Shown here one piece after another: positions 1 through 64,000 of a stretch of DNA of 64,000 nt. Position 1 is the first letter of the stretch, and the number at the start of each line of letters is the position of its first letter. This DNA comes from Euryarchaeota archaeon (GTDB lineage Archaea; Thermoplasmatota; SW-10-69-26; JACQPN01): the NCBI GenBank assembly GCA_016207515.1, contig JACQPN010000023.1, positions 62,001 through 126,000 on the forward strand. Reading direction: 5' to 3'. The position numbers and the translations under genes were made by a program. The notes under the pieces were generated by a model. It saw only the letters and a program-made list of their open reading frames with translations, did not search any database and had not been told where the DNA came from.

Positions 1-279
1 ACCGACGTTTTGGGCGCGACCACCACGTTCACGGTGGACGGCTGGCGAGTCGGCCCGGCCGGAGAGTATGAAGAGTTTGCCTATGATGTCCATGTGGCCC
101 ATGCGAGCGCAGGGGTTGTAACGGGAGAATTACGCCCCGTTCAGCATCCCACGCTAGTTATCACTTTGCCCGAACCGGTTGAGGGCGCTCGTTCTCCAAT
201 ACCTGAAGTTACACCCCTTGCCCTAGCGATCGCCCTAGTCGGGATTGCATTGTTCGCCCGTGGACGGCGCCGGGCATAG
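1..279 (+). CDS. C-terminal end of a surface protein with PE-type C-terminal anchor (partial)
   Basis: The reading frame is open from base 1, so only the last 92 residues of a longer protein are seen; the first in-window start-like codon is TTG at 10. The visible part has a beta-rich segment, then a Pro/Glu-containing linker (IPEVTP), a hydrophobic stretch of about 18 residues (LALAIALVGIALFA) and a basic tail (RGRRRA). That tripartite end resembles the C-terminal sorting signals of archaeal and bacterial surface proteins (PGF-CTERM or PEF-CTERM type), or a plain membrane anchor. The function of the ectodomain cannot be judged. The gene ends just where the decayed insertion sequence begins on the other strand. 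Confidence 0.6.
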   Translation, partial: TDVLGATTTFTVDGWRVGPAGEYEEFAYDVHVAHASAGVVTGELRPVQHPTLVITLPEPVEGARSPIPEVTPLALAIALVGIALFARGRRRA

Positions 280-1150
280 TTCTGACGGGCACAGATAGCT
301 GCGATCGATTGGATGGTTCCAAAAGATGCGATGGCAAGGCGAAGTCCACACGGCCGCCTGCAAGGTGCTTCTGGGACGTATGGATCTCACGGCCACGAAC
401 TGGCGAACGCCTCGCAACAATCCGCGGCCACAACACGACCAGGATATGGTGGAGAAGGATGTCGAGCCTCGTGCCCCGGTTGCAAGCCGACTCTTCAGTT
501 CGTGAGAACTTGTTGGAACTCCCGTGGTCCATGAGCGACCCTTCGAGGTTCGCGCAACAACGCAGTCCACGCCATGGAACGGTGTCGCGGTGTACTGGGT
601 CCCGTTGTCGAGACGGAGGTGTGTCCCCGGTGCGAGGCCCATCTTCGGGAACCGATTCATCACGACTCTGTCGAGTGCCTCGCATGCTTCCTTTGAACCG
701 GGTCGTTTGCTGAAGACGTAGCCCAACCACTCGCCCGTACAAGTGTCCACGACCTTCTGCAGATATCCGTAAATGTCTAGGCCGCAGATGATGTATTTCA
801 TGTCAATCTGGTACGCCATGTCGGGAGCAATCGAAAGTTGCAAACCCCGCTGCTTCGGGATCCTTCCCCTCGTTTGAACGCACGGGTCGAGGGTGAGGCG
901 TTCGAGCTGCATCACCCCGGACGGCTTTCTCGTTCACGGGCCGTCCAAGCGCCCCTTTGACCATCGCGGTCATTCGCCTGTACCCGAAACTCGGCCTGCC
1001 TTCTGAGGTCTCCAAAACGACCCGGCGGACCTCAGGGTCCACCGGGCGAGGCATCCGGAGAATGGGTTCGTAGTAGAGCGAGCTCTGCGCGAGACCGACG
1101 AGCGCGCATGCCCTGCGCGCGGGAATTCCCCGATCAATGAGGTACTTCAC
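235..1150 (-). pseudogene. IS3-family transposase orfB, frameshifted (pseudogene)
   Basis: Segment one (1150 to about 920) carries the orfB N-terminal region (ACALVGLAQSSLYY, then PSFGYRRM). A frameshift near 915-920 moves the rest into another frame, where the rve core is visible: QIDMKYI with the first catalytic Asp, VIDTC-like VVDTCTGEWLGYVFS, and LRLDNGTQYTA with the second Asp. After about position 560 the frame degenerates again; a residual TRLDILLHHI segment in a further frame corresponds to the conserved region after the last catalytic Glu, but the DDE glutamate cannot be placed in any intact frame. The gene cannot make a working transposase. Its end is poorly defined and overlaps the preceding surface-protein gene. 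Confidence 0.7.
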
Positions 1151-1512
1151 ACGCGCCCCCCTCTGCTTCGAGTGGAGAGACTTGCCCTCTTTTTAACACG
1201 TAATTCGCCATCGAGATATTTCCGAGGAGTTCCTTCAATTTCGTGTTCTCACGCTCGAGGGCTTCTTCCCTCTCCGACGGCCCGTTACCCTGCAAGCCGC
1301 GAAGCTCACCCTCGAGGAACTTGTCCCGCCACACGTAGATCGTCTGCGAGCTCACCCCGTGCTCGCGACACAATTCAGCCATCGAGCCCTTCCCGCCAAG
1401 GAAGGCCACGACCACCTCGAGCCTCTGCTCCGGCGACAACTTCGACGCCCTCACCATGCCAACCCGCCCCGGGAAAGCGCTACGCGTTCATCAACCTGCC
1501 AGTGGTCCAATC
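300..1512 (-). mobile_element. Decayed IS3-family insertion sequence
   Basis: Two transposase segments typical of the IS3 family lie on the minus strand: an orfA helix-turn-helix protein followed by an orfB with an HTH_21-like segment and an rve integrase core. orfB is broken into at least three frames, so the element is inactive. The upstream end may be near 1496-1512, where the minus strand reads TGGACCACTGGCAG, a plausible TG-type end. No matching inverted end was found near 300, so both boundaries are approximate. Confidence 0.7.
1134..1457 (-). CDS. IS3-family transposase orfA (helix-turn-helix)
   Basis: This 107-residue protein matches the usual length and order of IS3 orfA. A helix-turn-helix occupies roughly residues 6-50 (SPEQRLEVV, then CREHGVSSQTIYVWRDKF). 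A leucine-zipper-like coiled coil follows (EREEALERENTKLKELLG). The family role is to bind the element ends and, after ribosomal frameshifting, to be fused to the orfB catalytic part. Here the orfB frame that follows lies +1 rather than -1 relative to orfA, so the normal -1 frameshift would not join the two, which agrees with decay of the element. The orfA frame itself is intact. Confidence 0.8.
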   Translation of the reverse strand: MVRASKLSPEQRLEVVVAFLGGKGSMAELCREHGVSSQTIYVWRDKFLEGELRGLQGNGPSEREEALERENTKLKELLGNISMANYVLKRGQVSPLEAEGGACEVPH

Positions 1513-1620
1513 GAAGAGGGGCGCGCACCAGCGCACCACAAGGGGTCTCGCTCAATAACGCACTCACCACTCTTGGATGACGGCCGACGGCCATTGAAGA
1601 CGGCGATGCGTCAATTGGGC

Positions 1621-2343
1621 CTACGGACAGCAGCTATAGTCGATTCTGTAGGCCTTTGTGGTAGTGGCCGCGTCCTCGAGAATCCAGTAGGGGGCGCCAG
1701 CGCCCAACACGGTAGCGGGAAGCCGAGCTGTAAATGTTTCAATTGTCAGGTTCCTAATGCGATACCCCGTCTTGAAAGACTCATTGGGTTCAGCCGTCGG
1801 ATACAGAGCAAGCTCCAGGATTACGAGGTTTGCAGATTGGTCAAACACCGTTTTCGTATAGATCAAGCCTGGCGAACTAACGAAGGATGACGTGCCAACG
1901 CCTCCATACAGAAGCGCACCGCCCTCGCCTTCTGGTTGCCCGAGCGGTAATCCCTCCCTGCCGAGGTGGCCATGGCTCTCGAGCCCCAAGACGTTTACAC
2001 CGCCTTGGAAATGCGGGTAGTTCGTAAGGTCAAAACTGACGCGGTATCGGTACCCGAAATCTCCGTTTAGCCACGGGTCCAAGCTCGAGAGATCTGAGAC
2101 TTGGATGTAGACGAAAATGCTCCTAGTCGCAGAGTCGTTGGTCAGCCAAACCTTGGTGACGTTGAGCTGAGATCCGATGCCCGGCGAATCCTGCGTATCC
2201 GTGATTTCGGGGTTTTCCGCCGTCCCTCCCATCACGCCTGCTGGCAGAACGAGCGATACGGCCACAAGGCACACCCACAAGACAACCGGCAATGAGCGAC
2301 TCAAGTTTGTCAGCCCCGCCCGTGGATGTCCGGGACACGTCAT
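1621..2343 (-). CDS. Secreted protein of unknown function
   Basis: A 240-residue protein with a signal peptide (hydrophobic core LPVVLWVCLVAVSLVLPAGV, likely cleavage after about residue 40). The mature part is beta-rich with several N-glycosylation sequons (NVT, NLT, NES), suggesting an extracellular location. A YRVSFDLTNYPHF segment recalls beta-sandwich surface or sugar-binding-type domains, but I do not recognise the family. There is no C-terminal anchor, so it is probably released. The ATG at 2343 lies right beside a 9-bp inverted repeat (2349-2376). It may instead start at a later in-frame codon. Confidence 0.6.
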   Translation of the reverse strand: MTCPGHPRAGLTNLSRSLPVVLWVCLVAVSLVLPAGVMGGTAENPEITDTQDSPGIGSQLNVTKVWLTNDSATRSIFVYIQVSDLSSLDPWLNGDFGYRYRVSFDLTNYPHFQGGVNVLGLESHGHLGREGLPLGQPEGEGGALLYGGVGTSSFVSSPGLIYTKTVFDQSANLVILELALYPTAEPNESFKTGYRIRNLTIETFTARLPATVLGAGAPYWILEDAATTTKAYRIDYSCCP

Positions 2344-2348
2344 ATAAT

Positions 2349-2376
2349 CTTGTTTGTTCTATTGTGGACAAACAAG
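2349..2376. promoter_or_regulatory. 9-bp inverted repeat upstream of the secreted-protein gene
   Basis: The arms CTTGTTTGT (2349-2357) and ACAAACAAG (2368-2376) are perfect reverse complements separated by 10 nt, giving a 19-bp centre-to-centre spacing, about two helical turns. The repeat starts 6 nt upstream of the start codon at 2343. This geometry suits a dimeric repressor operator or a hairpin in the 5' leader; which one cannot be told from sequence alone. Confidence 0.5.
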
Positions 2377-2913
2377 TGATCGAAGGTAAGTCTGGCTGGC
2401 TGCGCACCTGTTGATGGGTTGCTTTTCAGTTGTCCAATCGATGAATTGGTGCTCGTCCGTCTTGTGTTCGGCGCAAGGGGTTCTACGCGTTGATAGGTAA
2501 GGCGTCCGCTGCGCTCTATGCCTTGCAGTTGCCGAATCATCATCCACGCCTCGTAGCCGATTATCCATGTTCCCGGCCTGTGGGTCGGGCACGTGCATGG
2601 GTGGGCATTCTTACTTCGGCGAAATTGAGCACTTCTTAGTCGGCGTTTTCACCATGATTCAAAGCCGACGATCAACTCCGGATTACGCACCGCGTCCCCT
2701 CGTTTGGACAAGCCGGAGTTCGCCGCCGGACCGGGAGCCGGAGTCTCAGGTTCTTCATGGGGGGTGCCCTTGGCCGATAGCCGATGGGATCGTTTCAAAT
2801 TCCTTCGCGTGTCAAACAATTCTAATCTTAACGCCGGTTGCAATTTGGCGCAAGAAATCGTAAGATGGGAAAAAGACTCGGCCGTGACTCCACGGCCGAG
2901 ATCCGCTATCGGA
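2377..2913. other. Intergenic stretch without a supported gene
   Basis: About 540 bases between two minus-strand secreted-protein genes. Open frames exist on both strands but none shows a recognisable domain, signal peptide or credible ribosome site. It would include the promoter of the gene starting at 2343 and the downstream region of the gene ending at 2914. Confidence 0.4.
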
Positions 2914-3582
2914 CTACCCGAGTCGGATGGCTCCGGACAATGGCCACGAGTATTCATTGCCCTCGTTGTCAACCGTGACATACGGGAGTACGAACACCCA
3001 TGCCGTCTGATCCACGGCACTTGGATTTTCGTAAATCTGGCAATCCCCGCCCGTGATGTAAGACGTCGAGGTGTTGTGGCAGTCGTCCACGCTGTCGCCG
3101 CTTGCCGAGGAACAAACACCATCTCCGTTGACATCGACGCATGCCAAGAATTCCAAGTCAACCACTTCCTGGGGAAGGTTTCCATCCCTAAAAACTGAAA
3201 CTTTCAGCGTCTGTCCTGAATCGTTACCCCAAAACGTGTCGAACGGGAAGCATCCGCCACCATAGCCACCCCGGTAATCGCCAGCGAACCAGACGGAGGT
3301 AGTTGATAGAGATACGTGCGGCTCGTCCACGCATACGAGTCCCAATTCAATGGCGTCGCCGACATGCTCATGCTCGTGGATATGGATTCCGAGAACATGT
3401 TCGTTCTGGACCAGATTCAGCGACGCAGCAATCCGACTGTCGCCCTCGAACAGATGGTCGGAGGGATGGGCTTGGCTAGCCTGTGCAGCCGGAATTCCCA
3501 ATAGCGCAATGGTCGCGACAACTGCCACAATACTACGTTTTTTTGTCTTCAGCATACAACTCACTTTTCCTGAGCCTCCCAT
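2914..3582 (-). CDS. Secreted protein of unknown function
   Basis: Up to 222 residues with a clear signal peptide (basic LKTKKRS, core IVAVVATIALLGIPAA, cleavage near AQA-S). The start is either ATG 3582 or, more typical for a signal peptide, ATG 3555 (MLKTKK). The mature domain is beta-rich, contains several Cys residues (two CVD motifs, DDCHN, GDCQIY) and acidic, Asp/Gly-rich turns such as DVNGDGVCSS, which looks like an EF-hand-type calcium loop. Such a loop suggests calcium binding outside the cell. The C-terminus has no anchor. The family is not recognised. Confidence 0.65.
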   Translation of the reverse strand: MGGSGKVSCMLKTKKRSIVAVVATIALLGIPAAQASQAHPSDHLFEGDSRIAASLNLVQNEHVLGIHIHEHEHVGDAIELGLVCVDEPHVSLSTTSVWFAGDYRGGYGGGCFPFDTFWGNDSGQTLKVSVFRDGNLPQEVVDLEFLACVDVNGDGVCSSASGDSVDDCHNTSTSYITGGDCQIYENPSAVDQTAWVFVLPYVTVDNEGNEYSWPLSGAIRLG

Positions 3583-3731
3583 TCTCTCAAATGGGATTCA
3601 ATGCCTGAGATGCGGGTGAAATCTTAAACTCCCTGGAGGAATACCATGAAAAATGTGAGGGTGCTCGAAGGCCGGATAACCCGGCGTCAGGCGCATTGGC
3701 CGATGTTGGTGTGTGGTCCGCGCCCTGCTTC

Positions 3732-6700
3732 CTACCTGTCATTTCGTCTGGTCGCGACGTGAGCCGCGATGAGAGACACGGCCAGGACGGTTCCCACGAC
3801 ACCGGGTCCGCTGACCGCAGTTCCACGATTTGGCGGCTGGAGCGCGACCACCAGCGGTTGATCGGCGTACAGCGCTGCTGGGTCGACAACCACGGCCGAT
3901 GACCCGGTTCCGGGTGGCGCGAACAAAATGGCCGACAGGCGGCCACCGGCCGGGACACGCTGGAGTATCAGCCGGTCCGCTGGCTCGCCGTCGACCACGA
4001 GTTCGACAGGCACAGAAAACGCGTCGCCGGCCCCGCCGTTTGTGACAAACACTTCAACCGTACCGTCGGCGTCATCAATAGTTCCAATTTCAACGCTCAA
4101 CCGGACATCCCTTATTTCCCAATCCAAAGGTCCGGCTCCCATCCACGAGCCGACCGGTTGTAAGAAATATGATCCCGCGGGTGTATTCCTTTCCGCCGTC
4201 ACACGTAGTGTCTCTAAGCGGGCTTCTCCGGGGCCAAGTGGGGAATGGGGCTCCGCCCACGCCAACTGCCACCCAGTGGGCCCGTCGATTGCCGGGGGCA
4301 TGCTGAGGGGGACGTTCCCGTCATTGCGGGCCTCGTAGACCACGTCGACGGGGCGGCCCGGGGCGCTCCATGACGGACTCTGGGGAATGAGAACGCCGAG
4401 GCGCCGTTCAGCTACGCTGACATTGAAACCCCATTCGGATCGGGGAACGCCATCAATGACGAATTCAATAACCACTGGATAAGTGCCGGCCTCGGTTGCT
4501 AACGGAAGACTCACGACGCCCGAGATCGTGGCGCTCCCGTGCACCGGAATCGTCACTCGCGCATCGGACAAGAACGCGCTCCCTGGGGGCAGTACCGACG
4601 GGACGAGACGGATCTGCTCGTCGCCGTTGCCGTCGTTCCTAATGTTTACTTGAGCGTATGCGCGACCACCCCGGTCCAACGCCACGACCGGAGCCTGGTA
4701 GGATTGAAACAAAGCGTGGCGTGCGCCCACGATTACCACCAACTCGACATTCTCTTGCAAGACTTCGTCTCCAATGAACTGCGGCATCGTCTCAACTTGG
4801 AAAGCGACCCTGACAAGGTCGGTTCGCAGGGCGGTTCCAGGAACTGGGACGGACACGTCCAACTCCGTAGTTGTGGCCGGTGCGAGGCCTGAGAGTTCGC
4901 TCACTTCGTACGGTCCGAACTTGATGACAGGGCGTGACCAATCTGGAGGGCGCACCCCGGTGGTATTGAAGCGGATCCCAACCTGCTCGTTCCCGTTGTT
5001 CTGGAACCCCACCCTGAAATGTGCTTCGGTCCCCGGAAGCGCTTCTAGCGTGGGTTCCGGGACATGTAGAGCGATTCGGATATCGGGCCTGATTCGCACG
5101 ATTGCAGCTATCTTGGTGCTCGCGGAGGCGTCGGAGACAGAGGTAGCGACCACCTCCACGATGCTTTGAGATGCCGCGGTCTCAGGTGCCACAACCGCGA
5201 GCCTCAGAGTCGCTACTCCTCCAGGATCCAGTTCCACTTCCTGGAACCGAGTTCCAGTTACCGGAAAAACGGCGGCCCAGTCTGTTGAAAGGGGAGACAC
5301 CGTCACCAATAGGCGATCGGGGATTGAAGCCAAGTTCTTCACGACGAGGGCGACCACCTCTTGCTTGCCTGGGTCCGCCGTCAGCGTTCGGCTTTTCGGT
5401 CCTTGCTCGCGGTCGAACCACAAGTCGACGCCATAACTAGCCCGTACGAGGGTCAAGATGGGAACACGGTCAGCAATGGCCGGGTTCCCGCTCGAGGTCG
5501 CGCTAATGGCAATGGCGAGGCGCGCGCCCTCCTTAACATCGGTGGGGGCCGTCACGCGTAACTCAACTTCGGCGGAACCGCCGCCCCGAAGGTGAACGAT
5601 CGTTGGAGACACGGACGCCTCCCAACCGTCCGGCAGGGGTGGTAGTTCCAGGCGAACCGTGTCGTCCGCGTCCCGGCCGCGGTAATCCTTAGCAAGATTT
5701 GTGACTAATAGGCGGAAGGTCGCCTCTTTTCCTGGGCCCACGAGGCCGACCATCGGCTCTTGGGACCCTTCTTTCGGTGCAATATTCAGGAGGAAACCCC
5801 GGTACTCAGCAGGGCCGCCGGGTTCCGCGCGCAAGGATCGGTCGACGCTTGCGAAATACCCGCCGGCGGACGTGGGGACAACGATTACGGGCTTGGTGGC
5901 TTCGATTCTCAACGTCGTCCTGTAATCGTTAGGCACCTTGTGAACCTCGCCGGTTGATTTCAGGGCCGTGGCCTTCACCGACCCATGGTCCATCACTCTG
6001 ATTTGCGTGCCATTGTGCAGTGCCACGACGTTGACGGGCCACAATACTTCAAACCTCGACCCGGCGGCACCCCCCACAGGCGTGACTAGCGGATCTGCCG
6101 CTCCACTACTGGGGCTACCCCCGAAAACAGCCAGCCGACCCTTCGGGGCGATGTCATGGCTATTAGAGTCCGAGGTTACGTGGAACAGCACGGGACATCT
6201 GTCTACGCCCTCGGTTCCGCGGCCCGGTACGGCAAGATGCCTTTCCATTTGGCCCACCTCTGCCCGCCCGCTCGTCGAGGCGAGCTCTGTGCCGCCTCGT
6301 TGCGTGGGCAGAACTAACTCACCACTTGCGCCTCTCCCCCAGAAATTGACGGTCTCTCCTAGGCCCGATACGACATACTCCCCGCCGTGGAACAAGTACC
6401 TGTCGCTCGGCCCCCTTACTTCACAAGGAGGATAAAGACCCGGACACTCTCGCGAACCATTGGGGCATAACCCGCCGGCCCAGGGGTAGCCAAAGAGGCG
6501 GCTCCCCGTCGGCGCTCCCCATGAAGAGACGAATTGGCTCTTGCCACTCACGGGCCACATCGTGATGAGGATCGGCGCGCTAGCTTCAATGTACACCAGG
6601 TTCGCCCCCGAGGGGTCGACGGTCTTCATTGGCGCGCTCGGGCCTAGTTCTATCCGCGCGATCTCCGTATTGTTCGGCATCGCCTTCAATACGACATTCG

Positions 6701-7634
6701 AGGCTCCGGTCAAGGCCATGATGGTGAACGGCGAACGCCCAGAATCGAAGAGGAACTTGGAGCCGAGGAGTCCAGAGTCTAAACTGGGTACCGGTCCCAT
6801 AGCGCGACCGAACAGATCCGGCCCAAAGGCCAGTATTGGTTTGTCCGACGTCACACGGACGAGGACGGCAGCGCCAGTAGTCGCGGTGGCCGTGATGCGT
6901 GCTCCTCGACCCACCTTGAAGGGTTCATCGCGCAGGCGCCGCACGTGACCACTGTCGTCATAGACATCGATGTACGCGGTTGTCCCATCTTCAAGGCCAA
7001 CGATGCCAACCGTTTGCGCCGCACCATAGAGGGTCGTACCCCGACCAATCCAATACCTAGCGTCGAGAGGTGCCGTCGCGCCTTCACCATATGTCGCTGA
7101 TTCTTTCTTCCCGTTGGCGGTCGTATCAAGGTATACCATGAAGTATCGCGTCTCCCCGGGTCGAGTCTCTCCTGGAAGTACCCAAGCTACATGGATGTCG
7201 GGCTGCGTCTTGTTATCGAAGGTCGATACTCCGTCTAGGAACCCCATCCAAACTTTGGCTGGAACTTCTGCCTTCACGAGACCAGAAGAATCATCACCAG
7301 ACCCCTTTGGTTTGTACTCTATGACCCGGATTGATGCCTCGTCGAGTGAGAACACCTGAAGGGTGCGGCCTCTCGTTCCGGCGGAGGACGCCCAACCGCT
7401 CGCCAGTAAAGCGCTCCTGACATCGAGGTCGTGGGACACGGTCGCATCTACCACCGCGTGGTCCAAGGCATTGGTCACCTTCAAAGGGATTCTTACATGC
7501 CAGCCGTCCCGCATGTCGGTAGCCCCCCACCACTCGGCGACCGGCGTTGGTGCACTCTCGCCGTCGACAATCGGCGTAAAGGCCGACAGAAGCATGACGA
7601 AGGCGAGGCAGCAAGGGAGAGGATTGCGCGTCAG
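3732..7634 (-). CDS. Large surface protein with IgGFc-like N-terminal part and NEW3-like repeats
   Basis: About 1,300 residues. If started at ATG 7595 the signal peptide is cut short (MLLSAFTPIV). Starting at the in-frame CTG at 7632-7634, which overlaps the TGA of the upstream giant gene, gives a complete one (LTRNPLPCCLAFVMLLSAF). The first 550 or so residues hold two stretches resembling IgGFc-binding-type beta domains (DKPILAFGPD; TKPVIVVPTSAGGYF). From about residue 600 come at least five NEW3/NPCBM-associated-like beta-sandwich repeats (LPDGWEASVSP, PGGVATLRLAVVAP, GSATISGVVSLP, LGPGEARLETLRV). The end is a hydrophobic segment with a basic tail (RRNDR), a membrane anchor. It forms an operon with the 3,235-aa gene. 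The role is presumably envelope structure or adhesion; this is inference. Confidence 0.75.
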   Translation of the reverse strand: MTRNPLPCCLAFVMLLSAFTPIVDGESAPTPVAEWWGATDMRDGWHVRIPLKVTNALDHAVVDATVSHDLDVRSALLASGWASSAGTRGRTLQVFSLDEASIRVIEYKPKGSGDDSSGLVKAEVPAKVWMGFLDGVSTFDNKTQPDIHVAWVLPGETRPGETRYFMVYLDTTANGKKESATYGEGATAPLDARYWIGRGTTLYGAAQTVGIVGLEDGTTAYIDVYDDSGHVRRLRDEPFKVGRGARITATATTGAAVLVRVTSDKPILAFGPDLFGRAMGPVPSLDSGLLGSKFLFDSGRSPFTIMALTGASNVVLKAMPNNTEIARIELGPSAPMKTVDPSGANLVYIEASAPILITMWPVSGKSQFVSSWGAPTGSRLFGYPWAGGLCPNGSRECPGLYPPCEVRGPSDRYLFHGGEYVVSGLGETVNFWGRGASGELVLPTQRGGTELASTSGRAEVGQMERHLAVPGRGTEGVDRCPVLFHVTSDSNSHDIAPKGRLAVFGGSPSSGAADPLVTPVGGAAGSRFEVLWPVNVVALHNGTQIRVMDHGSVKATALKSTGEVHKVPNDYRTTLRIEATKPVIVVPTSAGGYFASVDRSLRAEPGGPAEYRGFLLNIAPKEGSQEPMVGLVGPGKEATFRLLVTNLAKDYRGRDADDTVRLELPPLPDGWEASVSPTIVHLRGGGSAEVELRVTAPTDVKEGARLAIAISATSSGNPAIADRVPILTLVRASYGVDLWFDREQGPKSRTLTADPGKQEVVALVVKNLASIPDRLLVTVSPLSTDWAAVFPVTGTRFQEVELDPGGVATLRLAVVAPETAASQSIVEVVATSVSDASASTKIAAIVRIRPDIRIALHVPEPTLEALPGTEAHFRVGFQNNGNEQVGIRFNTTGVRPPDWSRPVIKFGPYEVSELSGLAPATTTELDVSVPVPGTALRTDLVRVAFQVETMPQFIGDEVLQENVELVVIVGARHALFQSYQAPVVALDRGGRAYAQVNIRNDGNGDEQIRLVPSVLPPGSAFLSDARVTIPVHGSATISGVVSLPLATEAGTYPVVIEFVIDGVPRSEWGFNVSVAERRLGVLIPQSPSWSAPGRPVDVVYEARNDGNVPLSMPPAIDGPTGWQLAWAEPHSPLGPGEARLETLRVTAERNTPAGSYFLQPVGSWMGAGPLDWEIRDVRLSVEIGTIDDADGTVEVFVTNGGAGDAFSVPVELVVDGEPADRLILQRVPAGGRLSAILFAPPGTGSSAVVVDPAALYADQPLVVALQPPNRGTAVSGPGVVGTVLAVSLIAAHVATRRNDR

Positions 7635-10600
7635 GGTTTGTTCCCCCGAGTTCGCCGATCAAGCCGAAGGGCCGCGAAGAAGACGATCGGGAGCAACATG
7701 GGCAATGAAGCTTCTGGCACGGCGCGCTTGGCACCGTTGACGTAATCAGACTCCACAACGAGGGCGTCGACGTAAGCGATGGAGCCCCGGCCGGCAGGGC
7801 CGTTCGGATCGACGGCGATGACGACATTGTGCCTTCCAGCCGTGGACTTCCAGTTGAGGCGGACATCCTGGGTCTTGCCAGATTGCATTTCACCAATCAG
7901 CTCACGGGCGCTGAGGACACCATCAACGTAGAATTCAACCGGGACTTCTTTTGAAGCTAAGGCACTCGGATTGCTAATGGTCACGATGTAGGTCACCAAT
8001 TGTCCTTCCGCCCATTGCGAAGTGTGGGTGGGTTTGTGCACGCGGGCGATCTCCAAGAGGGGCCGTCGAAGGTCAATCGAGAGCGGGACCGAACTTGCGA
8101 TTTTGGCGTTCGCCGCCAGGATCCCGGCGTTCACCAAGGCGGCGCGCATCGAAAAGAGGCCATTGGGGCCCTCTGGCGCAGCGGCGATTGTCAGGCGTAA
8201 GTCACGGTGGTCTCCATCCATCAGTACGATAGACGGGGAGTCAAACGTCGCGATGGCTTGATCCGGGAGGCCTACAACGATCGGCTGGACGACGGTCGGC
8301 ACATTGCCTTGATAGCCCACTGTGAGCACGGCGACGAGATCACTGCCATAAGTCTTGGTCGATTCCACGGCAACATTGATGTCGCCCCATGCCTCCACTT
8401 GCATTGTGCAGTTTGCTTCCGATAGGATTCGCCCGCCAAGAGTTGCGACGAGGGACACCTCAAGGAGTCCCGGCGCGGTCGATGGCGCCAATCTGATGTT
8501 TAGCCCGCCTTGATGAATCCCACCCGGCGGAATCACTGGCAGAGTCGTTCGGCCCAAGGCGACGCCATCCTTATTGATGGAGACCGAGGGCGAGATAGGG
8601 ATGTTCCCCGTATTGGCCACGTCGAAGGCGAACGGAAGACTGGCTGGCTGTCCGGTCCCCATGCAAGGAAACAGCTCGGCCGAGGGCGTTTCCGCGACAT
8701 CGACGAGAATGGTGCGTCGCGTCTCCTTCCCGTCCGACCCAAGGGCTCCTATGGTGATGAGACGGGTGCCGGCAAGGTCTCGCTGTGTCGGAGCAAGCGT
8801 GAGCTCAAGTGACCTTCTTTCGCCGCTCCCGATTGCCACATCCTTTGGATCGATAACCGCGAACGGACCCTGTGGGCTCAGAGCGTTCAAGGTGACGACA
8901 AGAGGGTACGGCCCGCTATTAATGAGCTCCAGCGCCACCACCTTGGTTTCCCCGGGATTGGCCAGGATTCGACCGCCTGAAACGTTGATCATCAGTTCCG
9001 GAGGAAGAACTGGAAGGTCGAGCGTATGCTCGTTATTCGCCGTTTGGATTTCAAGGTCCTTCGTGAAAACCAGTACGCGATAGCGTGGACTGCTTTCCGA
9101 CGCGAAGTGGTTCACTCGGATCGGGTAGGCATCGCCAGGTCTCAGAAGCGGCACCGCCTCCTCTTTCAAGACCGAGCCTCCAGCAAGGATCCTGACAACC
9201 ACGTCGTGAGCGTCCGAGAAGCCCCGGTTGGCGACCGAAGCGGAGATTCGTATGAGTTGGCCTGGGACGGCTTCATGGATTGGGACCCCGTCGGGGTTAG
9301 TTATCTCTATGTCCTTGGAATCCACAACGAGATCCGGCCGAATCAACGGTACAACCCGGACGCGAACCGTGAAGTCGTCGTTCGTCCTGTCGTAATCGAT
9401 GTTCAGTCGATCTGGATCCACGATGGCGCGGAAGAAGAAAATGCTCCGCTTGCCCAGCGGAGGGGCCCATGCCGCGCTAACTACGGTGGATTGTTCCGAA
9501 CTGGGGAAAGGTTCTAGGGAATCCACGATTTCGTCATGTTCCCAAATTGCCGATCCGGATGGCTCCAAGATTGACAAGCGCACCAGGGTCGCGCGACTCC
9601 GCTCTCTGCCCTGATTCGTAAGAATAACGCTGAATTCGTGGGGAATCGCTTCCTCTAGATCAGATTCTTCCGAACGCGCCGCCTTCCCATCAACAACGAC
9701 TGCCGCTACCAGGTCGGCCCGTGGCTTAGGGTGGAACGCGAAACGGGCAGAAGCTGTGGTCGCGACGTATTCTGTATTCGCGTCGCCGACGCTGATTCCG
9801 GCCACCACACCCTGGTCGGACGCGCCCCTGGCCGGGGGGGCTTGCGCAATCAGGGTGAACACCGACGATTCCCCAGGGTCCAATGTTGTATGCGCAGGGT
9901 CTATCGAAAACCAGCCGATCTGTCCGGGGGTTGCCGACGGTACATGCGTCGAAACTCTCGATTCGACAGAACGAGGAGCCAAGCCGCTATTCGTCACCAG
10001 GAAACGGTACGCCTTTTGCGCGCTGTCTTCCAGCCCCCATTCCTGGTCGTGTGGAACGAGACGCAGCGCCCCACCTTCCACAGCTACTCCGTCCAGTCGC
10101 CAACCTTGTCCGGTGGCGTTAGTTACCTCGAACTGGATGACCGCGTTCTTGGAGCCGAGACAACCAAGCGTTGTGTCTTCTGGCAGCGGCATACGCACCT
10201 GCTCCCACTCCGTGGAACGCCCCGCCATTTGGGCGTCACCCTTTTCCGGCTGAAGGCGAGTATCGTTACAAAACACGCGTATCTCACCCGATGAGTCAAA
10301 GAGAGGCTTGTGCCAGAATGTCAACTCCGGATCTGGACCTGGGACTCTAAGATCAATTGGCGAGCTGACTAAGGAGCCGTTGACGCGCCCCAGGCTTGAG
10401 CCGTTCCCATAGAACGCCGCGTCGTCGTACCCGAAGATGACACTACCGTTCCCGAACGGAGCGCCTTCGATCGCGGTTCTAAACTGCCACGGTTCGGAAC
10501 CCGACGGAATCCAGCGGTCCAAAGTACCGTCGAACCCACTTGTTAGAGCGATATCACTCGTTGCGACTCGGTAGGAAAGGTTCTCTGAGAGAGTAATGTA

Positions 10601-13600
10601 GCTCGATTTAGACGTGGTCGCCGTTACGGTGATGCCCAACGTGTAGTTGCCGACCCAAGGAAGGGCTACCGGCTGGAGCGTCAATGCCGCCCGTTCTCCC
10701 GGATTCAGAGGGATTGGTCCCGTCTCAAGCGTCTTCCCCTCCAACGCGTCCCCGTTGTCGACATGCGTCCATCGCCCGGTGAGCCTCAACCCATTCAGGC
10801 TGATGTTCCCCAGGTTTTGGATCGTGGCGACGACCGTAACGTTCCCGGGACTTTCCAGATACACGGGATTGAGCGCGACCCTCTCGAACCCCAGAGCCGC
10901 CGTGTCATTGACCTCCATGGTCCAGGAAATTCGGGCGCGGCCGGGGACATCGTCAATCACCGGAGCGTAGGTTGCCCCGGACGGTCGGTAGTCCGCATCG
11001 AGTACTTCCAAGACGATCCTGTGTTGGGATTCGACCTGGCCGGCCTTCACTAAGAACGCGAAGGGCTGGACCGAACCCTCTTCTCCTGCAGGCTCGAGTT
11101 TGTCGATGACCACCACTCGATCGTAGCCCGGGGCGATGCCTTCGGGCCGCCCGTCAGGGACGCTGACGCTCGGAAAAGCGGCCCCAATCGTCCTCAAGCC
11201 CACTGCAACGTCTCTCCGGGTCGAGCTACCGAAGTTTTTGACGAATCCTCGGAGAATTGAAAGGGCACCTTCACCGACGGTCGAGGGCTGGCTTCCATCA
11301 TCCAAATAGATGCCGATGCTTCTGTTGTAGCTTCTGCCACTCACCTCAAACTGATCGAATCCTAGGGAACCATGGAGGACACTCGCATCTGTTCCCACGC
11401 GCACCCTGAATCGGGCATCGTTGGTGCTTAGGACATTTCCAACCACGGCAATCGAACCAAGCGTCCACCCATGATTCATCCCACCAAAACCATTCTCATT
11501 GGATGTGGCGAATGCGTGAAATCCGAAGCGCACGGTCTCGCCCAGGTAATCACTCAGATCGAATTCACTCGTCCTGAAATCGGGGCCGCTCTCCCCCGTG
11601 AAAGCGTAGGAAACAGTTATCTCGTAGGGCCGATAGAACGCGGCGGCGTCGCTGAGGTCACTTTTGCTTCGATAGCGCTGGTAATAATAGCGCGGAAAGT
11701 GATCAAAACTATCACCGCAATCGGCGAACGTCTTGTCGTACGGAGATCCCTCGTGGTCCGCGTCGACATTCACCCTCTCGGTGCGTTCATGATCCGGTCC
11801 GCCAGCATCGGCAAAAAGCTGCTTCCACGCGTCCCACTGGCCCGTGGTTCTATTGAATCTGGAAACCTCGACGGCACCGCCCTCGTACACCCTGCCTTCC
11901 CATCGGAGAGAGCCGTAATCAAGCGCACTGCTCGGATCGTCCTCAAAGGAAAAATTATGCAGGTGTTTCAGGAGGAGACTCGCTTTCACGCCCCCGAGAT
12001 TCGCGAGGTCGACGGCCGGGGTAATGAGTCGCGTGTCCATGTTGGGTCTCGATTGGACGTGCCACATCGGGGACGACGTTCCGTCTGGCCCGATGGACCG
12101 GACCACGCTCCAATCCCCCGGGCGCGCCGGAATGGACGAAACGCGCTGCCACTCGCCGCCTTCGATGCGCCATGCCTCCGAATCGCCGTCATCGTCACCG
12201 GTCAACCGCGCCACGAGGTCTAGAGTTCCATTCACGAAGCGCGTGGCCCGAAGGTCGATGTCCTCGATGCCCCACCCCATTGCGCCGACCGTGACCTCCT
12301 TGGAATCGTATTCGAAAGAGATGGTTGTCGGCTCGTTGAGGCTAAGACCTCTGAGAACGGCCCCGACCCTGTTCCAGGGGCCGAGGCTCTCAATCAACCG
12401 CACGTCCCTTGCCGTAGCGTACACGATGGGCGCGGGGGCTTCCTCGGGCCACTGAGTGACCTGCAAACCGTAGGTGGCGCCTATTCCTATCCATGAGGAA
12501 CCCGCATTGCCCGGGCGCCAATCTATCCAAGAAAGTTCAATCGCATCATTCTCGGTTACACCAACTTGTGAGAACGGGACGAAATCACGGGTAAGTTTTC
12601 GCGTCAATCCCGTGGACCCAGCGTTTGCCATGCCGCTCCACCAGAAGGTCCCGTTTTGCGCTTTCACACCCTCAGTCAAGTTCTGAAATTCCCAACGGGA
12701 AGGGTCATCCGCGCCTTCTTCTGCAGCATATACGCCCATTCCGACGCTTTTCATGAAGCCGAGCACGCTGGGAGCTTGCAGAACGGTGAACTCGGCGGCC
12801 TGCGTGAGTTGAGGCAAGGCACCTAGGCTGAAGGACTTGGACACCCACCCGTCGAGGCTTCCTGTCTCCTCTCGGGAGTCCCCCGACAAACCGAAGGTCG
12901 GATGAGCGGGGGATGTCGAGGCAGCGAGTGGATTACTATTTACGATGCCGGTCGGGTATTGAATCACCCGCCCGCGGGTATCGAGCGGGGGAACGGGGAG
13001 CCACGAGCTGCCATTGTCGACGGACACCTCTAGGAGGGCCCCATCATAACCTGACTCGAGGGCGTAGCGAGCGACCATGTTGACGGTGGCGCTCTGTGCG
13101 CTTGAGAGAGGGACGGTAGGGCTTTCCACCCACGCATCGGTGTACGGAGCGATTGCGCCCGTTGTTCGGTTGTAGAAAAGGACGCCTTGGTTGCTCAAGA
13201 ACCCGGGGCCGGGACCCCACAGGTCTTCTGGGCTCGACTTCCATCGAGAGGCCGCTTCGAAATCATCGTATGCCAAGCTCTCCTCCGCCAAGAAGAAACT
13301 TCTGTGCGCGACGGTCTCGATAGTCTGGTTGGTCGCATGGTTCATGAATTCCATTGCGAGTGTGAGAACGTAAAGACCAGCGGACGCCGGCACGAAGTAG
13401 TCGTCCATGGGCTTCTTCTCAGGGTTCGTTTCCATGCCGGCGAAAGGCGACCCCCGTGGGTCGACGTCCAATGCCCGTGCAAGGGTCCAGCTGCGCTCTT
13501 CGACGAGTGAGCGATTCCCGGCGTCCAGGCGCTCAATTATGCGGCGGACGACCGCATTCTCGAGCGGAACGTTGCCGCTGTTGAACAGCATCGAGTCCAC

Positions 13601-16600
13601 GTAGCGCGCGATCCCGGCGCGTGCGCTCTGTGGTGAAGCAGCCGCTGTTACGTTTGCCGCCCTGACGGAGACGGCCGATAGAGATCCGTCAGAACCCAAG
13701 GTGAGTTCATCGTTGAAGAAATTTTCGTCGTCGACGTGACCGGACGCCGGCTCCACCCGTGCCGTGATCTCATAACGCCGTCCCTCGATTGGCGGGACTT
13801 CCCACGGTACGAAAAACGACTTCACCTCTCCCGCCGATAGCAGACCTGCCCGTTCCACGACTTCCTGGATAACCGCACCATTTAGCTCCTGTACGACGAG
13901 CCGCACTTGGAAGTCCTCTTGAAACCGCCCTACGTTTCGGACCGTCACGTTCAATGGAACGGTCGTCGCGGGTCCGACGCCTAGTGTTCGCCAGTCGTAC
14001 GGCGTGTCCAGGGATACCCCCGAAACCTCCGCGTCGACGCCGAAGACCTTGACTGGTGCCACGCGCACATCGCCGAGCGTCCACAGGGAGGACATCGGAT
14101 TCCCAATGCCTGGGCGCGTCGTTGGCGATACGTGAAAGGCCAACCGGATGTCCCGTCCGGAGAGATTGATCCCGTCGATTGCTTGGCGCTCCGGCGTCAG
14201 AACGAAGGCAGGTACGCTCGTCGCGGGCCAAGGATCATAACGTCTCCAGGTGAGGGACGGAATTTCGTCGCGGTAAGCCATGTTCTTGACATACCCGCCA
14301 TCGGCGCAGACTGTCCCGGAAGACGTCTCGGGGCAAGGACCTGGGTGATAAAACCCGTCTCCGTGGGTCCACGAACTCAGTCCGGGACTCCTCTCTCTAC
14401 ATGTGTCGTCTCGTTCAAGAGGCCCGGAGTAGCCCTCGGCTCTACTCCCGCAACCAGGCAGGTTCCAGTAGGTCGTGTCCGGAACGAGTCGATAGAAACG
14501 AGACCAATTCCCATCCTCGCGTGCATATTGGAGCTCGACAAAACCCATTTTCAGAATCTCGTAGGAGGGCGAGGAGGGCCCATCCAGCGGATAGGCCGGA
14601 AATAGATAGTTATGCGCGAATGTCAACACGGGATCCTCGGTGGTGCCCACGTGAATGATGGGCGAAACCAGCCTTTCGGACGGGCCCATGCCCGCCGGAT
14701 CATCGTACTTCCAGAGGGCGGGATTGCCATCGACGAGCATACCCGTAGCAACGTCCGAGCCGTTCCGCCATATGCCTGCTCCGCGTTCATCCAGGGCACG
14801 GCTCTTAGACCATGGTCGCCAGCAATTCCTTAGGATGGGGTTGTTGCTGTCCGGTTGGGGAGGGTCCCACGGGCATTGCGAGGGGACTGCTGGCCCCACC
14901 ACGGCGGTGGGCGAACCCGGCAAGTAAAGCTCCTCTCCCGTGATGCGAATCAAATCGATGCGCTGCGACTCCTCCCCATTCAAGGGAATGCCGGTGAGAA
15001 TCAGAGAATCGAGGAAGAACTGACCGCCACTAGGCAGAACCATGACATCCAGCTCCAAACCATCCACCGCCCAGATGTCAAGATAACCGTCTCTCGGGTC
15101 GGGCTCAACGGGAATGACTTGTGTGACCCATGAACTGTTGGTTTCGATCGCCATGCGAGTGTTGCCTTGGGGGAGATGGACCTTCCATACTTCGATACGT
15201 TCCTTACTTGTCGGTTCGAGCGCGACCGGCCGAGCGTATGCAATCACGATGTCGACCGGCATTCCGCGAGACTGGTGCCTTATCGAAAGGCGGAGGTCTG
15301 TAAATTTCGCGTTCCCAACAGCAGCCGCAGCCGGCGTCGGAAGGGCGCGGAGCGTTACCGTGTTCTCGGTATCGGACGATCCGAGGGCCACCCACATCCC
15401 CTCATCATCCATTGGTATCGGCTTGTCCGCGAGTTGAGCCTCCCATCCCAGCTCTGCGACAGTTCCGCGGTTCAAGAAAATCGGAGGGGGCGACGCGTGG
15501 ACGAAATACGAAGCGTCCCTGAGGACCACCCCACCCCCTTCCATCGCGAAACGCGCTCGGATTGTGTGGTTGCCCCGGGCTGCCGAAGTACCGGCAATCG
15601 TGCGCGCTTGCACCCCCCCCGGTTCCAACACCACCTCCGCGTCGAGTTGCGCGATGACGACCCCGGTACTCGCATTCGGCTGCGCCTCATCCGGCAGTCG
15701 TTCAACGACATGCAGGTCCCCCTTAAGGACCTCGTTTCCCGTGTTCATCAAAAGAACCTGGACCGGGGACGGTTCGCCGTAGTCAATGATCGTCTTCGAC
15801 GGAACAACGTCCAATCTCGCGTCCTTGACGACACTAATCGAGTAGGTCCGCTTCGCCTCATTGTCGGGCGTGGGATCTGGCAGCCTTTGCCCGGCAGGGC
15901 CCGGATTCCAGGCAGTGGCTCGTACTTGGATTTCATTTCCTTCATTGGTGGGGATGGGCAAGGTGATGCCCGTCGTCCACACTTCGCCTGGCAACAGGTA
16001 TTTGGAAAACGCCCGAACGATGGATCCTCCCGGGACTCCCACGCCCTCCAGGGTCATCGTGAGATTCGCAATACCGGCGTTGCTCGCCGCGTTGATAGTA
16101 ATTGCGGAAAAAGTGGCGTTTGTTCCCGGGGCCACCCTGGCGAAAGGCTCGCGCCAGTCCATCCGATAACGTGGCCCGTCGATGTCATAGACTTTCAGGT
16201 TCTTGCCGAAAGCGGGCGCGGAGACGTGGAGAGAATCGATCAACCAACCGAACGGGCCTCCGTCGGGGAACCGTTGCTTTCCAAAGTAATCGGGGTCGTC
16301 GGCTGCCATTTTCCCAGCGGTCGTCTCGAATCCTATCCATATCCTGCGCCCGGACCAACGCGTAAGGTCGAAAGCTACATCGTGCCAAGGTTTGGTACCG
16401 CGCAATGTCTCGCCGGAAGGCGTTCCGTCATCGTCTGCTAAGAAATCGTCGCCCGCCAGCGGAGTCAACACGGTCCGCTTAGCGCCAGCCAGGGCGGGAT
16501 CGGTAGTAAATAGTACGACACGGCCTTCATCCGAAGTGGCGCCGAAGTTGTATCGCTGCCTGACTGTTAGAAGAATCTGTTTTGGTTGGAATCGGCCGCC

Positions 16601-17338
16601 GAAGCTTGGTAGTCCTGCACACATCGCGTTAATGGCGGACGACAGGGCCGGCCCGGCAGGGTTCGGCACTTGACCGCCGACCTGCGGTGGTAGCGTGATT
16701 GGTGCGCCAGCCGTCGCACTCCCCTGGCCACACGCCCCGCGAAGAGTTTCGTCTGGCTCGGTTCCAGGGTCGTCCTGGACAACGTAGTACTCGCTTAGTT
16801 GCAGGAGCCATGCAGACAGATCGAGCACCGGGGATACGAGGAACGCGGATCCTGAAGTGTATGCATGGGTTGTCACGTTGGTCATCGCATACGCAGCTGT
16901 TGAGCCGCCCTTTGCGTCCGAGACGGCTTCAACATGCCATTCGCCAGATAAAACTCGCCATTCCCCAATCCCACCAGTCCGCGTCCCTTCATCGAAATGG
17001 TCTTCGAACACGCGTGATGGGACCACAGGCAACCATTCGTTTGGCGTCACACCAGTCGCATTAAGCGCTTTCGTGAGTTCCTCGGCCGTTTCATTCCGTC
17101 GCCTGAATATCTCGCGCAGGAGGTGGTCCGTGGTAGGGTTCGGAGACTGCTCCATCACGGTCTCTTCCGTGGAGTCGGAGGTATCCTTCGCGACCCTTTC
17201 GACGCTCGTGGGTTCCGTCGTCTGCCCATCGGATTCGCCTATGAACGGGAAAATCGATGGTCCTGTCAGTAGGAAGAGGAGAAGCCAAGGGCGGAACCGA
17301 CTCCTAAGTGGGACGTATCGGCGCTTCTTAAGGGCCAC
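7631..17338 (-). CDS. Giant (3,235 aa) secreted/anchored multi-domain surface protein
   Basis: The start is GTG 17338; a signal peptide follows (basic ALKKRRYVPLRSRFR, core PWLLLFLLTGPSIF). The chain alternates two module types. At least four jelly-roll-like (MAM-like) regions contain phrases such as FDEGTRTGGIGEW with FLVSPVLDLS, YDDFEAASRW with ESPTVPLS, and FDGTLDRWIPSG with LVSSPIDL. Between and after them are CARDB/NEW3-like beta-sandwiches (VLLMNTGNEVLKGDLHV near residue 510, LEPGG and DPGESSVFTLIA motifs). Many N-glycosylation sequons occur. The end has VPEASLP, a hydrophobic span and a basic tail (RLDRRTRGNKP), a C-terminal anchor or sorting signal. It leads an operon with the 1,300-aa protein, 0-36 nt downstream depending on that gene's start. 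Envelope or adhesion role inferred. Confidence 0.8.
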   Translation of the reverse strand: MALKKRRYVPLRSRFRPWLLLFLLTGPSIFPFIGESDGQTTEPTSVERVAKDTSDSTEETVMEQSPNPTTDHLLREIFRRRNETAEELTKALNATGVTPNEWLPVVPSRVFEDHFDEGTRTGGIGEWRVLSGEWHVEAVSDAKGGSTAAYAMTNVTTHAYTSGSAFLVSPVLDLSAWLLQLSEYYVVQDDPGTEPDETLRGACGQGSATAGAPITLPPQVGGQVPNPAGPALSSAINAMCAGLPSFGGRFQPKQILLTVRQRYNFGATSDEGRVVLFTTDPALAGAKRTVLTPLAGDDFLADDDGTPSGETLRGTKPWHDVAFDLTRWSGRRIWIGFETTAGKMAADDPDYFGKQRFPDGGPFGWLIDSLHVSAPAFGKNLKVYDIDGPRYRMDWREPFARVAPGTNATFSAITINAASNAGIANLTMTLEGVGVPGGSIVRAFSKYLLPGEVWTTGITLPIPTNEGNEIQVRATAWNPGPAGQRLPDPTPDNEAKRTYSISVVKDARLDVVPSKTIIDYGEPSPVQVLLMNTGNEVLKGDLHVVERLPDEAQPNASTGVVIAQLDAEVVLEPGGVQARTIAGTSAARGNHTIRARFAMEGGGVVLRDASYFVHASPPPIFLNRGTVAELGWEAQLADKPIPMDDEGMWVALGSSDTENTVTLRALPTPAAAAVGNAKFTDLRLSIRHQSRGMPVDIVIAYARPVALEPTSKERIEVWKVHLPQGNTRMAIETNSSWVTQVIPVEPDPRDGYLDIWAVDGLELDVMVLPSGGQFFLDSLILTGIPLNGEESQRIDLIRITGEELYLPGSPTAVVGPAVPSQCPWDPPQPDSNNPILRNCWRPWSKSRALDERGAGIWRNGSDVATGMLVDGNPALWKYDDPAGMGPSERLVSPIIHVGTTEDPVLTFAHNYLFPAYPLDGPSSPSYEILKMGFVELQYAREDGNWSRFYRLVPDTTYWNLPGCGSRAEGYSGPLERDDTCRERSPGLSSWTHGDGFYHPGPCPETSSGTVCADGGYVKNMAYRDEIPSLTWRRYDPWPATSVPAFVLTPERQAIDGINLSGRDIRLAFHVSPTTRPGIGNPMSSLWTLGDVRVAPVKVFGVDAEVSGVSLDTPYDWRTLGVGPATTVPLNVTVRNVGRFQEDFQVRLVVQELNGAVIQEVVERAGLLSAGEVKSFFVPWEVPPIEGRRYEITARVEPASGHVDDENFFNDELTLGSDGSLSAVSVRAANVTAAASPQSARAGIARYVDSMLFNSGNVPLENAVVRRIIERLDAGNRSLVEERSWTLARALDVDPRGSPFAGMETNPEKKPMDDYFVPASAGLYVLTLAMEFMNHATNQTIETVAHRSFFLAEESLAYDDFEAASRWKSSPEDLWGPGPGFLSNQGVLFYNRTTGAIAPYTDAWVESPTVPLSSAQSATVNMVARYALESGYDGALLEVSVDNGSSWLPVPPLDTRGRVIQYPTGIVNSNPLAASTSPAHPTFGLSGDSREETGSLDGWVSKSFSLGALPQLTQAAEFTVLQAPSVLGFMKSVGMGVYAAEEGADDPSRWEFQNLTEGVKAQNGTFWWSGMANAGSTGLTRKLTRDFVPFSQVGVTENDAIELSWIDWRPGNAGSSWIGIGATYGLQVTQWPEEAPAPIVYATARDVRLIESLGPWNRVGAVLRGLSLNEPTTISFEYDSKEVTVGAMGWGIEDIDLRATRFVNGTLDLVARLTGDDDGDSEAWRIEGGEWQRVSSIPARPGDWSVVRSIGPDGTSSPMWHVQSRPNMDTRLITPAVDLANLGGVKASLLLKHLHNFSFEDDPSSALDYGSLRWEGRVYEGGAVEVSRFNRTTGQWDAWKQLFADAGGPDHERTERVNVDADHEGSPYDKTFADCGDSFDHFPRYYYQRYRSKSDLSDAAAFYRPYEITVSYAFTGESGPDFRTSEFDLSDYLGETVRFGFHAFATSNENGFGGMNHGWTLGSIAVVGNVLSTNDARFRVRVGTDASVLHGSLGFDQFEVSGRSYNRSIGIYLDDGSQPSTVGEGALSILRGFVKNFGSSTRRDVAVGLRTIGAAFPSVSVPDGRPEGIAPGYDRVVVIDKLEPAGEEGSVQPFAFLVKAGQVESQHRIVLEVLDADYRPSGATYAPVIDDVPGRARISWTMEVNDTAALGFERVALNPVYLESPGNVTVVATIQNLGNISLNGLRLTGRWTHVDNGDALEGKTLETGPIPLNPGERAALTLQPVALPWVGNYTLGITVTATTSKSSYITLSENLSYRVATSDIALTSGFDGTLDRWIPSGSEPWQFRTAIEGAPFGNGSVIFGYDDAAFYGNGSSLGRVNGSLVSSPIDLRVPGPDPELTFWHKPLFDSSGEIRVFCNDTRLQPEKGDAQMAGRSTEWEQVRMPLPEDTTLGCLGSKNAVIQFEVTNATGQGWRLDGVAVEGGALRLVPHDQEWGLEDSAQKAYRFLVTNSGLAPRSVESRVSTHVPSATPGQIGWFSIDPAHTTLDPGESSVFTLIAQAPPARGASDQGVVAGISVGDANTEYVATTASARFAFHPKPRADLVAAVVVDGKAARSEESDLEEAIPHEFSVILTNQGRERSRATLVRLSILEPSGSAIWEHDEIVDSLEPFPSSEQSTVVSAAWAPPLGKRSIFFFRAIVDPDRLNIDYDRTNDDFTVRVRVVPLIRPDLVVDSKDIEITNPDGVPIHEAVPGQLIRISASVANRGFSDAHDVVVRILAGGSVLKEEAVPLLRPGDAYPIRVNHFASESSPRYRVLVFTKDLEIQTANNEHTLDLPVLPPELMINVSGGRILANPGETKVVALELINSGPYPLVVTLNALSPQGPFAVIDPKDVAIGSGERRSLELTLAPTQRDLAGTRLITIGALGSDGKETRRTILVDVAETPSAELFPCMGTGQPASLPFAFDVANTGNIPISPSVSINKDGVALGRTTLPVIPPGGIHQGGLNIRLAPSTAPGLLEVSLVATLGGRILSEANCTMQVEAWGDINVAVESTKTYGSDLVAVLTVGYQGNVPTVVQPIVVGLPDQAIATFDSPSIVLMDGDHRDLRLTIAAAPEGPNGLFSMRAALVNAGILAANAKIASSVPLSIDLRRPLLEIARVHKPTHTSQWAEGQLVTYIVTISNPSALASKEVPVEFYVDGVLSARELIGEMQSGKTQDVRLNWKSTAGRHNVVIAVDPNGPAGRGSIAYVDALVVESDYVNGAKRAVPEASLPMLLPIVFFAALRLDRRTRGNKP

Positions 17339-17374
17339 AAGCTTTCAGTTCACTTCATTCGCTAAATCGTCATT

Positions 17375-17390
17375 GGAGGAAAAATAGAAT
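17375..17390 (-). promoter_or_regulatory. TATA-like box upstream of the giant-protein operon
   Basis: On the minus strand an A/T-rich run (AATTCTATTTTTC) lies about 40-50 nt upstream of GTG 17338, at a reasonable distance for an archaeal TATA box with a short leader. No strong ribosome site is seen between. Confidence 0.35.
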
Positions 17391-17598
17391 TAGTCGGGGC
17401 GCCAGCTTCAAGGGAATGGAAAAGATGTATTGTTCGGTCCCAGGTTTGGATCAAGCGCAATGTTGGAGTGACGAAGAGGCTACATGGTCCGGTCCAAACG
17501 ACGAGGGGCACGCGCGAGAACCATTCGACCATGGAGCGCAACAAGGAGTCGATCTCCTTCAACATCACACGGAAAGTATCAAGAGAGGGTGAGGGGTC

Positions 17599-17636
17599 GG
17601 CCGCAGCAGGTAGGGGGGCGAAAACCTGCTGCGGCC
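17599..17636. repeat. Perfect 13-bp inverted repeat (hairpin)
   Basis: GGCCGCAGCAGGT (17599-17611) and ACCTGCTGCGGCC (17624-17636) pair perfectly around a 12-nt loop. The stem is far stronger than expected by chance. It could be a terminator, an RNA-processing site or part of a small RNA; there is no adjacent T-run. Confidence 0.6.
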
Positions 17637-17965
17637 TGCGACCGGCCATCCGCCAATTCCTTAAGGAGGCCATTCGACGCATGGGAAGCGTGGTTCATGT
17701 TCGTATTGGAGGATATTTGGTCGCGCCTGTGGCAGTACCGACCGTCAGGATTGAGTCCAACTGGGCCGGGCCGGAATCAGAGCCTGTTGCAATTGTGGAA
17801 GGCGGTGGCCCACAAGTCGAGGAGCCAAATGGCGCACGGCGATCGGATGCATGGAGACGATGTCGCCACGTGAAAGGCGACGCCGTATGTCACCCCATTT
17901 CATACACACGTTAAAGACCTTTCCGACCTTGGGTATTCTTGATAGCCTCATTAACGCCAGCGTTG

Positions 17966-17986
17966 GGCCGGGAGAGACTCCCGGCC
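17966..17986 (-). terminator. Hairpin downstream of the histidine kinase/receiver operon
   Basis: GGCCGGGAG (17966-17974) pairs with CTCCCGGCC (17978-17986) around a 3-nt loop, about 100 nt beyond the receiver stop codon. This is a candidate transcript end or 3'-stabilising hairpin; archaeal termination depends mainly on T-runs, which are weak here. Confidence 0.35.
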
Positions 17987-18087
17987 TCACCTCCTCCTTA
18001 GGCCGTTTTGCCGAGGTTCTTGCGATTTTTGGCGTTTCTAGCCGTACTGGAGACACGCCGGACGATGTACGTCACGCTCCCGGCGCG

Positions 18088-18522
18088 TCACTGGTTCTCC
18101 TTCGCAGCCGAAACGGTCTCCGCCCATCGCGCTACAATTCGTGCGAGCTCCCGTTGGAAAGTGTCCAACCCCGCGGGTTTTGCGAACATCTCGTCCTCCC
18201 CGGAAAACTCCGGCGCTTCGGGAAAGACCGCCTTGGCCAGGGACGTGAATACCGCGACTCGTACTTCCTCGTGCGCGTGTCGCGCTCGGACGTGGCGCAT
18301 CAACTCCAATCCCGTCATCTCGGGCATGACGAAATCCGTGATCACGAGCACGTTTCGCCCCTGCTTCACGAGCTCGTCGAGCCTTGAAAGCGCTTCGGGG
18401 CCGGAACTTGCCTCGGTAAGGAGGAACTTCCGATCTGGATTCAAGCGCCCTAAGAGGACCTTCGCCAGAAGCCTATGATCATCATTGTCGTCGACGACTA
18501 GGACGCATGGAGAAGCCGTCAC
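18088..18522 (-). CDS. Stand-alone response-regulator receiver protein
   Basis: 144 residues forming one CheY-like receiver domain and no output domain. The acidic pair is in VVDDNDDH, the phosphoacceptor Asp in VITDFVMPEMTG (about residue 62), the conserved Thr/Ser in VAVFTSL and the Lys in FAKPAGL. It starts with GTG, whose last two bases overlap the TGA of the histidine kinase (GTGA), so the two are translationally coupled and almost certainly cognate. Without an effector domain it must act through protein contacts, or pass the phosphate on. The C-terminal extension (ARWAETVSAAKENQ) is short and helical. Confidence 0.9.
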   Translation of the reverse strand: MTASPCVLVVDDNDDHRLLAKVLLGRLNPDRKFLLTEASSGPEALSRLDELVKQGRNVLVITDFVMPEMTGLELMRHVRARHAHEEVRVAVFTSLAKAVFPEAPEFSGEDEMFAKPAGLDTFQRELARIVARWAETVSAAKENQ

Positions 18523-20348
18523 ACAACGTGGTCTCCATTCATCTCGTGGCGTAACGGCAATCTGATCGTGAACGTCGTTCCGATCCCTTCTTGGCTGGTA
18601 ACGGAGATCGACCCTCCAAGACCCTCAACAAGGCGCTTGGTGATGCTCAAACCAAGACCGCTCCCGCCGTGGTTGCGTTTCTTCAAGCGGCGGTTGGCGA
18701 AGGGTTGAAACAGCGCGCCCTCCAGTTCCTTGGACATGCCGGCCCCGTTGTCTTGGACGCGAAGAACCAGGTCATCATCATTTCTGTCCCACCAGATGAG
18801 GACGCTCGCCCCGTCTTTGGCTGGCATGTACGTGATGGCGTTATGTGCGATGTTCGTGATGGCGTGTCGAAGCCTGTCCACGTCGGTCTCGATTTCCAAG
18901 GGTGGACCTGCCGTCAAGAGCTCGACTCCCCGGGATTTGGCGAGTACTCGTAGCTCCGCGAAGACAGCCTCTGCCACATGAGTAACGTCCGCGATGCGAT
19001 ACGTGGGTTCCTGCTGCTCCACGCGGGCAAACTCCATGAGCTCGACGATGAGTTTCTGGAGACTCTCGTTGGCGCGATTGGCCCGCGACAAGTACTCGCG
19101 GAGTTCGCCTTGTCCCGGATTCTTTTTCGCCACCTCCTCCTCCGCCAACTGCACGAAGCCCGTGATCGTGATTATGGAGCTCTTGATGTCATGCGAGACG
19201 GTGTAGAAGAAAAGTTCCATCTCCTGTTGTTTGCGCTGGAGGGCCGTGGTCCGCTCGGCGACCATCGTCTCCAGATTCCGTTGAAGCGTCATCAATTCGG
19301 CGCGTTCTTCGGCCAACGACGCAGCCATGGCGTTGAAATCCGTCGCAAGTTCCCGTAGTTCCAACGCGCCGCGCGGGCGAGCCCTCGCGTCAAGCCTGCC
19401 GCTTGCCATCTTGCGCGCGGCGGTGCGCACTTCGGCCAGTGGCCGCGTTATGAGCCCCGTCGCGATCACGCCGAGGATCGCCGCCGTTCCCACGAGACCG
19501 GCAGAGGTCAGCGCAGCGTTCCACACGAGTTGTCCTTGGAGCGCCGTCATTCGACTCTTGGGGCTAAGCGTGACGACGACAAACGGAAGCGCATCGGAGC
19601 GGGCCCCCGTCGCAAGAACGTCCCCCGAGACCCCATCCCAACTCGATTCAACTACGGCGTCGTGGTCGGATTCGAGAGTCCGCCACGCGTCCAAACCCGC
19701 AAGGGAATCCTGCCCCTGGTCTGGAAGCGTGCTTGCGACGATGCCGCCTCCAAGATCCGTGAGGATGGCTTCGCCTCGTTGCGCGATGTTTTCGATGAGG
19801 ATCTTGTCCAAGCTTCCCGTGCTGAGAATGCCTACGACGCTCATGGGGCGTTCGGTAGGCGAAGCGGGGACCGGGACCACCCAATAAGGTGGGCCCAAAC
19901 GGGGATCTATCGAGAGGATTGGCTTGTTTGAATCCACGCTCAGGCGTAATGTCGGATCGGTTTCAAACGAGGCGAAAGGGGTGCCGTCGCCGGCGGGCCT
20001 TGACACCAGCACCTTTCCTCCCCAGTCCACCAGCAATACGCGTTGGAAGTCTGAGGAATGCGCAACCAACGGGTCAAAGATGGTTTGGATTGCCCTCGTG
20101 TCGACCGCGGGTTCGAGGTCCGCCGCGTTTATCGTGCCGGCCGTGGAGGCCAAGGACCGTTGCCTGGACTCGAAGAATCCCGAGACGCCGTTCAGCGTAT
20201 TGGACCCAGATGCCCGCTGCTCTTCTATTATAGAGTCGCGGATGCGAGAATTAGTCTGCTGCAGCCCGAATCCAGTGGAGACGCCCGCCACCACCACGAC
20301 CGCCGCAATGAAGATCACAGTAATTTGCCAGCGGAGGTTCCACCTCAT
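18519..20348 (-). CDS. Membrane sensor histidine kinase (Cache-HAMP-HisKA-HATPase)
   Basis: 609 residues from ATG 20348, which has a good ribosome site (AGGAGAAA) and overlaps the stop of the upstream secreted protein (ATGA). Order: TM1 about 7-29, an extracellular double-Cache-like domain about 35-270 (VLLVDWGGKVLVSRP, WVVPVPAS), TM2 about 276-298, a HAMP linker (LITRPLAEVRTAARKMASG), a coiled coil, HisKA with the phosphoacceptor His in YTVSHDIKSS (about 383), N-box NIAHNAITYM, G1 DNGAGM and G2 GGSGLGLSI. All key catalytic motifs are present. It probably senses an extracellular small molecule through Cache and phosphorylates the coupled receiver. A reading frame extends further upstream but overlaps the neighbour and lacks a domain. 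Confidence 0.92.
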   Translation of the reverse strand: MRWNLRWQITVIFIAAVVVVAGVSTGFGLQQTNSRIRDSIIEEQRASGSNTLNGVSGFFESRQRSLASTAGTINAADLEPAVDTRAIQTIFDPLVAHSSDFQRVLLVDWGGKVLVSRPAGDGTPFASFETDPTLRLSVDSNKPILSIDPRLGPPYWVVPVPASPTERPMSVVGILSTGSLDKILIENIAQRGEAILTDLGGGIVASTLPDQGQDSLAGLDAWRTLESDHDAVVESSWDGVSGDVLATGARSDALPFVVVTLSPKSRMTALQGQLVWNAALTSAGLVGTAAILGVIATGLITRPLAEVRTAARKMASGRLDARARPRGALELRELATDFNAMAASLAEERAELMTLQRNLETMVAERTTALQRKQQEMELFFYTVSHDIKSSIITITGFVQLAEEEVAKKNPGQGELREYLSRANRANESLQKLIVELMEFARVEQQEPTYRIADVTHVAEAVFAELRVLAKSRGVELLTAGPPLEIETDVDRLRHAITNIAHNAITYMPAKDGASVLIWWDRNDDDLVLRVQDNGAGMSKELEGALFQPFANRRLKKRNHGGSGLGLSITKRLVEGLGGSISVTSQEGIGTTFTIRLPLRHEMNGDHVV

Positions 20349-22330
20349 CGATTTCTCCTGAGTCCACGAACAAGCGTAATGCCCACGAGACCGGCCAGCA
20401 CGGTCTCCCAGACGAGCGGCGCCGGGACGGGCGCGAAGTTGGGCCCATCGGCAACCGTCGAAGAGCGAGACTTCACGTAGATGAGGACGCTTGGCGTGTT
20501 GGTGTTGCTGAGTCCAGCGGCGTCGCGCACCTGGAGAGATGCGGTATAGGTCCCTGGCTGTTTGAATACGGCCACTGACGTCGCGTCGGTTCCCCAAGGG
20601 GTCGCGTTTCCGTTTCCGAAACTGAAACTGTAACCCGTGATCTGACGGCCTTGGGGGGAGTATGAATTGCGACCGTCGAGGGTCACGTTTTCTCCTGCTA
20701 GGACGACATCTGAGCTGGCCCGAAGAATCGCGATTGGGGGGGTCGGAACGCCGGCGATGGCCAAGTCAAGTCTCGCCGGCACTCCGCAATCGACCGCACT
20801 GCACGAGCGGACCCAAAGGGAAAACGGCCCCGTCGGGAGGTTGCTCGCGTCCAAACGAAGCGTCCAACGCTCCTGCCCCGTGGCGGTGGCATTATCGTCC
20901 CAATCGAAGCGGGTCTTGCTCGTTTGGACCTTATTGATCGGCGTCCCGTCCTTCGATTCGGCGGTGCCGTTTATGATGACGTTTCCACGGACCACTGAAC
21001 CGCTTGGCGGCCACGCGATGACGACCTTGGGGAGCTGTTCCGGGGGAAGAGTCAGCCACGGGTCAATGGCCATTGCGCCGTCGGCTTGCGGCGGCGTCGT
21101 CGAAGGCTCGACCGCGTTTCCCCACCAATTGTACCGCGCCTCAAGGGGGCAGTCGCCGGGGGCGTTGACGACCCTCAGATTCTCGATGTCGTTGAAGGCA
21201 AGCGTGTTGGAGCAGGCATCTCGCTCGAAATATGCGATGTCAATGGTGGACCGGCCCGAAAATCTGTTGAACTCTACGGTCCCGTTGTTGCTGTCGGTAA
21301 CACGTATGGACGTGCCGCGAGTTTCGAACGTGTTTCCAACAATCTCGAAGGCAGGACCAACTTGGTGCATAAAGATAGCTGCCACAACCTCTGGATAGAT
21401 GTTTGTCCTAGTCGAGCTGAGAGGCTTGACCGCATCCAGGTTCGCGTATGGACTCGCACCGAGCATGCCAATCAGTTCGAAGGTGTTGCCGCTTATGCGG
21501 GGCTCAACGGCCACCAGTTCGAGGCCGCGAGTAAAGGAGCTAGAGACTCTTGAACCCGACATCTGAAACAATGGGTAGACCTGAGCCGTAATCCCGATCG
21601 CTCTGAGCGCGACTGACCGGTGTTCGCCATCGAACGTCGAGTTTTCTATGAGGACGTTTGTATCAATGGCCTCGAAGAGGGGAGCTTGGACAGTTTCGTC
21701 GCCCGACGCCAGTGAAAGGGGGCCCGATGTTGTTTTCAAATTCCCCGCCCATAAGCTCGTGACGCGGAGACCATTGAATTTGTTCACCGGTTGCGCGGTA
21801 GTCTTCAAGATAGAGCCCTTTTCCAAATGAAGCCCGATCCCGGCTGCCTCCACCGTCACGTCCTCGAACGAGACATTAGGCGCGCTGGAAAGAAAAACTC
21901 CGGCTGATGGGCGACTCGGTGAGGCAAGCGTGTCACCTGGGAGGGCCGCGGCGCCATTGCGGACGGTCACCTGTCGCACGAGCAGATGTTTCGTGACGTT
22001 GCAGATAGCCAAGGCGCCTGAGACTTCACTCCCGGCGCAGTACGCGGGAGCCGTACATGTCTGGGCGATGGCATTACCATGCGGCGCACAATTTGGGGTA
22101 TTGCCCGCCTCCATGACCAAGTCCTGCAGAAGGTATGGTCGAGCTTCACTGCCATCGGCAGAGCCACAGTTCGCGATAAGCGTCGTGCGTCCTTCGACGG
22201 GGCAAATCGACGTATCGCCTTCAATCAACACCGTGCCAACGTGAACGTCTTCCGCCGAGGCCGTGGCCAGTAGATTCAGGGTCCCCTGGCCAAGAAGCAG
22301 AAGAAACAGTGCGAAGCGGTGCGTCGACAT
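20345..22330 (-). CDS. Secreted right-handed beta-helix protein with PKD domain and C-terminal anchor
   Basis: About 661 residues from ATG 22330 (GGTGA ribosome site 8 nt upstream); GTG 22342 is an alternative. A signal peptide (RFALFLLLLGQGTLNLLATASA) leads into a NosD/pectate-lyase-like parallel beta-helix of roughly 400 residues, with turns such as NTFELIG, GNTFETRGTS and NNGTVEFNRFSG, and a typical closing motif ARYNWWGN. Next come an Ig-like segment, a PKD domain (DVVLAGENVTLDGRNSYSP, then TYTASLQVRDAAGL) and an anchor (ETVLAGLVGITLV) with a basic tail. Beta-helices of this kind usually bind or cleave polysaccharides. Its 4-nt overlap with a Cache kinase suggests that it works with that sensor; that link is inference. 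Confidence 0.85.
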   Translation of the reverse strand: MSTHRFALFLLLLGQGTLNLLATASAEDVHVGTVLIEGDTSICPVEGRTTLIANCGSADGSEARPYLLQDLVMEAGNTPNCAPHGNAIAQTCTAPAYCAGSEVSGALAICNVTKHLLVRQVTVRNGAAALPGDTLASPSRPSAGVFLSSAPNVSFEDVTVEAAGIGLHLEKGSILKTTAQPVNKFNGLRVTSLWAGNLKTTSGPLSLASGDETVQAPLFEAIDTNVLIENSTFDGEHRSVALRAIGITAQVYPLFQMSGSRVSSSFTRGLELVAVEPRISGNTFELIGMLGASPYANLDAVKPLSSTRTNIYPEVVAAIFMHQVGPAFEIVGNTFETRGTSIRVTDSNNGTVEFNRFSGRSTIDIAYFERDACSNTLAFNDIENLRVVNAPGDCPLEARYNWWGNAVEPSTTPPQADGAMAIDPWLTLPPEQLPKVVIAWPPSGSVVRGNVIINGTAESKDGTPINKVQTSKTRFDWDDNATATGQERWTLRLDASNLPTGPFSLWVRSCSAVDCGVPARLDLAIAGVPTPPIAILRASSDVVLAGENVTLDGRNSYSPQGRQITGYSFSFGNGNATPWGTDATSVAVFKQPGTYTASLQVRDAAGLSNTNTPSVLIYVKSRSSTVADGPNFAPVPAPLVWETVLAGLVGITLVRGLRRNR

Positions 22331-22385
22331 CGTCCTTTTCACCTTCGCTCACCCCACAAAATAAGACTATGCCATCTAGGGCTCG

Positions 22386-22622
22386 TCAGCAAATTATGGG
22401 GTTCCCTAGCACTCTCAGAGTGCAATTCGCCTCACTCATCCATGGGCCGACGCACGTCGAGCCGTAGACGGGTGTACTGTTGTGGATCATTACGGGCCAA
22501 TGAGTAGCCACCACGCATCCATGGTCGTGCGCAGCCGCTGTGCCCGCCACACCCAAAATAGCAACGCATGCTAGAACGATCACCAGTCCTGCCCTGATCC
22601 GCGTCTTCTGTACCTCACCCAT
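22386..22622 (-). CDS. Small secreted Cys-containing protein
   Basis: 78 residues from ATG 22622, with a GGAG ribosome site about 12 nt upstream. The signal peptide is clear (RIRAGLVIVLACVAILGVAG, cleavage near AAA-H), leaving a mature peptide of about 45 residues with four Cys (GCVV, TCVG, NCTL, IIC) that could form two disulfides, and N-glycosylation sequons NST and NCT. No family is recognised. It lies just upstream of, and on the same strand as, the beta-helix/kinase operon, so it may belong to the same extracellular function. Confidence 0.6.
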   Translation of the reverse strand: MGEVQKTRIRAGLVIVLACVAILGVAGTAAAHDHGCVVATHWPVMIHNSTPVYGSTCVGPWMSEANCTLRVLGNPIIC

Positions 22623-23114
22623 GATCTTCGCTCTCCAGCATCGAGGGGTGTGTCCATTCGCCGATCAGTCGTCATTGGGACGGGGTTTCCTTATACCCGT
22701 TGCGGCCCGACTCTTCTCCAAGACGCCTCTCGGAGACGCACGGACCCGGGGAACGAGCCCTGAACGGGGTCGTTTTAGCCGAAAAGGTTCTCGCCCCACT
22801 TGTGTACCCAATGCACTTACGCCAAAGGAGAAAGCTTTCACCTCCCCCGATACCCAAGTTCGATTTTCCTGTGCACGTATAAGCAACAGCATGTCCAAAT
22901 CGTTACACACACTCCGACTTTAAAAGGGACGCACCTGTGGCCGTCTCAATGACGGTTGTAGGGCGAGCCATTCCAACTCGATGAGCCCGCAGCCGCCTGC
23001 GACGGTTGACCGGTGTAGCGGTCTTCCGTCAAGACGCAGAATTTCCAACCGCCCAAGACGATTGAATGACCATATGTTGTCAACTGCGTAGCACCAAAGG
23101 CCGGGCGTGCGTCT
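22623..23114. other. Intergenic region without a supported gene
   Basis: About 490 bases. Short frames occur on both strands, none with a domain or signal peptide. No tRNA arms or rRNA-like stretches are seen. Confidence 0.4.
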
Positions 23115-24368
23115 TCATTTTCCCATCGCCCACAGTGTCTCCAAATGGGCCAACGCCAGCGTCACGTCTTTTCGCCTCGACACCAAAACGGACCACTCGT
23201 TCTCCGAAGCCATCGCGTCCGGGTCCTCGTCAGCCCCCAAGACCACAAGCATTTCCGTCGCATCGATGACGACTCCATTGAACGGGAGGATCTGGGGAAT
23301 ACTCCGCACTTCGAGACCTGCCCCGGGTGATCCGGGTTTCCGGGTGGCAAGCACGCGCGTACGAACGCCGGCACCGGCGCGCGTCGAGAGAAGCTTGACG
23401 ATGCCCGCCTTCACGTCGCGAGCCCAGTTCCCTCCATCAGTGACGAAGATCACTTCCTTTTTCGCCCTGTAGACCATCTCCTTCATCTTGTTGTACCGGG
23501 CCCATCTTCCCCGCACGACGCCGACCTGCTCGGCCGCCTCGCCGGATTCCAGTTCACGCGTCCTCGCCGTCGCCTCCATGGAGACCGCCCAGTGGGCATC
23601 GAAAAGCACTTTCTGGGCAAGGATGAAGTCGATGGAATTGAGCCACAAGACGGCTTCCCCGGAGGATGTCGTGGAAAACTGGGACGGAGCGGAAATGAAC
23701 ATCACGAGTTCCCGACCGTCGACGATGAGCATCTGGTGATGACCGGCCACATTCAAGTGCCTAATCATGAGAGAAGCAAGTTCAAGGTTTTCCGGGGCTT
23801 GAGAGGCGTTCTCGATGTTCATGAGGCCCTTCACCACGATCCCGGTCCGGGCCTTGGAGACCAATCCCTCCCAGATGCCGGCGGCCTCGAACCTGGAGAC
23901 GCCTCGTCGGGTCGTCACGAAAAGGATCTCTTCCCGAGCGGAGTCGAGCATCCGCTCAAGGATGCCGTGAATCTGTTTCGGCCCTCGAAAAACCGCGAAA
24001 CGCTCGTTCGTCGGCGCAGCCAAGGTGGCCTGTCGCGGCCAGTGTTGGTGCAAGGTCTCGCTGGCCGCCTCGAGGGCCTTGAATTCGGCCTTCTTCGTAT
24101 CCACGAGTCTTTCCAGCGCAGCCTCTATCGCGATCGGCTGGAAACGGGTCGGTCGCTCCAACGTCCTGGTCACAAGACCCCTGTTCTCAAGTGACGCAAG
24201 AACCGGGTAGATTTCTGTCCGGCTGAGGCCGGACGCACGCGCCAGTTCGGACCCTGTGCACACCCCCATTCGAGAAAGTTCGTGGAACGCCTTCGCCTCT
24301 CGCTGGTCTAGGCCGAACATGACCAGCTTTGCGATGATAGAGGTGGTCGAGAGGCCTGATCCCATCAT
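23115..24368 (-). CDS. TrmB-family regulator with two effector domains
   Basis: 417 residues from ATG 24368 (or the adjacent ATG 24365), with GGGGAG upstream. An N-terminal winged helix (LVMFGLDQREAKAFHEL; TGSELARASGLSRTEIYPVLASLENRGLV, residues about 12-70) is the TrmB DNA-binding domain. Two copies of the TrmB/phospholipase-D-like effector fold follow, one about 120-260 (GILERMLDSAREEILFVT, HHQMLIVDGRELVMFIS) and one about 300-417 (EMVYRAKKEVIFVTDG, FNGVVIDATEMLVVLG). One effector copy is usual, so the tandem is noteworthy. TrmB proteins normally bind sugars or other small ligands to control transport and metabolism genes. The start overlaps the stop of the receiver gene (TAATG). Confidence 0.88.
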   Translation of the reverse strand: MMGSGLSTTSIIAKLVMFGLDQREAKAFHELSRMGVCTGSELARASGLSRTEIYPVLASLENRGLVTRTLERPTRFQPIAIEAALERLVDTKKAEFKALEAASETLHQHWPRQATLAAPTNERFAVFRGPKQIHGILERMLDSAREEILFVTTRRGVSRFEAAGIWEGLVSKARTGIVVKGLMNIENASQAPENLELASLMIRHLNVAGHHQMLIVDGRELVMFISAPSQFSTTSSGEAVLWLNSIDFILAQKVLFDAHWAVSMEATARTRELESGEAAEQVGVVRGRWARYNKMKEMVYRAKKEVIFVTDGGNWARDVKAGIVKLLSTRAGAGVRTRVLATRKPGSPGAGLEVRSIPQILPFNGVVIDATEMLVVLGADEDPDAMASENEWSVLVSRRKDVTLALAHLETLWAMGK

Positions 24369-24757
24369 TACGTCTCCCCGATCATCGCGGCGACGGCATC
24401 CGCAATCCTTTGAGGGTAATCGCTGGCTTTGACGACGAAATCGTCGGCGTCGGCTTCGAACGCGCGAGACGCGACCCACTCCGATGAGATCGCCGTAACG
24501 ACGATCAGCTTCGCTTTCACGCCGTTCTTTCGTAGTTGGCGGCAAAGGTTTGTACCCTCCCAATCGGGAAGGCGATAATCGACGATGATCACATCGAAGT
24601 CGTTCTTCGCAGCCAAGGCCAAGGCGTCCGCCCCGTGACGCGCAAACTCCACATGTACTCCCAACGCAGCCAGGGATTTTCCCACGAGAAAGGCGTGGTC
24701 TGAATTATCCTCTACGACGAGAATGTTTGGAATGCCATTTCGTTTCATGGCGTTCAT
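24368..24757 (-). CDS. Stand-alone response-regulator receiver protein
   Basis: 129 residues, one CheY-like domain: acidic residues in VVEDNSDH, phosphoacceptor Asp in VIIVDYRLPDWEG (about residue 60), Thr in VVTAIS, and Lys in FVVKAS. There is no output domain. The gene is translationally coupled to a TrmB regulator (TAATG overlap), so a phosphorylation input may be linked to that one-component regulator. No histidine kinase adjoins it; the nearest one in the window is at 18519-20348. A GGGGGAC ribosome site precedes the ATG. Confidence 0.9.
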   Translation of the reverse strand: MNAMKRNGIPNILVVEDNSDHAFLVGKSLAALGVHVEFARHGADALALAAKNDFDVIIVDYRLPDWEGTNLCRQLRKNGVKAKLIVVTAISSEWVASRAFEADADDFVVKASDYPQRIADAVAAMIGET

Positions 24758-24796
24758 CGTCCCCCAGTATGATGACGCTGTCCAGAATAGGGCATC

Positions 24797-24808
24797 GTCC
24801 TATAAAAA
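24797..24808 (-). promoter_or_regulatory. TATA box of the receiver/TrmB operon
   Basis: The minus strand reads GTTTTTATAGG about 45 nt upstream of ATG 24757, an archaeal TATA-type element with a start point expected near 24773. Confidence 0.5.
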
Positions 24809-24999
24809 CAACGCACCGCAAACGACGTGATGAAATCTGCCCAATCCAGGCCGACGGTCTTGCTTCACGCAAGTGACATGGGAACCGTACACGTCCAAAG
24901 CGAACCGTTTTACCGTTCGAGGCGGGGCGGTGGGCCGCCGGCCTCGGCGAGGTTCCGGCGTTTGTACAATTGTGTCTGTTACCCTCTTACGAGCGAGGC

Positions 25000-25812
25000 A
25001 TGACTTTCCCGGAGACGGTCTCACTAGCCGAAGGGGGCGCAAAGATGGACGAGGGTCTACTTCAGGGCGTTTCGAGCCGTCGGAGCATTACGATTTCCAG
25101 CGACGTGGAACTTGCGTCGGTGCATCGAGCATTCTCACTGGCGCAGGATGTATTGACTAGAGACGGCGACGGCGTAGCCGGAAGATCAATGCGACATCGT
25201 GGCGCGGATGGCAGCTCGCGCTCATCCGTTTCGCGCGAGTTAAAGGACGTTCCAATGTCGCGCCGTGATCGCATCGTGGAAGCCATCCGCAAGGAACCCG
25301 GCATTCCAATAGGGGAGATCATCCGTCAAACCGGTTTCGGGTCAGGGACCGTGTACCACCACCTTCACACTCTTGAACGGTCGAGGAAGATCGTAAGCGA
25401 GATCGTTGGGAGGCGCAAGCTCTTCTACGCGGTACACGCAGCCGGCGCACACGCGGCCCAGGGGCGACGCATTGCGCTCCTGCGGGGCGATACGATCCGC
25501 CGCATCGCTGAGACGATCTTGGGAAACCCCGGACATTCGATCCAAGACGTCATTGCAGCCACGGGGGTGTGCCCGCAAGTGGCGTACTACCACGTGGGTC
25601 GCCTCTTGCAGGCAGGCCTCGTTCACCGCGCGGGGGACCGGGGATACCGGTCTCTAAGTGCCGACGCGGATCTTACGGTGCTCCTCGCCGCCTTGACGTC
25701 GGGCGACAAGACCCGCTCGGCGGATGCCGGGAAGGCCGGTGACGAAGTCTTTGACGCTTCGGCTCTAGCGAGTGCCGGTGTACAGCGGACTGCCGCCGTC
25801 GGGGAGCCGTGA
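25000..25812 (+). CDS. Transcription regulator with two winged-helix domains
   Basis: About 270 residues; start ATG 25000 or ATG 25045, both with purine-rich upstream sequence. The first 80 or so residues are probably disordered. Two winged-helix domains follow: one about 88-150 (DRIVEAIRKEPGIPIGEII, GSGTVYHHLHTLERS, then a wing ending KLFYAV) and one about 165-225 (IRRIAETILGNPGHSIQDV, VAYYHVGRLLQAGLV). This duplicated arrangement is common in archaeal regulators, and the membrane-anchored protein at 33416-34699 has the same pair. There is no ligand or membrane domain. It is divergent from the receiver/TrmB operon, separated by about 240 bases. Confidence 0.8.
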   Translation: MTFPETVSLAEGGAKMDEGLLQGVSSRRSITISSDVELASVHRAFSLAQDVLTRDGDGVAGRSMRHRGADGSSRSSVSRELKDVPMSRRDRIVEAIRKEPGIPIGEIIRQTGFGSGTVYHHLHTLERSRKIVSEIVGRRKLFYAVHAAGAHAAQGRRIALLRGDTIRRIAETILGNPGHSIQDVIAATGVCPQVAYYHVGRLLQAGLVHRAGDRGYRSLSADADLTVLLAALTSGDKTRSADAGKAGDEVFDASALASAGVQRTAAVGEP

Positions 25813-26939
25813 TGATTTTCTCGGCAAGGGCGCCCCAGTACTGTGTGTTGCGACTTGACAAGCAATCATTCACTGACGTAGGGGTCGCCCCATTGGTGGA
25901 CCGCGGCCAGAACCTCCCGCGGCGTGTACGTTTACGGGGTCGTATCGACTGTTCTCGAATCCATCGCGTGGGCGAATCCGTCACGAGGGGTTTCCGCCGG
26001 GCCGATACTCCAAAGCCTCCGTCGCGGCGTCCGGATTTCCGGGGCGGTGGCGCATGACCATGGGCTGCAAATGTAGGTAAGCAAAGGTCCTGAGGCGTGA
26101 TTGGCGAGCGTATCAATAGAGGTGACGATAATCGGGTCGGAATGCGGCGAAGGGAAGTCGGGCTCGCCCCCAGATTTCCCCACCGCATTCCGCCCATGTC
26201 TTTGCGGCGGATAAGGCGCTGACGCCTAGCGCGGTCAACCGCCGAAAGCGACGCGCCCCGGGGAGTCCATGTGGCGCGGAGAAGCCGAACCGTGGAGCGA
26301 GTGCGGACGATGCGGCGCCGGCGTCAGCGTCGTCCGCGGCGACCCGCATTGGCTGCGTCTTGCGCATTACGAGGCACGGTTCCGCCAACCTTGTCTACCA
26401 CTCGATGAGTCTACGACGATCGCCTAGTCTTTTTGAAAACTGTTGCTACATGCTTGAAAAAGAGAAGTGTCGCTCATTGCCTTCCTGTAAGAGGTGGCAT
26501 CCGCAGGTGAACCATGATCCAGATACGACTGTTGGAAAAAGCATATATCATTTGAACGACACTACCTGCGTGCAGCGCGTGCCTTCATCGTTCAGCCTCC
26601 TTAAGTTTTTTGGGCGCGCTGCCCCTCGAATCGACTTACGTGGCGGGTTGGCGCCGCGGGCCGCACCGGTCCACTGGCCTACCGCGTTGTCGGGATCCAT
26701 CGATTCATTTGGTCGATGAGCCGCTCTTTGGTACGAGGCCTGGAGTTTCCACGGACGGTATAGATTCCTTGGACAGCGCGTACCTGCTCCGCTCGCCGGG
26801 AGCGGCCACCAAACGGCCCATGGTCCCCCATATCGGGCCGGCAGACGAACGCCGGCGCATGCCAGGGACTTGGGCCGGTGATCCGGCGCGGTAGGCTCCC
26901 TTCGACCCCGTCCAGGGTTATAGCCGCGGATCCGGACGA
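25813..26939. other. Long gene-poor region with an AT-rich island
   Basis: 1.1 kb without a supportable coding gene; open frames are GC-bias artefacts without domains. The stretch 26390-26620 is markedly richer in A/T than its surroundings and contains GCATATATCA at 26541-26550, a TATA-like element, and a T-run at 26606-26613. This could mark a small RNA or a remnant of transferred DNA. Confidence 0.4.
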
Positions 26940-27446
26940 CTAACGTCTCCAACGGCTGATGGCCCGCACGATCGGGCTTTTCGTATTCGGTCTGATTATG
27001 GACTCGCGTCCTCGCCTTTCGCGCACGATGAGTCCCCGGGACTCAAGCCGTGGCAGCATGATGACCGCGTAATAGTAGCTCACGCCGATGATGGCGCTGA
27101 TCTCCTTCACGTTGATTCCGGCGGCCCGCCGATTCCACACCGCATCGAGAATCTTCGTCTGCGCCGACCTGCCAAATGCTCGTTGATACTTCCTCGTAGA
27201 ACCCATAGCAGCTCGCCCTCTGCGGAGCAAGGCAGCAAGGTGCTCTCCCTTCAAGTTTGCGGGCACGCCAGGCTTCTTCCAAAAGCTCGCGAACACGGGA
27301 TGGAACACCGATGGGGTCGGGCTGCGGCCTGCACCGTCAAAGGGACGGATCGGCAGCTGCGGGTTCGTCGCTCTTACCGGCATCAGGCGCATCGTTTCGT
27401 CCTTGGCAGGGAATCGGCATGAGGCTAGCCGCCGTCCAATATCCAA
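26940..27446 (-). CDS. Small winged-helix DNA-binding protein
   Basis: Up to 168 residues; the true start may be later (for example the Met at residue 19, 22 or 81). The C-terminal 80 residues form a winged helix: AQTKILDAVW, then VKEISAIIGVSYYYAVIMLPRLESRGLIVRERR with a basic wing. The family resembles MarR/ArsR-type archaeal regulators. The N-terminal half has no recognisable domain and is Pro/Arg-rich, which favours a later start. The neighbours give no functional hint: it lies divergent from a secreted-protein gene and is bordered by gene-poor DNA. Confidence 0.6.
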   Translation of the reverse strand: MDIGRRLASCRFPAKDETMRLMPVRATNPQLPIRPFDGAGRSPTPSVFHPVFASFWKKPGVPANLKGEHLAALLRRGRAAMGSTRKYQRAFGRSAQTKILDAVWNRRAAGINVKEISAIIGVSYYYAVIMLPRLESRGLIVRERRGRESIIRPNTKSPIVRAISRWRR

Positions 27447-27966
27447 TGGTCCAGCGGCTTTTCTCCGGGGAAAGGAGCTCCGAATTGAAGCGCCTCTGTA
27501 CGTGGTAATAGCCGAGCCTTATCCATATTTTCAGGTCTGAAGCGGTCTAGCGCGCGGCTCCGGCATTGGAGGAAAACATTCATCCATTCGTTCCAAGGAC
27601 CCCACACGTTTTTCTCCTACCGTTGAGGCTATTGATTCGCTTCACTCACCGCAGTTACACAGAACTCTTCACGTTATGCCTGAGCCTCTACGCTTCGGGG
27701 GCGAGGAGACACGGTATCATAGTCTGCAATGGGGATGGACAGGAAACCGACGCGCTGACCGCCAGTCACGACGCGCCGGGAATCAACAGACCCGGTGACC
27801 CGGTTCCGGACGGGGGCGGAAGGGGCGAAAGACGCCATGGGCCTTTTCACGCGCTTCGCCCGGTTCGCCTCGCGCAATCCGGAAATGGATTCGTGACGGT
27901 GCTCGTTTCTACGCCCCGGTCCGCCGCTCTTGGGATTCTCCAGCCTCGTGCCAGGGGGAAGCGTAA
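27447..27966. other. Divergent intergenic region, no gene seen
   Basis: 520 bases between a minus-strand winged-helix gene and a plus-strand secreted-protein gene. Frames on both strands lack domains. It should contain both promoters; no clear TATA box stands out. Confidence 0.35.
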
Positions 27967-29031
27967 TTGATTCCGTCGAACCCAAAGGTGTTTGCGGCCT
28001 CTTTGGCGGTTGTCGTAGTCTTGGCCGGACTGGGCACCGCCAGCGACTTCAGGACAGGGGAAAGAAGCACCTCCACCTTGACGAACCTTCAGTGCCAGCT
28101 GCTTTTCGATCCGAACACCTGCGGTCACAACGCGATCGAGAACCACACGACGTATAGGGTCGTGGTCCGTGAAAGCGAGACGAATACTACTTCTGGAAAC
28201 GTCCACAATTTCTCGGCCGTGGTCGGAGTGGCCCGCCATATCGAGCGGAGTTGTCCACCATTCACGACCGGCCAAAACGGCGTTCTTTGGTTCAATGACC
28301 AGTTCTTCGTGGGAAGTGAACCCTTCCAGCTGAACCCCGGACCATGCATACAGACGGAGGACTGCAGCACGGGCTGTTATGTGATCGCAGTGACGCAAGG
28401 TGGTGCGGATCCGGCCGGTTCGTTCGGGTCGGCCGTCCGGCGGTTCGTATACCTGTTCACGGACCCTAACGGCGTTCCTTGGGAGACCCGCGAATACTTC
28501 GGAGGAGGCCAGTACTTTTGGGTCGTGACGATCGGGTCGCTGACTACAGACAGTGCCGCCAACCTGCCGGGTGGCACGACGAATCGCGGGACAGGGTCCG
28601 CGTCCCAACTCAACACGGCGAAAGGCACGCCCACGGGCAGCAACAACACCTACGTGAACGGCTGCACCGGTGCCGATGCGTCCAGCATTCCAGAATGCTA
28701 CAGCGGCGGCTTCGACCACAATCCTTCCGGAGAAGGCAGCAACACGCGGCAGTACAACTTTGCGCTGCTTATCGACATGATCGGGAGTGCGACGGCCGGC
28801 TCCACAAGCCCGCCCGTCAACAAACTGTCCGGCATGAATGCCATGGGCGTGACGGCCTGTACGGCCACGGCCTCAGATGACGGCGCATCGCACGCGAGTC
28901 AGGGGGCCCACGTCGGCGGCTGCCCGCACACGCACCGTGAAGGCAAGGTAGATTTGTGGTTCAGCCACACTCAGCCTGCGTCCCTCGCGGGAACCACCAT
29001 AAGCTATGGCAGCACGTTCGCCTACCACTAG
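27967..29031 (+). CDS. Secreted protein of unknown function
   Basis: 354 residues starting at TTG 27967, preceded by AGGGGGAAG. A signal peptide is clear (VFAASLAVVVVLAGLGTAS). The mature protein has many N-glycosylation sequons (NHT, NTT, NFS, NNT), about ten Cys, Gly/Ser/Thr-rich stretches, and His clusters near the end (HVGGCPHTHREGK) that could bind metal. There is no C-terminal anchor. I do not recognise the fold; the spacing of sequons and Cys fits an extracellular disulfide-stabilised beta domain. It is a single gene with no obvious operon partner. Confidence 0.7.
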   Translation: MIPSNPKVFAASLAVVVVLAGLGTASDFRTGERSTSTLTNLQCQLLFDPNTCGHNAIENHTTYRVVVRESETNTTSGNVHNFSAVVGVARHIERSCPPFTTGQNGVLWFNDQFFVGSEPFQLNPGPCIQTEDCSTGCYVIAVTQGGADPAGSFGSAVRRFVYLFTDPNGVPWETREYFGGGQYFWVVTIGSLTTDSAANLPGGTTNRGTGSASQLNTAKGTPTGSNNTYVNGCTGADASSIPECYSGGFDHNPSGEGSNTRQYNFALLIDMIGSATAGSTSPPVNKLSGMNAMGVTACTATASDDGASHASQGAHVGGCPHTHREGKVDLWFSHTQPASLAGTTISYGSTFAYH

Positions 29032-29110
29032 TTATTGGCAGGGATCCGATAACGGTCGCCAAGCCTGATCCAGGAAGCGTCGGCAGCCCTTAAGACACCA
29101 AGGACGAGAT

Positions 29111-30031
29111 TTGCCGAAACGAGGGGGTGCCCACCAGCCGCCCGCCCCCCATCCCCTCTTCCCAACCCTCATATCCAGAGCCCACCTTTCCCGCGTCGTG
29201 GCGACACGCAAGAAAAGGGCCGAACCCGGCATCGACCTTTCGGAACTCCGCAAGGTCATGGTTCGTAGCGCAGATGCGGTGTCGCGCATCGTGAAGAAGA
29301 CGCCCTCGTCCCGGTTCGAGGAGCTCCTCGGCATGGGGGCCGACGGCACGCCGACGAAGTTCGTCGACAAACTTGCGGAAGACGAGATCCTCCGCGTCGT
29401 CAAGGACTCGGGGCTTCCGGTGGACGTCGTTTCGGAGGAGGTCGGTTTGGTCAAGGGGGCGGGGGGCCGCGCGGGGCCAAGCGAGGCGGTCCTTGTGCTC
29501 GACCCGATAGACGGGACCACGAACGCTTTCCGCGGGATCCCTTTCTTCTGCGTTTCGCTCGCGGCCGGATTGTCGACCACGGACGACGTGTTTTACGGCC
29601 TCGTGCGTAACATCCCGACCGGCGACACGTTCGAGGCGATTGCGGGTGAAGGGGCGAACCTCAACGGGCACAGGATCCGGACCCGCAAGTACCCGAAGGA
29701 CGATGTCACGGTCTCGGTGGTCATGGGAAGGCGTCATGACCCGAACGCCGAAGTATTGTCCCACAGCAAGTTCAACGTCCGCTCCCTTGGGGCGGCGGCA
29801 CTCGAACTCTGTGTCGTGGCCTCGGGAGGACTTGATGCCTATTACCACGGGGGAAACAGCTTGAGGGTCACCGACCTTGCAGCCGGCGTCCTGATCTTGC
29901 GGGAAGCGGGTGGGGAGGTCTACGACGGGACGGGTGCACACCTCGCGATGGAACTTTCCCTGAAGCCGCGCACGACACTCTTCGCCGTCGGCGACAAGGA
30001 TGCCAAGAAGAAGCTGGGCGTGACGCCATGA
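29111..30031 (+). CDS. suhB: Inositol-monophosphatase-family phosphatase (possible NADP phosphatase/FBPase)
   Basis: Up to 306 residues; the start is TTG 29111 or GTG 29198, the latter giving the usual family length of about 277. Metal-binding motifs of the Li+-sensitive phosphatase superfamily are present: Glu in VSEEVG, motif A VLDPIDGTTN and motif B VTDLAAGVLILREAGG (Thr replaces the usual Trp before Asp). Family members hydrolyse inositol-1-phosphate, fructose-1,6-bisphosphate or NADP. The stop overlaps the NAD kinase start (ATGA). In Methanocaldococcus jannaschii MJ0917 the two activities are fused as NADP phosphatase/NAD kinase, so an NADP phosphatase role is a real possibility. The substrate cannot be settled from sequence. 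Confidence 0.88.
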   Translation: MPKRGGAHQPPAPHPLFPTLISRAHLSRVVATRKKRAEPGIDLSELRKVMVRSADAVSRIVKKTPSSRFEELLGMGADGTPTKFVDKLAEDEILRVVKDSGLPVDVVSEEVGLVKGAGGRAGPSEAVLVLDPIDGTTNAFRGIPFFCVSLAAGLSTTDDVFYGLVRNIPTGDTFEAIAGEGANLNGHRIRTRKYPKDDVTVSVVMGRRHDPNAEVLSHSKFNVRSLGAAALELCVVASGGLDAYYHGGNSLRVTDLAAGVLILREAGGEVYDGTGAHLAMELSLKPRTTLFAVGDKDAKKKLGVTP

Positions 30032-30831
30032 ACATCGGCCTCGTCGCAAAACATAAGAAGGAATCGTACGCCGTAGCAAAGCGCGTCGTTGCGGCCGTCA
30101 AAAAACGCGCCGCGATCGTCGCCGAACCGAAGCTCGCCAAGGCGATCGGCCTCGCCCCGAAGGCCGTCGAGCGCATGGAAGTGGACGCGATCATCACCGT
30201 CGGCGGGGACGGGACCATCCTCTGGACGATGCTCAAGAACGACGCACCGGTCCTTGGTGTGAACATGGGGGAGATCGGTTTCCTCACCGAAGTGGAAGCG
30301 AAGGATGTGCCGCGTGCCGTGAACCGTCTCTTGAAAGGGGATTACAACATCGAGGAGCGCCTGCGCTTGAAGATATCACTCAACGGGCGAAGCCTCCCTT
30401 ACGCCGTGAACGAGGCGGTGGTCCGCACTGCCCAGACCTCGAAACTCCTCCATATCTCCATCCGCGTCAACGGGCGTGAGATCGAGCGGTTCCGCGCCGA
30501 CGGCGTGATCCTCGCGACCCCCACGGGGTCCACCTCATACTCGATGAGCGCCGGTGGGCCGATAGTCGATCCGGCCGTCGAGGCCGTTCTCATGACGCCT
30601 CTCGCAGCGTTCCGGCTCAGCGCCCGCCCATACGTTTTCCCCGCACGGGCCCGCCTTGAGACACGGATACTCTCCGCCGAGAAGGACGCCTTGATGGTGT
30701 TGGATGGCCAGGTCGAGTATCGGATCAAGCACACGGATCGCCTCGTCTTCACTGGGGCGCGGGAACCGGCCCGGTTCGTGCGCTTCACCAACCGGTTCTA
30801 CAGGCGGCTACGAGAGAGGTTGGTGCTCTGA
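30028..30831 (+). CDS. nadK: NAD kinase
   Basis: 267 residues, normal for the family. It phosphorylates NAD to NADP with ATP or polyphosphate. Diagnostic motifs are GGDGT (VGGDGTILW, about residue 59), GEIGFLTEV, NEAVV (the NE motif) and TPTGSTSYSMSAGGPIV. Basic residues in the C-terminal part (VDPAVEAVLMTPL; RLSARPYVFP) match the family. It starts with ATG inside the stop of the phosphatase gene (ATGA), so production of the two is coupled, matching the natural fusion seen in some methanogens. The JAMM protease gene follows 30 nt downstream and may be co-transcribed. Confidence 0.93.
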   Translation: MNIGLVAKHKKESYAVAKRVVAAVKKRAAIVAEPKLAKAIGLAPKAVERMEVDAIITVGGDGTILWTMLKNDAPVLGVNMGEIGFLTEVEAKDVPRAVNRLLKGDYNIEERLRLKISLNGRSLPYAVNEAVVRTAQTSKLLHISIRVNGREIERFRADGVILATPTGSTSYSMSAGGPIVDPAVEAVLMTPLAAFRLSARPYVFPARARLETRILSAEKDALMVLDGQVEYRIKHTDRLVFTGAREPARFVRFTNRFYRRLRERLVL

Positions 30832-30861
30832 ATAGGGCGAGGCCGGGGCGGGTGAAAGGCG

Positions 30862-31338
30862 ATGGGTGCCTTTGATTTCCTTTCCCGCAAAGGCGGCCCG
30901 CGGGGAAAGAGCGCGGATCCCACGGCTGGCAAGAAACGCGCGCCGGAGGGCCCACCTCCCGGGCGGGGGCAAGTTCGGGCCATCGAGAGGCGGACGCTGG
31001 AGTTGATCTTCGCCTCGTCGAAAAGCTCCCATCCGCATGAATTCGCGGCAGCGTTGAGTTGCGAGGCCAAGGCCATCGACGAACTCGTCCTCATCCCCGG
31101 AACGATCAACGGCGAGGCCCACGCCATAATGCAGCTCTACATGCTGCCCGTGGATCGTCGGATCGTGGGGAGCGTCCACAGTCACCCGGGCGGCAATCCA
31201 AGGCCTAGCGACGCGGATCGTAACCTCTTCAAGAACTTCGGGCACATCCACATCATCTGCGCCGAACCATATGGGCCCGGCACGTGGCGCGCCTATGACC
31301 ACAACGGGGAGAGCGTCGGCATGACGGTCGTCGACTAG
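30862..31338 (+). CDS. JAMM/MPN+ metalloprotease
   Basis: 158 residues from ATG 30862 with a strong GGTGA site. After a basic, Pro/Gly-rich N-terminus of about 37 residues comes a JAB1/MPN domain with an intact JAMM zinc site: Glu in HPHEFAAAL and HSHPGGNPRPSDADRN (HxHP followed by SxxD). Archaeal JAMM enzymes remove SAMP/ubiquitin-like modifiers or cut small substrates. The gene lies in a probable transcription unit with NAD kinase upstream. The basic N-terminal extension is unusual and may direct it to nucleic acid or a partner. The substrate is unknown. Confidence 0.88.
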   Translation: MGAFDFLSRKGGPRGKSADPTAGKKRAPEGPPPGRGQVRAIERRTLELIFASSKSSHPHEFAAALSCEAKAIDELVLIPGTINGEAHAIMQLYMLPVDRRIVGSVHSHPGGNPRPSDADRNLFKNFGHIHIICAEPYGPGTWRAYDHNGESVGMTVVD

Positions 31339-31389
31339 GACGGGGCCGCGACGCGAACCCTTTAACTCCAAGGAATCCATGCGGCGTCG

Positions 31390-32229
31390 ATGGGCCGCTT
31401 CCAACTGCAGCGCGGGGAGACCGTGCGACTGCGCCTCAGCCCGCACCCGTTGAGCGTGTTGGCGCTTTACGCGATCCCCCTGTTGCTCCTGTTCTGGGGA
31501 GCGTTCTTCTTCCTGTTGTCTGGCTCCGGCCCAGTGCCGGCGCCGACCGCTCTCAAAGGCCTCTTCGCCAGCACGGAGCCTCTGGGTCTCGTCGGGCAAT
31601 GGCTCCTTTACGCGCTACCGATGATCGTCCTCACCGGCGTCCTTTGGAAGTCCACGAAGGACCGCGTGCTTCCCGTGGCAAGCGTCTTGGCCCTGGCGGC
31701 CGCCACATTCGCGGGGGCGGCCTACCCTCCCTTCTCTTCGACCATCGCAGTGACTACCATCGCGTCGGGCCTCCTGGGCGTCGCAGCGGCCGAGGCGTCC
31801 CGCCGGTCCACGGTGTACGTGGTCACGTCGTCGCGCATGGTCCTCCGACAGGGACTCCTTGTCACTCGCGAGAGGATGACGCGGCTTCAGAACGTGAGCG
31901 AACTGGAAAGCGCGCAGTCCCTCTTGGGGCGTCTCTTCGATTTCGGGGACATTGTCCCCATGGTGAGGCCGGATGACCCCGCGGATCGACCGCGCACGAG
32001 GAAGGTGAAGGGCAAGAAGGAGGAGCTTCCACAGTGGCGGATCCGGGGCGCGCACCCTTTCATCCCTTCGAAGGACGCGATCTTCGCCGTGATCTCGGAC
32101 CGCGTCCACCAGGATTACGTGGAGGAATCGGCGACCCGGACGGCGAAGGAAGAAAGGAAGAACCGGGAGGGCGACACGCTCTCGCGACTCGACGAACTCC
32201 TCCAACCCGCAAAGCGCCAAAACGAATGA
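31390..32229 (+). CDS. Membrane protein with bacterial PH-like (DUF304) domain
   Basis: 279 residues. Hydrophobic spans sit at about 20-45, 72-92, 98-115 and 118-135, then a cytosolic PH-like domain (YVVTSSRMVLRQGLLVTRERMTRLQNV, then SLLGRLFDFGDI) typical of the bPH_2/DUF304 family, and a long charged C-terminal helix (EERKNREGDTLSRLDELLQPAKR). Such proteins act at the membrane, but their function is rarely known. A TATA-like CTTTAACT lies about 30 nt upstream of ATG 31390, suggesting its own promoter. Placement between a JAMM protease and a PKD lipoprotein may mean a shared envelope-quality role; that is only inference. Confidence 0.75.
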   Translation: MGRFQLQRGETVRLRLSPHPLSVLALYAIPLLLLFWGAFFFLLSGSGPVPAPTALKGLFASTEPLGLVGQWLLYALPMIVLTGVLWKSTKDRVLPVASVLALAAATFAGAAYPPFSSTIAVTTIASGLLGVAAAEASRRSTVYVVTSSRMVLRQGLLVTRERMTRLQNVSELESAQSLLGRLFDFGDIVPMVRPDDPADRPRTRKVKGKKEELPQWRIRGAHPFIPSKDAIFAVISDRVHQDYVEESATRTAKEERKNREGDTLSRLDELLQPAKRQNE

Positions 32230-32321
32230 GGGCGTTGCGGCGCCTTGGTCGCTTGGAGGCGGACGGCGGGTAGGGCGTTGAAACCGGAAGTTTTTTGCCC
32301 GCCTATGCCTCGTCGAAGCCG

Positions 32322-33422
32322 ATGGGATGCGATGTCGCATTACGTGCAAGGCCTCCGCCGAGTCTGGCACGAACGTCAACGGCCCGTCGTCGTGCGGGCG
32401 CTTTGGCCATGGCTATCCTCGTCGTTTCGCCGCTCGGCGGTTGTCTCGGCGTCGACAACATGGACGTCCTCAAGGATCGCCTCGGTTACGGGGAAAAGCC
32501 GCCTGTAGTCCTGCCTCCCGAGGGGCACATCGGGTCGTCAAGGCCCGTCGCGCTCGGAACGTTGGACGTCGTGGTGGGCGAGGTGATCACTCTTTTCGCC
32601 ACCGGTTATTCGGATCCCCAGAACCTGAAATTGGCCTTCACCTGGGAGATCGAGGGTTTTGGTGACCGCACAGGGGAGACCGTGGACGTCTCCTGGGGGA
32701 TGGCCGGGACGTTCGTCGTGACGCTCACGGTGAAAAACAGCGCCGGCCTCGCGGCGGCCGATTCCGTGACCGTCGTCGTTACCGACGTCCCCGGGAACAC
32801 GCAGCCGACGTCCCGCTTCACCGTGAGGAACGCCGCCGGAGCCCCGGTCACATCGGGGAACGTCTCCGAGAACCTGACATTCGACCCTTCGGCTTCGAGC
32901 GACCCGGAAGACGGGGCGCCCACAGGCTTCGAGTGGGATTTCGGGGACGCGACCCCCCTCGTGTCGACGCCCAGGCCCACGAGAGCCTTCGTCGCCGCGG
33001 GCCTCTACGAGGTGAGCCTAAGGGTCGTGGATTCCCGAGGCCTCAATGACACTTCACGCCGCCTCATCGCGATAGATTTCTTCGAGCGCCTCCATGATGA
33101 GTTGTCGGCCACGAGGAAGACGGCCGACCACAACTTCTCGGTTTCGAGGAAGGCGCAAAACGTGACTGTGTCGGTGGAATTCGACGCGGGAACGGGAGCC
33201 GGCCTCAACGACCTCGACATCCGTCTTTACGATGCGGCCGGTAACGAGACCGGAAGCGCCACGGCGGCGACCCAACCGTCAGACGCGGGGACGCTCAAGG
33301 AGTCGGTGTCGGTCTCGACCCCCGCGCTCGCGGCGACCACGGAAGGGACCTGGCGACTAGCGGTGGAACTCAAATCAGGGCTAGTCGTCGCATACGACGC
33401 GACCATTTACGTGAGCTACTGA
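32322..33422 (+). CDS. Lipoprotein with two PKD domains and a C-terminal PPC-like domain
   Basis: About 366 residues from ATG 32322 (TTG 32295 is upstream in frame). The signal peptide ends in a lipobox (VVSPLGGC), so it is probably lipid-anchored at the outer face of the membrane. Two PKD domains follow, about 60-155 (VALGTLDVVVGEVITLFA; TFVVTLTVKNSAGL) and 160-250 (FDPSASSDPEDGAPTGFEWD). The last 110 residues look like a pre-peptidase C-terminal-type beta-sandwich (LNDLDIRLYDAAGNETG). The domain order equals that of the protein at 35440-37440, so the two are likely paralogues. The stop codon overlaps, head to head, that of the convergent regulator gene. Confidence 0.82.
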   Translation: MGCDVALRARPPPSLARTSTARRRAGALAMAILVVSPLGGCLGVDNMDVLKDRLGYGEKPPVVLPPEGHIGSSRPVALGTLDVVVGEVITLFATGYSDPQNLKLAFTWEIEGFGDRTGETVDVSWGMAGTFVVTLTVKNSAGLAAADSVTVVVTDVPGNTQPTSRFTVRNAAGAPVTSGNVSENLTFDPSASSDPEDGAPTGFEWDFGDATPLVSTPRPTRAFVAAGLYEVSLRVVDSRGLNDTSRRLIAIDFFERLHDELSATRKTADHNFSVSRKAQNVTVSVEFDAGTGAGLNDLDIRLYDAAGNETGSATAATQPSDAGTLKESVSVSTPALAATTEGTWRLAVELKSGLVVAYDATIYVSY

Positions 33423-34699
33423 ACCCTAGCCACGTGGGAGCCGGCAGGGTTGAGACGGAATGCACGACCGTGCACCTCCTCGACGAGGCCCGCTTCCACG
33501 AGTTTCCATATGCGCCACTGCACGGACCCGTGGGCGAGTTCGAGCGCCCGGGCGATCTCGGTTTGGGAACGGGGACTCGCGTCTTCGAGGTAGGCAAGCA
33601 TGGCTTTCGATATCGCATCCCGCTCGAAGGCGGACCGCACGGCGTCAAGGCGCGTCGCTGCGCCATCGCATGGGTAGCAAAGCGTCTTACCTGCCACACG
33701 GGTCTTTTTCACCATGCCGACGCGTTCGAGTTGACGAAGGTGGTGGTGGACGGTGGCGGGGCTCAAGGCGACCTCATTGGCCAACGCCCGCAGGCCGATC
33801 CCGGGGCTTTCCCGAAGGCCATTGAGGATCCTCCTTCGTGCGCCTTGTGACAGGGCATTGCCTGCGGTCACGTGGCGGAAGCCGAAGTAGAAGGCGGCCA
33901 CCGAGGCGACCGCCCCGGCCACTAGGCACACGATCGTCTCAAGAACGGCGTGGGCGGGCGATGGCAGAAGCGAAGCCGTCGACGCAAGGAAGGAGTCGGC
34001 TCCGTCTCGCGACGCGCCGAAGCGTTCCAGCAACTCGTCGGAGGACGGTCTTCTCGTCGGCACCAGTTTGTGGAGGTCGATGGGAAGGTCACGCGGATCC
34101 ACCGGAATGAGGGAAACAACATCCTGAAACGGCGTCTGCGTTACGCGTGGGGCGTCTTGGAGGGCGTGGACGGTCTCTTCGCCGCGACCAAGGTCCGAGC
34201 CCTCACCATTTGGCACTTCCTCCAATGGGGGCCATGCAAAGAGACCGGCGAGAACGGGCGTCAGATCCACATGGTGGTCAGCGACTCGAAGCGGAACGTG
34301 TGATGCCGCGGCTCTCCCGGTCGGAGAATCGTCCGACGCGCCGCTTCCATCGAGGTCGCGTTTCTTGTCTTCGCCACGCTCCGGGTCCTTGCGTGGCCAT
34401 CCGGTCCCGCCACGGTCCGCGTCTTCCGGTGTGCGGCTCGGCCTTTCGCGATCCCCATGGGTCTCGTCGCGCCCACCATTGCCATGGCGCGGCTTCCCCA
34501 CCTGCGTTTTCTCTTCATTGGATCGGGAACAGCTCCCATTCGTCTCGCTGCAATCGTTGGAGTCATGACCGGCATCGAGGGCGTCATTCCTGTTTTTCCC
34601 GGTTTTCGAGGCCTCGGCCAGTGGAGAAAGGGCGCTCACGGCGAGCACAAGGGAAGCGAGAACGGCGAACCGGAGAGATCCATGCCTTCGACCACCCAA
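33416..34699 (-). CDS. Membrane-anchored transcription regulator with two cytosolic winged helices
   Basis: 427 residues from TTG 34699 with a GAGGGGAAT site upstream. A signal peptide (RFAVLASLVLAVSALSPLAEA) is followed by an exported, highly charged low-complexity segment to about 245, a transmembrane helix about 247-271 (ETIVCLVAGAVASVAAFYFGF), and two winged helices inside the cell: about 285-345 (RRRILNGLRESPGIGLRAL; TVHHHLRQLERVGMV) and about 360-420 (QTEIARALELAHGSVQWRIWKLVEAGLV). This layout fits a one-component sensor that receives a signal outside and binds DNA at the membrane. Two PKD-PKD-PPC surface proteins flank it, making them candidate targets or partners. Confidence 0.82.
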   Translation of the reverse strand: MGGRRHGSLRFAVLASLVLAVSALSPLAEASKTGKNRNDALDAGHDSNDCSETNGSCSRSNEEKTQVGKPRHGNGGRDETHGDRERPSRTPEDADRGGTGWPRKDPERGEDKKRDLDGSGASDDSPTGRAAASHVPLRVADHHVDLTPVLAGLFAWPPLEEVPNGEGSDLGRGEETVHALQDAPRVTQTPFQDVVSLIPVDPRDLPIDLHKLVPTRRPSSDELLERFGASRDGADSFLASTASLLPSPAHAVLETIVCLVAGAVASVAAFYFGFRHVTAGNALSQGARRRILNGLRESPGIGLRALANEVALSPATVHHHLRQLERVGMVKKTRVAGKTLCYPCDGAATRLDAVRSAFERDAISKAMLAYLEDASPRSQTEIARALELAHGSVQWRIWKLVEAGLVEEVHGRAFRLNPAGSHVARVQ

Positions 34700-34774
34700 A
34701 GATTCCCCTCTAACAGGTCAATGGTCGGTTCCCTACTAACCATGTCGCCCTTGCCCAAAACGCCTAAAGGCCGA

Positions 34775-34794
34775 AACGGAAGCGCTTTTCCGTT
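34775..34794 (-). terminator. Hairpin between the small gene and the membrane regulator
   Basis: AACGGAA (34775-34781) pairs with TTCCGTT (34788-34794) around 6 nt; a second imperfect hairpin (CGTGCC/GGCACG) lies at about 34823-34835. Both are just downstream of the minus-strand small gene ending at 34874, so they may end its transcript. Confidence 0.3.
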
Positions 34795-34873
34795 ACCTTC
34801 TGTGGTGAAGAAGGCGGCGGGCCGTGCCAGGCACGACCCGCCCGGAACACACCCACCAAAAACGCAACAAATC

Positions 34874-35068
34874 TCAACCGGCCTTGCCAGTGACGGTGCA
34901 CTCTTGGAGCACCGCGGGTATCTCGTAGGCGTCGAATTGCATCCGGCGCCGTTCCTTTCCATCCGACAACGTGAGGATTAATCCGCCGCTCCATGTCTGG
35001 TCTTGGATCTTGCGAATCTCGAACCCCGATTCCACCAAACGGACCAATTCCAGGACCTTGTTGTTCAT
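34874..35068 (-). CDS. Small conserved-looking cytosolic protein
   Basis: 64 residues from ATG 35068, preceded by GGTGA 4 nt upstream, a very good ribosome site; a longer frame to 35134 exists but lacks such a site. The sequence is a compact alpha/beta pattern (helix NKVLELVRLVESGFEIRKI, then strands GGLILTLSDG, RRMQFDAYEIPAVLQEC), with no membrane segment. The family is not recognised. It lies upstream of the membrane regulator on the same strand and divergent from the PKD protein gene. Confidence 0.6.
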   Translation of the reverse strand: MNNKVLELVRLVESGFEIRKIQDQTWSGGLILTLSDGKERRRMQFDAYEIPAVLQECTVTGKAG

Positions 35069-35134
35069 CCCGTCACCGGGGAATCCTTGGCCGCCGGGCT
35101 TTATGGCATGTCTCGAACAAGTCTTGTAATCCAT

Positions 35135-35439
35135 GGGCCCCTGAGCAAAGGGCCGCAGAGAGGGAAGGTCAGTCGGTCTTGCGGCACAAAGGGCGAAATG
35201 CGTCCTCGGGCACCGCCTTGAAAGTAATTGGCCGCAAGGCGACGGCCGCGAATGCGGCCAACCCCCGACTCACGTGCTCGCCCCATGGCGACAGGCGAAT
35301 GGCCGCCCTAGACATCCTCATGGGATGCGCTCCAGCCCGGGAGGAGGCGGCGCTGACCACCGTGTTCCAAGGAGTGGCGGGGGCCTTGAAACCAAAAAGC
35401 CTTTTAAGCGTCCCGTTGTCAGGAAACGAGAACCGCAAG
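35135..35439. other. Intergenic region with a TATA-like box for the downstream PKD gene
   Basis: No gene is supported here. AAGCCTTTTAAGCG at about 35397-35410, 30 nt before ATG 35440, is a likely archaeal promoter element. An in-frame extension upstream of 35440 is open but shows no domain. Confidence 0.4.
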
Positions 35440-37440
35440 ATGGCGAAAAAGGACAAAAGCCTCGAGGACCTCGACGCGGAGCTCGCGCGCTTGGAGGCCG
35501 AGCTCAAGGACCTGGAGAGTGGAAAACCCCCGCCCGCGAAGCCCGAGAGCGGCAAGAAGGCGAAAAAAGAAAAACCCCCGAAACCCGCCAAGGCAGGCCC
35601 TCCCACGGCCACGCTGCCCAAAGAGGGCCCCAAGAGGGACCTTCCCAAATTGCCGAAGGTCGGGCTTGGTGGCCTTGGAAAACTGAAGTTGCCCGCCCGC
35701 CCGGGAAAACCCGGACCCGTCACTCCGAGCGAGCCGGTCCAACCGGCGGCCGCCCCCGAGCAATTGGAGTTGGAACTCGTCCGAGAGGAGAGCGACGCGA
35801 AGGACCTCGCGGCCCCCGAAACCCATCTGGAAAGGGAGGCCGCTCTCGCGGCCACGGACCCAAGCGTCCAATGGAAGAGAGACGGGCGCGTGTGGCGACG
35901 GGAACCCGACGCCACGGAGCCCCGCTTCGAGAGGCGCCGCCTTGACGCACAGGGGAATATCGTCGACGAGGGGCCCGCCGACGGGCGTGACTTCGGCCTC
36001 GAGCCACAACGCCCGGCAGGGTTCTTGAGCCGCTTCGCTGACGAACGCGAAGCCGTGCGTGCCCCCGCGCCCGCCGGGAAAGGGATCCTTTCCGGTGCCA
36101 AGTTGCCGCCTATCTTCGCACGGAAAGGCACCGGCGAGGCGGCCATGTCAGAAACCGTTCCGGCAGAGTCGCCACCCGCACACGAAGCCGCGAAGAGCCC
36201 TGGAAAACCTAAGATCCTGTTCAAGCTGCCCGCCCTTGGAAAAAGGAAGAGCCCTGCTCCACCGGCACCCATGTCAAGCCCTCCATCTCCCTCCGGCGGA
36301 CCCCCCGCCATCGGCAAGGCGCCACGCAAGAAAAAGCGACGCGGCCTGGGGATAATCGTCGTCATTGTGGTGGTCGCTCTGCTTCTTGCCGTCGTCGTCC
36401 TACCAGCAGGGCTCGGGCTCGATCCCACGGGCGTGGGCTCGCGCCTTGGCCTAGTGCGTGGTGGAGGGGGCGGCGGGGCCGGCGGCTTCAACCCATTCGC
36501 GCCGGCGGTCCCGGTCGCGAAGATCCGCGTCGAATCCCCGACGGTGGCAGCGGGCGCTGAAGTCGAATTCGACGGCGCCGGGTCGTTCGACCCGGCGAAC
36601 TCGGGCCTCCAATATTCCTGGGATTTCGGCGATGGCTCGGCGATGGCGACGGAAAGCATCGCGACGCACGTGTACGCCGCGACTGGTGCCTTCACCGTCA
36701 AGCTCACACTGAAAAGCGGCAAAGGTGCGACCGCCACTGCGACGCAACCCATGACCGTCCTGGCGGCGCCCGTTGCGTCCTTTGTGGTCCTAGCCAACAA
36801 TTCCGCCATCTCGCCGACGAACCCCGCATTCGAGAAGATCACCCAGGTCACCCTGGACGCAACCGCAAGTTCGAGCGCCAACGGGGCGATCACAAGCTAC
36901 GTGTGGCGCTTCCAGGACTCGACGACCTCGAGCGGAAAACAGGTGACCAGGACGTTTCCGACGTTCGGGGCAAGCGAGGTCGAATTGACGGTGGTCGACG
37001 CCGCCGGCCTTCAGACGGTTTCGAAGACACGCATCCCCATCTCGTTACGTGACACCAGGACCTCCGAGGTCCCTGCCTCCCAACAGGCCCCTTCGTTTTC
37101 GAACGAGACTTTCAGCGTCCTTGAATCGAAGACCCAGGGTTTCACGCCTGTCAGTGTGCGGGTCTCGCTCGTCTTCAACCCGGCCGTGGCCACGGACAAC
37201 ACGGTCATCACGCCGCCGGGGCAAGTGAACCCGAACAACCTCGACCTCCGACTTCTCGATCGGGATCTCGCGGTGGTGGGGACGAGCGCCACCGACGGAA
37301 GCCCCGAGGAAGTAACGGTCGCCAACCCGAAGGCCTTCGTCCTCGGGCAATGGACGGCGGAGATACGGCGCAACCAGGGCGGGGCCAACCCGCACCCGTA
37401 CTCGATAACGATAGAGGTCGTCTATTCCGTGCTAGCGTGA
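35440..37440 (+). CDS. Single-pass membrane protein: cytosolic coiled coil, two PKD domains, PPC-like domain
   Basis: 666 residues from ATG 35440. The N-terminus has no signal peptide; residues 5-30 form a coiled coil (LEDLDAELARLEAELKDLE) and about 30-300 are Lys/Pro/Ala-rich and probably disordered. A transmembrane helix at about 302-326 (GIIVVIVVVALLLAVVVL) and a Gly-rich linker lead to an exported part: PKD one about 355-445 (NSGLQYSWDFGDGSA), PKD two about 446-535 (SYVWRFQDSTTSSG) and a PPC-like domain to the end (NNLDLRLLDRDLAVVG). It is a paralogue of the lipoprotein at 32322, but with a large cytosolic arm that could touch cytoplasmic proteins or DNA. Confidence 0.8.
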   Translation: MAKKDKSLEDLDAELARLEAELKDLESGKPPPAKPESGKKAKKEKPPKPAKAGPPTATLPKEGPKRDLPKLPKVGLGGLGKLKLPARPGKPGPVTPSEPVQPAAAPEQLELELVREESDAKDLAAPETHLEREAALAATDPSVQWKRDGRVWRREPDATEPRFERRRLDAQGNIVDEGPADGRDFGLEPQRPAGFLSRFADEREAVRAPAPAGKGILSGAKLPPIFARKGTGEAAMSETVPAESPPAHEAAKSPGKPKILFKLPALGKRKSPAPPAPMSSPPSPSGGPPAIGKAPRKKKRRGLGIIVVIVVVALLLAVVVLPAGLGLDPTGVGSRLGLVRGGGGGGAGGFNPFAPAVPVAKIRVESPTVAAGAEVEFDGAGSFDPANSGLQYSWDFGDGSAMATESIATHVYAATGAFTVKLTLKSGKGATATATQPMTVLAAPVASFVVLANNSAISPTNPAFEKITQVTLDATASSSANGAITSYVWRFQDSTTSSGKQVTRTFPTFGASEVELTVVDAAGLQTVSKTRIPISLRDTRTSEVPASQQAPSFSNETFSVLESKTQGFTPVSVRVSLVFNPAVATDNTVITPPGQVNPNNLDLRLLDRDLAVVGTSATDGSPEEVTVANPKAFVLGQWTAEIRRNQGGANPHPYSITIEVVYSVLA

Positions 37441-37475
37441 TCAGGGGGGCCGTCGCGCAGGGGCACCGCTGCCTT

Positions 37476-38618
37476 TCAGATGCCGAGCAGGTTGCGGGCG
37501 ATGACCAGGCGCTGGACCTCGCTCGTCCCTTCGTAGATCTGCGTCACCTTCACGTCCCTGAAGTACCGTTCGACGACGGCGTCCGTCGTGTAACCTGTCC
37601 CGCCATGGACTTGGACGGCTTTCACGGCGATCCGCATCGCGCTTTCCGTCGCAAGCAGTTTCGCCATCGACGCCTCCTTCGTGAACCGCCTGCCTTTGTT
37701 CTTCAAGTCGGCGGCGCGTAGTATCATCAGGCGGGACGCCTCGATCTCGGTCGCCATGTCCGCTATCGGGAAGGCAACCCCTTCGTTGGCCCCGATCGCT
37801 TTGCCGAACTGTTCCCGGCGGCGCGCATAGTCCAAGGAGTCCTCGAGGCAGGCCCTTGCTATCCCCACGGCCTGGGACGCGATCCCCAGGCGGGAGGCGT
37901 CGAGTGCCCTCATCGCTATCTTGAACCCCTCGTTTTCCTCCCCAAGGCGGTTGGCCGCCGGCACTTCACAGTCGTTGAAGTGCATCTCCACGGTGTTACT
38001 GCCCCTGATCCCCATCTTCTCCACGTGAGCGCCCACGATGACACCGGGCGTCTCCCTTTCCACGACGAAGGCCGAGATCCCGCGGGTCCCCGAATCGGTG
38101 GACGTCTTCGCCATGACTATGTAGAGGCCCGCGTGCGCCCCGTTCGTGATCCACGCCTTGGTCCCGTTTATCCGGTAGACGTCGTCGTGCCTTTCGGCCG
38201 TCGTGGTCATGGACCCGACGTCGGAACCAGAACCGGGCTCTGAAAGGCAGAACGCGCCCAACCTCTCGCCGCTTGCAAGAGGCGGGAGGAACCTCCGTTT
38301 CTGCTCCTTGTTGCCAGCGTCCATGATCGGGTGGGTAACGATGGACGTGTGGACGCCGTAGGTCACGGACGTCGCAGCGCAGTGACGCGCCAGCTCCTCC
38401 ATGATGTGGCAGTAGGTCACGTAGTCGAGGCCTGCGCCGCCGTACTCGGGGGGCGTGAGGGGCCCGAGAAGGCCCAGTTTCGCCATCTCAGCGAGAGTCT
38501 CCTTTGGAAAGGCCTCGTCCTCGTCCGTGCGTTTGGCGCGGGGTGCAACGTGGTCGAGCGCGAATTGCCGCACCATCTTGAGGACGGCGGATTGGTCCGC
38601 CGAAAGCTCGAAGTCCAG
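37476..38618 (-). CDS. Acyl-CoA dehydrogenase
   Basis: 380 residues if begun at CTG 38618, right after the TGA of the hydratase gene; ATG 38576 would remove 14 residues (LDFELSADQSAVLK) that match the family's conserved N-terminus. The FAD-dependent enzyme makes trans-2-enoyl-CoA. Motifs: GAFCLSEPGSGSD (FAD/substrate site), WITNG, ARRREQFGKAI, VHGGTGYT and the catalytic Glu in YEGTSEVQRLVIARNLL. Size and motifs match short/branched-chain acyl-CoA dehydrogenases; the exact substrate is unknown. With the hydratase upstream it catalyses two successive beta-oxidation-type steps. Confidence 0.93.
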   Translation of the reverse strand: MDFELSADQSAVLKMVRQFALDHVAPRAKRTDEDEAFPKETLAEMAKLGLLGPLTPPEYGGAGLDYVTYCHIMEELARHCAATSVTYGVHTSIVTHPIMDAGNKEQKRRFLPPLASGERLGAFCLSEPGSGSDVGSMTTTAERHDDVYRINGTKAWITNGAHAGLYIVMAKTSTDSGTRGISAFVVERETPGVIVGAHVEKMGIRGSNTVEMHFNDCEVPAANRLGEENEGFKIAMRALDASRLGIASQAVGIARACLEDSLDYARRREQFGKAIGANEGVAFPIADMATEIEASRLMILRAADLKNKGRRFTKEASMAKLLATESAMRIAVKAVQVHGGTGYTTDAVVERYFRDVKVTQIYEGTSEVQRLVIARNLLGI

Positions 38619-39392
38619 TCAACCACCCCGATACGCGGGCTTGCGTTTCGCTAGGAACGCCCCCATGCCTTCCTTCTGGTCGTCCGTTGCGAACGTGAGG
38701 CCGAAAAGCTCGCGTTCAACGCCGAGCCCCGCTTCTAGCCCGAGCGACTGGCCGGTCTGGATCGCCTTCTTCGCGAAGGCCACCGCCACGGGCCCCGTCG
38801 CGGCAATCTTCTCCACCAAGCGTAGACACGATGGGATGAGCTCCTCGGGTTCGACCACGGCGTTGAGAAGGCCGTGTCCGAGCGCCTCCGTCGCTTTCAA
38901 CCGGTCGCCCGTGAAGATCAGTTCCTTGGCCTTGGCCTCGCCAATGATCCGGGGCAATCGTTGCGTGCCGCCGAAGCCGGGGATCGTCGCCAGGGTGGTC
39001 TCTGGAAGTCCGAGCACCGCGTTCGACGATGCGATGCGGATGTCGCACGCGAGCGCGAGTTCGAGGCCTCCGCCGAGCGCGTAGCCGTTGATCGCCGCGA
39101 TTGTGGGCTTTGCGCTCGAAAGCATCGCCACGACCAATGCCTGCCCTCGGCTGGAGTACTCCCTCGCATCGATGGGTGTCATTGCCTTCATCTCCGCGAT
39201 GTCCCCCCCGGCCACGAACGATTTGGTGCCGGCGCCCGTGAAGATCACCGCACGCGTCCCGGCTCTTCCCTCGGCCGCTCGAAACGCTTGGGTCAGCTCG
39301 TCGATCGTCTTCGTGTTGAGTGCGTTGAGGGCTTCCGGCCGGTTGATCATGATCACCGAAGCGGCACCCATTTCCATGACTTCGACCGCCAT
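38619..39392 (-). CDS. Enoyl-CoA hydratase (crotonase family)
   Basis: 257 residues from ATG 39392, with GGGAGGCGAT just upstream. It adds water to trans-2-enoyl-CoA. The oxyanion hole segments (KSFVAGGDIAEM; ALGGGLELALACD) and both catalytic glutamates, in GGGLELALA and LPETTLATIPGFGGTQRL, are present, which supports hydratase rather than another crotonase activity. It shares the reading frame and strand with the acyl-CoA dehydrogenase, separated only by a TGA. A TATA-like CCTATAACG lies about 30-35 nt upstream. Divergent to it is the biotin carboxylase gene. Confidence 0.92.
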   Translation of the reverse strand: MAVEVMEMGAASVIMINRPEALNALNTKTIDELTQAFRAAEGRAGTRAVIFTGAGTKSFVAGGDIAEMKAMTPIDAREYSSRGQALVVAMLSSAKPTIAAINGYALGGGLELALACDIRIASSNAVLGLPETTLATIPGFGGTQRLPRIIGEAKAKELIFTGDRLKATEALGHGLLNAVVEPEELIPSCLRLVEKIAATGPVAVAFAKKAIQTGQSLGLEAGLGVERELFGLTFATDDQKEGMGAFLAKRKPAYRGG

Positions 39393-39562
39393 GATATCGC
39401 CTCCCGATGACCGGACACGTTATAGGGTTTTCCTGGGTCACGGTAGGCGAGGTCGCGGGCCTTGGTCGTAGCAGCGCGAAGACCGGGAAGGCCGTTGCCT
39501 TGCTCATCAGCCCCGGCGCGCATCTTGCGGGTCGGACAGCGCCCTTCCGGACGGACATCGTT

Positions 39563-41128
39563 ATGTACGTGGATGAAAATCGTCCGACCGTAACCCCCTT
39601 GTTCAAGAGAGTACTGGTCGCGAACCGGGGCGAGATCGCGGTTCGCGTGATGAGGACGCTTCGAAGGCTTAGGATACAAAGCGTCGCCATGTATTCCGAC
39701 GCGGACGCGAGGACGTTGCACACGCGATCCGCCACCGAGGCGCATCCCCTTCGAGGGACGTTGCCCGCCGAGACGTATCTTGACCAAGAGAAGATCCTCG
39801 AGATCGCCAAGACAACAGGCGCCGATGCCGTGCATCCGGGGTACGGCTTCCTCTCCGAGAACCCGTCCTTCGCGGCGGCCGTGGAGGCGGCAGGGATGAG
39901 CTTTATCGGTCCGTCCCCGTCGGCGATGATGGCACTCGGTGACAAGGTGAAGGGAAGGGCCGCCGCCTCGAAAGCGGGTCTCCCCGTGGCGCCGGGGAGC
40001 CTTGCCGGCCTTGCCGACGCGGAAGAGGCCTCGACGGAGGCGAGCCGGATCGGTTTCCCGGTGATACTGAAGGCTTCGGGCGGCGGCGGTGGGATAGGGA
40101 TGCGCATAGTCAGGACGCCGCAGGACATGGCTCGCGAATTCGCCGCGGCGAAGGCCACGGCCGATTCTGCGTTCAAGGGGAGCGCGGTCTTCGTCGAGAA
40201 GTTCATAGAGCGCCCGCGTCACATCGAATTCCAGTTCATCGCGGATTCCCACGGGAATTGCGTGTACTTCCCGGAGCGTGAGTGTAGTGTCCAGCGACGG
40301 TACCAGAAACTCATCGAGGAGTCCCCGTCGCCGGGTGTTTCCGACGTGGAGCGACGGCGAATAGGTGCGCTAGTGACGCGGCTTGCCCTCGACGTGGGGT
40401 ACGAGAACGCGGGCACTGCCGAATTCCTCCTCTCCGACGGCTCGTTCTACTTCAACGAGGTGAATGCCCGGCTCCAGGTCGAACACCCCGTCACGGAGGC
40501 CGTCTGCGGCGTCGACCTCGTGGAGCTGCAGCTGCGCGTTGCGGCTGGAGAGGCGCTTCCCATCAGGCAAGACGCGATCGCCGCGCGCGGCCACGCAATA
40601 GAGTGCCGGATCAACGCGGAGGACGTCAGCCGTGATTTCGCCCCTTCCCCGGGGCACGTGCGCGTTTACGAAGCGCCCTCTGGTCCTTTCGTCCGCGTCG
40701 ACGGTTTTCTGGCGGCGGGCGACGACGTGGTGGAGCACTACGACTCGTTGATCGCCAAGGCCATCGCGTGGGCGCCGACGCGGGACGAGGCGATCGACCG
40801 CATGAGGGCGCTTCTCGAAGACTTCCGCATCGAAGGGCCCGCGACGACGCTCCCCTTCCATCTTGCCGCGATGGGGGACCCAGGATTCCGGGCCGGACGG
40901 CTCTCGACAAGCTTTGTCGATGAATCGGGCATCCCCGCTCGGCTCAAGGCCGACGCCGACGCGAGGGCCGCGAGGATGACGCGGCTTGCCGCAGCGTTGG
41001 CCGCCGACATTCACGCGAACCCGTCGGGCGCCATCCGCTTGATGGACCGGCCGCACCGGGGATCCCCGGGGTCGAAGTGGGCGAACGCGGGGCGAGCGCG
41101 CCAAATGCGCGGGGGGAAGAGAGCGTGA
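39563..41128 (+). CDS. accC: Biotin carboxylase subunit of an acyl-CoA carboxylase
   Basis: 521 residues from ATG 39563 (a longer open frame upstream adds nothing conserved). The enzyme carboxylates biotin using ATP and bicarbonate. Seen in order: N-terminal domain FKRVLVANRGEIAVRVMR, DAVHPGYGFLSENP, the ATP-grasp glycine loop KASGGGGGIGMR, HIEFQFIAD, ERECSVQRRYQK, and catalytic FNEVNARLQVEHPVTE. The C-terminal 60 residues go beyond the standard domain and may contact the carrier. The biotin carrier follows with a GTGA overlap, as a separate protein. The carboxyltransferase subunit is not in the window, so the acyl-CoA substrate (acetyl, propionyl or methylcrotonyl) is open. Confidence 0.93.
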   Translation: MYVDENRPTVTPLFKRVLVANRGEIAVRVMRTLRRLRIQSVAMYSDADARTLHTRSATEAHPLRGTLPAETYLDQEKILEIAKTTGADAVHPGYGFLSENPSFAAAVEAAGMSFIGPSPSAMMALGDKVKGRAAASKAGLPVAPGSLAGLADAEEASTEASRIGFPVILKASGGGGGIGMRIVRTPQDMAREFAAAKATADSAFKGSAVFVEKFIERPRHIEFQFIADSHGNCVYFPERECSVQRRYQKLIEESPSPGVSDVERRRIGALVTRLALDVGYENAGTAEFLLSDGSFYFNEVNARLQVEHPVTEAVCGVDLVELQLRVAAGEALPIRQDAIAARGHAIECRINAEDVSRDFAPSPGHVRVYEAPSGPFVRVDGFLAAGDDVVEHYDSLIAKAIAWAPTRDEAIDRMRALLEDFRIEGPATTLPFHLAAMGDPGFRAGRLSTSFVDESGIPARLKADADARAARMTRLAAALAADIHANPSGAIRLMDRPHRGSPGSKWANAGRARQMRGGKRA

Positions 41129-41580
41129 GGTACTCCATTCTCATCGATGGCCATGAGTTCACGGCGTTCGTCCGACGCCTGGGCGCCGGGTTCCAAGTGG
41201 AGGTGAACGGCACCGAGGTCGAGGTCGTCCTCAAGGACGGCGTCTGGCACGTGGATGGCGTTGCGACACCGCTTACAGTCATCGGCGACCGGCTCGAGAG
41301 CGACGGGTCGGCCGTCGATGTACGCCTGCTTGCCGTGGGACGAGGGGAAGGCAGGCACGTGCATGGTTCGGGCGAGGTGCGTCCACCGTTGCCCGGAAAG
41401 GTGGTGGCGTTACGTGTCGCGGAGGGTGACGAGGTCAAGGTCGGAGAGACCCTGGTGGTCCTCGAGGCGATGAAGATGCAAAACGAGATCACCTCGCCTC
41501 GCGCTGGCCGCGTTGTGAGCGTCGGAGCAAAGGTGGGCGACACGGTGGACCCCACCACGGTGCTCGTCACCATCGCTTGA
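41125..41580 (+). CDS. accB: Biotin carboxyl carrier protein
   Basis: 151 residues from GTG 41125, overlapping the stop of the biotin carboxylase gene by 3 nt, with GGGGGGAAGAG before it. The biotin-accepting Lys lies in the consensus VLEAMKMQNEI near residue 115, within a barrel-sandwich domain (LPGKVVALRVAEGDEVKVGETL; PRAGRVVSV). The N-terminal half (YSILIDGHEFTAFV, EVVLKDGVWHV) is a beta region typical of archaeal and propionyl-CoA-carboxylase carriers. It passes carboxybiotin to a carboxyltransferase encoded elsewhere. Confidence 0.93.
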   Translation: MRYSILIDGHEFTAFVRRLGAGFQVEVNGTEVEVVLKDGVWHVDGVATPLTVIGDRLESDGSAVDVRLLAVGRGEGRHVHGSGEVRPPLPGKVVALRVAEGDEVKVGETLVVLEAMKMQNEITSPRAGRVVSVGAKVGDTVDPTTVLVTIA

Positions 41581-41859
41581 AGCGGATCGTCTTGGTCGCA
41601 ATCGGTCGAAGCGGGGCGCCGCGACGCCGCACCTCGGAACCGGAACTCCTGTCCGCTCCCCGCGCGCTAGTGATAGTGTGTTTTGTCCGCAAAGCCCGAC
41701 TGCGAAACCTCGTGAGAGCGTGTGCTCTCGCGGGAAAGCGGACGTTTTTCCATACGAATCTTCGAAGCTGATCAGATTCTGTCACCATCGAAGGTTACAG
41801 TGAATCGATGATAAGCGCGACCGCCGATGCCTTTATGGAGAAGGAGAGGAGGGGCGACG

Positions 41860-42705
41860 TTGAATCATCGCGCGGAAGGCATCGAGAGGCTCGTAAAGTA
41901 CGGACTCACACAGTACGAGGCAAGAGCGTACCTGGGGCTTCTCAACATCGGGGGCAAGGCGACGGCGAGGGAAGTGTGCAGCCTCACTCGCATCCCGCGC
42001 ACCAAGATCTATTCGGTGCTGGATGAACTGGAGCGTAAGCAACTCGCCGTCGCCATCTCTGACAAACCGCGCATCTACGAGGGCGTCCCGATAAACCTTT
42101 ACCTCAAGAATTTCGAGGACAGGACGCGGGTCGCCTTGGCGAAGCTCGAGGAGGACAGGAAGACCATGGCGGGATCGAAGCAAGGGCCCGCCGAGCTTGC
42201 GAGGCGCCGCAGCAACTTCAACACGGTCAAGGGGCGGCGTAACGTCATCCAGAAGAAGCTTGACATGCTCCACCGCTGCGAGACCGACGTCTTCGAGCGC
42301 GGTACGGTAGGATCCGGCGTCAGGCTTGCAAACCTTCTCGAGCAGTATTCGGAGGCGGCCGCACGGGGCGTAAGGGTGCGATACCTCGGGCCAGTGACCA
42401 CGGAGAATTCGGCGCAGCTACGTCTTTTTGGGACGTTCGCGATGCTTCGAAACGACCTCTTGGGAGGTGCGGCGTCGGAGACCATCATCATCGATTCGAA
42501 GGAGATCCTCATCACCCATTTTGTGCCCGACGACGGCGAGATGCTGAAAGGCGACGATGCGGCGATCTATAGCGACGATGAGGGTTTCGTGTCCGACATG
42601 GCCCGGACCCTTGAGCGGGCCTGGGAAGCCGGCGCGGCGGAGGATCTCGTCCGCAAAGCACCGGGGCGAGCCCAATCGTCGCGTGGAATCCACATGGGCC
42701 GCTAG
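41860..42705 (+). CDS. TrmB-family transcription regulator
   Basis: 281 residues from TTG 41860, chosen because GGAGAGGAGGGG lies 7-14 nt upstream; ATG 41827 gives an 11-residue extension of poor quality. The N-terminal winged helix is residues about 10-65 (LVKYGLTQYEARAYLGLL, AREVCSLTRIPRTKIYSVLDELERKQL). A coiled coil and a TrmB effector domain follow (VIQKKLDMLHRCETDVFE, AARGVRVRYLGPV, ASETIIIDSKEILITHF). It probably controls genes near it (biotin carboxylase or the lysine operon), though targets cannot be read from the sequence. CTTTATGG at 41831 may be its TATA box. Confidence 0.87.
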   Translation: MNHRAEGIERLVKYGLTQYEARAYLGLLNIGGKATAREVCSLTRIPRTKIYSVLDELERKQLAVAISDKPRIYEGVPINLYLKNFEDRTRVALAKLEEDRKTMAGSKQGPAELARRRSNFNTVKGRRNVIQKKLDMLHRCETDVFERGTVGSGVRLANLLEQYSEAAARGVRVRYLGPVTTENSAQLRLFGTFAMLRNDLLGGAASETIIIDSKEILITHFVPDDGEMLKGDDAAIYSDDEGFVSDMARTLERAWEAGAAEDLVRKAPGRAQSSRGIHMGR

Positions 42706-42838
42706 GTCGGTGCGGCCCGTGAGACCGAGGCGTCCATAAGTGGCCCCTATGGACGCGCATACCTTTGGACCGTTCCCCCTCGGCTTGCTTCAGCTGAACG
42801 AGCGGGAAACGGGCTGCAGACTCATGGGCCAAATGCCG

Positions 42839-43924
42839 TTATCTTGAAGCCCGGTCCGCGAACGCGTCGAGGGCACCCGAGAGCACCCGGATCGCCGCGA
42901 GATACTCTTCGAGGTCGAGGCGTTCGAGCGGCGTATGGTCGAGCGAAGAGTCTCCCGGCCCATACGCGATGATAGGCACGCCCGGGTGCGCCTTCGAAAG
43001 GATGTTCATGTCGGCGGTGCCGGTCTTCTTGAGAAACGTCGGAGCGATGCCGTTGGCGCGCATCGATGAAATCATCGCCGAAACGAGTGGGTTGCTCTTT
43101 CCGGAAAGGACCGCGTCCACGGCTTCCGCGTACTCTATCGTCGCGGCGTCCCTCGAGGAGGACACGTGGCTTTCGAACGCGACCCGGTCAAAACCTGGTG
43201 GTGTCCGGACGTCGATCAACATCTCGACGCCTGCGTCGAGCCCGTCCCTTGCCGTGCGAAACTCTTTGAGCGTCGGCGTCACGTCGTTGAACCCGGCCCT
43301 CGCGCCGTTCTTAGGGTACTTCGACAGGATCGCCTCCCAGAAAGCCACGGCCTGCTCCGCGGGGCTTCGCTCGCCAAGTCCCGTGTGCGCCTCCGCTTGC
43401 CGCAACCGGTAGCGGATCTTCGTTGAGCCCTTGTACCCGATGGTGATGCCGGAGACCCCGGACGGCTCGCCGATGATGATCGCTGTCGGCGCGTACCTCG
43501 GGGCGGCGAAATGCGCTCCCCGACTGTCGCCCTCCTCGCCGACGGCGCCGATCACTATCACTTTGAGCCGGGCGTCGTCGACGAACCGGGAGGCCGCGAC
43601 CGTGAAGGCGGCCAATGGGCCCTTGGCGTCGACGCTTCCACGCCCCCAAAGATGCCTTCCTTCGACCCTCACGGGGATTCTACCCGGGTAGGTATCGATG
43701 TGACCCAGAAGAAGCAGCGTGGTCTTGCCTGTGCCGGCGGTCCCAACCACGTTGCCGATGCCGTCGATACTCGCATCAAGCCCGAGGTCGAGCATCTGTT
43801 CCTCTAGGAAACCACAAGCTTCCTTCTCGCCTCCCGCGGGACTCTCGATGTCCACGAGTCCCTTGAGAAGGGCCAAAGAGCGCCCCGAGGAAGTCGCCTG
43901 CGCGGTCGAGCCATCCTCCTTCAC
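42839..43924 (-). CDS. lysK: [LysW]-lysine/ornithine hydrolase
   Basis: 361 residues from GTG 43924, 6 nt after lysJ. An M20-family zinc carboxypeptidase; it releases lysine from the gamma-carboxyl of LysW's C-terminal Glu in the last pathway step. Zinc-site motifs: LLLLGHIDTYPG, GRGSVDAKGPLAAF and GAVGEEGDSRGA, and a final His in SSLDHTPLERL. It is the last gene of the lysine operon. In some archaea the same enzyme also serves arginine (ornithine) synthesis; no arginine-specific gene is seen here, so a bifunctional role is possible but unproved. Confidence 0.92.
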   Translation of the reverse strand: MKEDGSTAQATSSGRSLALLKGLVDIESPAGGEKEACGFLEEQMLDLGLDASIDGIGNVVGTAGTGKTTLLLLGHIDTYPGRIPVRVEGRHLWGRGSVDAKGPLAAFTVAASRFVDDARLKVIVIGAVGEEGDSRGAHFAAPRYAPTAIIIGEPSGVSGITIGYKGSTKIRYRLRQAEAHTGLGERSPAEQAVAFWEAILSKYPKNGARAGFNDVTPTLKEFRTARDGLDAGVEMLIDVRTPPGFDRVAFESHVSSSRDAATIEYAEAVDAVLSGKSNPLVSAMISSMRANGIAPTFLKKTGTADMNILSKAHPGVPIIAYGPGDSSLDHTPLERLDLEEYLAAIRVLSGALDAFADRASR

Positions 43925-43930
43925 TGTCCT

Positions 43931-45103
43931 TCAACTCCCGGTGGAAAGGACCCTGTCGATGCGGGACAGGGCGAAGTCGATCTGGTCTTGTTCCACAACG
44001 AGTGGAGGAAGCAGGCGGATCGTGGTCGCTCCAGCAGGAAGACAGATGACGCCCTCGTCTATCAGCGCCGTCAGCACCGGTCCGGCCCTTTCCCTTAGTT
44101 CGAGCGCGCACATGAGGCCGAGGCCCCGCGTCTCCCGGATCTTCGGGCTTTTCAAGGACCGTAGCCCCGAGAGAAGCGCGTCGCCCATCTTCGCGGCCCT
44201 TGCCGGCAGGTCGTTTTCCACGATGTAATCGAGCGTTGCGTTCGCGGCGGCGCAGACGAGCGGTGATCCGCCGAACGTGTTCCCGTGGGCCGCGACGGGG
44301 AGTGTTGCGACCTCGGGCCGCATCAACGTGGCGCCCGCTGGAAGCCCTCCAGCGATCGATTTCGCGACGCAGACGATGTCGGGTTCGCCCCCGAAGTGGT
44401 CGAGCGCCCACATCCGCCCCGTCCGGCCAAGGCCAGATTGGATCTCGTCGATGATGAGGAGGGCGCCGACGGCGCTCGTTATCCGCCGGGCGGCGCGGAG
44501 GTAATCGGGGGGGACGATTCTAACGCCGCCTTCCCCCTGGACGACTTCGATGATGAAGGCGGCCGTCTCGGACGTGACCGCTTTTTCCAGCTCGCCGTTG
44601 CTTCCGTGCGTAACGAAGGAGAACCCCGGGACAAGCGGTCCGAACGGTTCACGGTACTCGGGCTTGTAGGTGGCCGAGAGGGCCCCGAAAGTGCGCCCAT
44701 GGAAGGCCCATTTCGTCGAGACTATCCCGGTCTTGCCTGTCGCGGCGCGGGCGAACTTTATGGCCGCCTCGACGGCCTCGGCACCCGAGTTCGAGAGGAA
44801 GGTCTTCGAAAGGCCATTGGGCGCGATCTTCGCGAGCCTGTCGAGAAGTCCCGCGCGTTCCTCCGTGAAATGGGTCTGCGGGACGTAGATCAACTTGTCG
44901 GCCTGGCGTTTGATCGCCTTGACGACGGCGTCGTTGTTGTGCCCGACGTTCAAGACACCGTAATTCGCCCCGAAATCCAGGTATTCGCGGCCTTTCGAGT
45001 CCCACACCTTGACCCCCTTGCCGCGGACGATGTCCACATGCCGCTTCGGGAACACCCCGGATTCGTGCCGCGTCTCGATCGCCTTCATTTCCTCGAGATT
45101 CAT
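43931..45103 (-). CDS. lysJ: [LysW]-aminoadipate semialdehyde aminotransferase
   Basis: 390 residues, ATG 45103 overlapping the lysZ stop (ATGA). A class-III PLP-dependent aminotransferase of the acetylornithine-transaminase family that converts LysW-aminoadipate semialdehyde to LysW-lysine with glutamate. Motifs: FLSNSGAEAVEAAIKFAR, KWAFHGRTFGAL, IIEVVQGEGGV, ALLIIDEIQSGLGRTG and the PLP Lys in VCVAKSIAGGLP, and HGNTFGGSPL. Its place between lysZ and lysK defines its substrate as the LysW-bound one. Catalytic residues are intact. Confidence 0.94.
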   Translation of the reverse strand: MNLEEMKAIETRHESGVFPKRHVDIVRGKGVKVWDSKGREYLDFGANYGVLNVGHNNDAVVKAIKRQADKLIYVPQTHFTEERAGLLDRLAKIAPNGLSKTFLSNSGAEAVEAAIKFARAATGKTGIVSTKWAFHGRTFGALSATYKPEYREPFGPLVPGFSFVTHGSNGELEKAVTSETAAFIIEVVQGEGGVRIVPPDYLRAARRITSAVGALLIIDEIQSGLGRTGRMWALDHFGGEPDIVCVAKSIAGGLPAGATLMRPEVATLPVAAHGNTFGGSPLVCAAANATLDYIVENDLPARAAKMGDALLSGLRSLKSPKIRETRGLGLMCALELRERAGPVLTALIDEGVICLPAGATTIRLLPPLVVEQDQIDFALSRIDRVLSTGS

Positions 45104-45903
45104 GAGATCACCGTTCCCACGCCTTCGATGGCCCGCGTGAGGGGCTTCTCGACGCTCGCCAGGGCGAGTATGACGCGAGGTACACCTGCCTCGATGGCCT
45201 CCTTGGCGCCGAGGAGTTTCTTTTTCATCCTGCCTTGGGCGAACCTCTCGATGGTCTCGTCAATGGCCGAACGGGCGATCGCCGCGATCAAGGTCGACCT
45301 GTCGCTCGGGTCGCGTAAGACCCCCGGCACGTTCGTCAAGATAACGAGCGCCTCGGCCTTCATGGCGCCCGCCACCTGCGCCGCCGCCCTGTCGGCATCG
45401 GCATTCAGGACATCGCCCTCGTGGCCCAGCACGGGGACCCCGATCACAGGGACGTATCCATGCGAAAGGAGGAGCGTCAACAACGCCGTGTTCACGCCGT
45501 CGATGGTCCCGGTGTGGTCACCGCGAAGTATCATCGTCTTGCCGTGCTCCACGGACCGTACGGTGTCCTTCCTGCGGGCCATGAGGAGCCCCCCGTCGAT
45601 CCCTGAGAGGCCGACCGCGTTGATGCCGGATTTCCTCATTCCTGCCACGAGCCTTGCGTTCACTCCCGCAAGCGCCATCGTGAAGATGTCCAGCGTCTCG
45701 GAGTCCGTGAAACGAGAAACGTGGCCTGATGGGGACGTGATGAAGCGCGGTGGGTGGCCCAACTTTTCCGAGAGGACGTTCGCCGCGTCGCTACCCCCAT
45801 GGACCACGACGACGTCACGGCGGCCCCGCAGGTCCTGGACGATCTTTTCGGTCGCGACGCCCGCCGCGCCCCCGATCTTCAAGACGATCACCGCCATCTT
45901 CAC
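45100..45903 (-). CDS. lysZ: [LysW]-aminoadipate 6-kinase
   Basis: 267 residues from GTG 45903, overlapping the lysY stop (GTGA). An amino-acid kinase of the acetylglutamate-kinase family that phosphorylates the side-chain carboxyl of LysW-bound aminoadipate. Motifs: IVLKIGGA, VVVVHGGSDAANVLSEKLG, GYVPVIGVPVLGHEG, LNADADRAAAQVAGAMKAEALVILTNVPGVL and a C-terminal KKLLGAKEAIEAGV. The size is normal. Stepwise overlaps on both sides suggest stoichiometric synthesis with lysY and lysJ. Confidence 0.93.
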   Translation of the reverse strand: MKMAVIVLKIGGAAGVATEKIVQDLRGRRDVVVVHGGSDAANVLSEKLGHPPRFITSPSGHVSRFTDSETLDIFTMALAGVNARLVAGMRKSGINAVGLSGIDGGLLMARRKDTVRSVEHGKTMILRGDHTGTIDGVNTALLTLLLSHGYVPVIGVPVLGHEGDVLNADADRAAAQVAGAMKAEALVILTNVPGVLRDPSDRSTLIAAIARSAIDETIERFAQGRMKKKLLGAKEAIEAGVPRVILALASVEKPLTRAIEGVGTVIS

Positions 45904-46949
45904 ACCGGGTGTAGCCCCACGAAGTCGAGGCCGCTCTTTTCTGGCAGTCCCAAGGCGATGTTCATGTTCTGTACCGCTGCCCCGGCGGAGCCCTTTGTGA
46001 GGTTATCGAGCGCCGATATCACGACGAGGCGGTCCGTGCCTTCCTCGCGCTCGAAGCCGATGTCTATGAGATTGGTCCCCGCTAGCATCTTCGGCTCGGG
46101 GAGGCGGTTGATGCCGTCCCGCTCCTTGACTATCCTCACGAACGGCTCGCTTCCATACGCCTCGCGATAGAGTTTCCAGATGTCCTTCTCGGAGATCTCC
46201 TCTTTCAGGAACACGTGGCTCGTCGTGAGGATCCCACGGACCAGTTCCACCGCGTGGGCGCTGAAATGCACCGTCGGGGCCACGCCGGCCACCGTCAACT
46301 CCTGCACGACCTCCGCTGCGTGCCGGTGTCCCGTCGGGGCGTAGGCCCGGACGATGCCGCTACGCTCCGCGTGGTGTGTGCCCCTGTTCGATTCGGCGCC
46401 TCCCGCGGACGAACCGACCTTGCTGTCTATGATGACGCGCGACGGGTCGGCGATACCTCGCATGAACAGTGGCCAGAGGGGGATGATGGCGGAAGTGGCG
46501 ATGCATCCGGCGCCGCTCACGATCAAGGCAGGTTTGATTTCTGCACGGTGGAGCTCGGCGATCCCATAGACGCTTCTCGAAAGGAGTTCCGGGTCCGAGT
46601 GCTCCCCGTAGTGGTGCTCGTATGTCTTCGCGTCGCGCAGGCGAAAATCCGCAGACAGGTCGAAGTAGCGGTCGCATTTGTCCATCAGTTTCCGGGCGTT
46701 CGGTGCGCTCTTTCCGTGGGGCGCGCACGACACGATCACGTCGGATTCGCCGACCTCCGAATGACGGACGTATTTGGCATCGGTGACCTTCCGTAGGTTT
46801 GGGTGCGTCGAGGAGACCGCTTTCCCCGCGAACCTGTCGCTCGTCGACTCGCCGAGTTCAACGTTTGGGTGACGTAGAAGCAGGCGTACGAGTTCGCCGC
46901 CGGTGTACCCGGAGGCGCCGACGACAGAGACGCGGAAACGGCCCGTCAA
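45900..46949 (-). CDS. lysY: [LysW]-aminoadipyl-phosphate reductase
   Basis: 349 residues from TTG 46949, which gives the family N-terminus (FRVSVVGASGYTGGELVRLLLRHP); a longer upstream frame overlapping lysX is a shadow. An NADPH-dependent ArgC-family reductase that makes LysW-aminoadipate semialdehyde. The catalytic Cys is in SGAGCIATSAIIPLWPL, and further motifs are SCAPHGKSAP, DLSADFRLRD, GSSAGGAESNRGTHHAER, APTGHRHAAEV and ALDNLTKGSAGAAVQNMN. The gap to lysX is 31 nt. The family also includes ArgC, so use for arginine synthesis as well is possible. Confidence 0.93.
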   Translation of the reverse strand: MTGRFRVSVVGASGYTGGELVRLLLRHPNVELGESTSDRFAGKAVSSTHPNLRKVTDAKYVRHSEVGESDVIVSCAPHGKSAPNARKLMDKCDRYFDLSADFRLRDAKTYEHHYGEHSDPELLSRSVYGIAELHRAEIKPALIVSGAGCIATSAIIPLWPLFMRGIADPSRVIIDSKVGSSAGGAESNRGTHHAERSGIVRAYAPTGHRHAAEVVQELTVAGVAPTVHFSAHAVELVRGILTTSHVFLKEEISEKDIWKLYREAYGSEPFVRIVKERDGINRLPEPKMLAGTNLIDIGFEREEGTDRLVVISALDNLTKGSAGAAVQNMNIALGLPEKSGLDFVGLHPV

Positions 46950-46980
46950 TGGTCGCGCCCCGCGGTAGGACAACCGGCCT

Positions 46981-47877
46981 TCAACGCTTTCCCACCTCGA
47001 TGACGTGGTCCATGATCTTTCCGGGGATATCGACGCCCGTCGGGGCCACGCTGTTCTTGAACTCCATCGTATAGTTGACCTCGTGGACGGTGTAGCCCGA
47101 TCCCGTCTCCATGACGTCGAGCGCCAGTACGCCGCCGCCGACCGCGCGAGCGCCGGCGAGCGACATCGCGTGTAGTTCCTTGTCGATGGGGGCCTTCTCG
47201 GCGTTTCCACCGCGGGCCGTGTTCGTGATCCAATGCTCGGAACGCCGGTAGATGGCGGCGATCACCTCGTCCCCGACGACGAAGACCCGGATGTCGCGAC
47301 CGGGCTTGTTCACGTACTCCTGGACGTAGAAGATGCTGTGTAGATAGGAGCCCAGCGTCGCCTTGTGCTCCACTATCGCCTCCGCCGTGTAGCGGTTGTC
47401 GATCTTCGCCATGAGCCGTCCCCACGAACCGACCACCGGTTTGAGGACACTCGGATAGCCCATCTCGTCGATGGCCTTGAGGGCGGTGTCTGGATCGAAA
47501 GCGACGCGTGTTTTCGGGGTGGGGACACCGGCCTTCGCGAGCCGTAGCGATGTTTCCCACTTGTCGCCGCAGACCCGGGCGACGTCGTACGTGTTCACGG
47601 TAGGGATTCCGTGGTGTTCGAGCGAGCGTAGCGCATAGAGGGCGTGGCTATGGCTGATGCAACGTTCGAGGACGACGTCGTAATCGTCCCATCGCCGGTT
47701 TTCGGCAAGGGAACCGCCCGGCTGCACCCTTCCGTCCGGAAAGACGCGCGGGTCGTGGACGTCGAAGATGAGTTCACGATCGTCTATGAGTTCGAGGTCT
47801 ATCCCCCGCTTCTTGGCGGCGTCGATGATCATCTTCTCGTCGAGCCGGATGCGCGAGTAGAGCATGCCGACTTTCAT
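46981..47877 (-). CDS. lysX: Alpha-aminoadipate-LysW ligase
   Basis: 298 residues, ATG 47877 overlapping the hcs stop (ATGA). An ATP-grasp enzyme of the RimK family that links the amino group of alpha-aminoadipate to the C-terminal Glu of LysW, protecting it for the later steps. Seen: [51 protein letters not shown] (ATP loop), [27 protein letters not shown] and [21 protein letters not shown]. These last segments include the substrate-facing residues that separate LysX from ArgX, but I cannot assign specificity with certainty. LysW is two genes upstream. Confidence 0.93.
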
Positions 47878-48998
47878 GGCGAACGCTCCATAGGGGCCGC
47901 GTTGACCTCGTCAAGGAGACGCGTGAGCGCTGCGTCCGCGACGTCGTTGAGGCTTCGTTGCTTCACCAACGTGAGGACCTTATCCACCTCGCCATCGCTC
48001 ACCTTGAACCCGAGCTCCTCCAATCGGTGACGGACGGCGTCGCGGCCAGAGAGTTTGTCCACCACCATGCGTCTTCGCCTGCCTACAAGGTGGGCGGGGA
48101 TGGATTCGTAATGGGCCGGGTCCTGGAGCACGGCGGAGACGTGGAGTCCCGCGTTGTGGCTGAACGCGTTGCGCCCCACTATCGGGGCCTGTGGGCTCAA
48201 AGGTATGCGGCTGTGGACCTCGACCACTTCGGAGAGGCGCGGCAGGAGCTCCAGCTTCCACGGGTTGTCGGCCCCGAGGCGAAGCTTCAGTGCGGCGGCC
48301 GTCTCCGCGAGGGGGGCGATCCCGGTGCGTTCGCCGAGTCCGTTCACGGAGACGTCGACGACCACGGCGCCCGCTTCGACGGCGGCGAGGCTGTTCGCGA
48401 CCGCCATGCCAAGGTCGTTGTGGCAGTGCATCGACACCGGTGCGTGCACCTCGTCGATCAACCGTTGGACGAAATCATAGGTGCGCCTGGGCGTCATGAA
48501 CCCGGTCGTGTCCGCGATGCCTATCCTGTCCGCACCAGCCTCCCTTGCGGCGCGGGCCACGCGTACGACTTTCGAGAAGTCGCTTCGGACGGTGTCTTCC
48601 GGCGTGTAGCGCACCTTCACGCCCCGTTCCTTGGCGTAGGCGACGCAATCGCTGATGAGCGACACGGCCTGGTCCACGTTCTTCCTGAACTGACTTTCGA
48701 GCCTGCGGTCGGCGACGCTGAAGAAGATGCCTACCCAATCGGCGCCGGCCTCCACCGCTTTGTCGATGTCGGCGCGCATCGCCCTCGAGTGCGCGACGAT
48801 CTCCGCGTCGAGCCCCGCTCCGGCGACTTCCTTCACAGCCCGGAAGATCTCGCTCGAGACGGCCGGATGGCCCGCCTCGATGAATTCGACGCCGAACCCG
48901 TCCAAGAGGCTTGCGATCTCCAGTTTCTCCTCGACGCTGAAGGAGACGCCGGGCGTCTGTTCGCCCTCTCGCAAGGTGCTGTCGAGCAGTTTCACCAT
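47874..48998 (-). CDS. hcs: Homocitrate synthase
   Basis: 374 residues from ATG 48998, 6 nt after lysW. A DRE-TIM metallolyase that condenses 2-oxoglutarate with acetyl-CoA, the first step of lysine synthesis through aminoadipate. Seen: [74 protein letters not shown] and [13 protein letters not shown]. Isopropylmalate and citramalate synthases look alike; the operon context decides for homocitrate. The C-terminus lacks a long LeuA-type allosteric domain, as usual for archaeal homocitrate synthases. The homoaconitase and homoisocitrate dehydrogenase genes are not in the window. Confidence 0.93.
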
Positions 48999-49004
48999 GT
49001 TCGC

Positions 49005-49166
49005 CTATTCGCCCCAGTCTTCCTTCTCTTCGGGCGCGTGCTCGAATTCGACGGGCGTGAGGTTCACGACCTCCAGTTCCACCCCGCAGTCGGGGCAACC
49101 TATGATCTCGCCCACCACCGGTTCCTTCGTCGCTATCTCGTACCCGCATTCTATGCATTCGGCCAT
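49005..49166 (-). CDS. lysW: Amino-group carrier protein LysW
   Basis: 53 residues, from ATG 49166 with a perfect GGAGGTG site 6 nt upstream. It begins MAECIECGYEIA and has a second Cys pair in GCPDCG, so CxxC...CxxC binds zinc. The C-terminus EEKEDWGE carries the hallmark EDWGE, whose terminal Glu accepts aminoadipate. It is the carrier to which all following intermediates of lysine synthesis are attached. The start lies one base after the lysM stop codon, and hcs follows 6 nt later. Many acidic residues fit its role of presenting substrates to basic enzyme surfaces. Confidence 0.96.
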   Translation of the reverse strand: MAECIECGYEIATKEPVVGEIIGCPDCGVELEVVNLTPVEFEHAPEEKEDWGE

Positions 49167-49167
49167 C

Positions 49168-49596
49168 TTAGGCACCTCCGTCAACGCTTGTCATCTCCTT
49201 CAATACCAGTCGGCTCCTTGTCGAGGAAACCTCTTTCATCTGGCGCACCCGCTCGACGATCTCGTTCAGCGAGTCCGTGGCCGGGACACCGATGAGGACG
49301 AGGATGTCGTTCTCGCCAGCCACTTCCCAGACGTTTTCGACGCCGCGCCAGGAAGCGATGAGGCGCGAAACGTGGTCCGTGGGGACGTTGGCGTTGACTT
49401 TGACCTCGACGAGTGCCTTGATCGTGGACCCGCCGGTGCGAAGCGTGAATTGGCGGATGCTCCCGTCGGCCACGAGCTTCTTCACCCGGGCCCGGATGGT
49501 GCCTTCGCTGGTCTTGAGGCGTGTTGCGATCTCCACGTAGGGTTCTCGGGCGTTACGCCGCAGCATCTCTATGATTTCCGCATCCAATGCATCCAT
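49168..49596 (-). CDS. lysM: Lrp/AsnC-family regulator of lysine biosynthesis
   Basis: 142 residues from ATG 49596, which has GGTGGT upstream; an upstream in-frame extension is unlikely. The N-terminal winged helix is MDALDAEIIEMLRRNAREPYVEIATRLKTSEGTIRARVKKL in pieces (residues 1-48), the C-terminal part an RAM/AsnC ligand domain (STIKALVEVKVNANV, GENDILVLIG, TRSRLVLKEM). It leads the lysine operon, and in Sulfolobus the homologous LysM is an Lrp-like regulator of the lys operon that responds to lysine. Here it is expressed from the same transcript, so autoregulation is likely. Confidence 0.92.
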   Translation of the reverse strand: MDALDAEIIEMLRRNAREPYVEIATRLKTSEGTIRARVKKLVADGSIRQFTLRTGGSTIKALVEVKVNANVPTDHVSRLIASWRGVENVWEVAGENDILVLIGVPATDSLNEIVERVRQMKEVSSTRSRLVLKEMTSVDGGA

Positions 49597-49643
49597 GAAA
49601 CCACCGTTTTTCGTAGGAGGGATGCGAGAACCACGGTGTACTA

Positions 49644-49655
49644 CATAAATATTTT
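49644..49655 (-). promoter_or_regulatory. TATA box of the lysine operon
   Basis: On the minus strand AAAATATTTATG is a near-consensus archaeal TATA element about 50 nt upstream of lysM's ATG, predicting a transcription start near 49622. The region between it and the start codon is the natural place for LysM operator sites. Confidence 0.6.
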
Positions 49656-49748
49656 CCCGGATTCGCACCACTCTTGTGGAAAACAGAGTCTTGTCCTGTG
49701 GCGGCCCACGAAAATGGTGGCACGCACCCGGGCGGCCACAGCGCGTGC

Positions 49749-52700
49749 CTATTCCTTCTGGTCCTTGGCCCGTTTCTCCCGTTCAGCGTCGGCCTTCGAA
49801 ACGATGGTCGCCGGCGGCCCCGCGTCCTTCATTCCGCGTAGCGCGGCCTGGCTTTTCATGACAGGTTCGGTGCCGGTTTTCGCGGACCTTGAAAGCACAT
49901 CGAACGAGCGTGACGACGGCGCCACGAGCCCGCCTTTGGCCGCTTCCGGCGGCGGGGATTTCGTGGGCCCTGCCGCAAGCGCCCTCATCACCGCATTGCT
50001 CTTCGCAGCGGCCAGGGTCGCTTGCGCGTTGGCGGCACCGAGTGGCGTCGCCACAGACGTCGAGGCCGGCCGTGCGGGTGATGCCGTGGATCCCAGTGCC
50101 CGCGCCACTGCGTTGCTCTTGGCGAGCGCGACCTGCGGGACTCCTATCGGTGACGGGAAAGCATCGTCTTCATCGCCCGCGCCGCGTCGTGCCGCGCGCG
50201 AGCGAAGCACCATTCGGGCAAGGACAAGGCTTTCCCCGCCGACGACTGCGCCGAGCCCCAACGTGAGCCACATGAATAGGGGCGGTACGCCCGGGACGAT
50301 GGTCTTGATCTGGACGGTGCGCAGGCTGAAGTGCGGGATGGGGAGTGTGATGATGAGCGAGGTGTCGTCTGCGGCCGCGCCGACGCTGGTCGAGTCGAGG
50401 CGTAGGCCGTCGAGCGCCAGTTCGAGACCGCCGCTACGCATGATCTCGGCGGGAAGGATGAGCCTCACGGGTTTCTTCGCTTGTTCGCTTCCCGCGTAGA
50501 CGCCGATCGTCCAGGTGTCATCGACGCCGTTGAGCCCGCTCCACCAATCGGTGATGCCGGTCTCGGAAGCCACATCGATCTGTGCCTTGCTCCCGGCCCA
50601 CCCCACAGCGGCCATGCGGTCGCTCGCAAGGTACACGACACCGATCTCCTCGGCGTCCTGGCGTGCCAACTCCATGACTCCCGCGTAGCGCGTAGCGGCA
50701 GAACTCTTCACCCGGTAGGCGAGGAGGTATTCGGCGGCGACGACCTCTGAGACGCCCGCGTGGTCGATGGTTAGGATGAGGACCCGGCCTTCCAGGTGGA
50801 GCGTCGCTTTGGAGACGTCTCCAGAAAGGACAAGGCCCGCGACCTCGGTGGAATTCGGATCGTAGACCGCGAACCAACGGTTGGTCCTACCCTCCAGGGT
50901 GAAGGTCAAAAGGTCGGTCTCTTCGATGGGGATGGCCTTGATCGTGCCGTCGGCGTCGGTCGTCGCAAGCCATGAGCCCGGCGTCGCCGGAAGTTCGGCC
51001 ACGGTTTCGATGGTCACCAGGTCGCCCGCACCAGAGCGAAGACTGGTCCTCACGTCGACGTGCATGGTGCCCTCCAGGATCGTGGAGGTCCGCGTCGCCG
51101 TGGCCGTGCCTGACGACGCCGTGGTCTCCAGGTAGAGCCTGCCGTCGGCGAAGTCATCGCGTCGCGTCGCCGTGCCTCGAAGACCGGAGACGTCGACGGC
51201 CTCAAGTCCCACGTGGGCTGAAGATGGCGGGATGGAGCGCAGAGCAAGGCCCCCGATCGAATGCGTGGTCTCGCCGCCAGCTACGCTCGTGAGAGCGCCG
51301 AGCACGTTCCTCGACGTGAGGACCGCCCCGTCGAATTCGACCGGCGTCGGTTTCGGCCTGAAGACCCCGTAGAGGTACGCTTGGCCATCGCTTGATTCAA
51401 GATAGTCCGATCCCGCCTCGCCCGAGAGTTCCGCTTTCTGCCAGGAGGATGGGTAGTCTTCGCGATGGGCGAGTCTCGCCGCATATGCTTCCTTGTAGTA
51501 ACCGAAGGTCCCCCGCGTGGCGTCGATGGATTGGGTCGCAATCTGGCTGTTGGGAAGGATTCGGACCTTGGAACTGGCCTTGGCGTTTCCAACAGAGACG
51601 GTCACGATGTCGTCGCCGGGCATGAAGGGTGCCACGTACGTCGCGCCGTTGAGCGTCCCTCGGATCGCCGAGAAGGAAGTCTCCGCTTCGAGGACGTTGC
51701 CGAAACCGTCGAATGCGGTAGCGTGGAACTCGAGGGTATCACCTGCAAGCATACTTGCCTTCGCCGGGTCGAGCGTGAGACGCGCCAAGGGTGCCCCCAG
51801 GATCCTGATCGGAATAGACGCGGCGATCCCGGCCTGCTTGACCACTACGTTGCAGACGGTCACGATGGAAGGCGCTTTGAACCGGCCAGAGTCGTCGATG
51901 TCGCCGCAATCGCTTGTCCATTGGAGGCCGTAGGCGCCCGACAGACCCACCTCATTGTCGAAGAGGTCGAGGCCGGTCGCGACGATCGACACCTCGCGCC
52001 CCACTTCGACTTCCGCCTTCTCTGGTGAAAGCACTATCCGGCGAAGGGCCGAGGAGACAACGTGGATCCTGGCGTCGCCGACGGTCAAGCCGGCAAACGC
52101 GCTCACAACACATTCCCCGACCGCGAGCGGCGCCGTGAAGACGCCGTCTCTCGACACCGTGCCACAGGTGGACTTCCAGCCGGGGCTCACGGGCACACGG
52201 TTACCAAACGCGTCTGCACCATTGGCTCGAAGGGCCAATTGGCCGCCGGCGGGAACTGCGACCCCGATGGGAGTAACGCTGATGCTGTCGAGGCCGGCCA
52301 CGATCTCGACCAGGATCGACGCGGTGAGCCCGAGTTCCGAGTAGGTGAACGTGGTGGTGCCGGGGTCCGTCGGCGCCTCGAAATAGATGTCGCTTCTTAG
52401 AAGCGAGACGCTGTTTCCGAACTGGTCGAACCCGAAGAGGTCGAACCGGCCGGAGGTGCCAGTAGGGAGGAATTCAGGTCCGGTGATCTTGATCTTCGCC
52501 AAGACATCGGAAACCACCTGGACTCTCTTGCATCCGGTGACCACGCCTTCCGTGTGGCACACATCGTAGCCGCCCGCCTGCGTTGGCGCGAGGAACACCG
52601 TCGTGTATTTCGAAAGCGGCGCCCAATCGCCGATGTCGTTTGCGCCTCGAAGCTCATACACTTCAGTGGTGCCAGCCACCACGCTTGCCGGCCCTGTGAC

Positions 52701-55700
52701 AGCGATGCTACGAAGCGGCGGCTGAAGGCCGAAGAGGGCGAACGAGGAGAATTGTCGGAGTGTCACGGAATACCTGTAGTATCCGTCGATAGGCAGTGGC
52801 GCGAGAAGGGTCGCACGGATGTCAGAGCGGACAAGTTCGCCATCCGAGTATTCGGCGAGTCGTACCGAGGCGGGGTCGAGGTGGCGCTCGTCAAAGTATG
52901 ACGCCGACACACGGAGGTCGGCGTTCATCTCCTTGATCAGCGCGTTGAGCGCCACCGTGTCGGCTTCCTCCCCATCGATTGTGGCGCGGACGGTGAAGAA
53001 CATGCCGGGTTCTTCGGACGATAGAAGCCCAGCGAGCAGATCTGTCAGGTTCGAGGCATCGACTTCGACCGGTGGCGTCGCAAGGTTTCCTTCGCGAGTC
53101 TCAAGGGTCAATGCGACGTTCGTCGCGGCGGCGCCGAATCTGATGGTGGTTTCGTCGAGCGCGGCCTTCGCCGTCGCGGCGTTGATCGTCGTCACCGTGA
53201 TGTTCGCATCGGTCTCGGCCGCGGCGATTCCTATTGCGTACTGGGTGGCGACGGTTTCCTGGATCTTCCCCGTCGAAACGGTCGCGGCGACCGTAGTGTT
53301 CGTGCTCGCATTTGCCCTTAGGCTCGTCACGTGCACTGGCACTCGGGTCGTGAGGCCGGCCTTGGAGGCCGTGACGAACACCGTGCCGTCTTGTGAGCCG
53401 GCCGTGAAAACGCCGCCCGACGGCGTGATGGAGCCCAGACTGACGTTATCCACCTCCCAACTTACGTTCTCAAGCGGGACGGGGTTATGGTTCAGGTCAT
53501 GACCCGCGGAGACGAATTGCATGCTTGCGCCCGTTGACAGCGTGGCCGTCGATGGTGTCACGGAAATCTCGGCGAGTGTTCCCGCGATGACCTCGATACG
53601 GGCCGTCGCCGCCGCGTTTCCTATCCTAGCGGTGACGTCGGTGGTTCCTACCTTGAACGCTTTGAAAACGCCTCCCGAGGAAAACGTGCCGACGGTGGGA
53701 TTCTGGGCCGCGAACTTGGCGGCGACTCCACCCACCTCGTTGCCTTCGTCGTCGTAGCCTGTGACGGCGATGAACTGGTCCGCGCCGGCGGGCATCATCG
53801 CGAAGTCGGGCGCGATCTCGATGCGCGAGACGAAAGCGGATTGGGTGATCGCCTCGACGGTCGATCTGCCGGAGATGCCGCTGCCGGTCTCCCTCGCTTC
53901 CACCGATGCAGATCCATCCGAAAGGGCCCGGAATGCGCCCGTCGCCTGGTTCACTACACCGACATCGGTGTTGTTCGAGCGCCACGTGAACCGCGCCGAG
54001 GGGACGACGTTGCCATCGCGGTCCGAAGCCACGGCCTTGAAGGAGAGGGCGCCGGGCACGACGACGCGTCCGCTTGCGGGACTGACCGCGACCCTAGAGA
54101 CCGGCCCATGGATGGTGAACGAGACCGAATCCGCGAAGCTGTTCCCCGCCTCGTCAGTGACGGTCAGCGTGATGGTCTTTGCACCGGTCGAGGCGAATGG
54201 GATGCGGTCGCCTGCCTGGCATGGGAAATCGATCGGGTCTTCGGACGTCGTGCAGGTCTTCGAGACTATCGAGGACCCGGTTCCGCCGGCCCGGAAGTCG
54301 AGCGTCACGTTCTGCGAGCCGATGGATTCGCCGGACCTCGGGGAGACGATCCTGACGGTCGCCGGGACCGTGTCGATGGTCAGCGAGGACGCGTCGTTGA
54401 GGCTTGAAGGGTTTCCTGCCAGGTCTGCCGCAAAGATCTCGATTATCGCGTCGCCTTGCTCGTCTTCCGCGTCAACCTCGTACGTGTACGAGAAGACCAG
54501 GTTCGACTCCTGTTCGAAAGCCGCAAGGTTGCCGTTGATCGTGACGATGGGCGGCTCTGCGACCGGCTCGTCGCTCACGAATGTCAAAGTGACCTGCCCG
54601 GCCGTCGAGATTTGCGGCTCGACATGAAGCTCGGCCAAGGCCGGTGGGATCGTATCGACCGTGAAGGAGACGGCTTTTTCGAACACGTTGGCCGCCTGGT
54701 CAGCGACCCGCACAACGATGCGCTTCTCCCCTTCGGACGCGAAATCGAAGGTGTCCCCCGAGATACAAGCGGAAAACGGGTCGCCGTCTACGCTGCATTC
54801 TCTCGACACCACGTGAGTACCGGTTCCATCATCGTCGAAAAGGAGTGTGATCGACCGCACGTTCACGTGGTCACCGTCGAAGGGTGCTCGGAAATCGATC
54901 TCGGGCGGCACCGTGTCCACGGTGATGTCGACCGATTCGACCTTTGCGTTTCCGGCCGAGTCCTTCACCCGTATCGAAAGGGTCTGCAATCCATCGCCGG
55001 GGAATTCGAGATCCGTCGCAGCGGTGCATGGGATCCACCCTTGACCGTCGGAGAGGTCGCATGACCTTGATGCGACGCCCGAAGTGTCGTCGGAATCCGT
55101 GAAGTTCAGGAGGATCCTCGTCGAGTTGGAGATCAGCGCCTGGGTCGGCGAAAGGACGAGCAGTTCTGGCGGGGCCCGGTCCTGCTTGACGGTGGTCGTC
55201 CTGTTCTGTCCGGTGTTCCCGACAGAATCAACACCCCGGTGGGTGACCTCATAGGAACCGTCCGTGGCGATGGAGAACGGGTTGGTGAGAGGCGTCGGCG
55301 CGGGGCCGTATGTCTCGAAAGTCGTCGAAACGCAATCCATGGTCTCATCTTCGCACGAGACGCCAACAGTCACGTCGGTCACGAACCACCCGTTCTCGCC
55401 GTCCGGCGCCTCAGGGTCGGTGACCACGAAGGTGCTCGGTGCAACCGTATCAATCGTGAATAGGCCCACCTCGTGTTCCAGTGGGTGGCCGGCAAGGTCG
55501 GTGCCGGTGACCAAGACCGATGCCGCGCCCTGTTCGTCCAGGGCGGAAACGTGGTAGATGAAGGTGAAGTTCAGGTCCGCACCGCTCTGGAAAGGCGCTG
55601 AATCCCCGTTCACGGTCACCTCAGGGGCGGCCTCCAAGGCCTCGGAAGACTGGATCGTGATCGTCAACGGCCCCACCGTGGTCGCGGCTGCGGAAGCACT

Positions 55701-58586
55701 GATATCGGTGACGGAAGGTGCTGATGTGTCGATATCAAACGTCCGGTTCAGGGGCCCTGCTAGGTGGCCTGCGTTGTCCTCCACGTACCACTCGAAGCGG
55801 TGCGATCCGTCCCCGGTGACCGTCACAGGGCCCTCGTAGTCCTCGTAGTCGGCGCCATCGATGCTGAAGTTCGCGTGGGCGTCTTCGGGGAAGGAGATGA
55901 ACACCTCGACATCGGAAACGTAGATGGCGCGTCCACCGAGTCGATCACCGGTGAGGATGACCGTCGTGTTTGGCGCAGACCGGTCGATGATGAAGTTCAC
56001 GTTCTGAGCGGCCTCGGCAAGGCCGTTACCGGCCTCGCTTTGGAAGGTCAGATTGTGACTGCCATCCGCGGTCACAGTGAAAGGGGCCGAGTACACGGTC
56101 ATGGGTCCCCCGTCGAGAGCGTAGGACGTTGAAGCACCGCTCGGTCCGGACGTCCTTGACAGGGAGACGTCGACGGCCGTCACATAGATTTCGTGGGCAC
56201 CTACGCCCCCCGTAAGCGTTGCCGTGGTCGTAGGCGTCGTGCGGTCGATCTTGAAGTCGCGTGCAGCCGTGGCGGTGTTTTGAGCGGCGTCCCTCGCGCT
56301 AAAGACCACTTGGTGCGTGGCGGACTCTGAGCAGACGGAATCTAGGGTGGTATCGCCGGCGAAATAGAAGGGGGCCCCGCCATCGACGGACGCGCTCCAG
56401 TTGGTGATGCCCGACGAGGGCCCTGGATCCTCTGCCTCTAGGATCGGACTCACGCAGCTCGTGAACCAGTCCCCTGAACCGAGCGTGCCACTAAGCGTCA
56501 GCGCGGCCTCGGGTGCGACCGTGTCTATGACGAGCGTGGTCGTATCGACGTGAGTGCCGGTATTCCCGCTGCCGTCGGTGACGTCGATTGCAATCTCGGC
56601 GCTCCCTTGTTCGTCGAAGTCGTCGATTCGGTAATCGAATACTATGGAAGCCCCGGAGTGGCTAGCGAAGCTCGCCGGGTCCCCGTTCACCGTGAGTCTG
56701 GGGCCAAGGCCGTTCGCAGGCCTAAAGAGGACGATCTCGGAAAGATGTCCGCCGGGAGCGCCGCCTCCGAACAACAACGCCGCGCTTCCCGTCCACACCG
56801 CGGCGGCGGATTCTCGACCGGGCGCCAGTTCGACGTCAAGAACCGTGATCTTCTCCAGGCCAGGGTCATACTCGACGATCTGGTCAACTTCCGCAGCGCC
56901 CTCAACGCCTCCGAAAACGAAGGCCTTCGTGCCGTCCGATGCGATACTCGCGGCGTGCCGAGCCGAAGGGAGGACGGAGGCAATCGTCATAGCGACGTCT
57001 GTCCTAGGGTCGTAGCGGACGATCTCGTCCAGCGCGGTGGACCCGTCGTCTCCGCCGAGCACGAATGCGTGGCTCCCGTTCCAGAAAGAGCTTGCCGACA
57101 TGCGCCCCGAAGGAAGGGAAGCGCCCATCGTGACCAACGTGTCCTCGAACGGGTCGAACATGAGTATGTCGTCGAGGCGCGTCCCGTCGTGGCCTCCGAA
57201 AAGAAGTACGTGTCGGCCGTCCCAGACGGCGGCCATGTCGTATCGTGGCGTTGGAAGGGTGGCGACCATCGGCGTGATCGTGTCTTCCATGGGGTCGTAG
57301 CGTAGTATCTCATTCTTGAACGCTCCATCCCAACCGCCGAAGATGTAGGCTTTGCCCGCGGCCCAGACAGCGCTCGTTCCGTAGCGCGCACTGGGGAGGA
57401 CGGCATCCATCACCGTCGTCTCATCGGCAACGGGGTCGTACCGGACGATGGCGTCAGTTCTCCCGCTTGGAAGCGCTCCGCCGAAGATGTAGGCGTTTGA
57501 TCCGTCCCACACGGCGCTGTGGATTCGGGTCGCTCCGGGAAGTCGAGCGCCGGCCACGGCGAGCGTGGTCTCATCGGTGCCGATTGCGATCGTTTCCGAG
57601 AAGTCGAGCGAGATCGTCACATTGCCTGCCTTGGCGGGGTTAGGGGAGGCGGATATCGAGACGAGTTGCGGAGCCGCCGTGTCGACCACCGCTTCAAGTA
57701 CCTCTGGCGTACTCATGAGGGCCACGTCGTCAAAGGCCTTCGCGCGTAGCACGAGCGTCCCATCCACGCCGCTCGGGACTTCGAAGAATCCGGCGCCTGA
57801 CTCTTCACCGTCGTCGAACCGTTGGATCTCGTGGACGGTTTCGAGGTTCGTCCCGCTTAGAAGCTCGATCTGGAACTTCTGGAGGGGACACCCGTCGGTG
57901 AATCCGCTTGGACACGTGTCATGCGCGGCGAAGAGGTAGCGAAGGTCCTGGCCGACTTGCCAAGTGGCGATCGGGGGATCGAGCGCAAAGACGGTGATCG
58001 TGGGCGGCGTACCGTCGACGTAGACCATCGGTTGTTGCGCGGGCCCGACGGAGTGGTCCTCCGACGCGCCGGTGGAGCGGACCTCGAAGGAGACGATGGC
58101 ATTGTTCACGGTCGCGGCGCTTTTCTTGATGCTGAAACCCAAGGTGATCGACGACGCTTCCTTGGCGCCCTGGAATTCCAAGAAGGGTCTTCCGTCGGGC
58201 TCGGATCCTTGCGATGTGACGAAGGTGTGTGGACCGCCGCCAAAAAACACTTCTGGTACGCAGTCGACTTGGTCGTCGGTCGGACCTTCGCATGGGTCGC
58301 CAGTGGCGAATCGAGTCCCGACGAACAGGAATCCGGGCGGAACGATGAAACGTATCGTTTCGGGCGTGGCGATCAACGCGGTGTCGACGGTGAAGTTGAG
58401 GTCGAGTTGCGTAGATGCGGAGATAGGGCCACGGACGTGGCTCTTGGCGACGACGGCCGTGACCGTCCGGTGGGCTGCCTCAGCTTCGAAGGCGGTGAAG
58501 GGCAATGCCGACGTGGTAAGAAGGACGAATAGCGCCAAGGCTCTCGTGATCTTTCGGGATCGTGATGCGTCGGTGGATCGGCTCAC
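49749..58586 (-). CDS. Giant (2,945 aa) surface protein: kelch propeller nested in Ig-like domain, Big_2-like repeats, TM, cytosolic tail
   Basis: GTG 58586 overlaps the AbrB-gene stop (GTGA). A signal peptide is followed by an N-terminal beta domain (40-200) and Ig-like modules. A six-blade kelch propeller (about 344-628; AYIFGG, LLFGGHDG) sits inside one Ig-like domain. Next come OmpL47-like repeats with YVTAVDVSLS or YVSDVEVFIS, IDT-type Ig repeats, and Big_2-like domains in two blocks around a 200-residue domain resembling the halobacterial PGF-pre-PGF region. Near 2768-2790 lies a transmembrane helix (LFMWLTLGLGAVVGGESLVLA), then a 155-residue basic/Ala-rich tail with three KSxAxxR motifs. 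The layout is that of a surface receptor or adhesin; function not established. Confidence 0.85.
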   Translation of the reverse strand: MSRSTDASRSRKITRALALFVLLTTSALPFTAFEAEAAHRTVTAVVAKSHVRGPISASTQLDLNFTVDTALIATPETIRFIVPPGFLFVGTRFATGDPCEGPTDDQVDCVPEVFFGGGPHTFVTSQGSEPDGRPFLEFQGAKEASSITLGFSIKKSAATVNNAIVSFEVRSTGASEDHSVGPAQQPMVYVDGTPPTITVFALDPPIATWQVGQDLRYLFAAHDTCPSGFTDGCPLQKFQIELLSGTNLETVHEIQRFDDGEESGAGFFEVPSGVDGTLVLRAKAFDDVALMSTPEVLEAVVDTAAPQLVSISASPNPAKAGNVTISLDFSETIAIGTDETTLAVAGARLPGATRIHSAVWDGSNAYIFGGALPSGRTDAIVRYDPVADETTVMDAVLPSARYGTSAVWAAGKAYIFGGWDGAFKNEILRYDPMEDTITPMVATLPTPRYDMAAVWDGRHVLLFGGHDGTRLDDILMFDPFEDTLVTMGASLPSGRMSASSFWNGSHAFVLGGDDGSTALDEIVRYDPRTDVAMTIASVLPSARHAASIASDGTKAFVFGGVEGAAEVDQIVEYDPGLEKITVLDVELAPGRESAAAVWTGSAALLFGGGAPGGHLSEIVLFRPANGLGPRLTVNGDPASFASHSGASIVFDYRIDDFDEQGSAEIAIDVTDGSGNTGTHVDTTTLVIDTVAPEAALTLSGTLGSGDWFTSCVSPILEAEDPGPSSGITNWSASVDGGAPFYFAGDTTLDSVCSESATHQVVFSARDAAQNTATAARDFKIDRTTPTTTATLTGGVGAHEIYVTAVDVSLSRTSGPSGASTSYALDGGPMTVYSAPFTVTADGSHNLTFQSEAGNGLAEAAQNVNFIIDRSAPNTTVILTGDRLGGRAIYVSDVEVFISFPEDAHANFSIDGADYEDYEGPVTVTGDGSHRFEWYVEDNAGHLAGPLNRTFDIDTSAPSVTDISASAAATTVGPLTITIQSSEALEAAPEVTVNGDSAPFQSGADLNFTFIYHVSALDEQGAASVLVTGTDLAGHPLEHEVGLFTIDTVAPSTFVVTDPEAPDGENGWFVTDVTVGVSCEDETMDCVSTTFETYGPAPTPLTNPFSIATDGSYEVTHRGVDSVGNTGQNRTTTVKQDRAPPELLVLSPTQALISNSTRILLNFTDSDDTSGVASRSCDLSDGQGWIPCTAATDLEFPGDGLQTLSIRVKDSAGNAKVESVDITVDTVPPEIDFRAPFDGDHVNVRSITLLFDDDGTGTHVVSRECSVDGDPFSACISGDTFDFASEGEKRIVVRVADQAANVFEKAVSFTVDTIPPALAELHVEPQISTAGQVTLTFVSDEPVAEPPIVTINGNLAAFEQESNLVFSYTYEVDAEDEQGDAIIEIFAADLAGNPSSLNDASSLTIDTVPATVRIVSPRSGESIGSQNVTLDFRAGGTGSSIVSKTCTTSEDPIDFPCQAGDRIPFASTGAKTITLTVTDEAGNSFADSVSFTIHGPVSRVAVSPASGRVVVPGALSFKAVASDRDGNVVPSARFTWRSNNTDVGVVNQATGAFRALSDGSASVEARETGSGISGRSTVEAITQSAFVSRIEIAPDFAMMPAGADQFIAVTGYDDEGNEVGGVAAKFAAQNPTVGTFSSGGVFKAFKVGTTDVTARIGNAAATARIEVIAGTLAEISVTPSTATLSTGASMQFVSAGHDLNHNPVPLENVSWEVDNVSLGSITPSGGVFTAGSQDGTVFVTASKAGLTTRVPVHVTSLRANASTNTTVAATVSTGKIQETVATQYAIGIAAAETDANITVTTINAATAKAALDETTIRFGAAATNVALTLETREGNLATPPVEVDASNLTDLLAGLLSSEEPGMFFTVRATIDGEEADTVALNALIKEMNADLRVSASYFDERHLDPASVRLAEYSDGELVRSDIRATLLAPLPIDGYYRYSVTLRQFSSFALFGLQPPLRSIAVTGPASVVAGTTEVYELRGANDIGDWAPLSKYTTVFLAPTQAGGYDVCHTEGVVTGCKRVQVVSDVLAKIKITGPEFLPTGTSGRFDLFGFDQFGNSVSLLRSDIYFEAPTDPGTTTFTYSELGLTASILVEIVAGLDSISVTPIGVAVPAGGQLALRANGADAFGNRVPVSPGWKSTCGTVSRDGVFTAPLAVGECVVSAFAGLTVGDARIHVVSSALRRIVLSPEKAEVEVGREVSIVATGLDLFDNEVGLSGAYGLQWTSDCGDIDDSGRFKAPSIVTVCNVVVKQAGIAASIPIRILGAPLARLTLDPAKASMLAGDTLEFHATAFDGFGNVLEAETSFSAIRGTLNGATYVAPFMPGDDIVTVSVGNAKASSKVRILPNSQIATQSIDATRGTFGYYKEAYAARLAHREDYPSSWQKAELSGEAGSDYLESSDGQAYLYGVFRPKPTPVEFDGAVLTSRNVLGALTSVAGGETTHSIGGLALRSIPPSSAHVGLEAVDVSGLRGTATRRDDFADGRLYLETTASSGTATATRTSTILEGTMHVDVRTSLRSGAGDLVTIETVAELPATPGSWLATTDADGTIKAIPIEETDLLTFTLEGRTNRWFAVYDPNSTEVAGLVLSGDVSKATLHLEGRVLILTIDHAGVSEVVAAEYLLAYRVKSSAATRYAGVMELARQDAEEIGVVYLASDRMAAVGWAGSKAQIDVASETGITDWWSGLNGVDDTWTIGVYAGSEQAKKPVRLILPAEIMRSGGLELALDGLRLDSTSVGAAADDTSLIITLPIPHFSLRTVQIKTIVPGVPPLFMWLTLGLGAVVGGESLVLARMVLRSRAARRGAGDEDDAFPSPIGVPQVALAKSNAVARALGSTASPARPASTSVATPLGAANAQATLAAAKSNAVMRALAAGPTKSPPPEAAKGGLVAPSSRSFDVLSRSAKTGTEPVMKSQAALRGMKDAGPPATIVSKADAEREKRAKDQKE

Positions 58587-58960
58587 TTATCAACCGCCTC
58601 CGTTCCCTTCTTCATGCCTTCGCGGGCCTCGAGGGTCCCAATCGGCTCAGCCCCGAGTTTCGCGGGGGCGGTCTGCGCTGGAAGGGCGTGGGCCGGCTGA
58701 GGACCAGAGGCGGCGTCGGTTCCTTCGGGGTCGGCTCCGGCATTCTCGGGTGTGACCGCCGTTTCGGTGCGTCCACCGCGGACGACCTTGACGACTTTCA
58801 ATACCACGAAGTCGCCTTCCGCGATGTCATGGAGTTCACGGATCTCTTTGGGGATGGTGATTTTCGAGTTCTCGTAGACACGCCGCGTGAATTCGACATG
58901 GGCGGCGTCGCTGCCTGAGGAAGAAACGTGTGCCCTTCGCCTACGATGCCCCGCCGCCAT
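58583..58960 (-). CDS. AbrB/SpoVT-type DNA-binding protein
   Basis: 125 residues from ATG 58960 (136 if GTG 58993 is used). Residues about 20-60 form an AbrB swapped-hairpin domain (VEFTRRVYENSKITIPKEIRELHDIAEGDFVVLKVV), preceded by a basic stretch (GHRRRRAHV). The rest is Ala/Pro-rich and probably disordered. Archaeal AbrB-like proteins act as transcription regulators or antitoxin-like DNA binders. The stop codon overlaps the start of the giant surface-protein gene (GTGA), so it likely regulates its own operon, but no operator could be identified. Confidence 0.8.
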   Translation of the reverse strand: MAAGHRRRRAHVSSSGSDAAHVEFTRRVYENSKITIPKEIRELHDIAEGDFVVLKVVKVVRGGRTETAVTPENAGADPEGTDAASGPQPAHALPAQTAPAKLGAEPIGTLEAREGMKKGTEAVDK

Positions 58961-58993
58961 TCTCTTGTGCCCCTTCCGGAAAGGACCCTTCAC

Positions 58994-59358
58994 GACGAGT
59001 GAAGGCTTTTCACTTTCCTCGATCCGTTCCCGTGTCAGCGTATCCTCTAATAAACCTGATTGTGCGCCGGTTATCCAAAAACGGGGTATGCAAGGGAACG
59101 GTTGCGACCAAACGGTTGATTGGTGGCATTAGGGCACCAAGACCGGCGACGGCGCCGAGTCCGACCGGGCGTGGGCTCCGGGCCTATGGCCACCGTTTTG
59201 CTCCAGGGTGAGAAGTGGCATCCGTGGTTTCGTCGGGGGATACCATCGGCGCCGTTCCCGGATCCGGGACCTACCGGCCGACGCAAGGGGCGGTGCAGAC
59301 GGCGCCGCAGTCGAAACCCACATAAGACATTAGGAGTATCGTCGGTTCCCGTGTGCCT
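58994..59358. other. Divergent intergenic region between the AbrB gene and pyrG
   Basis: About 365 bases with no supportable gene. It contains the TATA-like box for the minus operon and repeated AACGGTTG sequences near 59097-59120. ATAAGACATTAGGAG at about 59322-59336 may be part of the pyrG promoter and leader. Confidence 0.4.
59048..59055 (-). promoter_or_regulatory. TATA-like box of the AbrB/giant-protein operon
   Basis: The minus strand reads GTTTATTAG here, with a start point expected near 59022, about 30-60 nt before the candidate start codons. Confidence 0.45.
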
Positions 59359-60993
59359 ATGAAGTACATCGTGGTCACGGGCGGTGTCTTGTCAGGTCTT
59401 GGCAAGGGCATCACCACTTCTTCCATCGGTCGCCTCTTGAAAGCCCGCGGCGTGCGCCTCGCTGCGGTGAAGATCGATCCGTACGTGAATTGCGACGCGG
59501 GCACGATGAACCCGTTCGAGCACGGCGAGGTCTTCGTCCTGGACGACGGCGGCGAGGTAGACCTCGATCTTGGGAATTATGAGCGTTTTCTCTCGGACAA
59601 CATGAGCCGGCAGTCGAACATCACCACCGGCACCGTGTACAAGAGCGTCATAGAGAAGGAGCGACGCGGCGACTATCTCGGAAAGACCGTCCAGATAATC
59701 CCCCACGTCACTAACGAGATCCGCGAGCGGGTCAAACGGGTGGCGAAGGACGCCGATGCGGAGGTCTGCCTCATCGAGGTCGGCGGCACCGTCGGCGATA
59801 TCGAGTCGATGCCGTTCCTCGAGGCGTTGCGCCAACTGCGCATCGAGGCCGGGCGCGAGAACATGGTCTTCATACACACCACACTCGTGCCGGTCCTTGG
59901 CGTCGTCGGGGAGCAGAAGACGAAGCCGACGCAGACAAGCGTCAAGGAGCTTCGATCCCTTGGGATCGACCCCGAAATGATCGTCTGCCGCTCCTCCGAA
60001 CTCCTCGAACCTAAAACGAAGGCCAAGATCGCATTGTTCTGCGATGTCGACGAGCGGGCGGTGATCGGCGCTCCCGACGCCCGCACGATCTACGAAGTCC
60101 CGATGACGCTCGCCGAGCAAGGTGTCGACGAGTGGCTCATACGACGCCTTTCGATAGAGGCGCACGAGAACGACCTCTCCGATTGGCGCTCCTACGTGGA
60201 ACGGATCGTGAACCCGAAGTTCTTCGCGGAAGTCTACGTCGTCGGCAAGTACACTCACCTCGCCGACTCGTACCTGTCGATAACGGAGGCGTTCACGCAC
60301 GCTGGTGCGGAACTCAACACGCGCGTCAAGGTCCGTTGGGTCGACGCCGAGCAGTTCGAGAAAGACCCGTCGAAGGTAGCCGAAGTGCTCCAGAACGCGC
60401 ATGGCATACTCGTCCCCGGCGGGTTCGGCTCGCGCGCGACCGAAGGGAAGATGCTCGCGATCAAGTACGCCCGCGAGGCGGAGATACCGTTCCTCGGCAT
60501 CTGTTTCGGCTTCCAACTCGCCACCTGCGAGTTCGCTCGGAGTGTATGCGACCTTCAAGGCGCGAATTCGACGGAGGTGAATCCGGACACGCAGCACCCG
60601 GTCATCGATATCCTGCCCGAGCAGCGCACCGTACAGGGCCTCGGGGGGACCATGCGCCTCGGCGCCTCGCCGATCAAGATAACGCCCAACTCCAGGGCCC
60701 ATCAACTCTATGGCAAGACCGAAGCCGCGGAAAGGCACCGCCACCGCTACGAGGTCAATCCGGGCTATATCCCGAAGTTGGAAGCGAAAGGGCTTCGCTT
60801 CGTCGGAAAGGACCCGACCGGGAACCTCATGGAGATACTCGAGTTGCCTTACCACCCGTTCTTCGTCGGGAGCCAATTCCACCCAGAGTTCATGTCGCGG
60901 CCCATGAGACCCGCGCCGCTCTTCCATGGGTTCGTCGAGGCCGCCAAGGAACGGATGTTGCGATCGGGCATCCATGAAGCAGTGAAGGCGTAA
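59359..60993 (+). CDS. pyrG: CTP synthase
   Basis: 544 residues from ATG 59359 (GTG 59353 is two codons upstream). It aminates UTP to CTP, using glutamine ammonia. The synthase domain has [18 protein letters not shown] (ATP loop), [38 protein letters not shown] and GTVGDIES; the glutaminase domain has [12 protein letters not shown], the catalytic Cys in [13 protein letters not shown] and the His/Glu pair in SQFHPEF. The usual GICLGMQ here reads GICFGFQ, but the Cys is kept. The first of a likely transcription unit with the adenylate kinase and the CDP-alcohol transferase, whose substrate would be a CTP-derived lipid. Confidence 0.95.
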
Positions 60994-61035
60994 AGTGGCT
61001 AGACCAGGCATCCGCGAACGGGCAAAGGCGCCACC

Positions 61036-61602
61036 ATGAAAGCACCCGCGCGCCTTGTGGCACTCACGGGAACGCCGGGCGTAGGAAAGAGCGCTGCCGC
61101 CGCCCTCCTCGAAAGAGAGTTCTTGGTGATCCACTTGAACGAACTCGTCCGCTCGAGCGGTGTCGGGGAGGGCCGCGACCGTCATCGCCAAAGCCTTGAG
61201 GTCGACCCACGTCGACTGGCCGCGCCGCTTCGACGCGCCGTCGGGCTCGCTTCGCGGGGCGCCGGACCGTCGTCGCAGGCGATCGTCGAGGGGCATTTGA
61301 GCCATCTCGTTCCGGGGATCTCCCGTGCGATCGTATTGCGGCTTTCCCCCCGGGTACTGCGGCGGCGTCTCGCCGCGAGACGCTGGAGGAGGACGAAGAT
61401 CGAGGAGAACGTCGAGGCCGAGGGGATGGGCATCATCGCGGACGAATGCCGCACCCTCGACGACGCATGCGAGATCGACGTCACGGGCATGACCAGGGCA
61501 CAAGTCGCCGCATCTGTGCGCCGCCTCGCCCGCTCCAGCCGACCGGCAAGAAGATACGCCTTGGGCTCCGTCGACTGGTCGGAGGACGATTCATGGTACT
61601 AG
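61036..61602 (+). CDS. AK6/Fap7-type adenylate kinase
   Basis: 188 residues. A P-loop (VALTGTPGVGKSAAAALL), the Walker-B-like region VEGHLSHL, and a broken lid with RLSPRVLRRRLAARRW and KIEENVEAE define the archaeal/eukaryotic AK6 (Fap7) family, which transfers phosphate between ATP and AMP and assists small-subunit ribosome maturation. The C-terminal 25 residues (SSRPARRYALGSVDWSEDD) are an archaeal extension. The gene overlaps the next by 10 nt. Confidence 0.9.
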   Translation: MKAPARLVALTGTPGVGKSAAAALLEREFLVIHLNELVRSSGVGEGRDRHRQSLEVDPRRLAAPLRRAVGLASRGAGPSSQAIVEGHLSHLVPGISRAIVLRLSPRVLRRRLAARRWRRTKIEENVEAEGMGIIADECRTLDDACEIDVTGMTRAQVAASVRRLARSSRPARRYALGSVDWSEDDSWY

Positions 61603-62225
61603 AACAGCACGCGGAAAAGGTCGGGTCCGTCTTCGGTCCGGGCGTCGCCCTTTCGAGGATGCTCGGACTCTCGCCGAACGCCGTCACCGTGCTCGCGTTC
61701 CTCCTTTCGCTTGTCTCGGCCGCGCTCTACTACTATGCGCCAACAGGCGGCCGGAGCCTCCTCCTCGCTGCGGCGGGGACCCTTTTCCTGTCCGCCTATC
61801 TCGATGCCGTCGACGGGCGGCTTGCGAGGGCCACGGGTCGAAAGACGCGCGCGGGCGATTTCCTCGATCATGCGCTCGACCGTTTCTCTGACGTCGCGTT
61901 GGTCATGGCCATAGGGCTTTCCGGAGTGGCCGATGAGAGGGTCGCCCTGGCAGCACTGGCCGGGATGCTCCTTGCCAGCTACATGGGGACACAGGCGCAG
62001 GCGGTCGGCGTTGGGCGCAATTACAAGGGCCTCGCAGGTCGGGCGGACCGGCTCTTCGTGCTCTTCATCGCGTCGATGCTCGATTTTGCCGCCGTCTCGA
62101 CGCCTTTTGCGGCGCGAAGCTTCCTCGAACTCGCCTTGTATTACATCGCGGTGTTTGGCTCGCTCACGGCGCTCGAGCGTTTTGGTCAGGCGTGGAAAGA
62201 TCTCAGCAAAAACCCGCCTCAATGA
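61593..62225 (+). CDS. CDP-alcohol phosphatidyltransferase (probable archaetidylinositol phosphate synthase)
   Basis: 210 residues from ATG 61593 with GGAGGACG upstream, overlapping the AK6 gene by 10 nt. Six hydrophobic spans and the family signature DGxxARxxxxxxxxGxxxDxxxD appear as AVDGRLARATG and GDFLDHALDRFSD, all Asp residues intact. Archaeal members beside AK6 typically make archaetidylinositol phosphate from CDP-archaeol and inositol phosphate; a glycerol- or serine-using enzyme cannot be excluded. It uses a CTP-derived substrate, which fits pyrG upstream. Confidence 0.88.
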   Translation: MVLEQHAEKVGSVFGPGVALSRMLGLSPNAVTVLAFLLSLVSAALYYYAPTGGRSLLLAAAGTLFLSAYLDAVDGRLARATGRKTRAGDFLDHALDRFSDVALVMAIGLSGVADERVALAALAGMLLASYMGTQAQAVGVGRNYKGLAGRADRLFVLFIASMLDFAAVSTPFAARSFLELALYYIAVFGSLTALERFGQAWKDLSKNPPQ

Positions 62226-62284
62226 ACCCGGGACCGGAAAACGCGCTCGGTGATGGATGTCGGCGATCGCCAATCGCCCGTACC

Positions 62285-62298
62285 TAGTCCTTAAATCT
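62285..62298 (+). promoter_or_regulatory. TATA-like box of htpX
   Basis: TAGTCCTTAAATCTG at about 62284-62298 lies 30-40 nt before ATG 62327, giving a very short leader. Confidence 0.45.
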
Positions 62299-62326
62299 GA
62301 AAACCACTCATAAGACTGTACAGACC

Positions 62327-63202
62327 ATGTCAAACATCCTTCGGACCTTCGGATTGATGCTCGCCCTCACGGGACTGTTCGTCCTCATGGGGCTTGCGGT
62401 CGGCGCGTACTTCGGCGACACGTACGGCGGGATGGCGTTCTTCCTCATCATCGCGGCCGCCATGAACCTCTTCGCGTACTTCCTCTCCGACAAGCTCGTG
62501 CTCTGGTCGTACAAGGCCAAGATCGTCGGCCCCGCGGAGGCGCCGCGCCTTCACGCGATCGTCGACAGGCTCGTGGCGAAGTCAGGCATCCCGAAGCCCC
62601 GCGTCGCCATCATGCCAAGCGAGACGCCGAACGCTTTTGCCACCGGCAGGAACCCCAAGAACGCGGTGGTCGCCGCCACCGCCGGCATCCTCCGCCTCCT
62701 CACCGATGAGGAGCTCGAAGCGGTGATGGCTCACGAACTCGGCCACGTGCGTAACCGCGACATCCTCGTCATGTCGATCGCCGCGACGATCGCGGGCGCG
62801 ATAGGATTCGCGTCGAGGTCCATCTTCTGGGGCAGCATGTTCGGGGGCGGCGACAGGGACCGCGGAGGCAATCTTGCGTTTGCCCTTCTAGTCGGGATAC
62901 TTGCTTCCATCGCGGCGGTGTTGGTGCAACTTGCGATATCGCGCTCGCGCGAGTTCGGGGCGGACGAAAGCGGTGCGAGGCTTTCCGGGCGGCCGAATGG
63001 CCTTGCCGCCGCATTGGAGAAGCTGGATTCCTACAACCACCGGATCCCGATGGAGAACGCGAACCCGGGCTCCGCGCACCTCTTCATCGTGAACCCGCTT
63101 TCCGGGGGCTCTGTTGCGAGGCTGTTCTCGACGCACCCGCCGACGAAGGCCCGAGTCGCGCGGCTTAAGAAACTGGCGTTGGAGATGGGGACTTTCAATT
63201 AG
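62327..63202 (+). CDS. htpX: HtpX-family membrane zinc metalloprotease
   Basis: 291 residues. Two N-terminal transmembrane helices (FGLMLALTGLFVLMGLAVG; GGMAFFLIIAAAMNLFAYF), then the M48 catalytic domain with MAHELGHVRNRD (HExxH), two further hydrophobic spans and the third ligand Glu in SREFGADESGA. The STHPPTKARVARL ending is typical. It degrades misfolded membrane proteins at the cytosolic face. The length is normal and all active-site residues are present. It is separately promoted from the pyrG unit. Confidence 0.95.
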   Translation: MSNILRTFGLMLALTGLFVLMGLAVGAYFGDTYGGMAFFLIIAAAMNLFAYFLSDKLVLWSYKAKIVGPAEAPRLHAIVDRLVAKSGIPKPRVAIMPSETPNAFATGRNPKNAVVAATAGILRLLTDEELEAVMAHELGHVRNRDILVMSIAATIAGAIGFASRSIFWGSMFGGGDRDRGGNLAFALLVGILASIAAVLVQLAISRSREFGADESGARLSGRPNGLAAALEKLDSYNHRIPMENANPGSAHLFIVNPLSGGSVARLFSTHPPTKARVARLKKLALEMGTFN

Positions 63203-63217
63203 GTCTCTGTGAGACGG

Positions 63218-64000
63218 TCAAGTCATGCGACGGCGCCGTAGCGCCAATGCCATGCTTGCCACCAACACGAGGATGGCGCCGGTCGCTAGCCCAGGGACAC
63301 GGTTCGAGCCACCGGCGGCGTCGTCGGACGACGTGTTGCCAGGGCTGCTCTTCGGGTCGGTCACGTTGGCCGGGTCGACCGAGAAAGTCACTCCGTCGAG
63401 GCCTTTCTGAAGCGCCCATCTGTCTTTTGTGCTCCCGTCGAGCGCCTTGAACTCACCGATGAGCGAGCCGTTTGAAAAAGTGAGGAGGACCACGCCGTAA
63501 TCGCGGTTGTTCCTCGCTGCCTCCCACGCGGGCGGTTGGGAATCGGGCGAGGTGAAGGCGTAGTGCGAAGCACCACCGACCCCGGCGACGAGGTAAGTGG
63601 TACCGGTCTCTGAGACCGCTTCGCCAGTGATCATTTTCGTCCGCTCGTACAGGTGATCGTGAGCTTGGATATCGACGTCCAAGTGGTACTTGTCGAAAAC
63701 TGGTCCCCAGATCGCCCTGACGGGGAGGTTGGAGCCATGGGGCCCGTCGCTCCACAGGGGATAATGGTGGAACGCGAGGATCCATCGGACCGACGGGTCC
63801 GCGCGCGCCGCCGCGAGGGTCGATTCGAGGAACCGAAGTTGCCCCTCGTTCGCTCCGTTCGCGCAAGAGGCCTCGGCAAGGCCAGGCACGGCGTCCCCTG
63901 CAGGGCCGACGTCACAGGCATGCTCCGTGTCAAGCGAGATGAAAACAGCGTCCCCGTAACGGAACGCGTACCATCGCTCTCCTTCCCTCGTCGGCATCGG
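63218..64000 (-). CDS. Purple-acid-phosphatase-like metallophosphoesterase, C-terminal part (runs off window)
   Basis: 260 residues are visible and the frame stays open at base 64000, so the N-terminus is missing. Calcineurin-like phosphoesterase motifs in the second half of the domain are seen: FHHYPLWSDG and the metal-binding DIQAHDHLYERT (GHxH-type replaced by AHDH). A beta-sandwich tail with SNGSLIGEFKALDG, a Thr/Ser linker and a C-terminal anchor (GLATGAILVLVASMALAL) with a basic end (RRRRMT) show that it is attached at the outer cell surface. It probably hydrolyses phosphomonoesters outside the cell. The stop is 16 nt from that of convergent htpX. Confidence 0.85.
   Translation of the reverse strand, partial: PMPTREGERWYAFRYGDAVFISLDTEHACDVGPAGDAVPGLAEASCANGANEGQLRFLESTLAAARADPSVRWILAFHHYPLWSDGPHGSNLPVRAIWGPVFDKYHLDVDIQAHDHLYERTKMITGEAVSETGTTYLVAGVGGASHYAFTSPDSQPPAWEAARNNRDYGVVLLTFSNGSLIGEFKALDGSTKDRWALQKGLDGVTFSVDPANVTDPKSSPGNTSSDDAAGGSNRVPGLATGAILVLVASMALALRRRRMT

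Follow-up and report, generated by a model that had tools for sequence, protein, structure and literature searches.

The 2,945-aa protein encoded in the window (the whole 64,000-nucleotide stretch of DNA analysed here) carries a kelch propeller among Ig-like repeats, which raises the question of whether the propeller stands between two domains or is nested within one, and what such a nested head might do at the cell surface. The source genome (2.67 Mb in 25 contigs, all of which were searched) contains archaeal small- and large-subunit rRNA. The reading frame has no internal stops, and its two ends resemble those of an anchored surface protein.

49749..58586 (-): reading frame of the 2,945-aa surface protein, GTG start
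58473..58586 (-): probable signal peptide, residues about 1-38 (hydrophobic 19-mer at 16-35; putative cut site)
50202..50300 (-): C-terminal membrane anchor, residues about 2763-2795 (hydropathy and alignment)

The hydrophobic anchor is followed by a charged tail. Together with the membrane-proximal region, the anchor is common to this protein and four paralogues clustered on contig 25; in one of these paralogues a kelch propeller forms the mature N terminus. Between the N-terminal unit and the anchor runs a long series of Ig-like stretches, in which Pfam recognizes Big_13 at residues 1197-1225 and Big_2 at residues 1496-1564.

The propeller itself is the clearest part of the N-terminal unit.

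56703..57587 (-): inserted six-bladed kelch propeller, residues 334-628 (Pfam, blade HMM, AlphaFold2 and Foldseek)
57543..57575 (-): probable N-terminal closing strand DETTLAVAGAR, residues 338-348 (modelled strand 341-354; blade 6 incomplete)
57399..57542 (-): kelch blade 1, residues 349-396 (blade HMM)
57258..57398 (-): kelch blade 2, residues 397-443 (blade HMM)
57117..57257 (-): kelch blade 3, residues 444-490 (blade HMM)
56973..57116 (-): kelch blade 4, residues 491-538, with LGG for FGG (blade HMM)
56829..56972 (-): kelch blade 5, residues 539-586 (blade HMM)
56703..56828 (-): kelch blade 6, residues 587-628, without a fourth strand of its own (blade HMM)

Kelch families of Pfam match the insert with E-values from 1e-29 to 1e-10 and exceed their curated cut-offs: PF24681 with 103.8 bits (cut-off 50), PF13415 with 68.7 (22), PF01344 with 58.3 (20.1) and PF13964 with 41.1 (25.3). 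The blade HMM finds six tandem blades spanning residues 349-633 (the last match being 587-633), each with one [FL]GG motif (at 368, 416, 463, 510, 558 and 606). The original prediction had given all six repeats an FGG core and an LPxxR start. Five blades do have FGG, with LGG at residue 510 in blade 4, and the start is strict in four blades, the first reading LPGATR and the last LAPGR. Taken together, the Pfam scores, the whole number of tandem GG blades and the predicted fold identify a kelch-repeat beta-propeller. Of the 48 positions in the blade model, its sixth blade matches the first 42, and DETTLAVAGAR, directly before blade 1, would probably complete it. Completion of the last blade by an N-terminal strand is a usual form of propeller closure. 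Because this strand would pair with the last blade, both ends of the insert would be brought together.

The flanks of the propeller were compared with two Ig-like copies further along the same protein, both uninterrupted, as described earlier.

57588..57686 (-): Ig-like host, N-terminal half (strands A and B), residues 301-333 (profile positions 1-34; modelled strands)
56511..56702 (-): Ig-like host, C-terminal half, residues 629-692 (profile positions 35-99, E 7e-12 in the whole genome)
55437..55730 (-): uninterrupted sister Ig-like copy 1, residues 953-1050 (profile and alignment)
54360..54656 (-): uninterrupted sister Ig-like copy 2, residues 1311-1409 (profile and alignment)

An HMM built from the two sister copies only, and searched against the whole genome, returned six matches up to an E-value of 10: both sisters, both halves and two matches at chance level. 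Based on this profile search, the Ig-like subtype has three copies in the genome, all within the 2,945-aa protein; the two uninterrupted copies are 37% identical to each other, and sister copies are 37-41% identical. Positions 1-34 of the profile match directly N-terminal of the propeller, at residues 302-335, and positions 35-99 directly C-terminal of it, at residues 628-692. The Ig-like copy thus breaks off at residue 333 and continues from residue 629. Alignment and modelled strands place the break in the loop of the second and third strands, between a strand ending FSETI and one starting PRLTVNG, where the sisters have a loop of 3-4 residues (EAAP and AEPP). The insert is 295 aa long, a net gain of about 290 residues, and so somewhat larger than the 285 or so first estimated. 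With both halves flanking a whole propeller, including its probable closing strand, the nested-domain interpretation is supported.

Domains interrupted by others escape ordinary annotation, and here Pfam detects neither half of the split domain. Even against the intact sister copy 1, Big_13 (PF19077) aligns over positions 12-102 of 102 with 15.9 bits and does not reach its cut-off of 27; its best stretch in the whole protein lies elsewhere, at the 1197-1225 match.

Structure prediction agrees with this division. The AlphaFold2 propeller has pLDDT values mostly of 93-98, and the Foldseek matches listed for the model were filled by propellers, including Keap1, NS1-BP and the designed six-bladed kelch protein SAKe6 (E about 1e-18, target TM about 0.82-0.87). 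For the Ig part, the better run was one in which alignment rows for the N-half and the C-half were supplied separately, with no row spanning both. It gave a pTM of 0.80 and, in the best of five models only, a mean pLDDT of 89.9 (about 83 in the others), with the N-half at about 74-84 and the C-half at about 72-79, the last residues dropping to 48. A previous model, whose alignment contained no rows for the N-half, reached a pTM of 0.75, with the Ig part at about 29-67. In the better model two strands (model residues 10-16 and 23-31) precede the propeller and five follow it. The predicted propeller fold is therefore well supported, and we are less sure that the halves form one Ig fold: of the structure that had been anticipated, the propeller came out with confidence, and the pairing of the halves in one sandwich is suggested by topology and model confidence (pLDDT about 72-84). 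A single Ig-like domain interrupted in a loop by a folded domain is what the sequence gives, and the model agrees with moderate confidence; for the single Ig domain, the support from sequence outweighs that from the model.

Split domains of this kind have a known use in bacteria. In RTX adhesins such as AhLap of A. hydrophila, FrhA of V. cholerae and MpIBP of M. primoryensis, split Ig-like domains project ligand-binding domains from a stalk, with the ends of the insert on one side and the binding site facing away (PMC12077191, PMC10865825), and a split domain has been used to flag the ligand-binding head of bacterial adhesins (PMC12077191). As in RTX adhesins, an Ig-like stalk domain is interrupted here, the ends of the insert would lie together and the Ig-like stalk is long; ligand binding is a feature of the RTX systems. 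The differences are also evident. RTX inserts are carbohydrate-binding, PA14, peptide-binding or RTX domains, whereas the archaeal insert is a kelch propeller, and RTX adhesins are Gram-negative proteins with type I export and RTX repeats, whereas this one belongs to an archaeon, has a C-terminal membrane anchor and carries its insert near the N terminus. We considered and rejected the assignment of the 2,945-aa protein as an RTX adhesin: it ends in a membrane anchor and charged tail and lacks RTX repeats, with no RTX family among its Pfam matches.

Based on these comparisons, we think it fairly probable that this is a nested insertion in a membrane-anchored archaeal surface protein, in which the split Ig holds out the propeller for binding or contact. 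In such an architecture, a complete, self-closing propeller (residues 334-628) would replace the short loop (3-4 residues) that joins the second strand of an Ig-like stalk domain to the third. With its ends side by side it would exit and re-enter through that one loop, so the host sandwich would be left unbroken. Given the probable signal peptide and the C-terminal anchor, the nested unit would lie near the outer end of the long Ig-like stalk. The host Ig would then act as a 'split domain' holding the propeller sideways, and one propeller face could be free for a partner, whether a glycan, a protein of another cell or a neighbour in the cell coat. Both the sideways projection and the binding role are inferred by analogy: it is because the anatomy is in principle that of the RTX split Ig (an Ig stalk anchored at one end, and close to the other, free end an insert whose termini adjoin) that we assign the propeller a role in binding or contact. 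If the split-domain rule holds in archaea, it would pinpoint the outward-contacting part of very large uncharacterised surface proteins and offer testable constructs.

Catalytic kelch propellers exist, and the propeller might instead be a surface enzyme (epimerase-, oxidase- or lyase-like), with the split Ig as a mere carrier. The family of N-acetylneuraminate epimerase (NANM) does match weakly, with an E-value of 1e-4 and 21.6 bits against a curated cut-off of 45, but no catalytic family of Pfam exceeds its cut-off. Galactose-oxidase-type enzymes, as is generally known, have seven blades, whereas the propeller here has six, so that neither mark of that type (seven blades, an enzyme family over cut-off) is present. 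Among solved structures, the best-matching relatives either are binding domains or were designed as propellers. We consider an enzyme unlikely. Slightly less likely again is a purely structural propeller, serving as a spacer or lattice contact of the archaeal cell coat without a specific ligand. Surface proteins with kelch, fn3, PKD and Ig-type domains are abundant both in the genome and in the window, and propellers and PKD domains are known components of archaeal surface proteins (PMC2447325). However, the stalk contains one propeller, without repetition, and placement in a side loop would bring a spacer no obvious gain.

The flanking pieces could also be unrelated to each other, the N-terminal one being an independent degenerate stub and the C-terminal one a domain of its own, with the propeller in tandem between them. 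The N-half has an E-value of 0.03 genome-wide when taken alone, and the model reaches moderate confidence in its Ig part, both of which leave this reading some room. Against it, the profile divides at a single point (34|35), collinearly and with neither loss nor overlap between the halves; the 33 residues of the N-half are below domain size, and strands A and B are missing from the C-half. Moreover, the N-half scores 18.1 bits, a value that none of 5,000 shuffles reaches (best 13.1) and that 33-mers of the protein outside the Ig copies do not approach (at most 9.0). We therefore hold the tandem arrangement to be very improbable. The break position, the split, the six blades and the anchor-like segment are observed features of the protein.

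A search for homologues in which the flanks are two complete domains found none, and it found no orthologue of the 2,945-aa protein either. The nested unit was the query in 60 relatives, the Ig profile in 390 genomes from the phylum, and both the N-terminal part and the remainder of the protein in 31 relatives; one scan of GTDB genome contigs was equally negative. The comparison with an empty site thus rests on the two sister copies of the same protein.

That an assembly chimera or a recent foreign insertion produced the arrangement is hardly credible, as nothing specific speaks for it beyond the division of the genome into 25 contigs, while the frame is continuous and stop-free, the insert (GC 0.64, GC3 0.74) resembles the rest of the gene (GC 0.62-0.64, GC3 0.75-0.77), no word of at least 7 bases is common to both insert junctions, and the closest propellers in the tree are paralogues from the same genome. 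In that tree the nested propeller stands beside that of L089, a 519-aa paralogue with an N-terminal propeller and fn3 (support 93/92 and 89/92, not starred). Since the nearest propeller belongs to a same-genome paralogue and GC and GC3 equal those of the host, the insert probably came from the genome's own kelch repertoire. This repertoire is large: 45 stretches in the genome match kelch, a count that includes the query itself and some Ig matches. In most of its kelch proteins the propeller directly follows the signal peptide, has a similar closing strand and is often succeeded by fn3, and a 2,166-aa subtilase-like protein has two propellers in tandem with CARDB and fn3.

Other known systems share single elements of the nested unit. 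The integrin beta subunit has a ligand-binding I-like domain inserted in a loop of its Ig-type hybrid domain. That insert is an alpha/beta domain for allosteric signalling without homology to the propeller, and what is shared is a domain in an Ig-type loop. Six-bladed kelch proteins such as Keap1 and other KLHL proteins have the same fold, blade number and motif as the archaeal insert, but Keap1/KLHL are intracellular adaptors of animals in which the propeller stands end to end with neighbouring domains, whereas the archaeal propeller is nested. Galactose oxidase is an enzyme with a seven-bladed kelch propeller followed by an Ig-like domain, not nested; a kelch propeller and an Ig-like domain thus occur in both proteins, with nesting only in the archaeal one. 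Methanosarcina surface proteins with beta-propeller and PKD domains likewise combine propellers with Ig-like domains on an archaeal surface. Their propellers are of other types and, to our knowledge, their domains are in tandem order, with no nesting described. None of the three ingredients (a nested insertion, a split Ig host, a kelch propeller) is new in itself. Their combination is apparently new: in the open-licence papers searched, we found neither a kelch nor any other propeller within a split Ig domain.

Perhaps more interesting, the nested unit has a counterpart elsewhere in the genome, where an unrelated host also has a kelch propeller plugged into it. This host, L092, is encoded on contig 12 and is 2,255 aa long; its kelch propeller lies inside an SBBP propeller, and both SBBP and kelch exceed their Pfam cut-offs. 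Using an SBBP profile built from three intact units, we located seven units, at residues 309-349, 370-425, 437-499, 504-559, 881-946, 950-1012 and 1019-1084. Unit 4 ends at position 56 of the 66 profile positions, and a kelch propeller of about 310 residues (blade matches from 566 to 875) separates it from unit 5. A single origin of both nested propellers is not rejected by the AU test (p 0.149). As the hosts, Ig and SBBP, are unrelated, there were two insertion events. We tentatively suggest, as a reading that falls somewhat short of probable, that self-closing kelch propellers in this phylum are loop-plug cassettes. On several separate occasions they would have entered beta-rich extracellular hosts that are unrelated to one another, as a general means of giving surface stalks side-projecting heads. 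Under the same tentative reading, the hosts would comprise the Ig sandwich, the SBBP propeller and possibly jelly-roll-like domains of other genomes.

Judged by eye, long kelch stretches in other genomes of the phylum (L021 and L022) likewise lie between apparent halves of a jelly-roll-like domain.

Elsewhere in the same genome, a second nested six-bladed kelch propeller occupies residues about 560-870 of a 2,255-aa protein (locus L092, contig 12, 34000-49000). Its host is a seven-unit SBBP propeller, with the kelch insert falling between units 4 and 5, an arrangement of one propeller nested in another. At a further locus of this genome (L101, contig 19, 105000-119000; ORF residues about 440-890), kelch blades were judged by eye to be apparently split by another stretch, a jelly-roll- or lectin-like segment at about 545-715. 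By the same inspection the nesting here appears to be reversed, with the kelch blades as host.

Kelch repeats also occur at loci from other genomes of the phylum, where they were inspected by eye. At L021 (in its longest frame, around residues 60-1130) and L022 they are flanked on either side by what look like the two halves of a jelly-roll-like domain; the run between the apparent halves is very long in L021. At L034, the first apparent half alone was seen.

A cluster of four surface proteins of about 1465, 567, 517 and 1550 aa lies on contig 25 (273000-289000). All four share a membrane anchor as well as a cytoplasmic tail, in which S-x-A-V-x-R-A-L-G motifs recur and whose end is zinc-ribbon-like (CxxC...CxxC). 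The 2,945-aa surface protein of the window has the anchor and the repeats in common with them but lacks the zinc-ribbon-like end.

Other features of the window are:

7631-17338, minus strand, CARDB-containing surface-type protein, 3,235 aa (Pfam)
42839-48998, minus strand, LysW-type pathway-like gene set (gene content)
59392-61503, minus strand, 703-aa ORF adjoining the 2,945-aa surface protein gene

The CARDB protein exceeds the 2,945-aa protein in size, and Pfam matches are absent over most of its length. The 703-aa ORF has zero Pfam matches; it may not be a gene, because the plus strand carries an overlapping ORF of 546 aa. The gene set encodes an M20 peptidase, a class III aminotransferase, an amino acid kinase, a semialdehyde dehydrogenase, a LysX-like ATP-grasp protein and a homocitrate-synthase-like protein, fitting an archaeal LysW-type lysine (or arginine) pathway.
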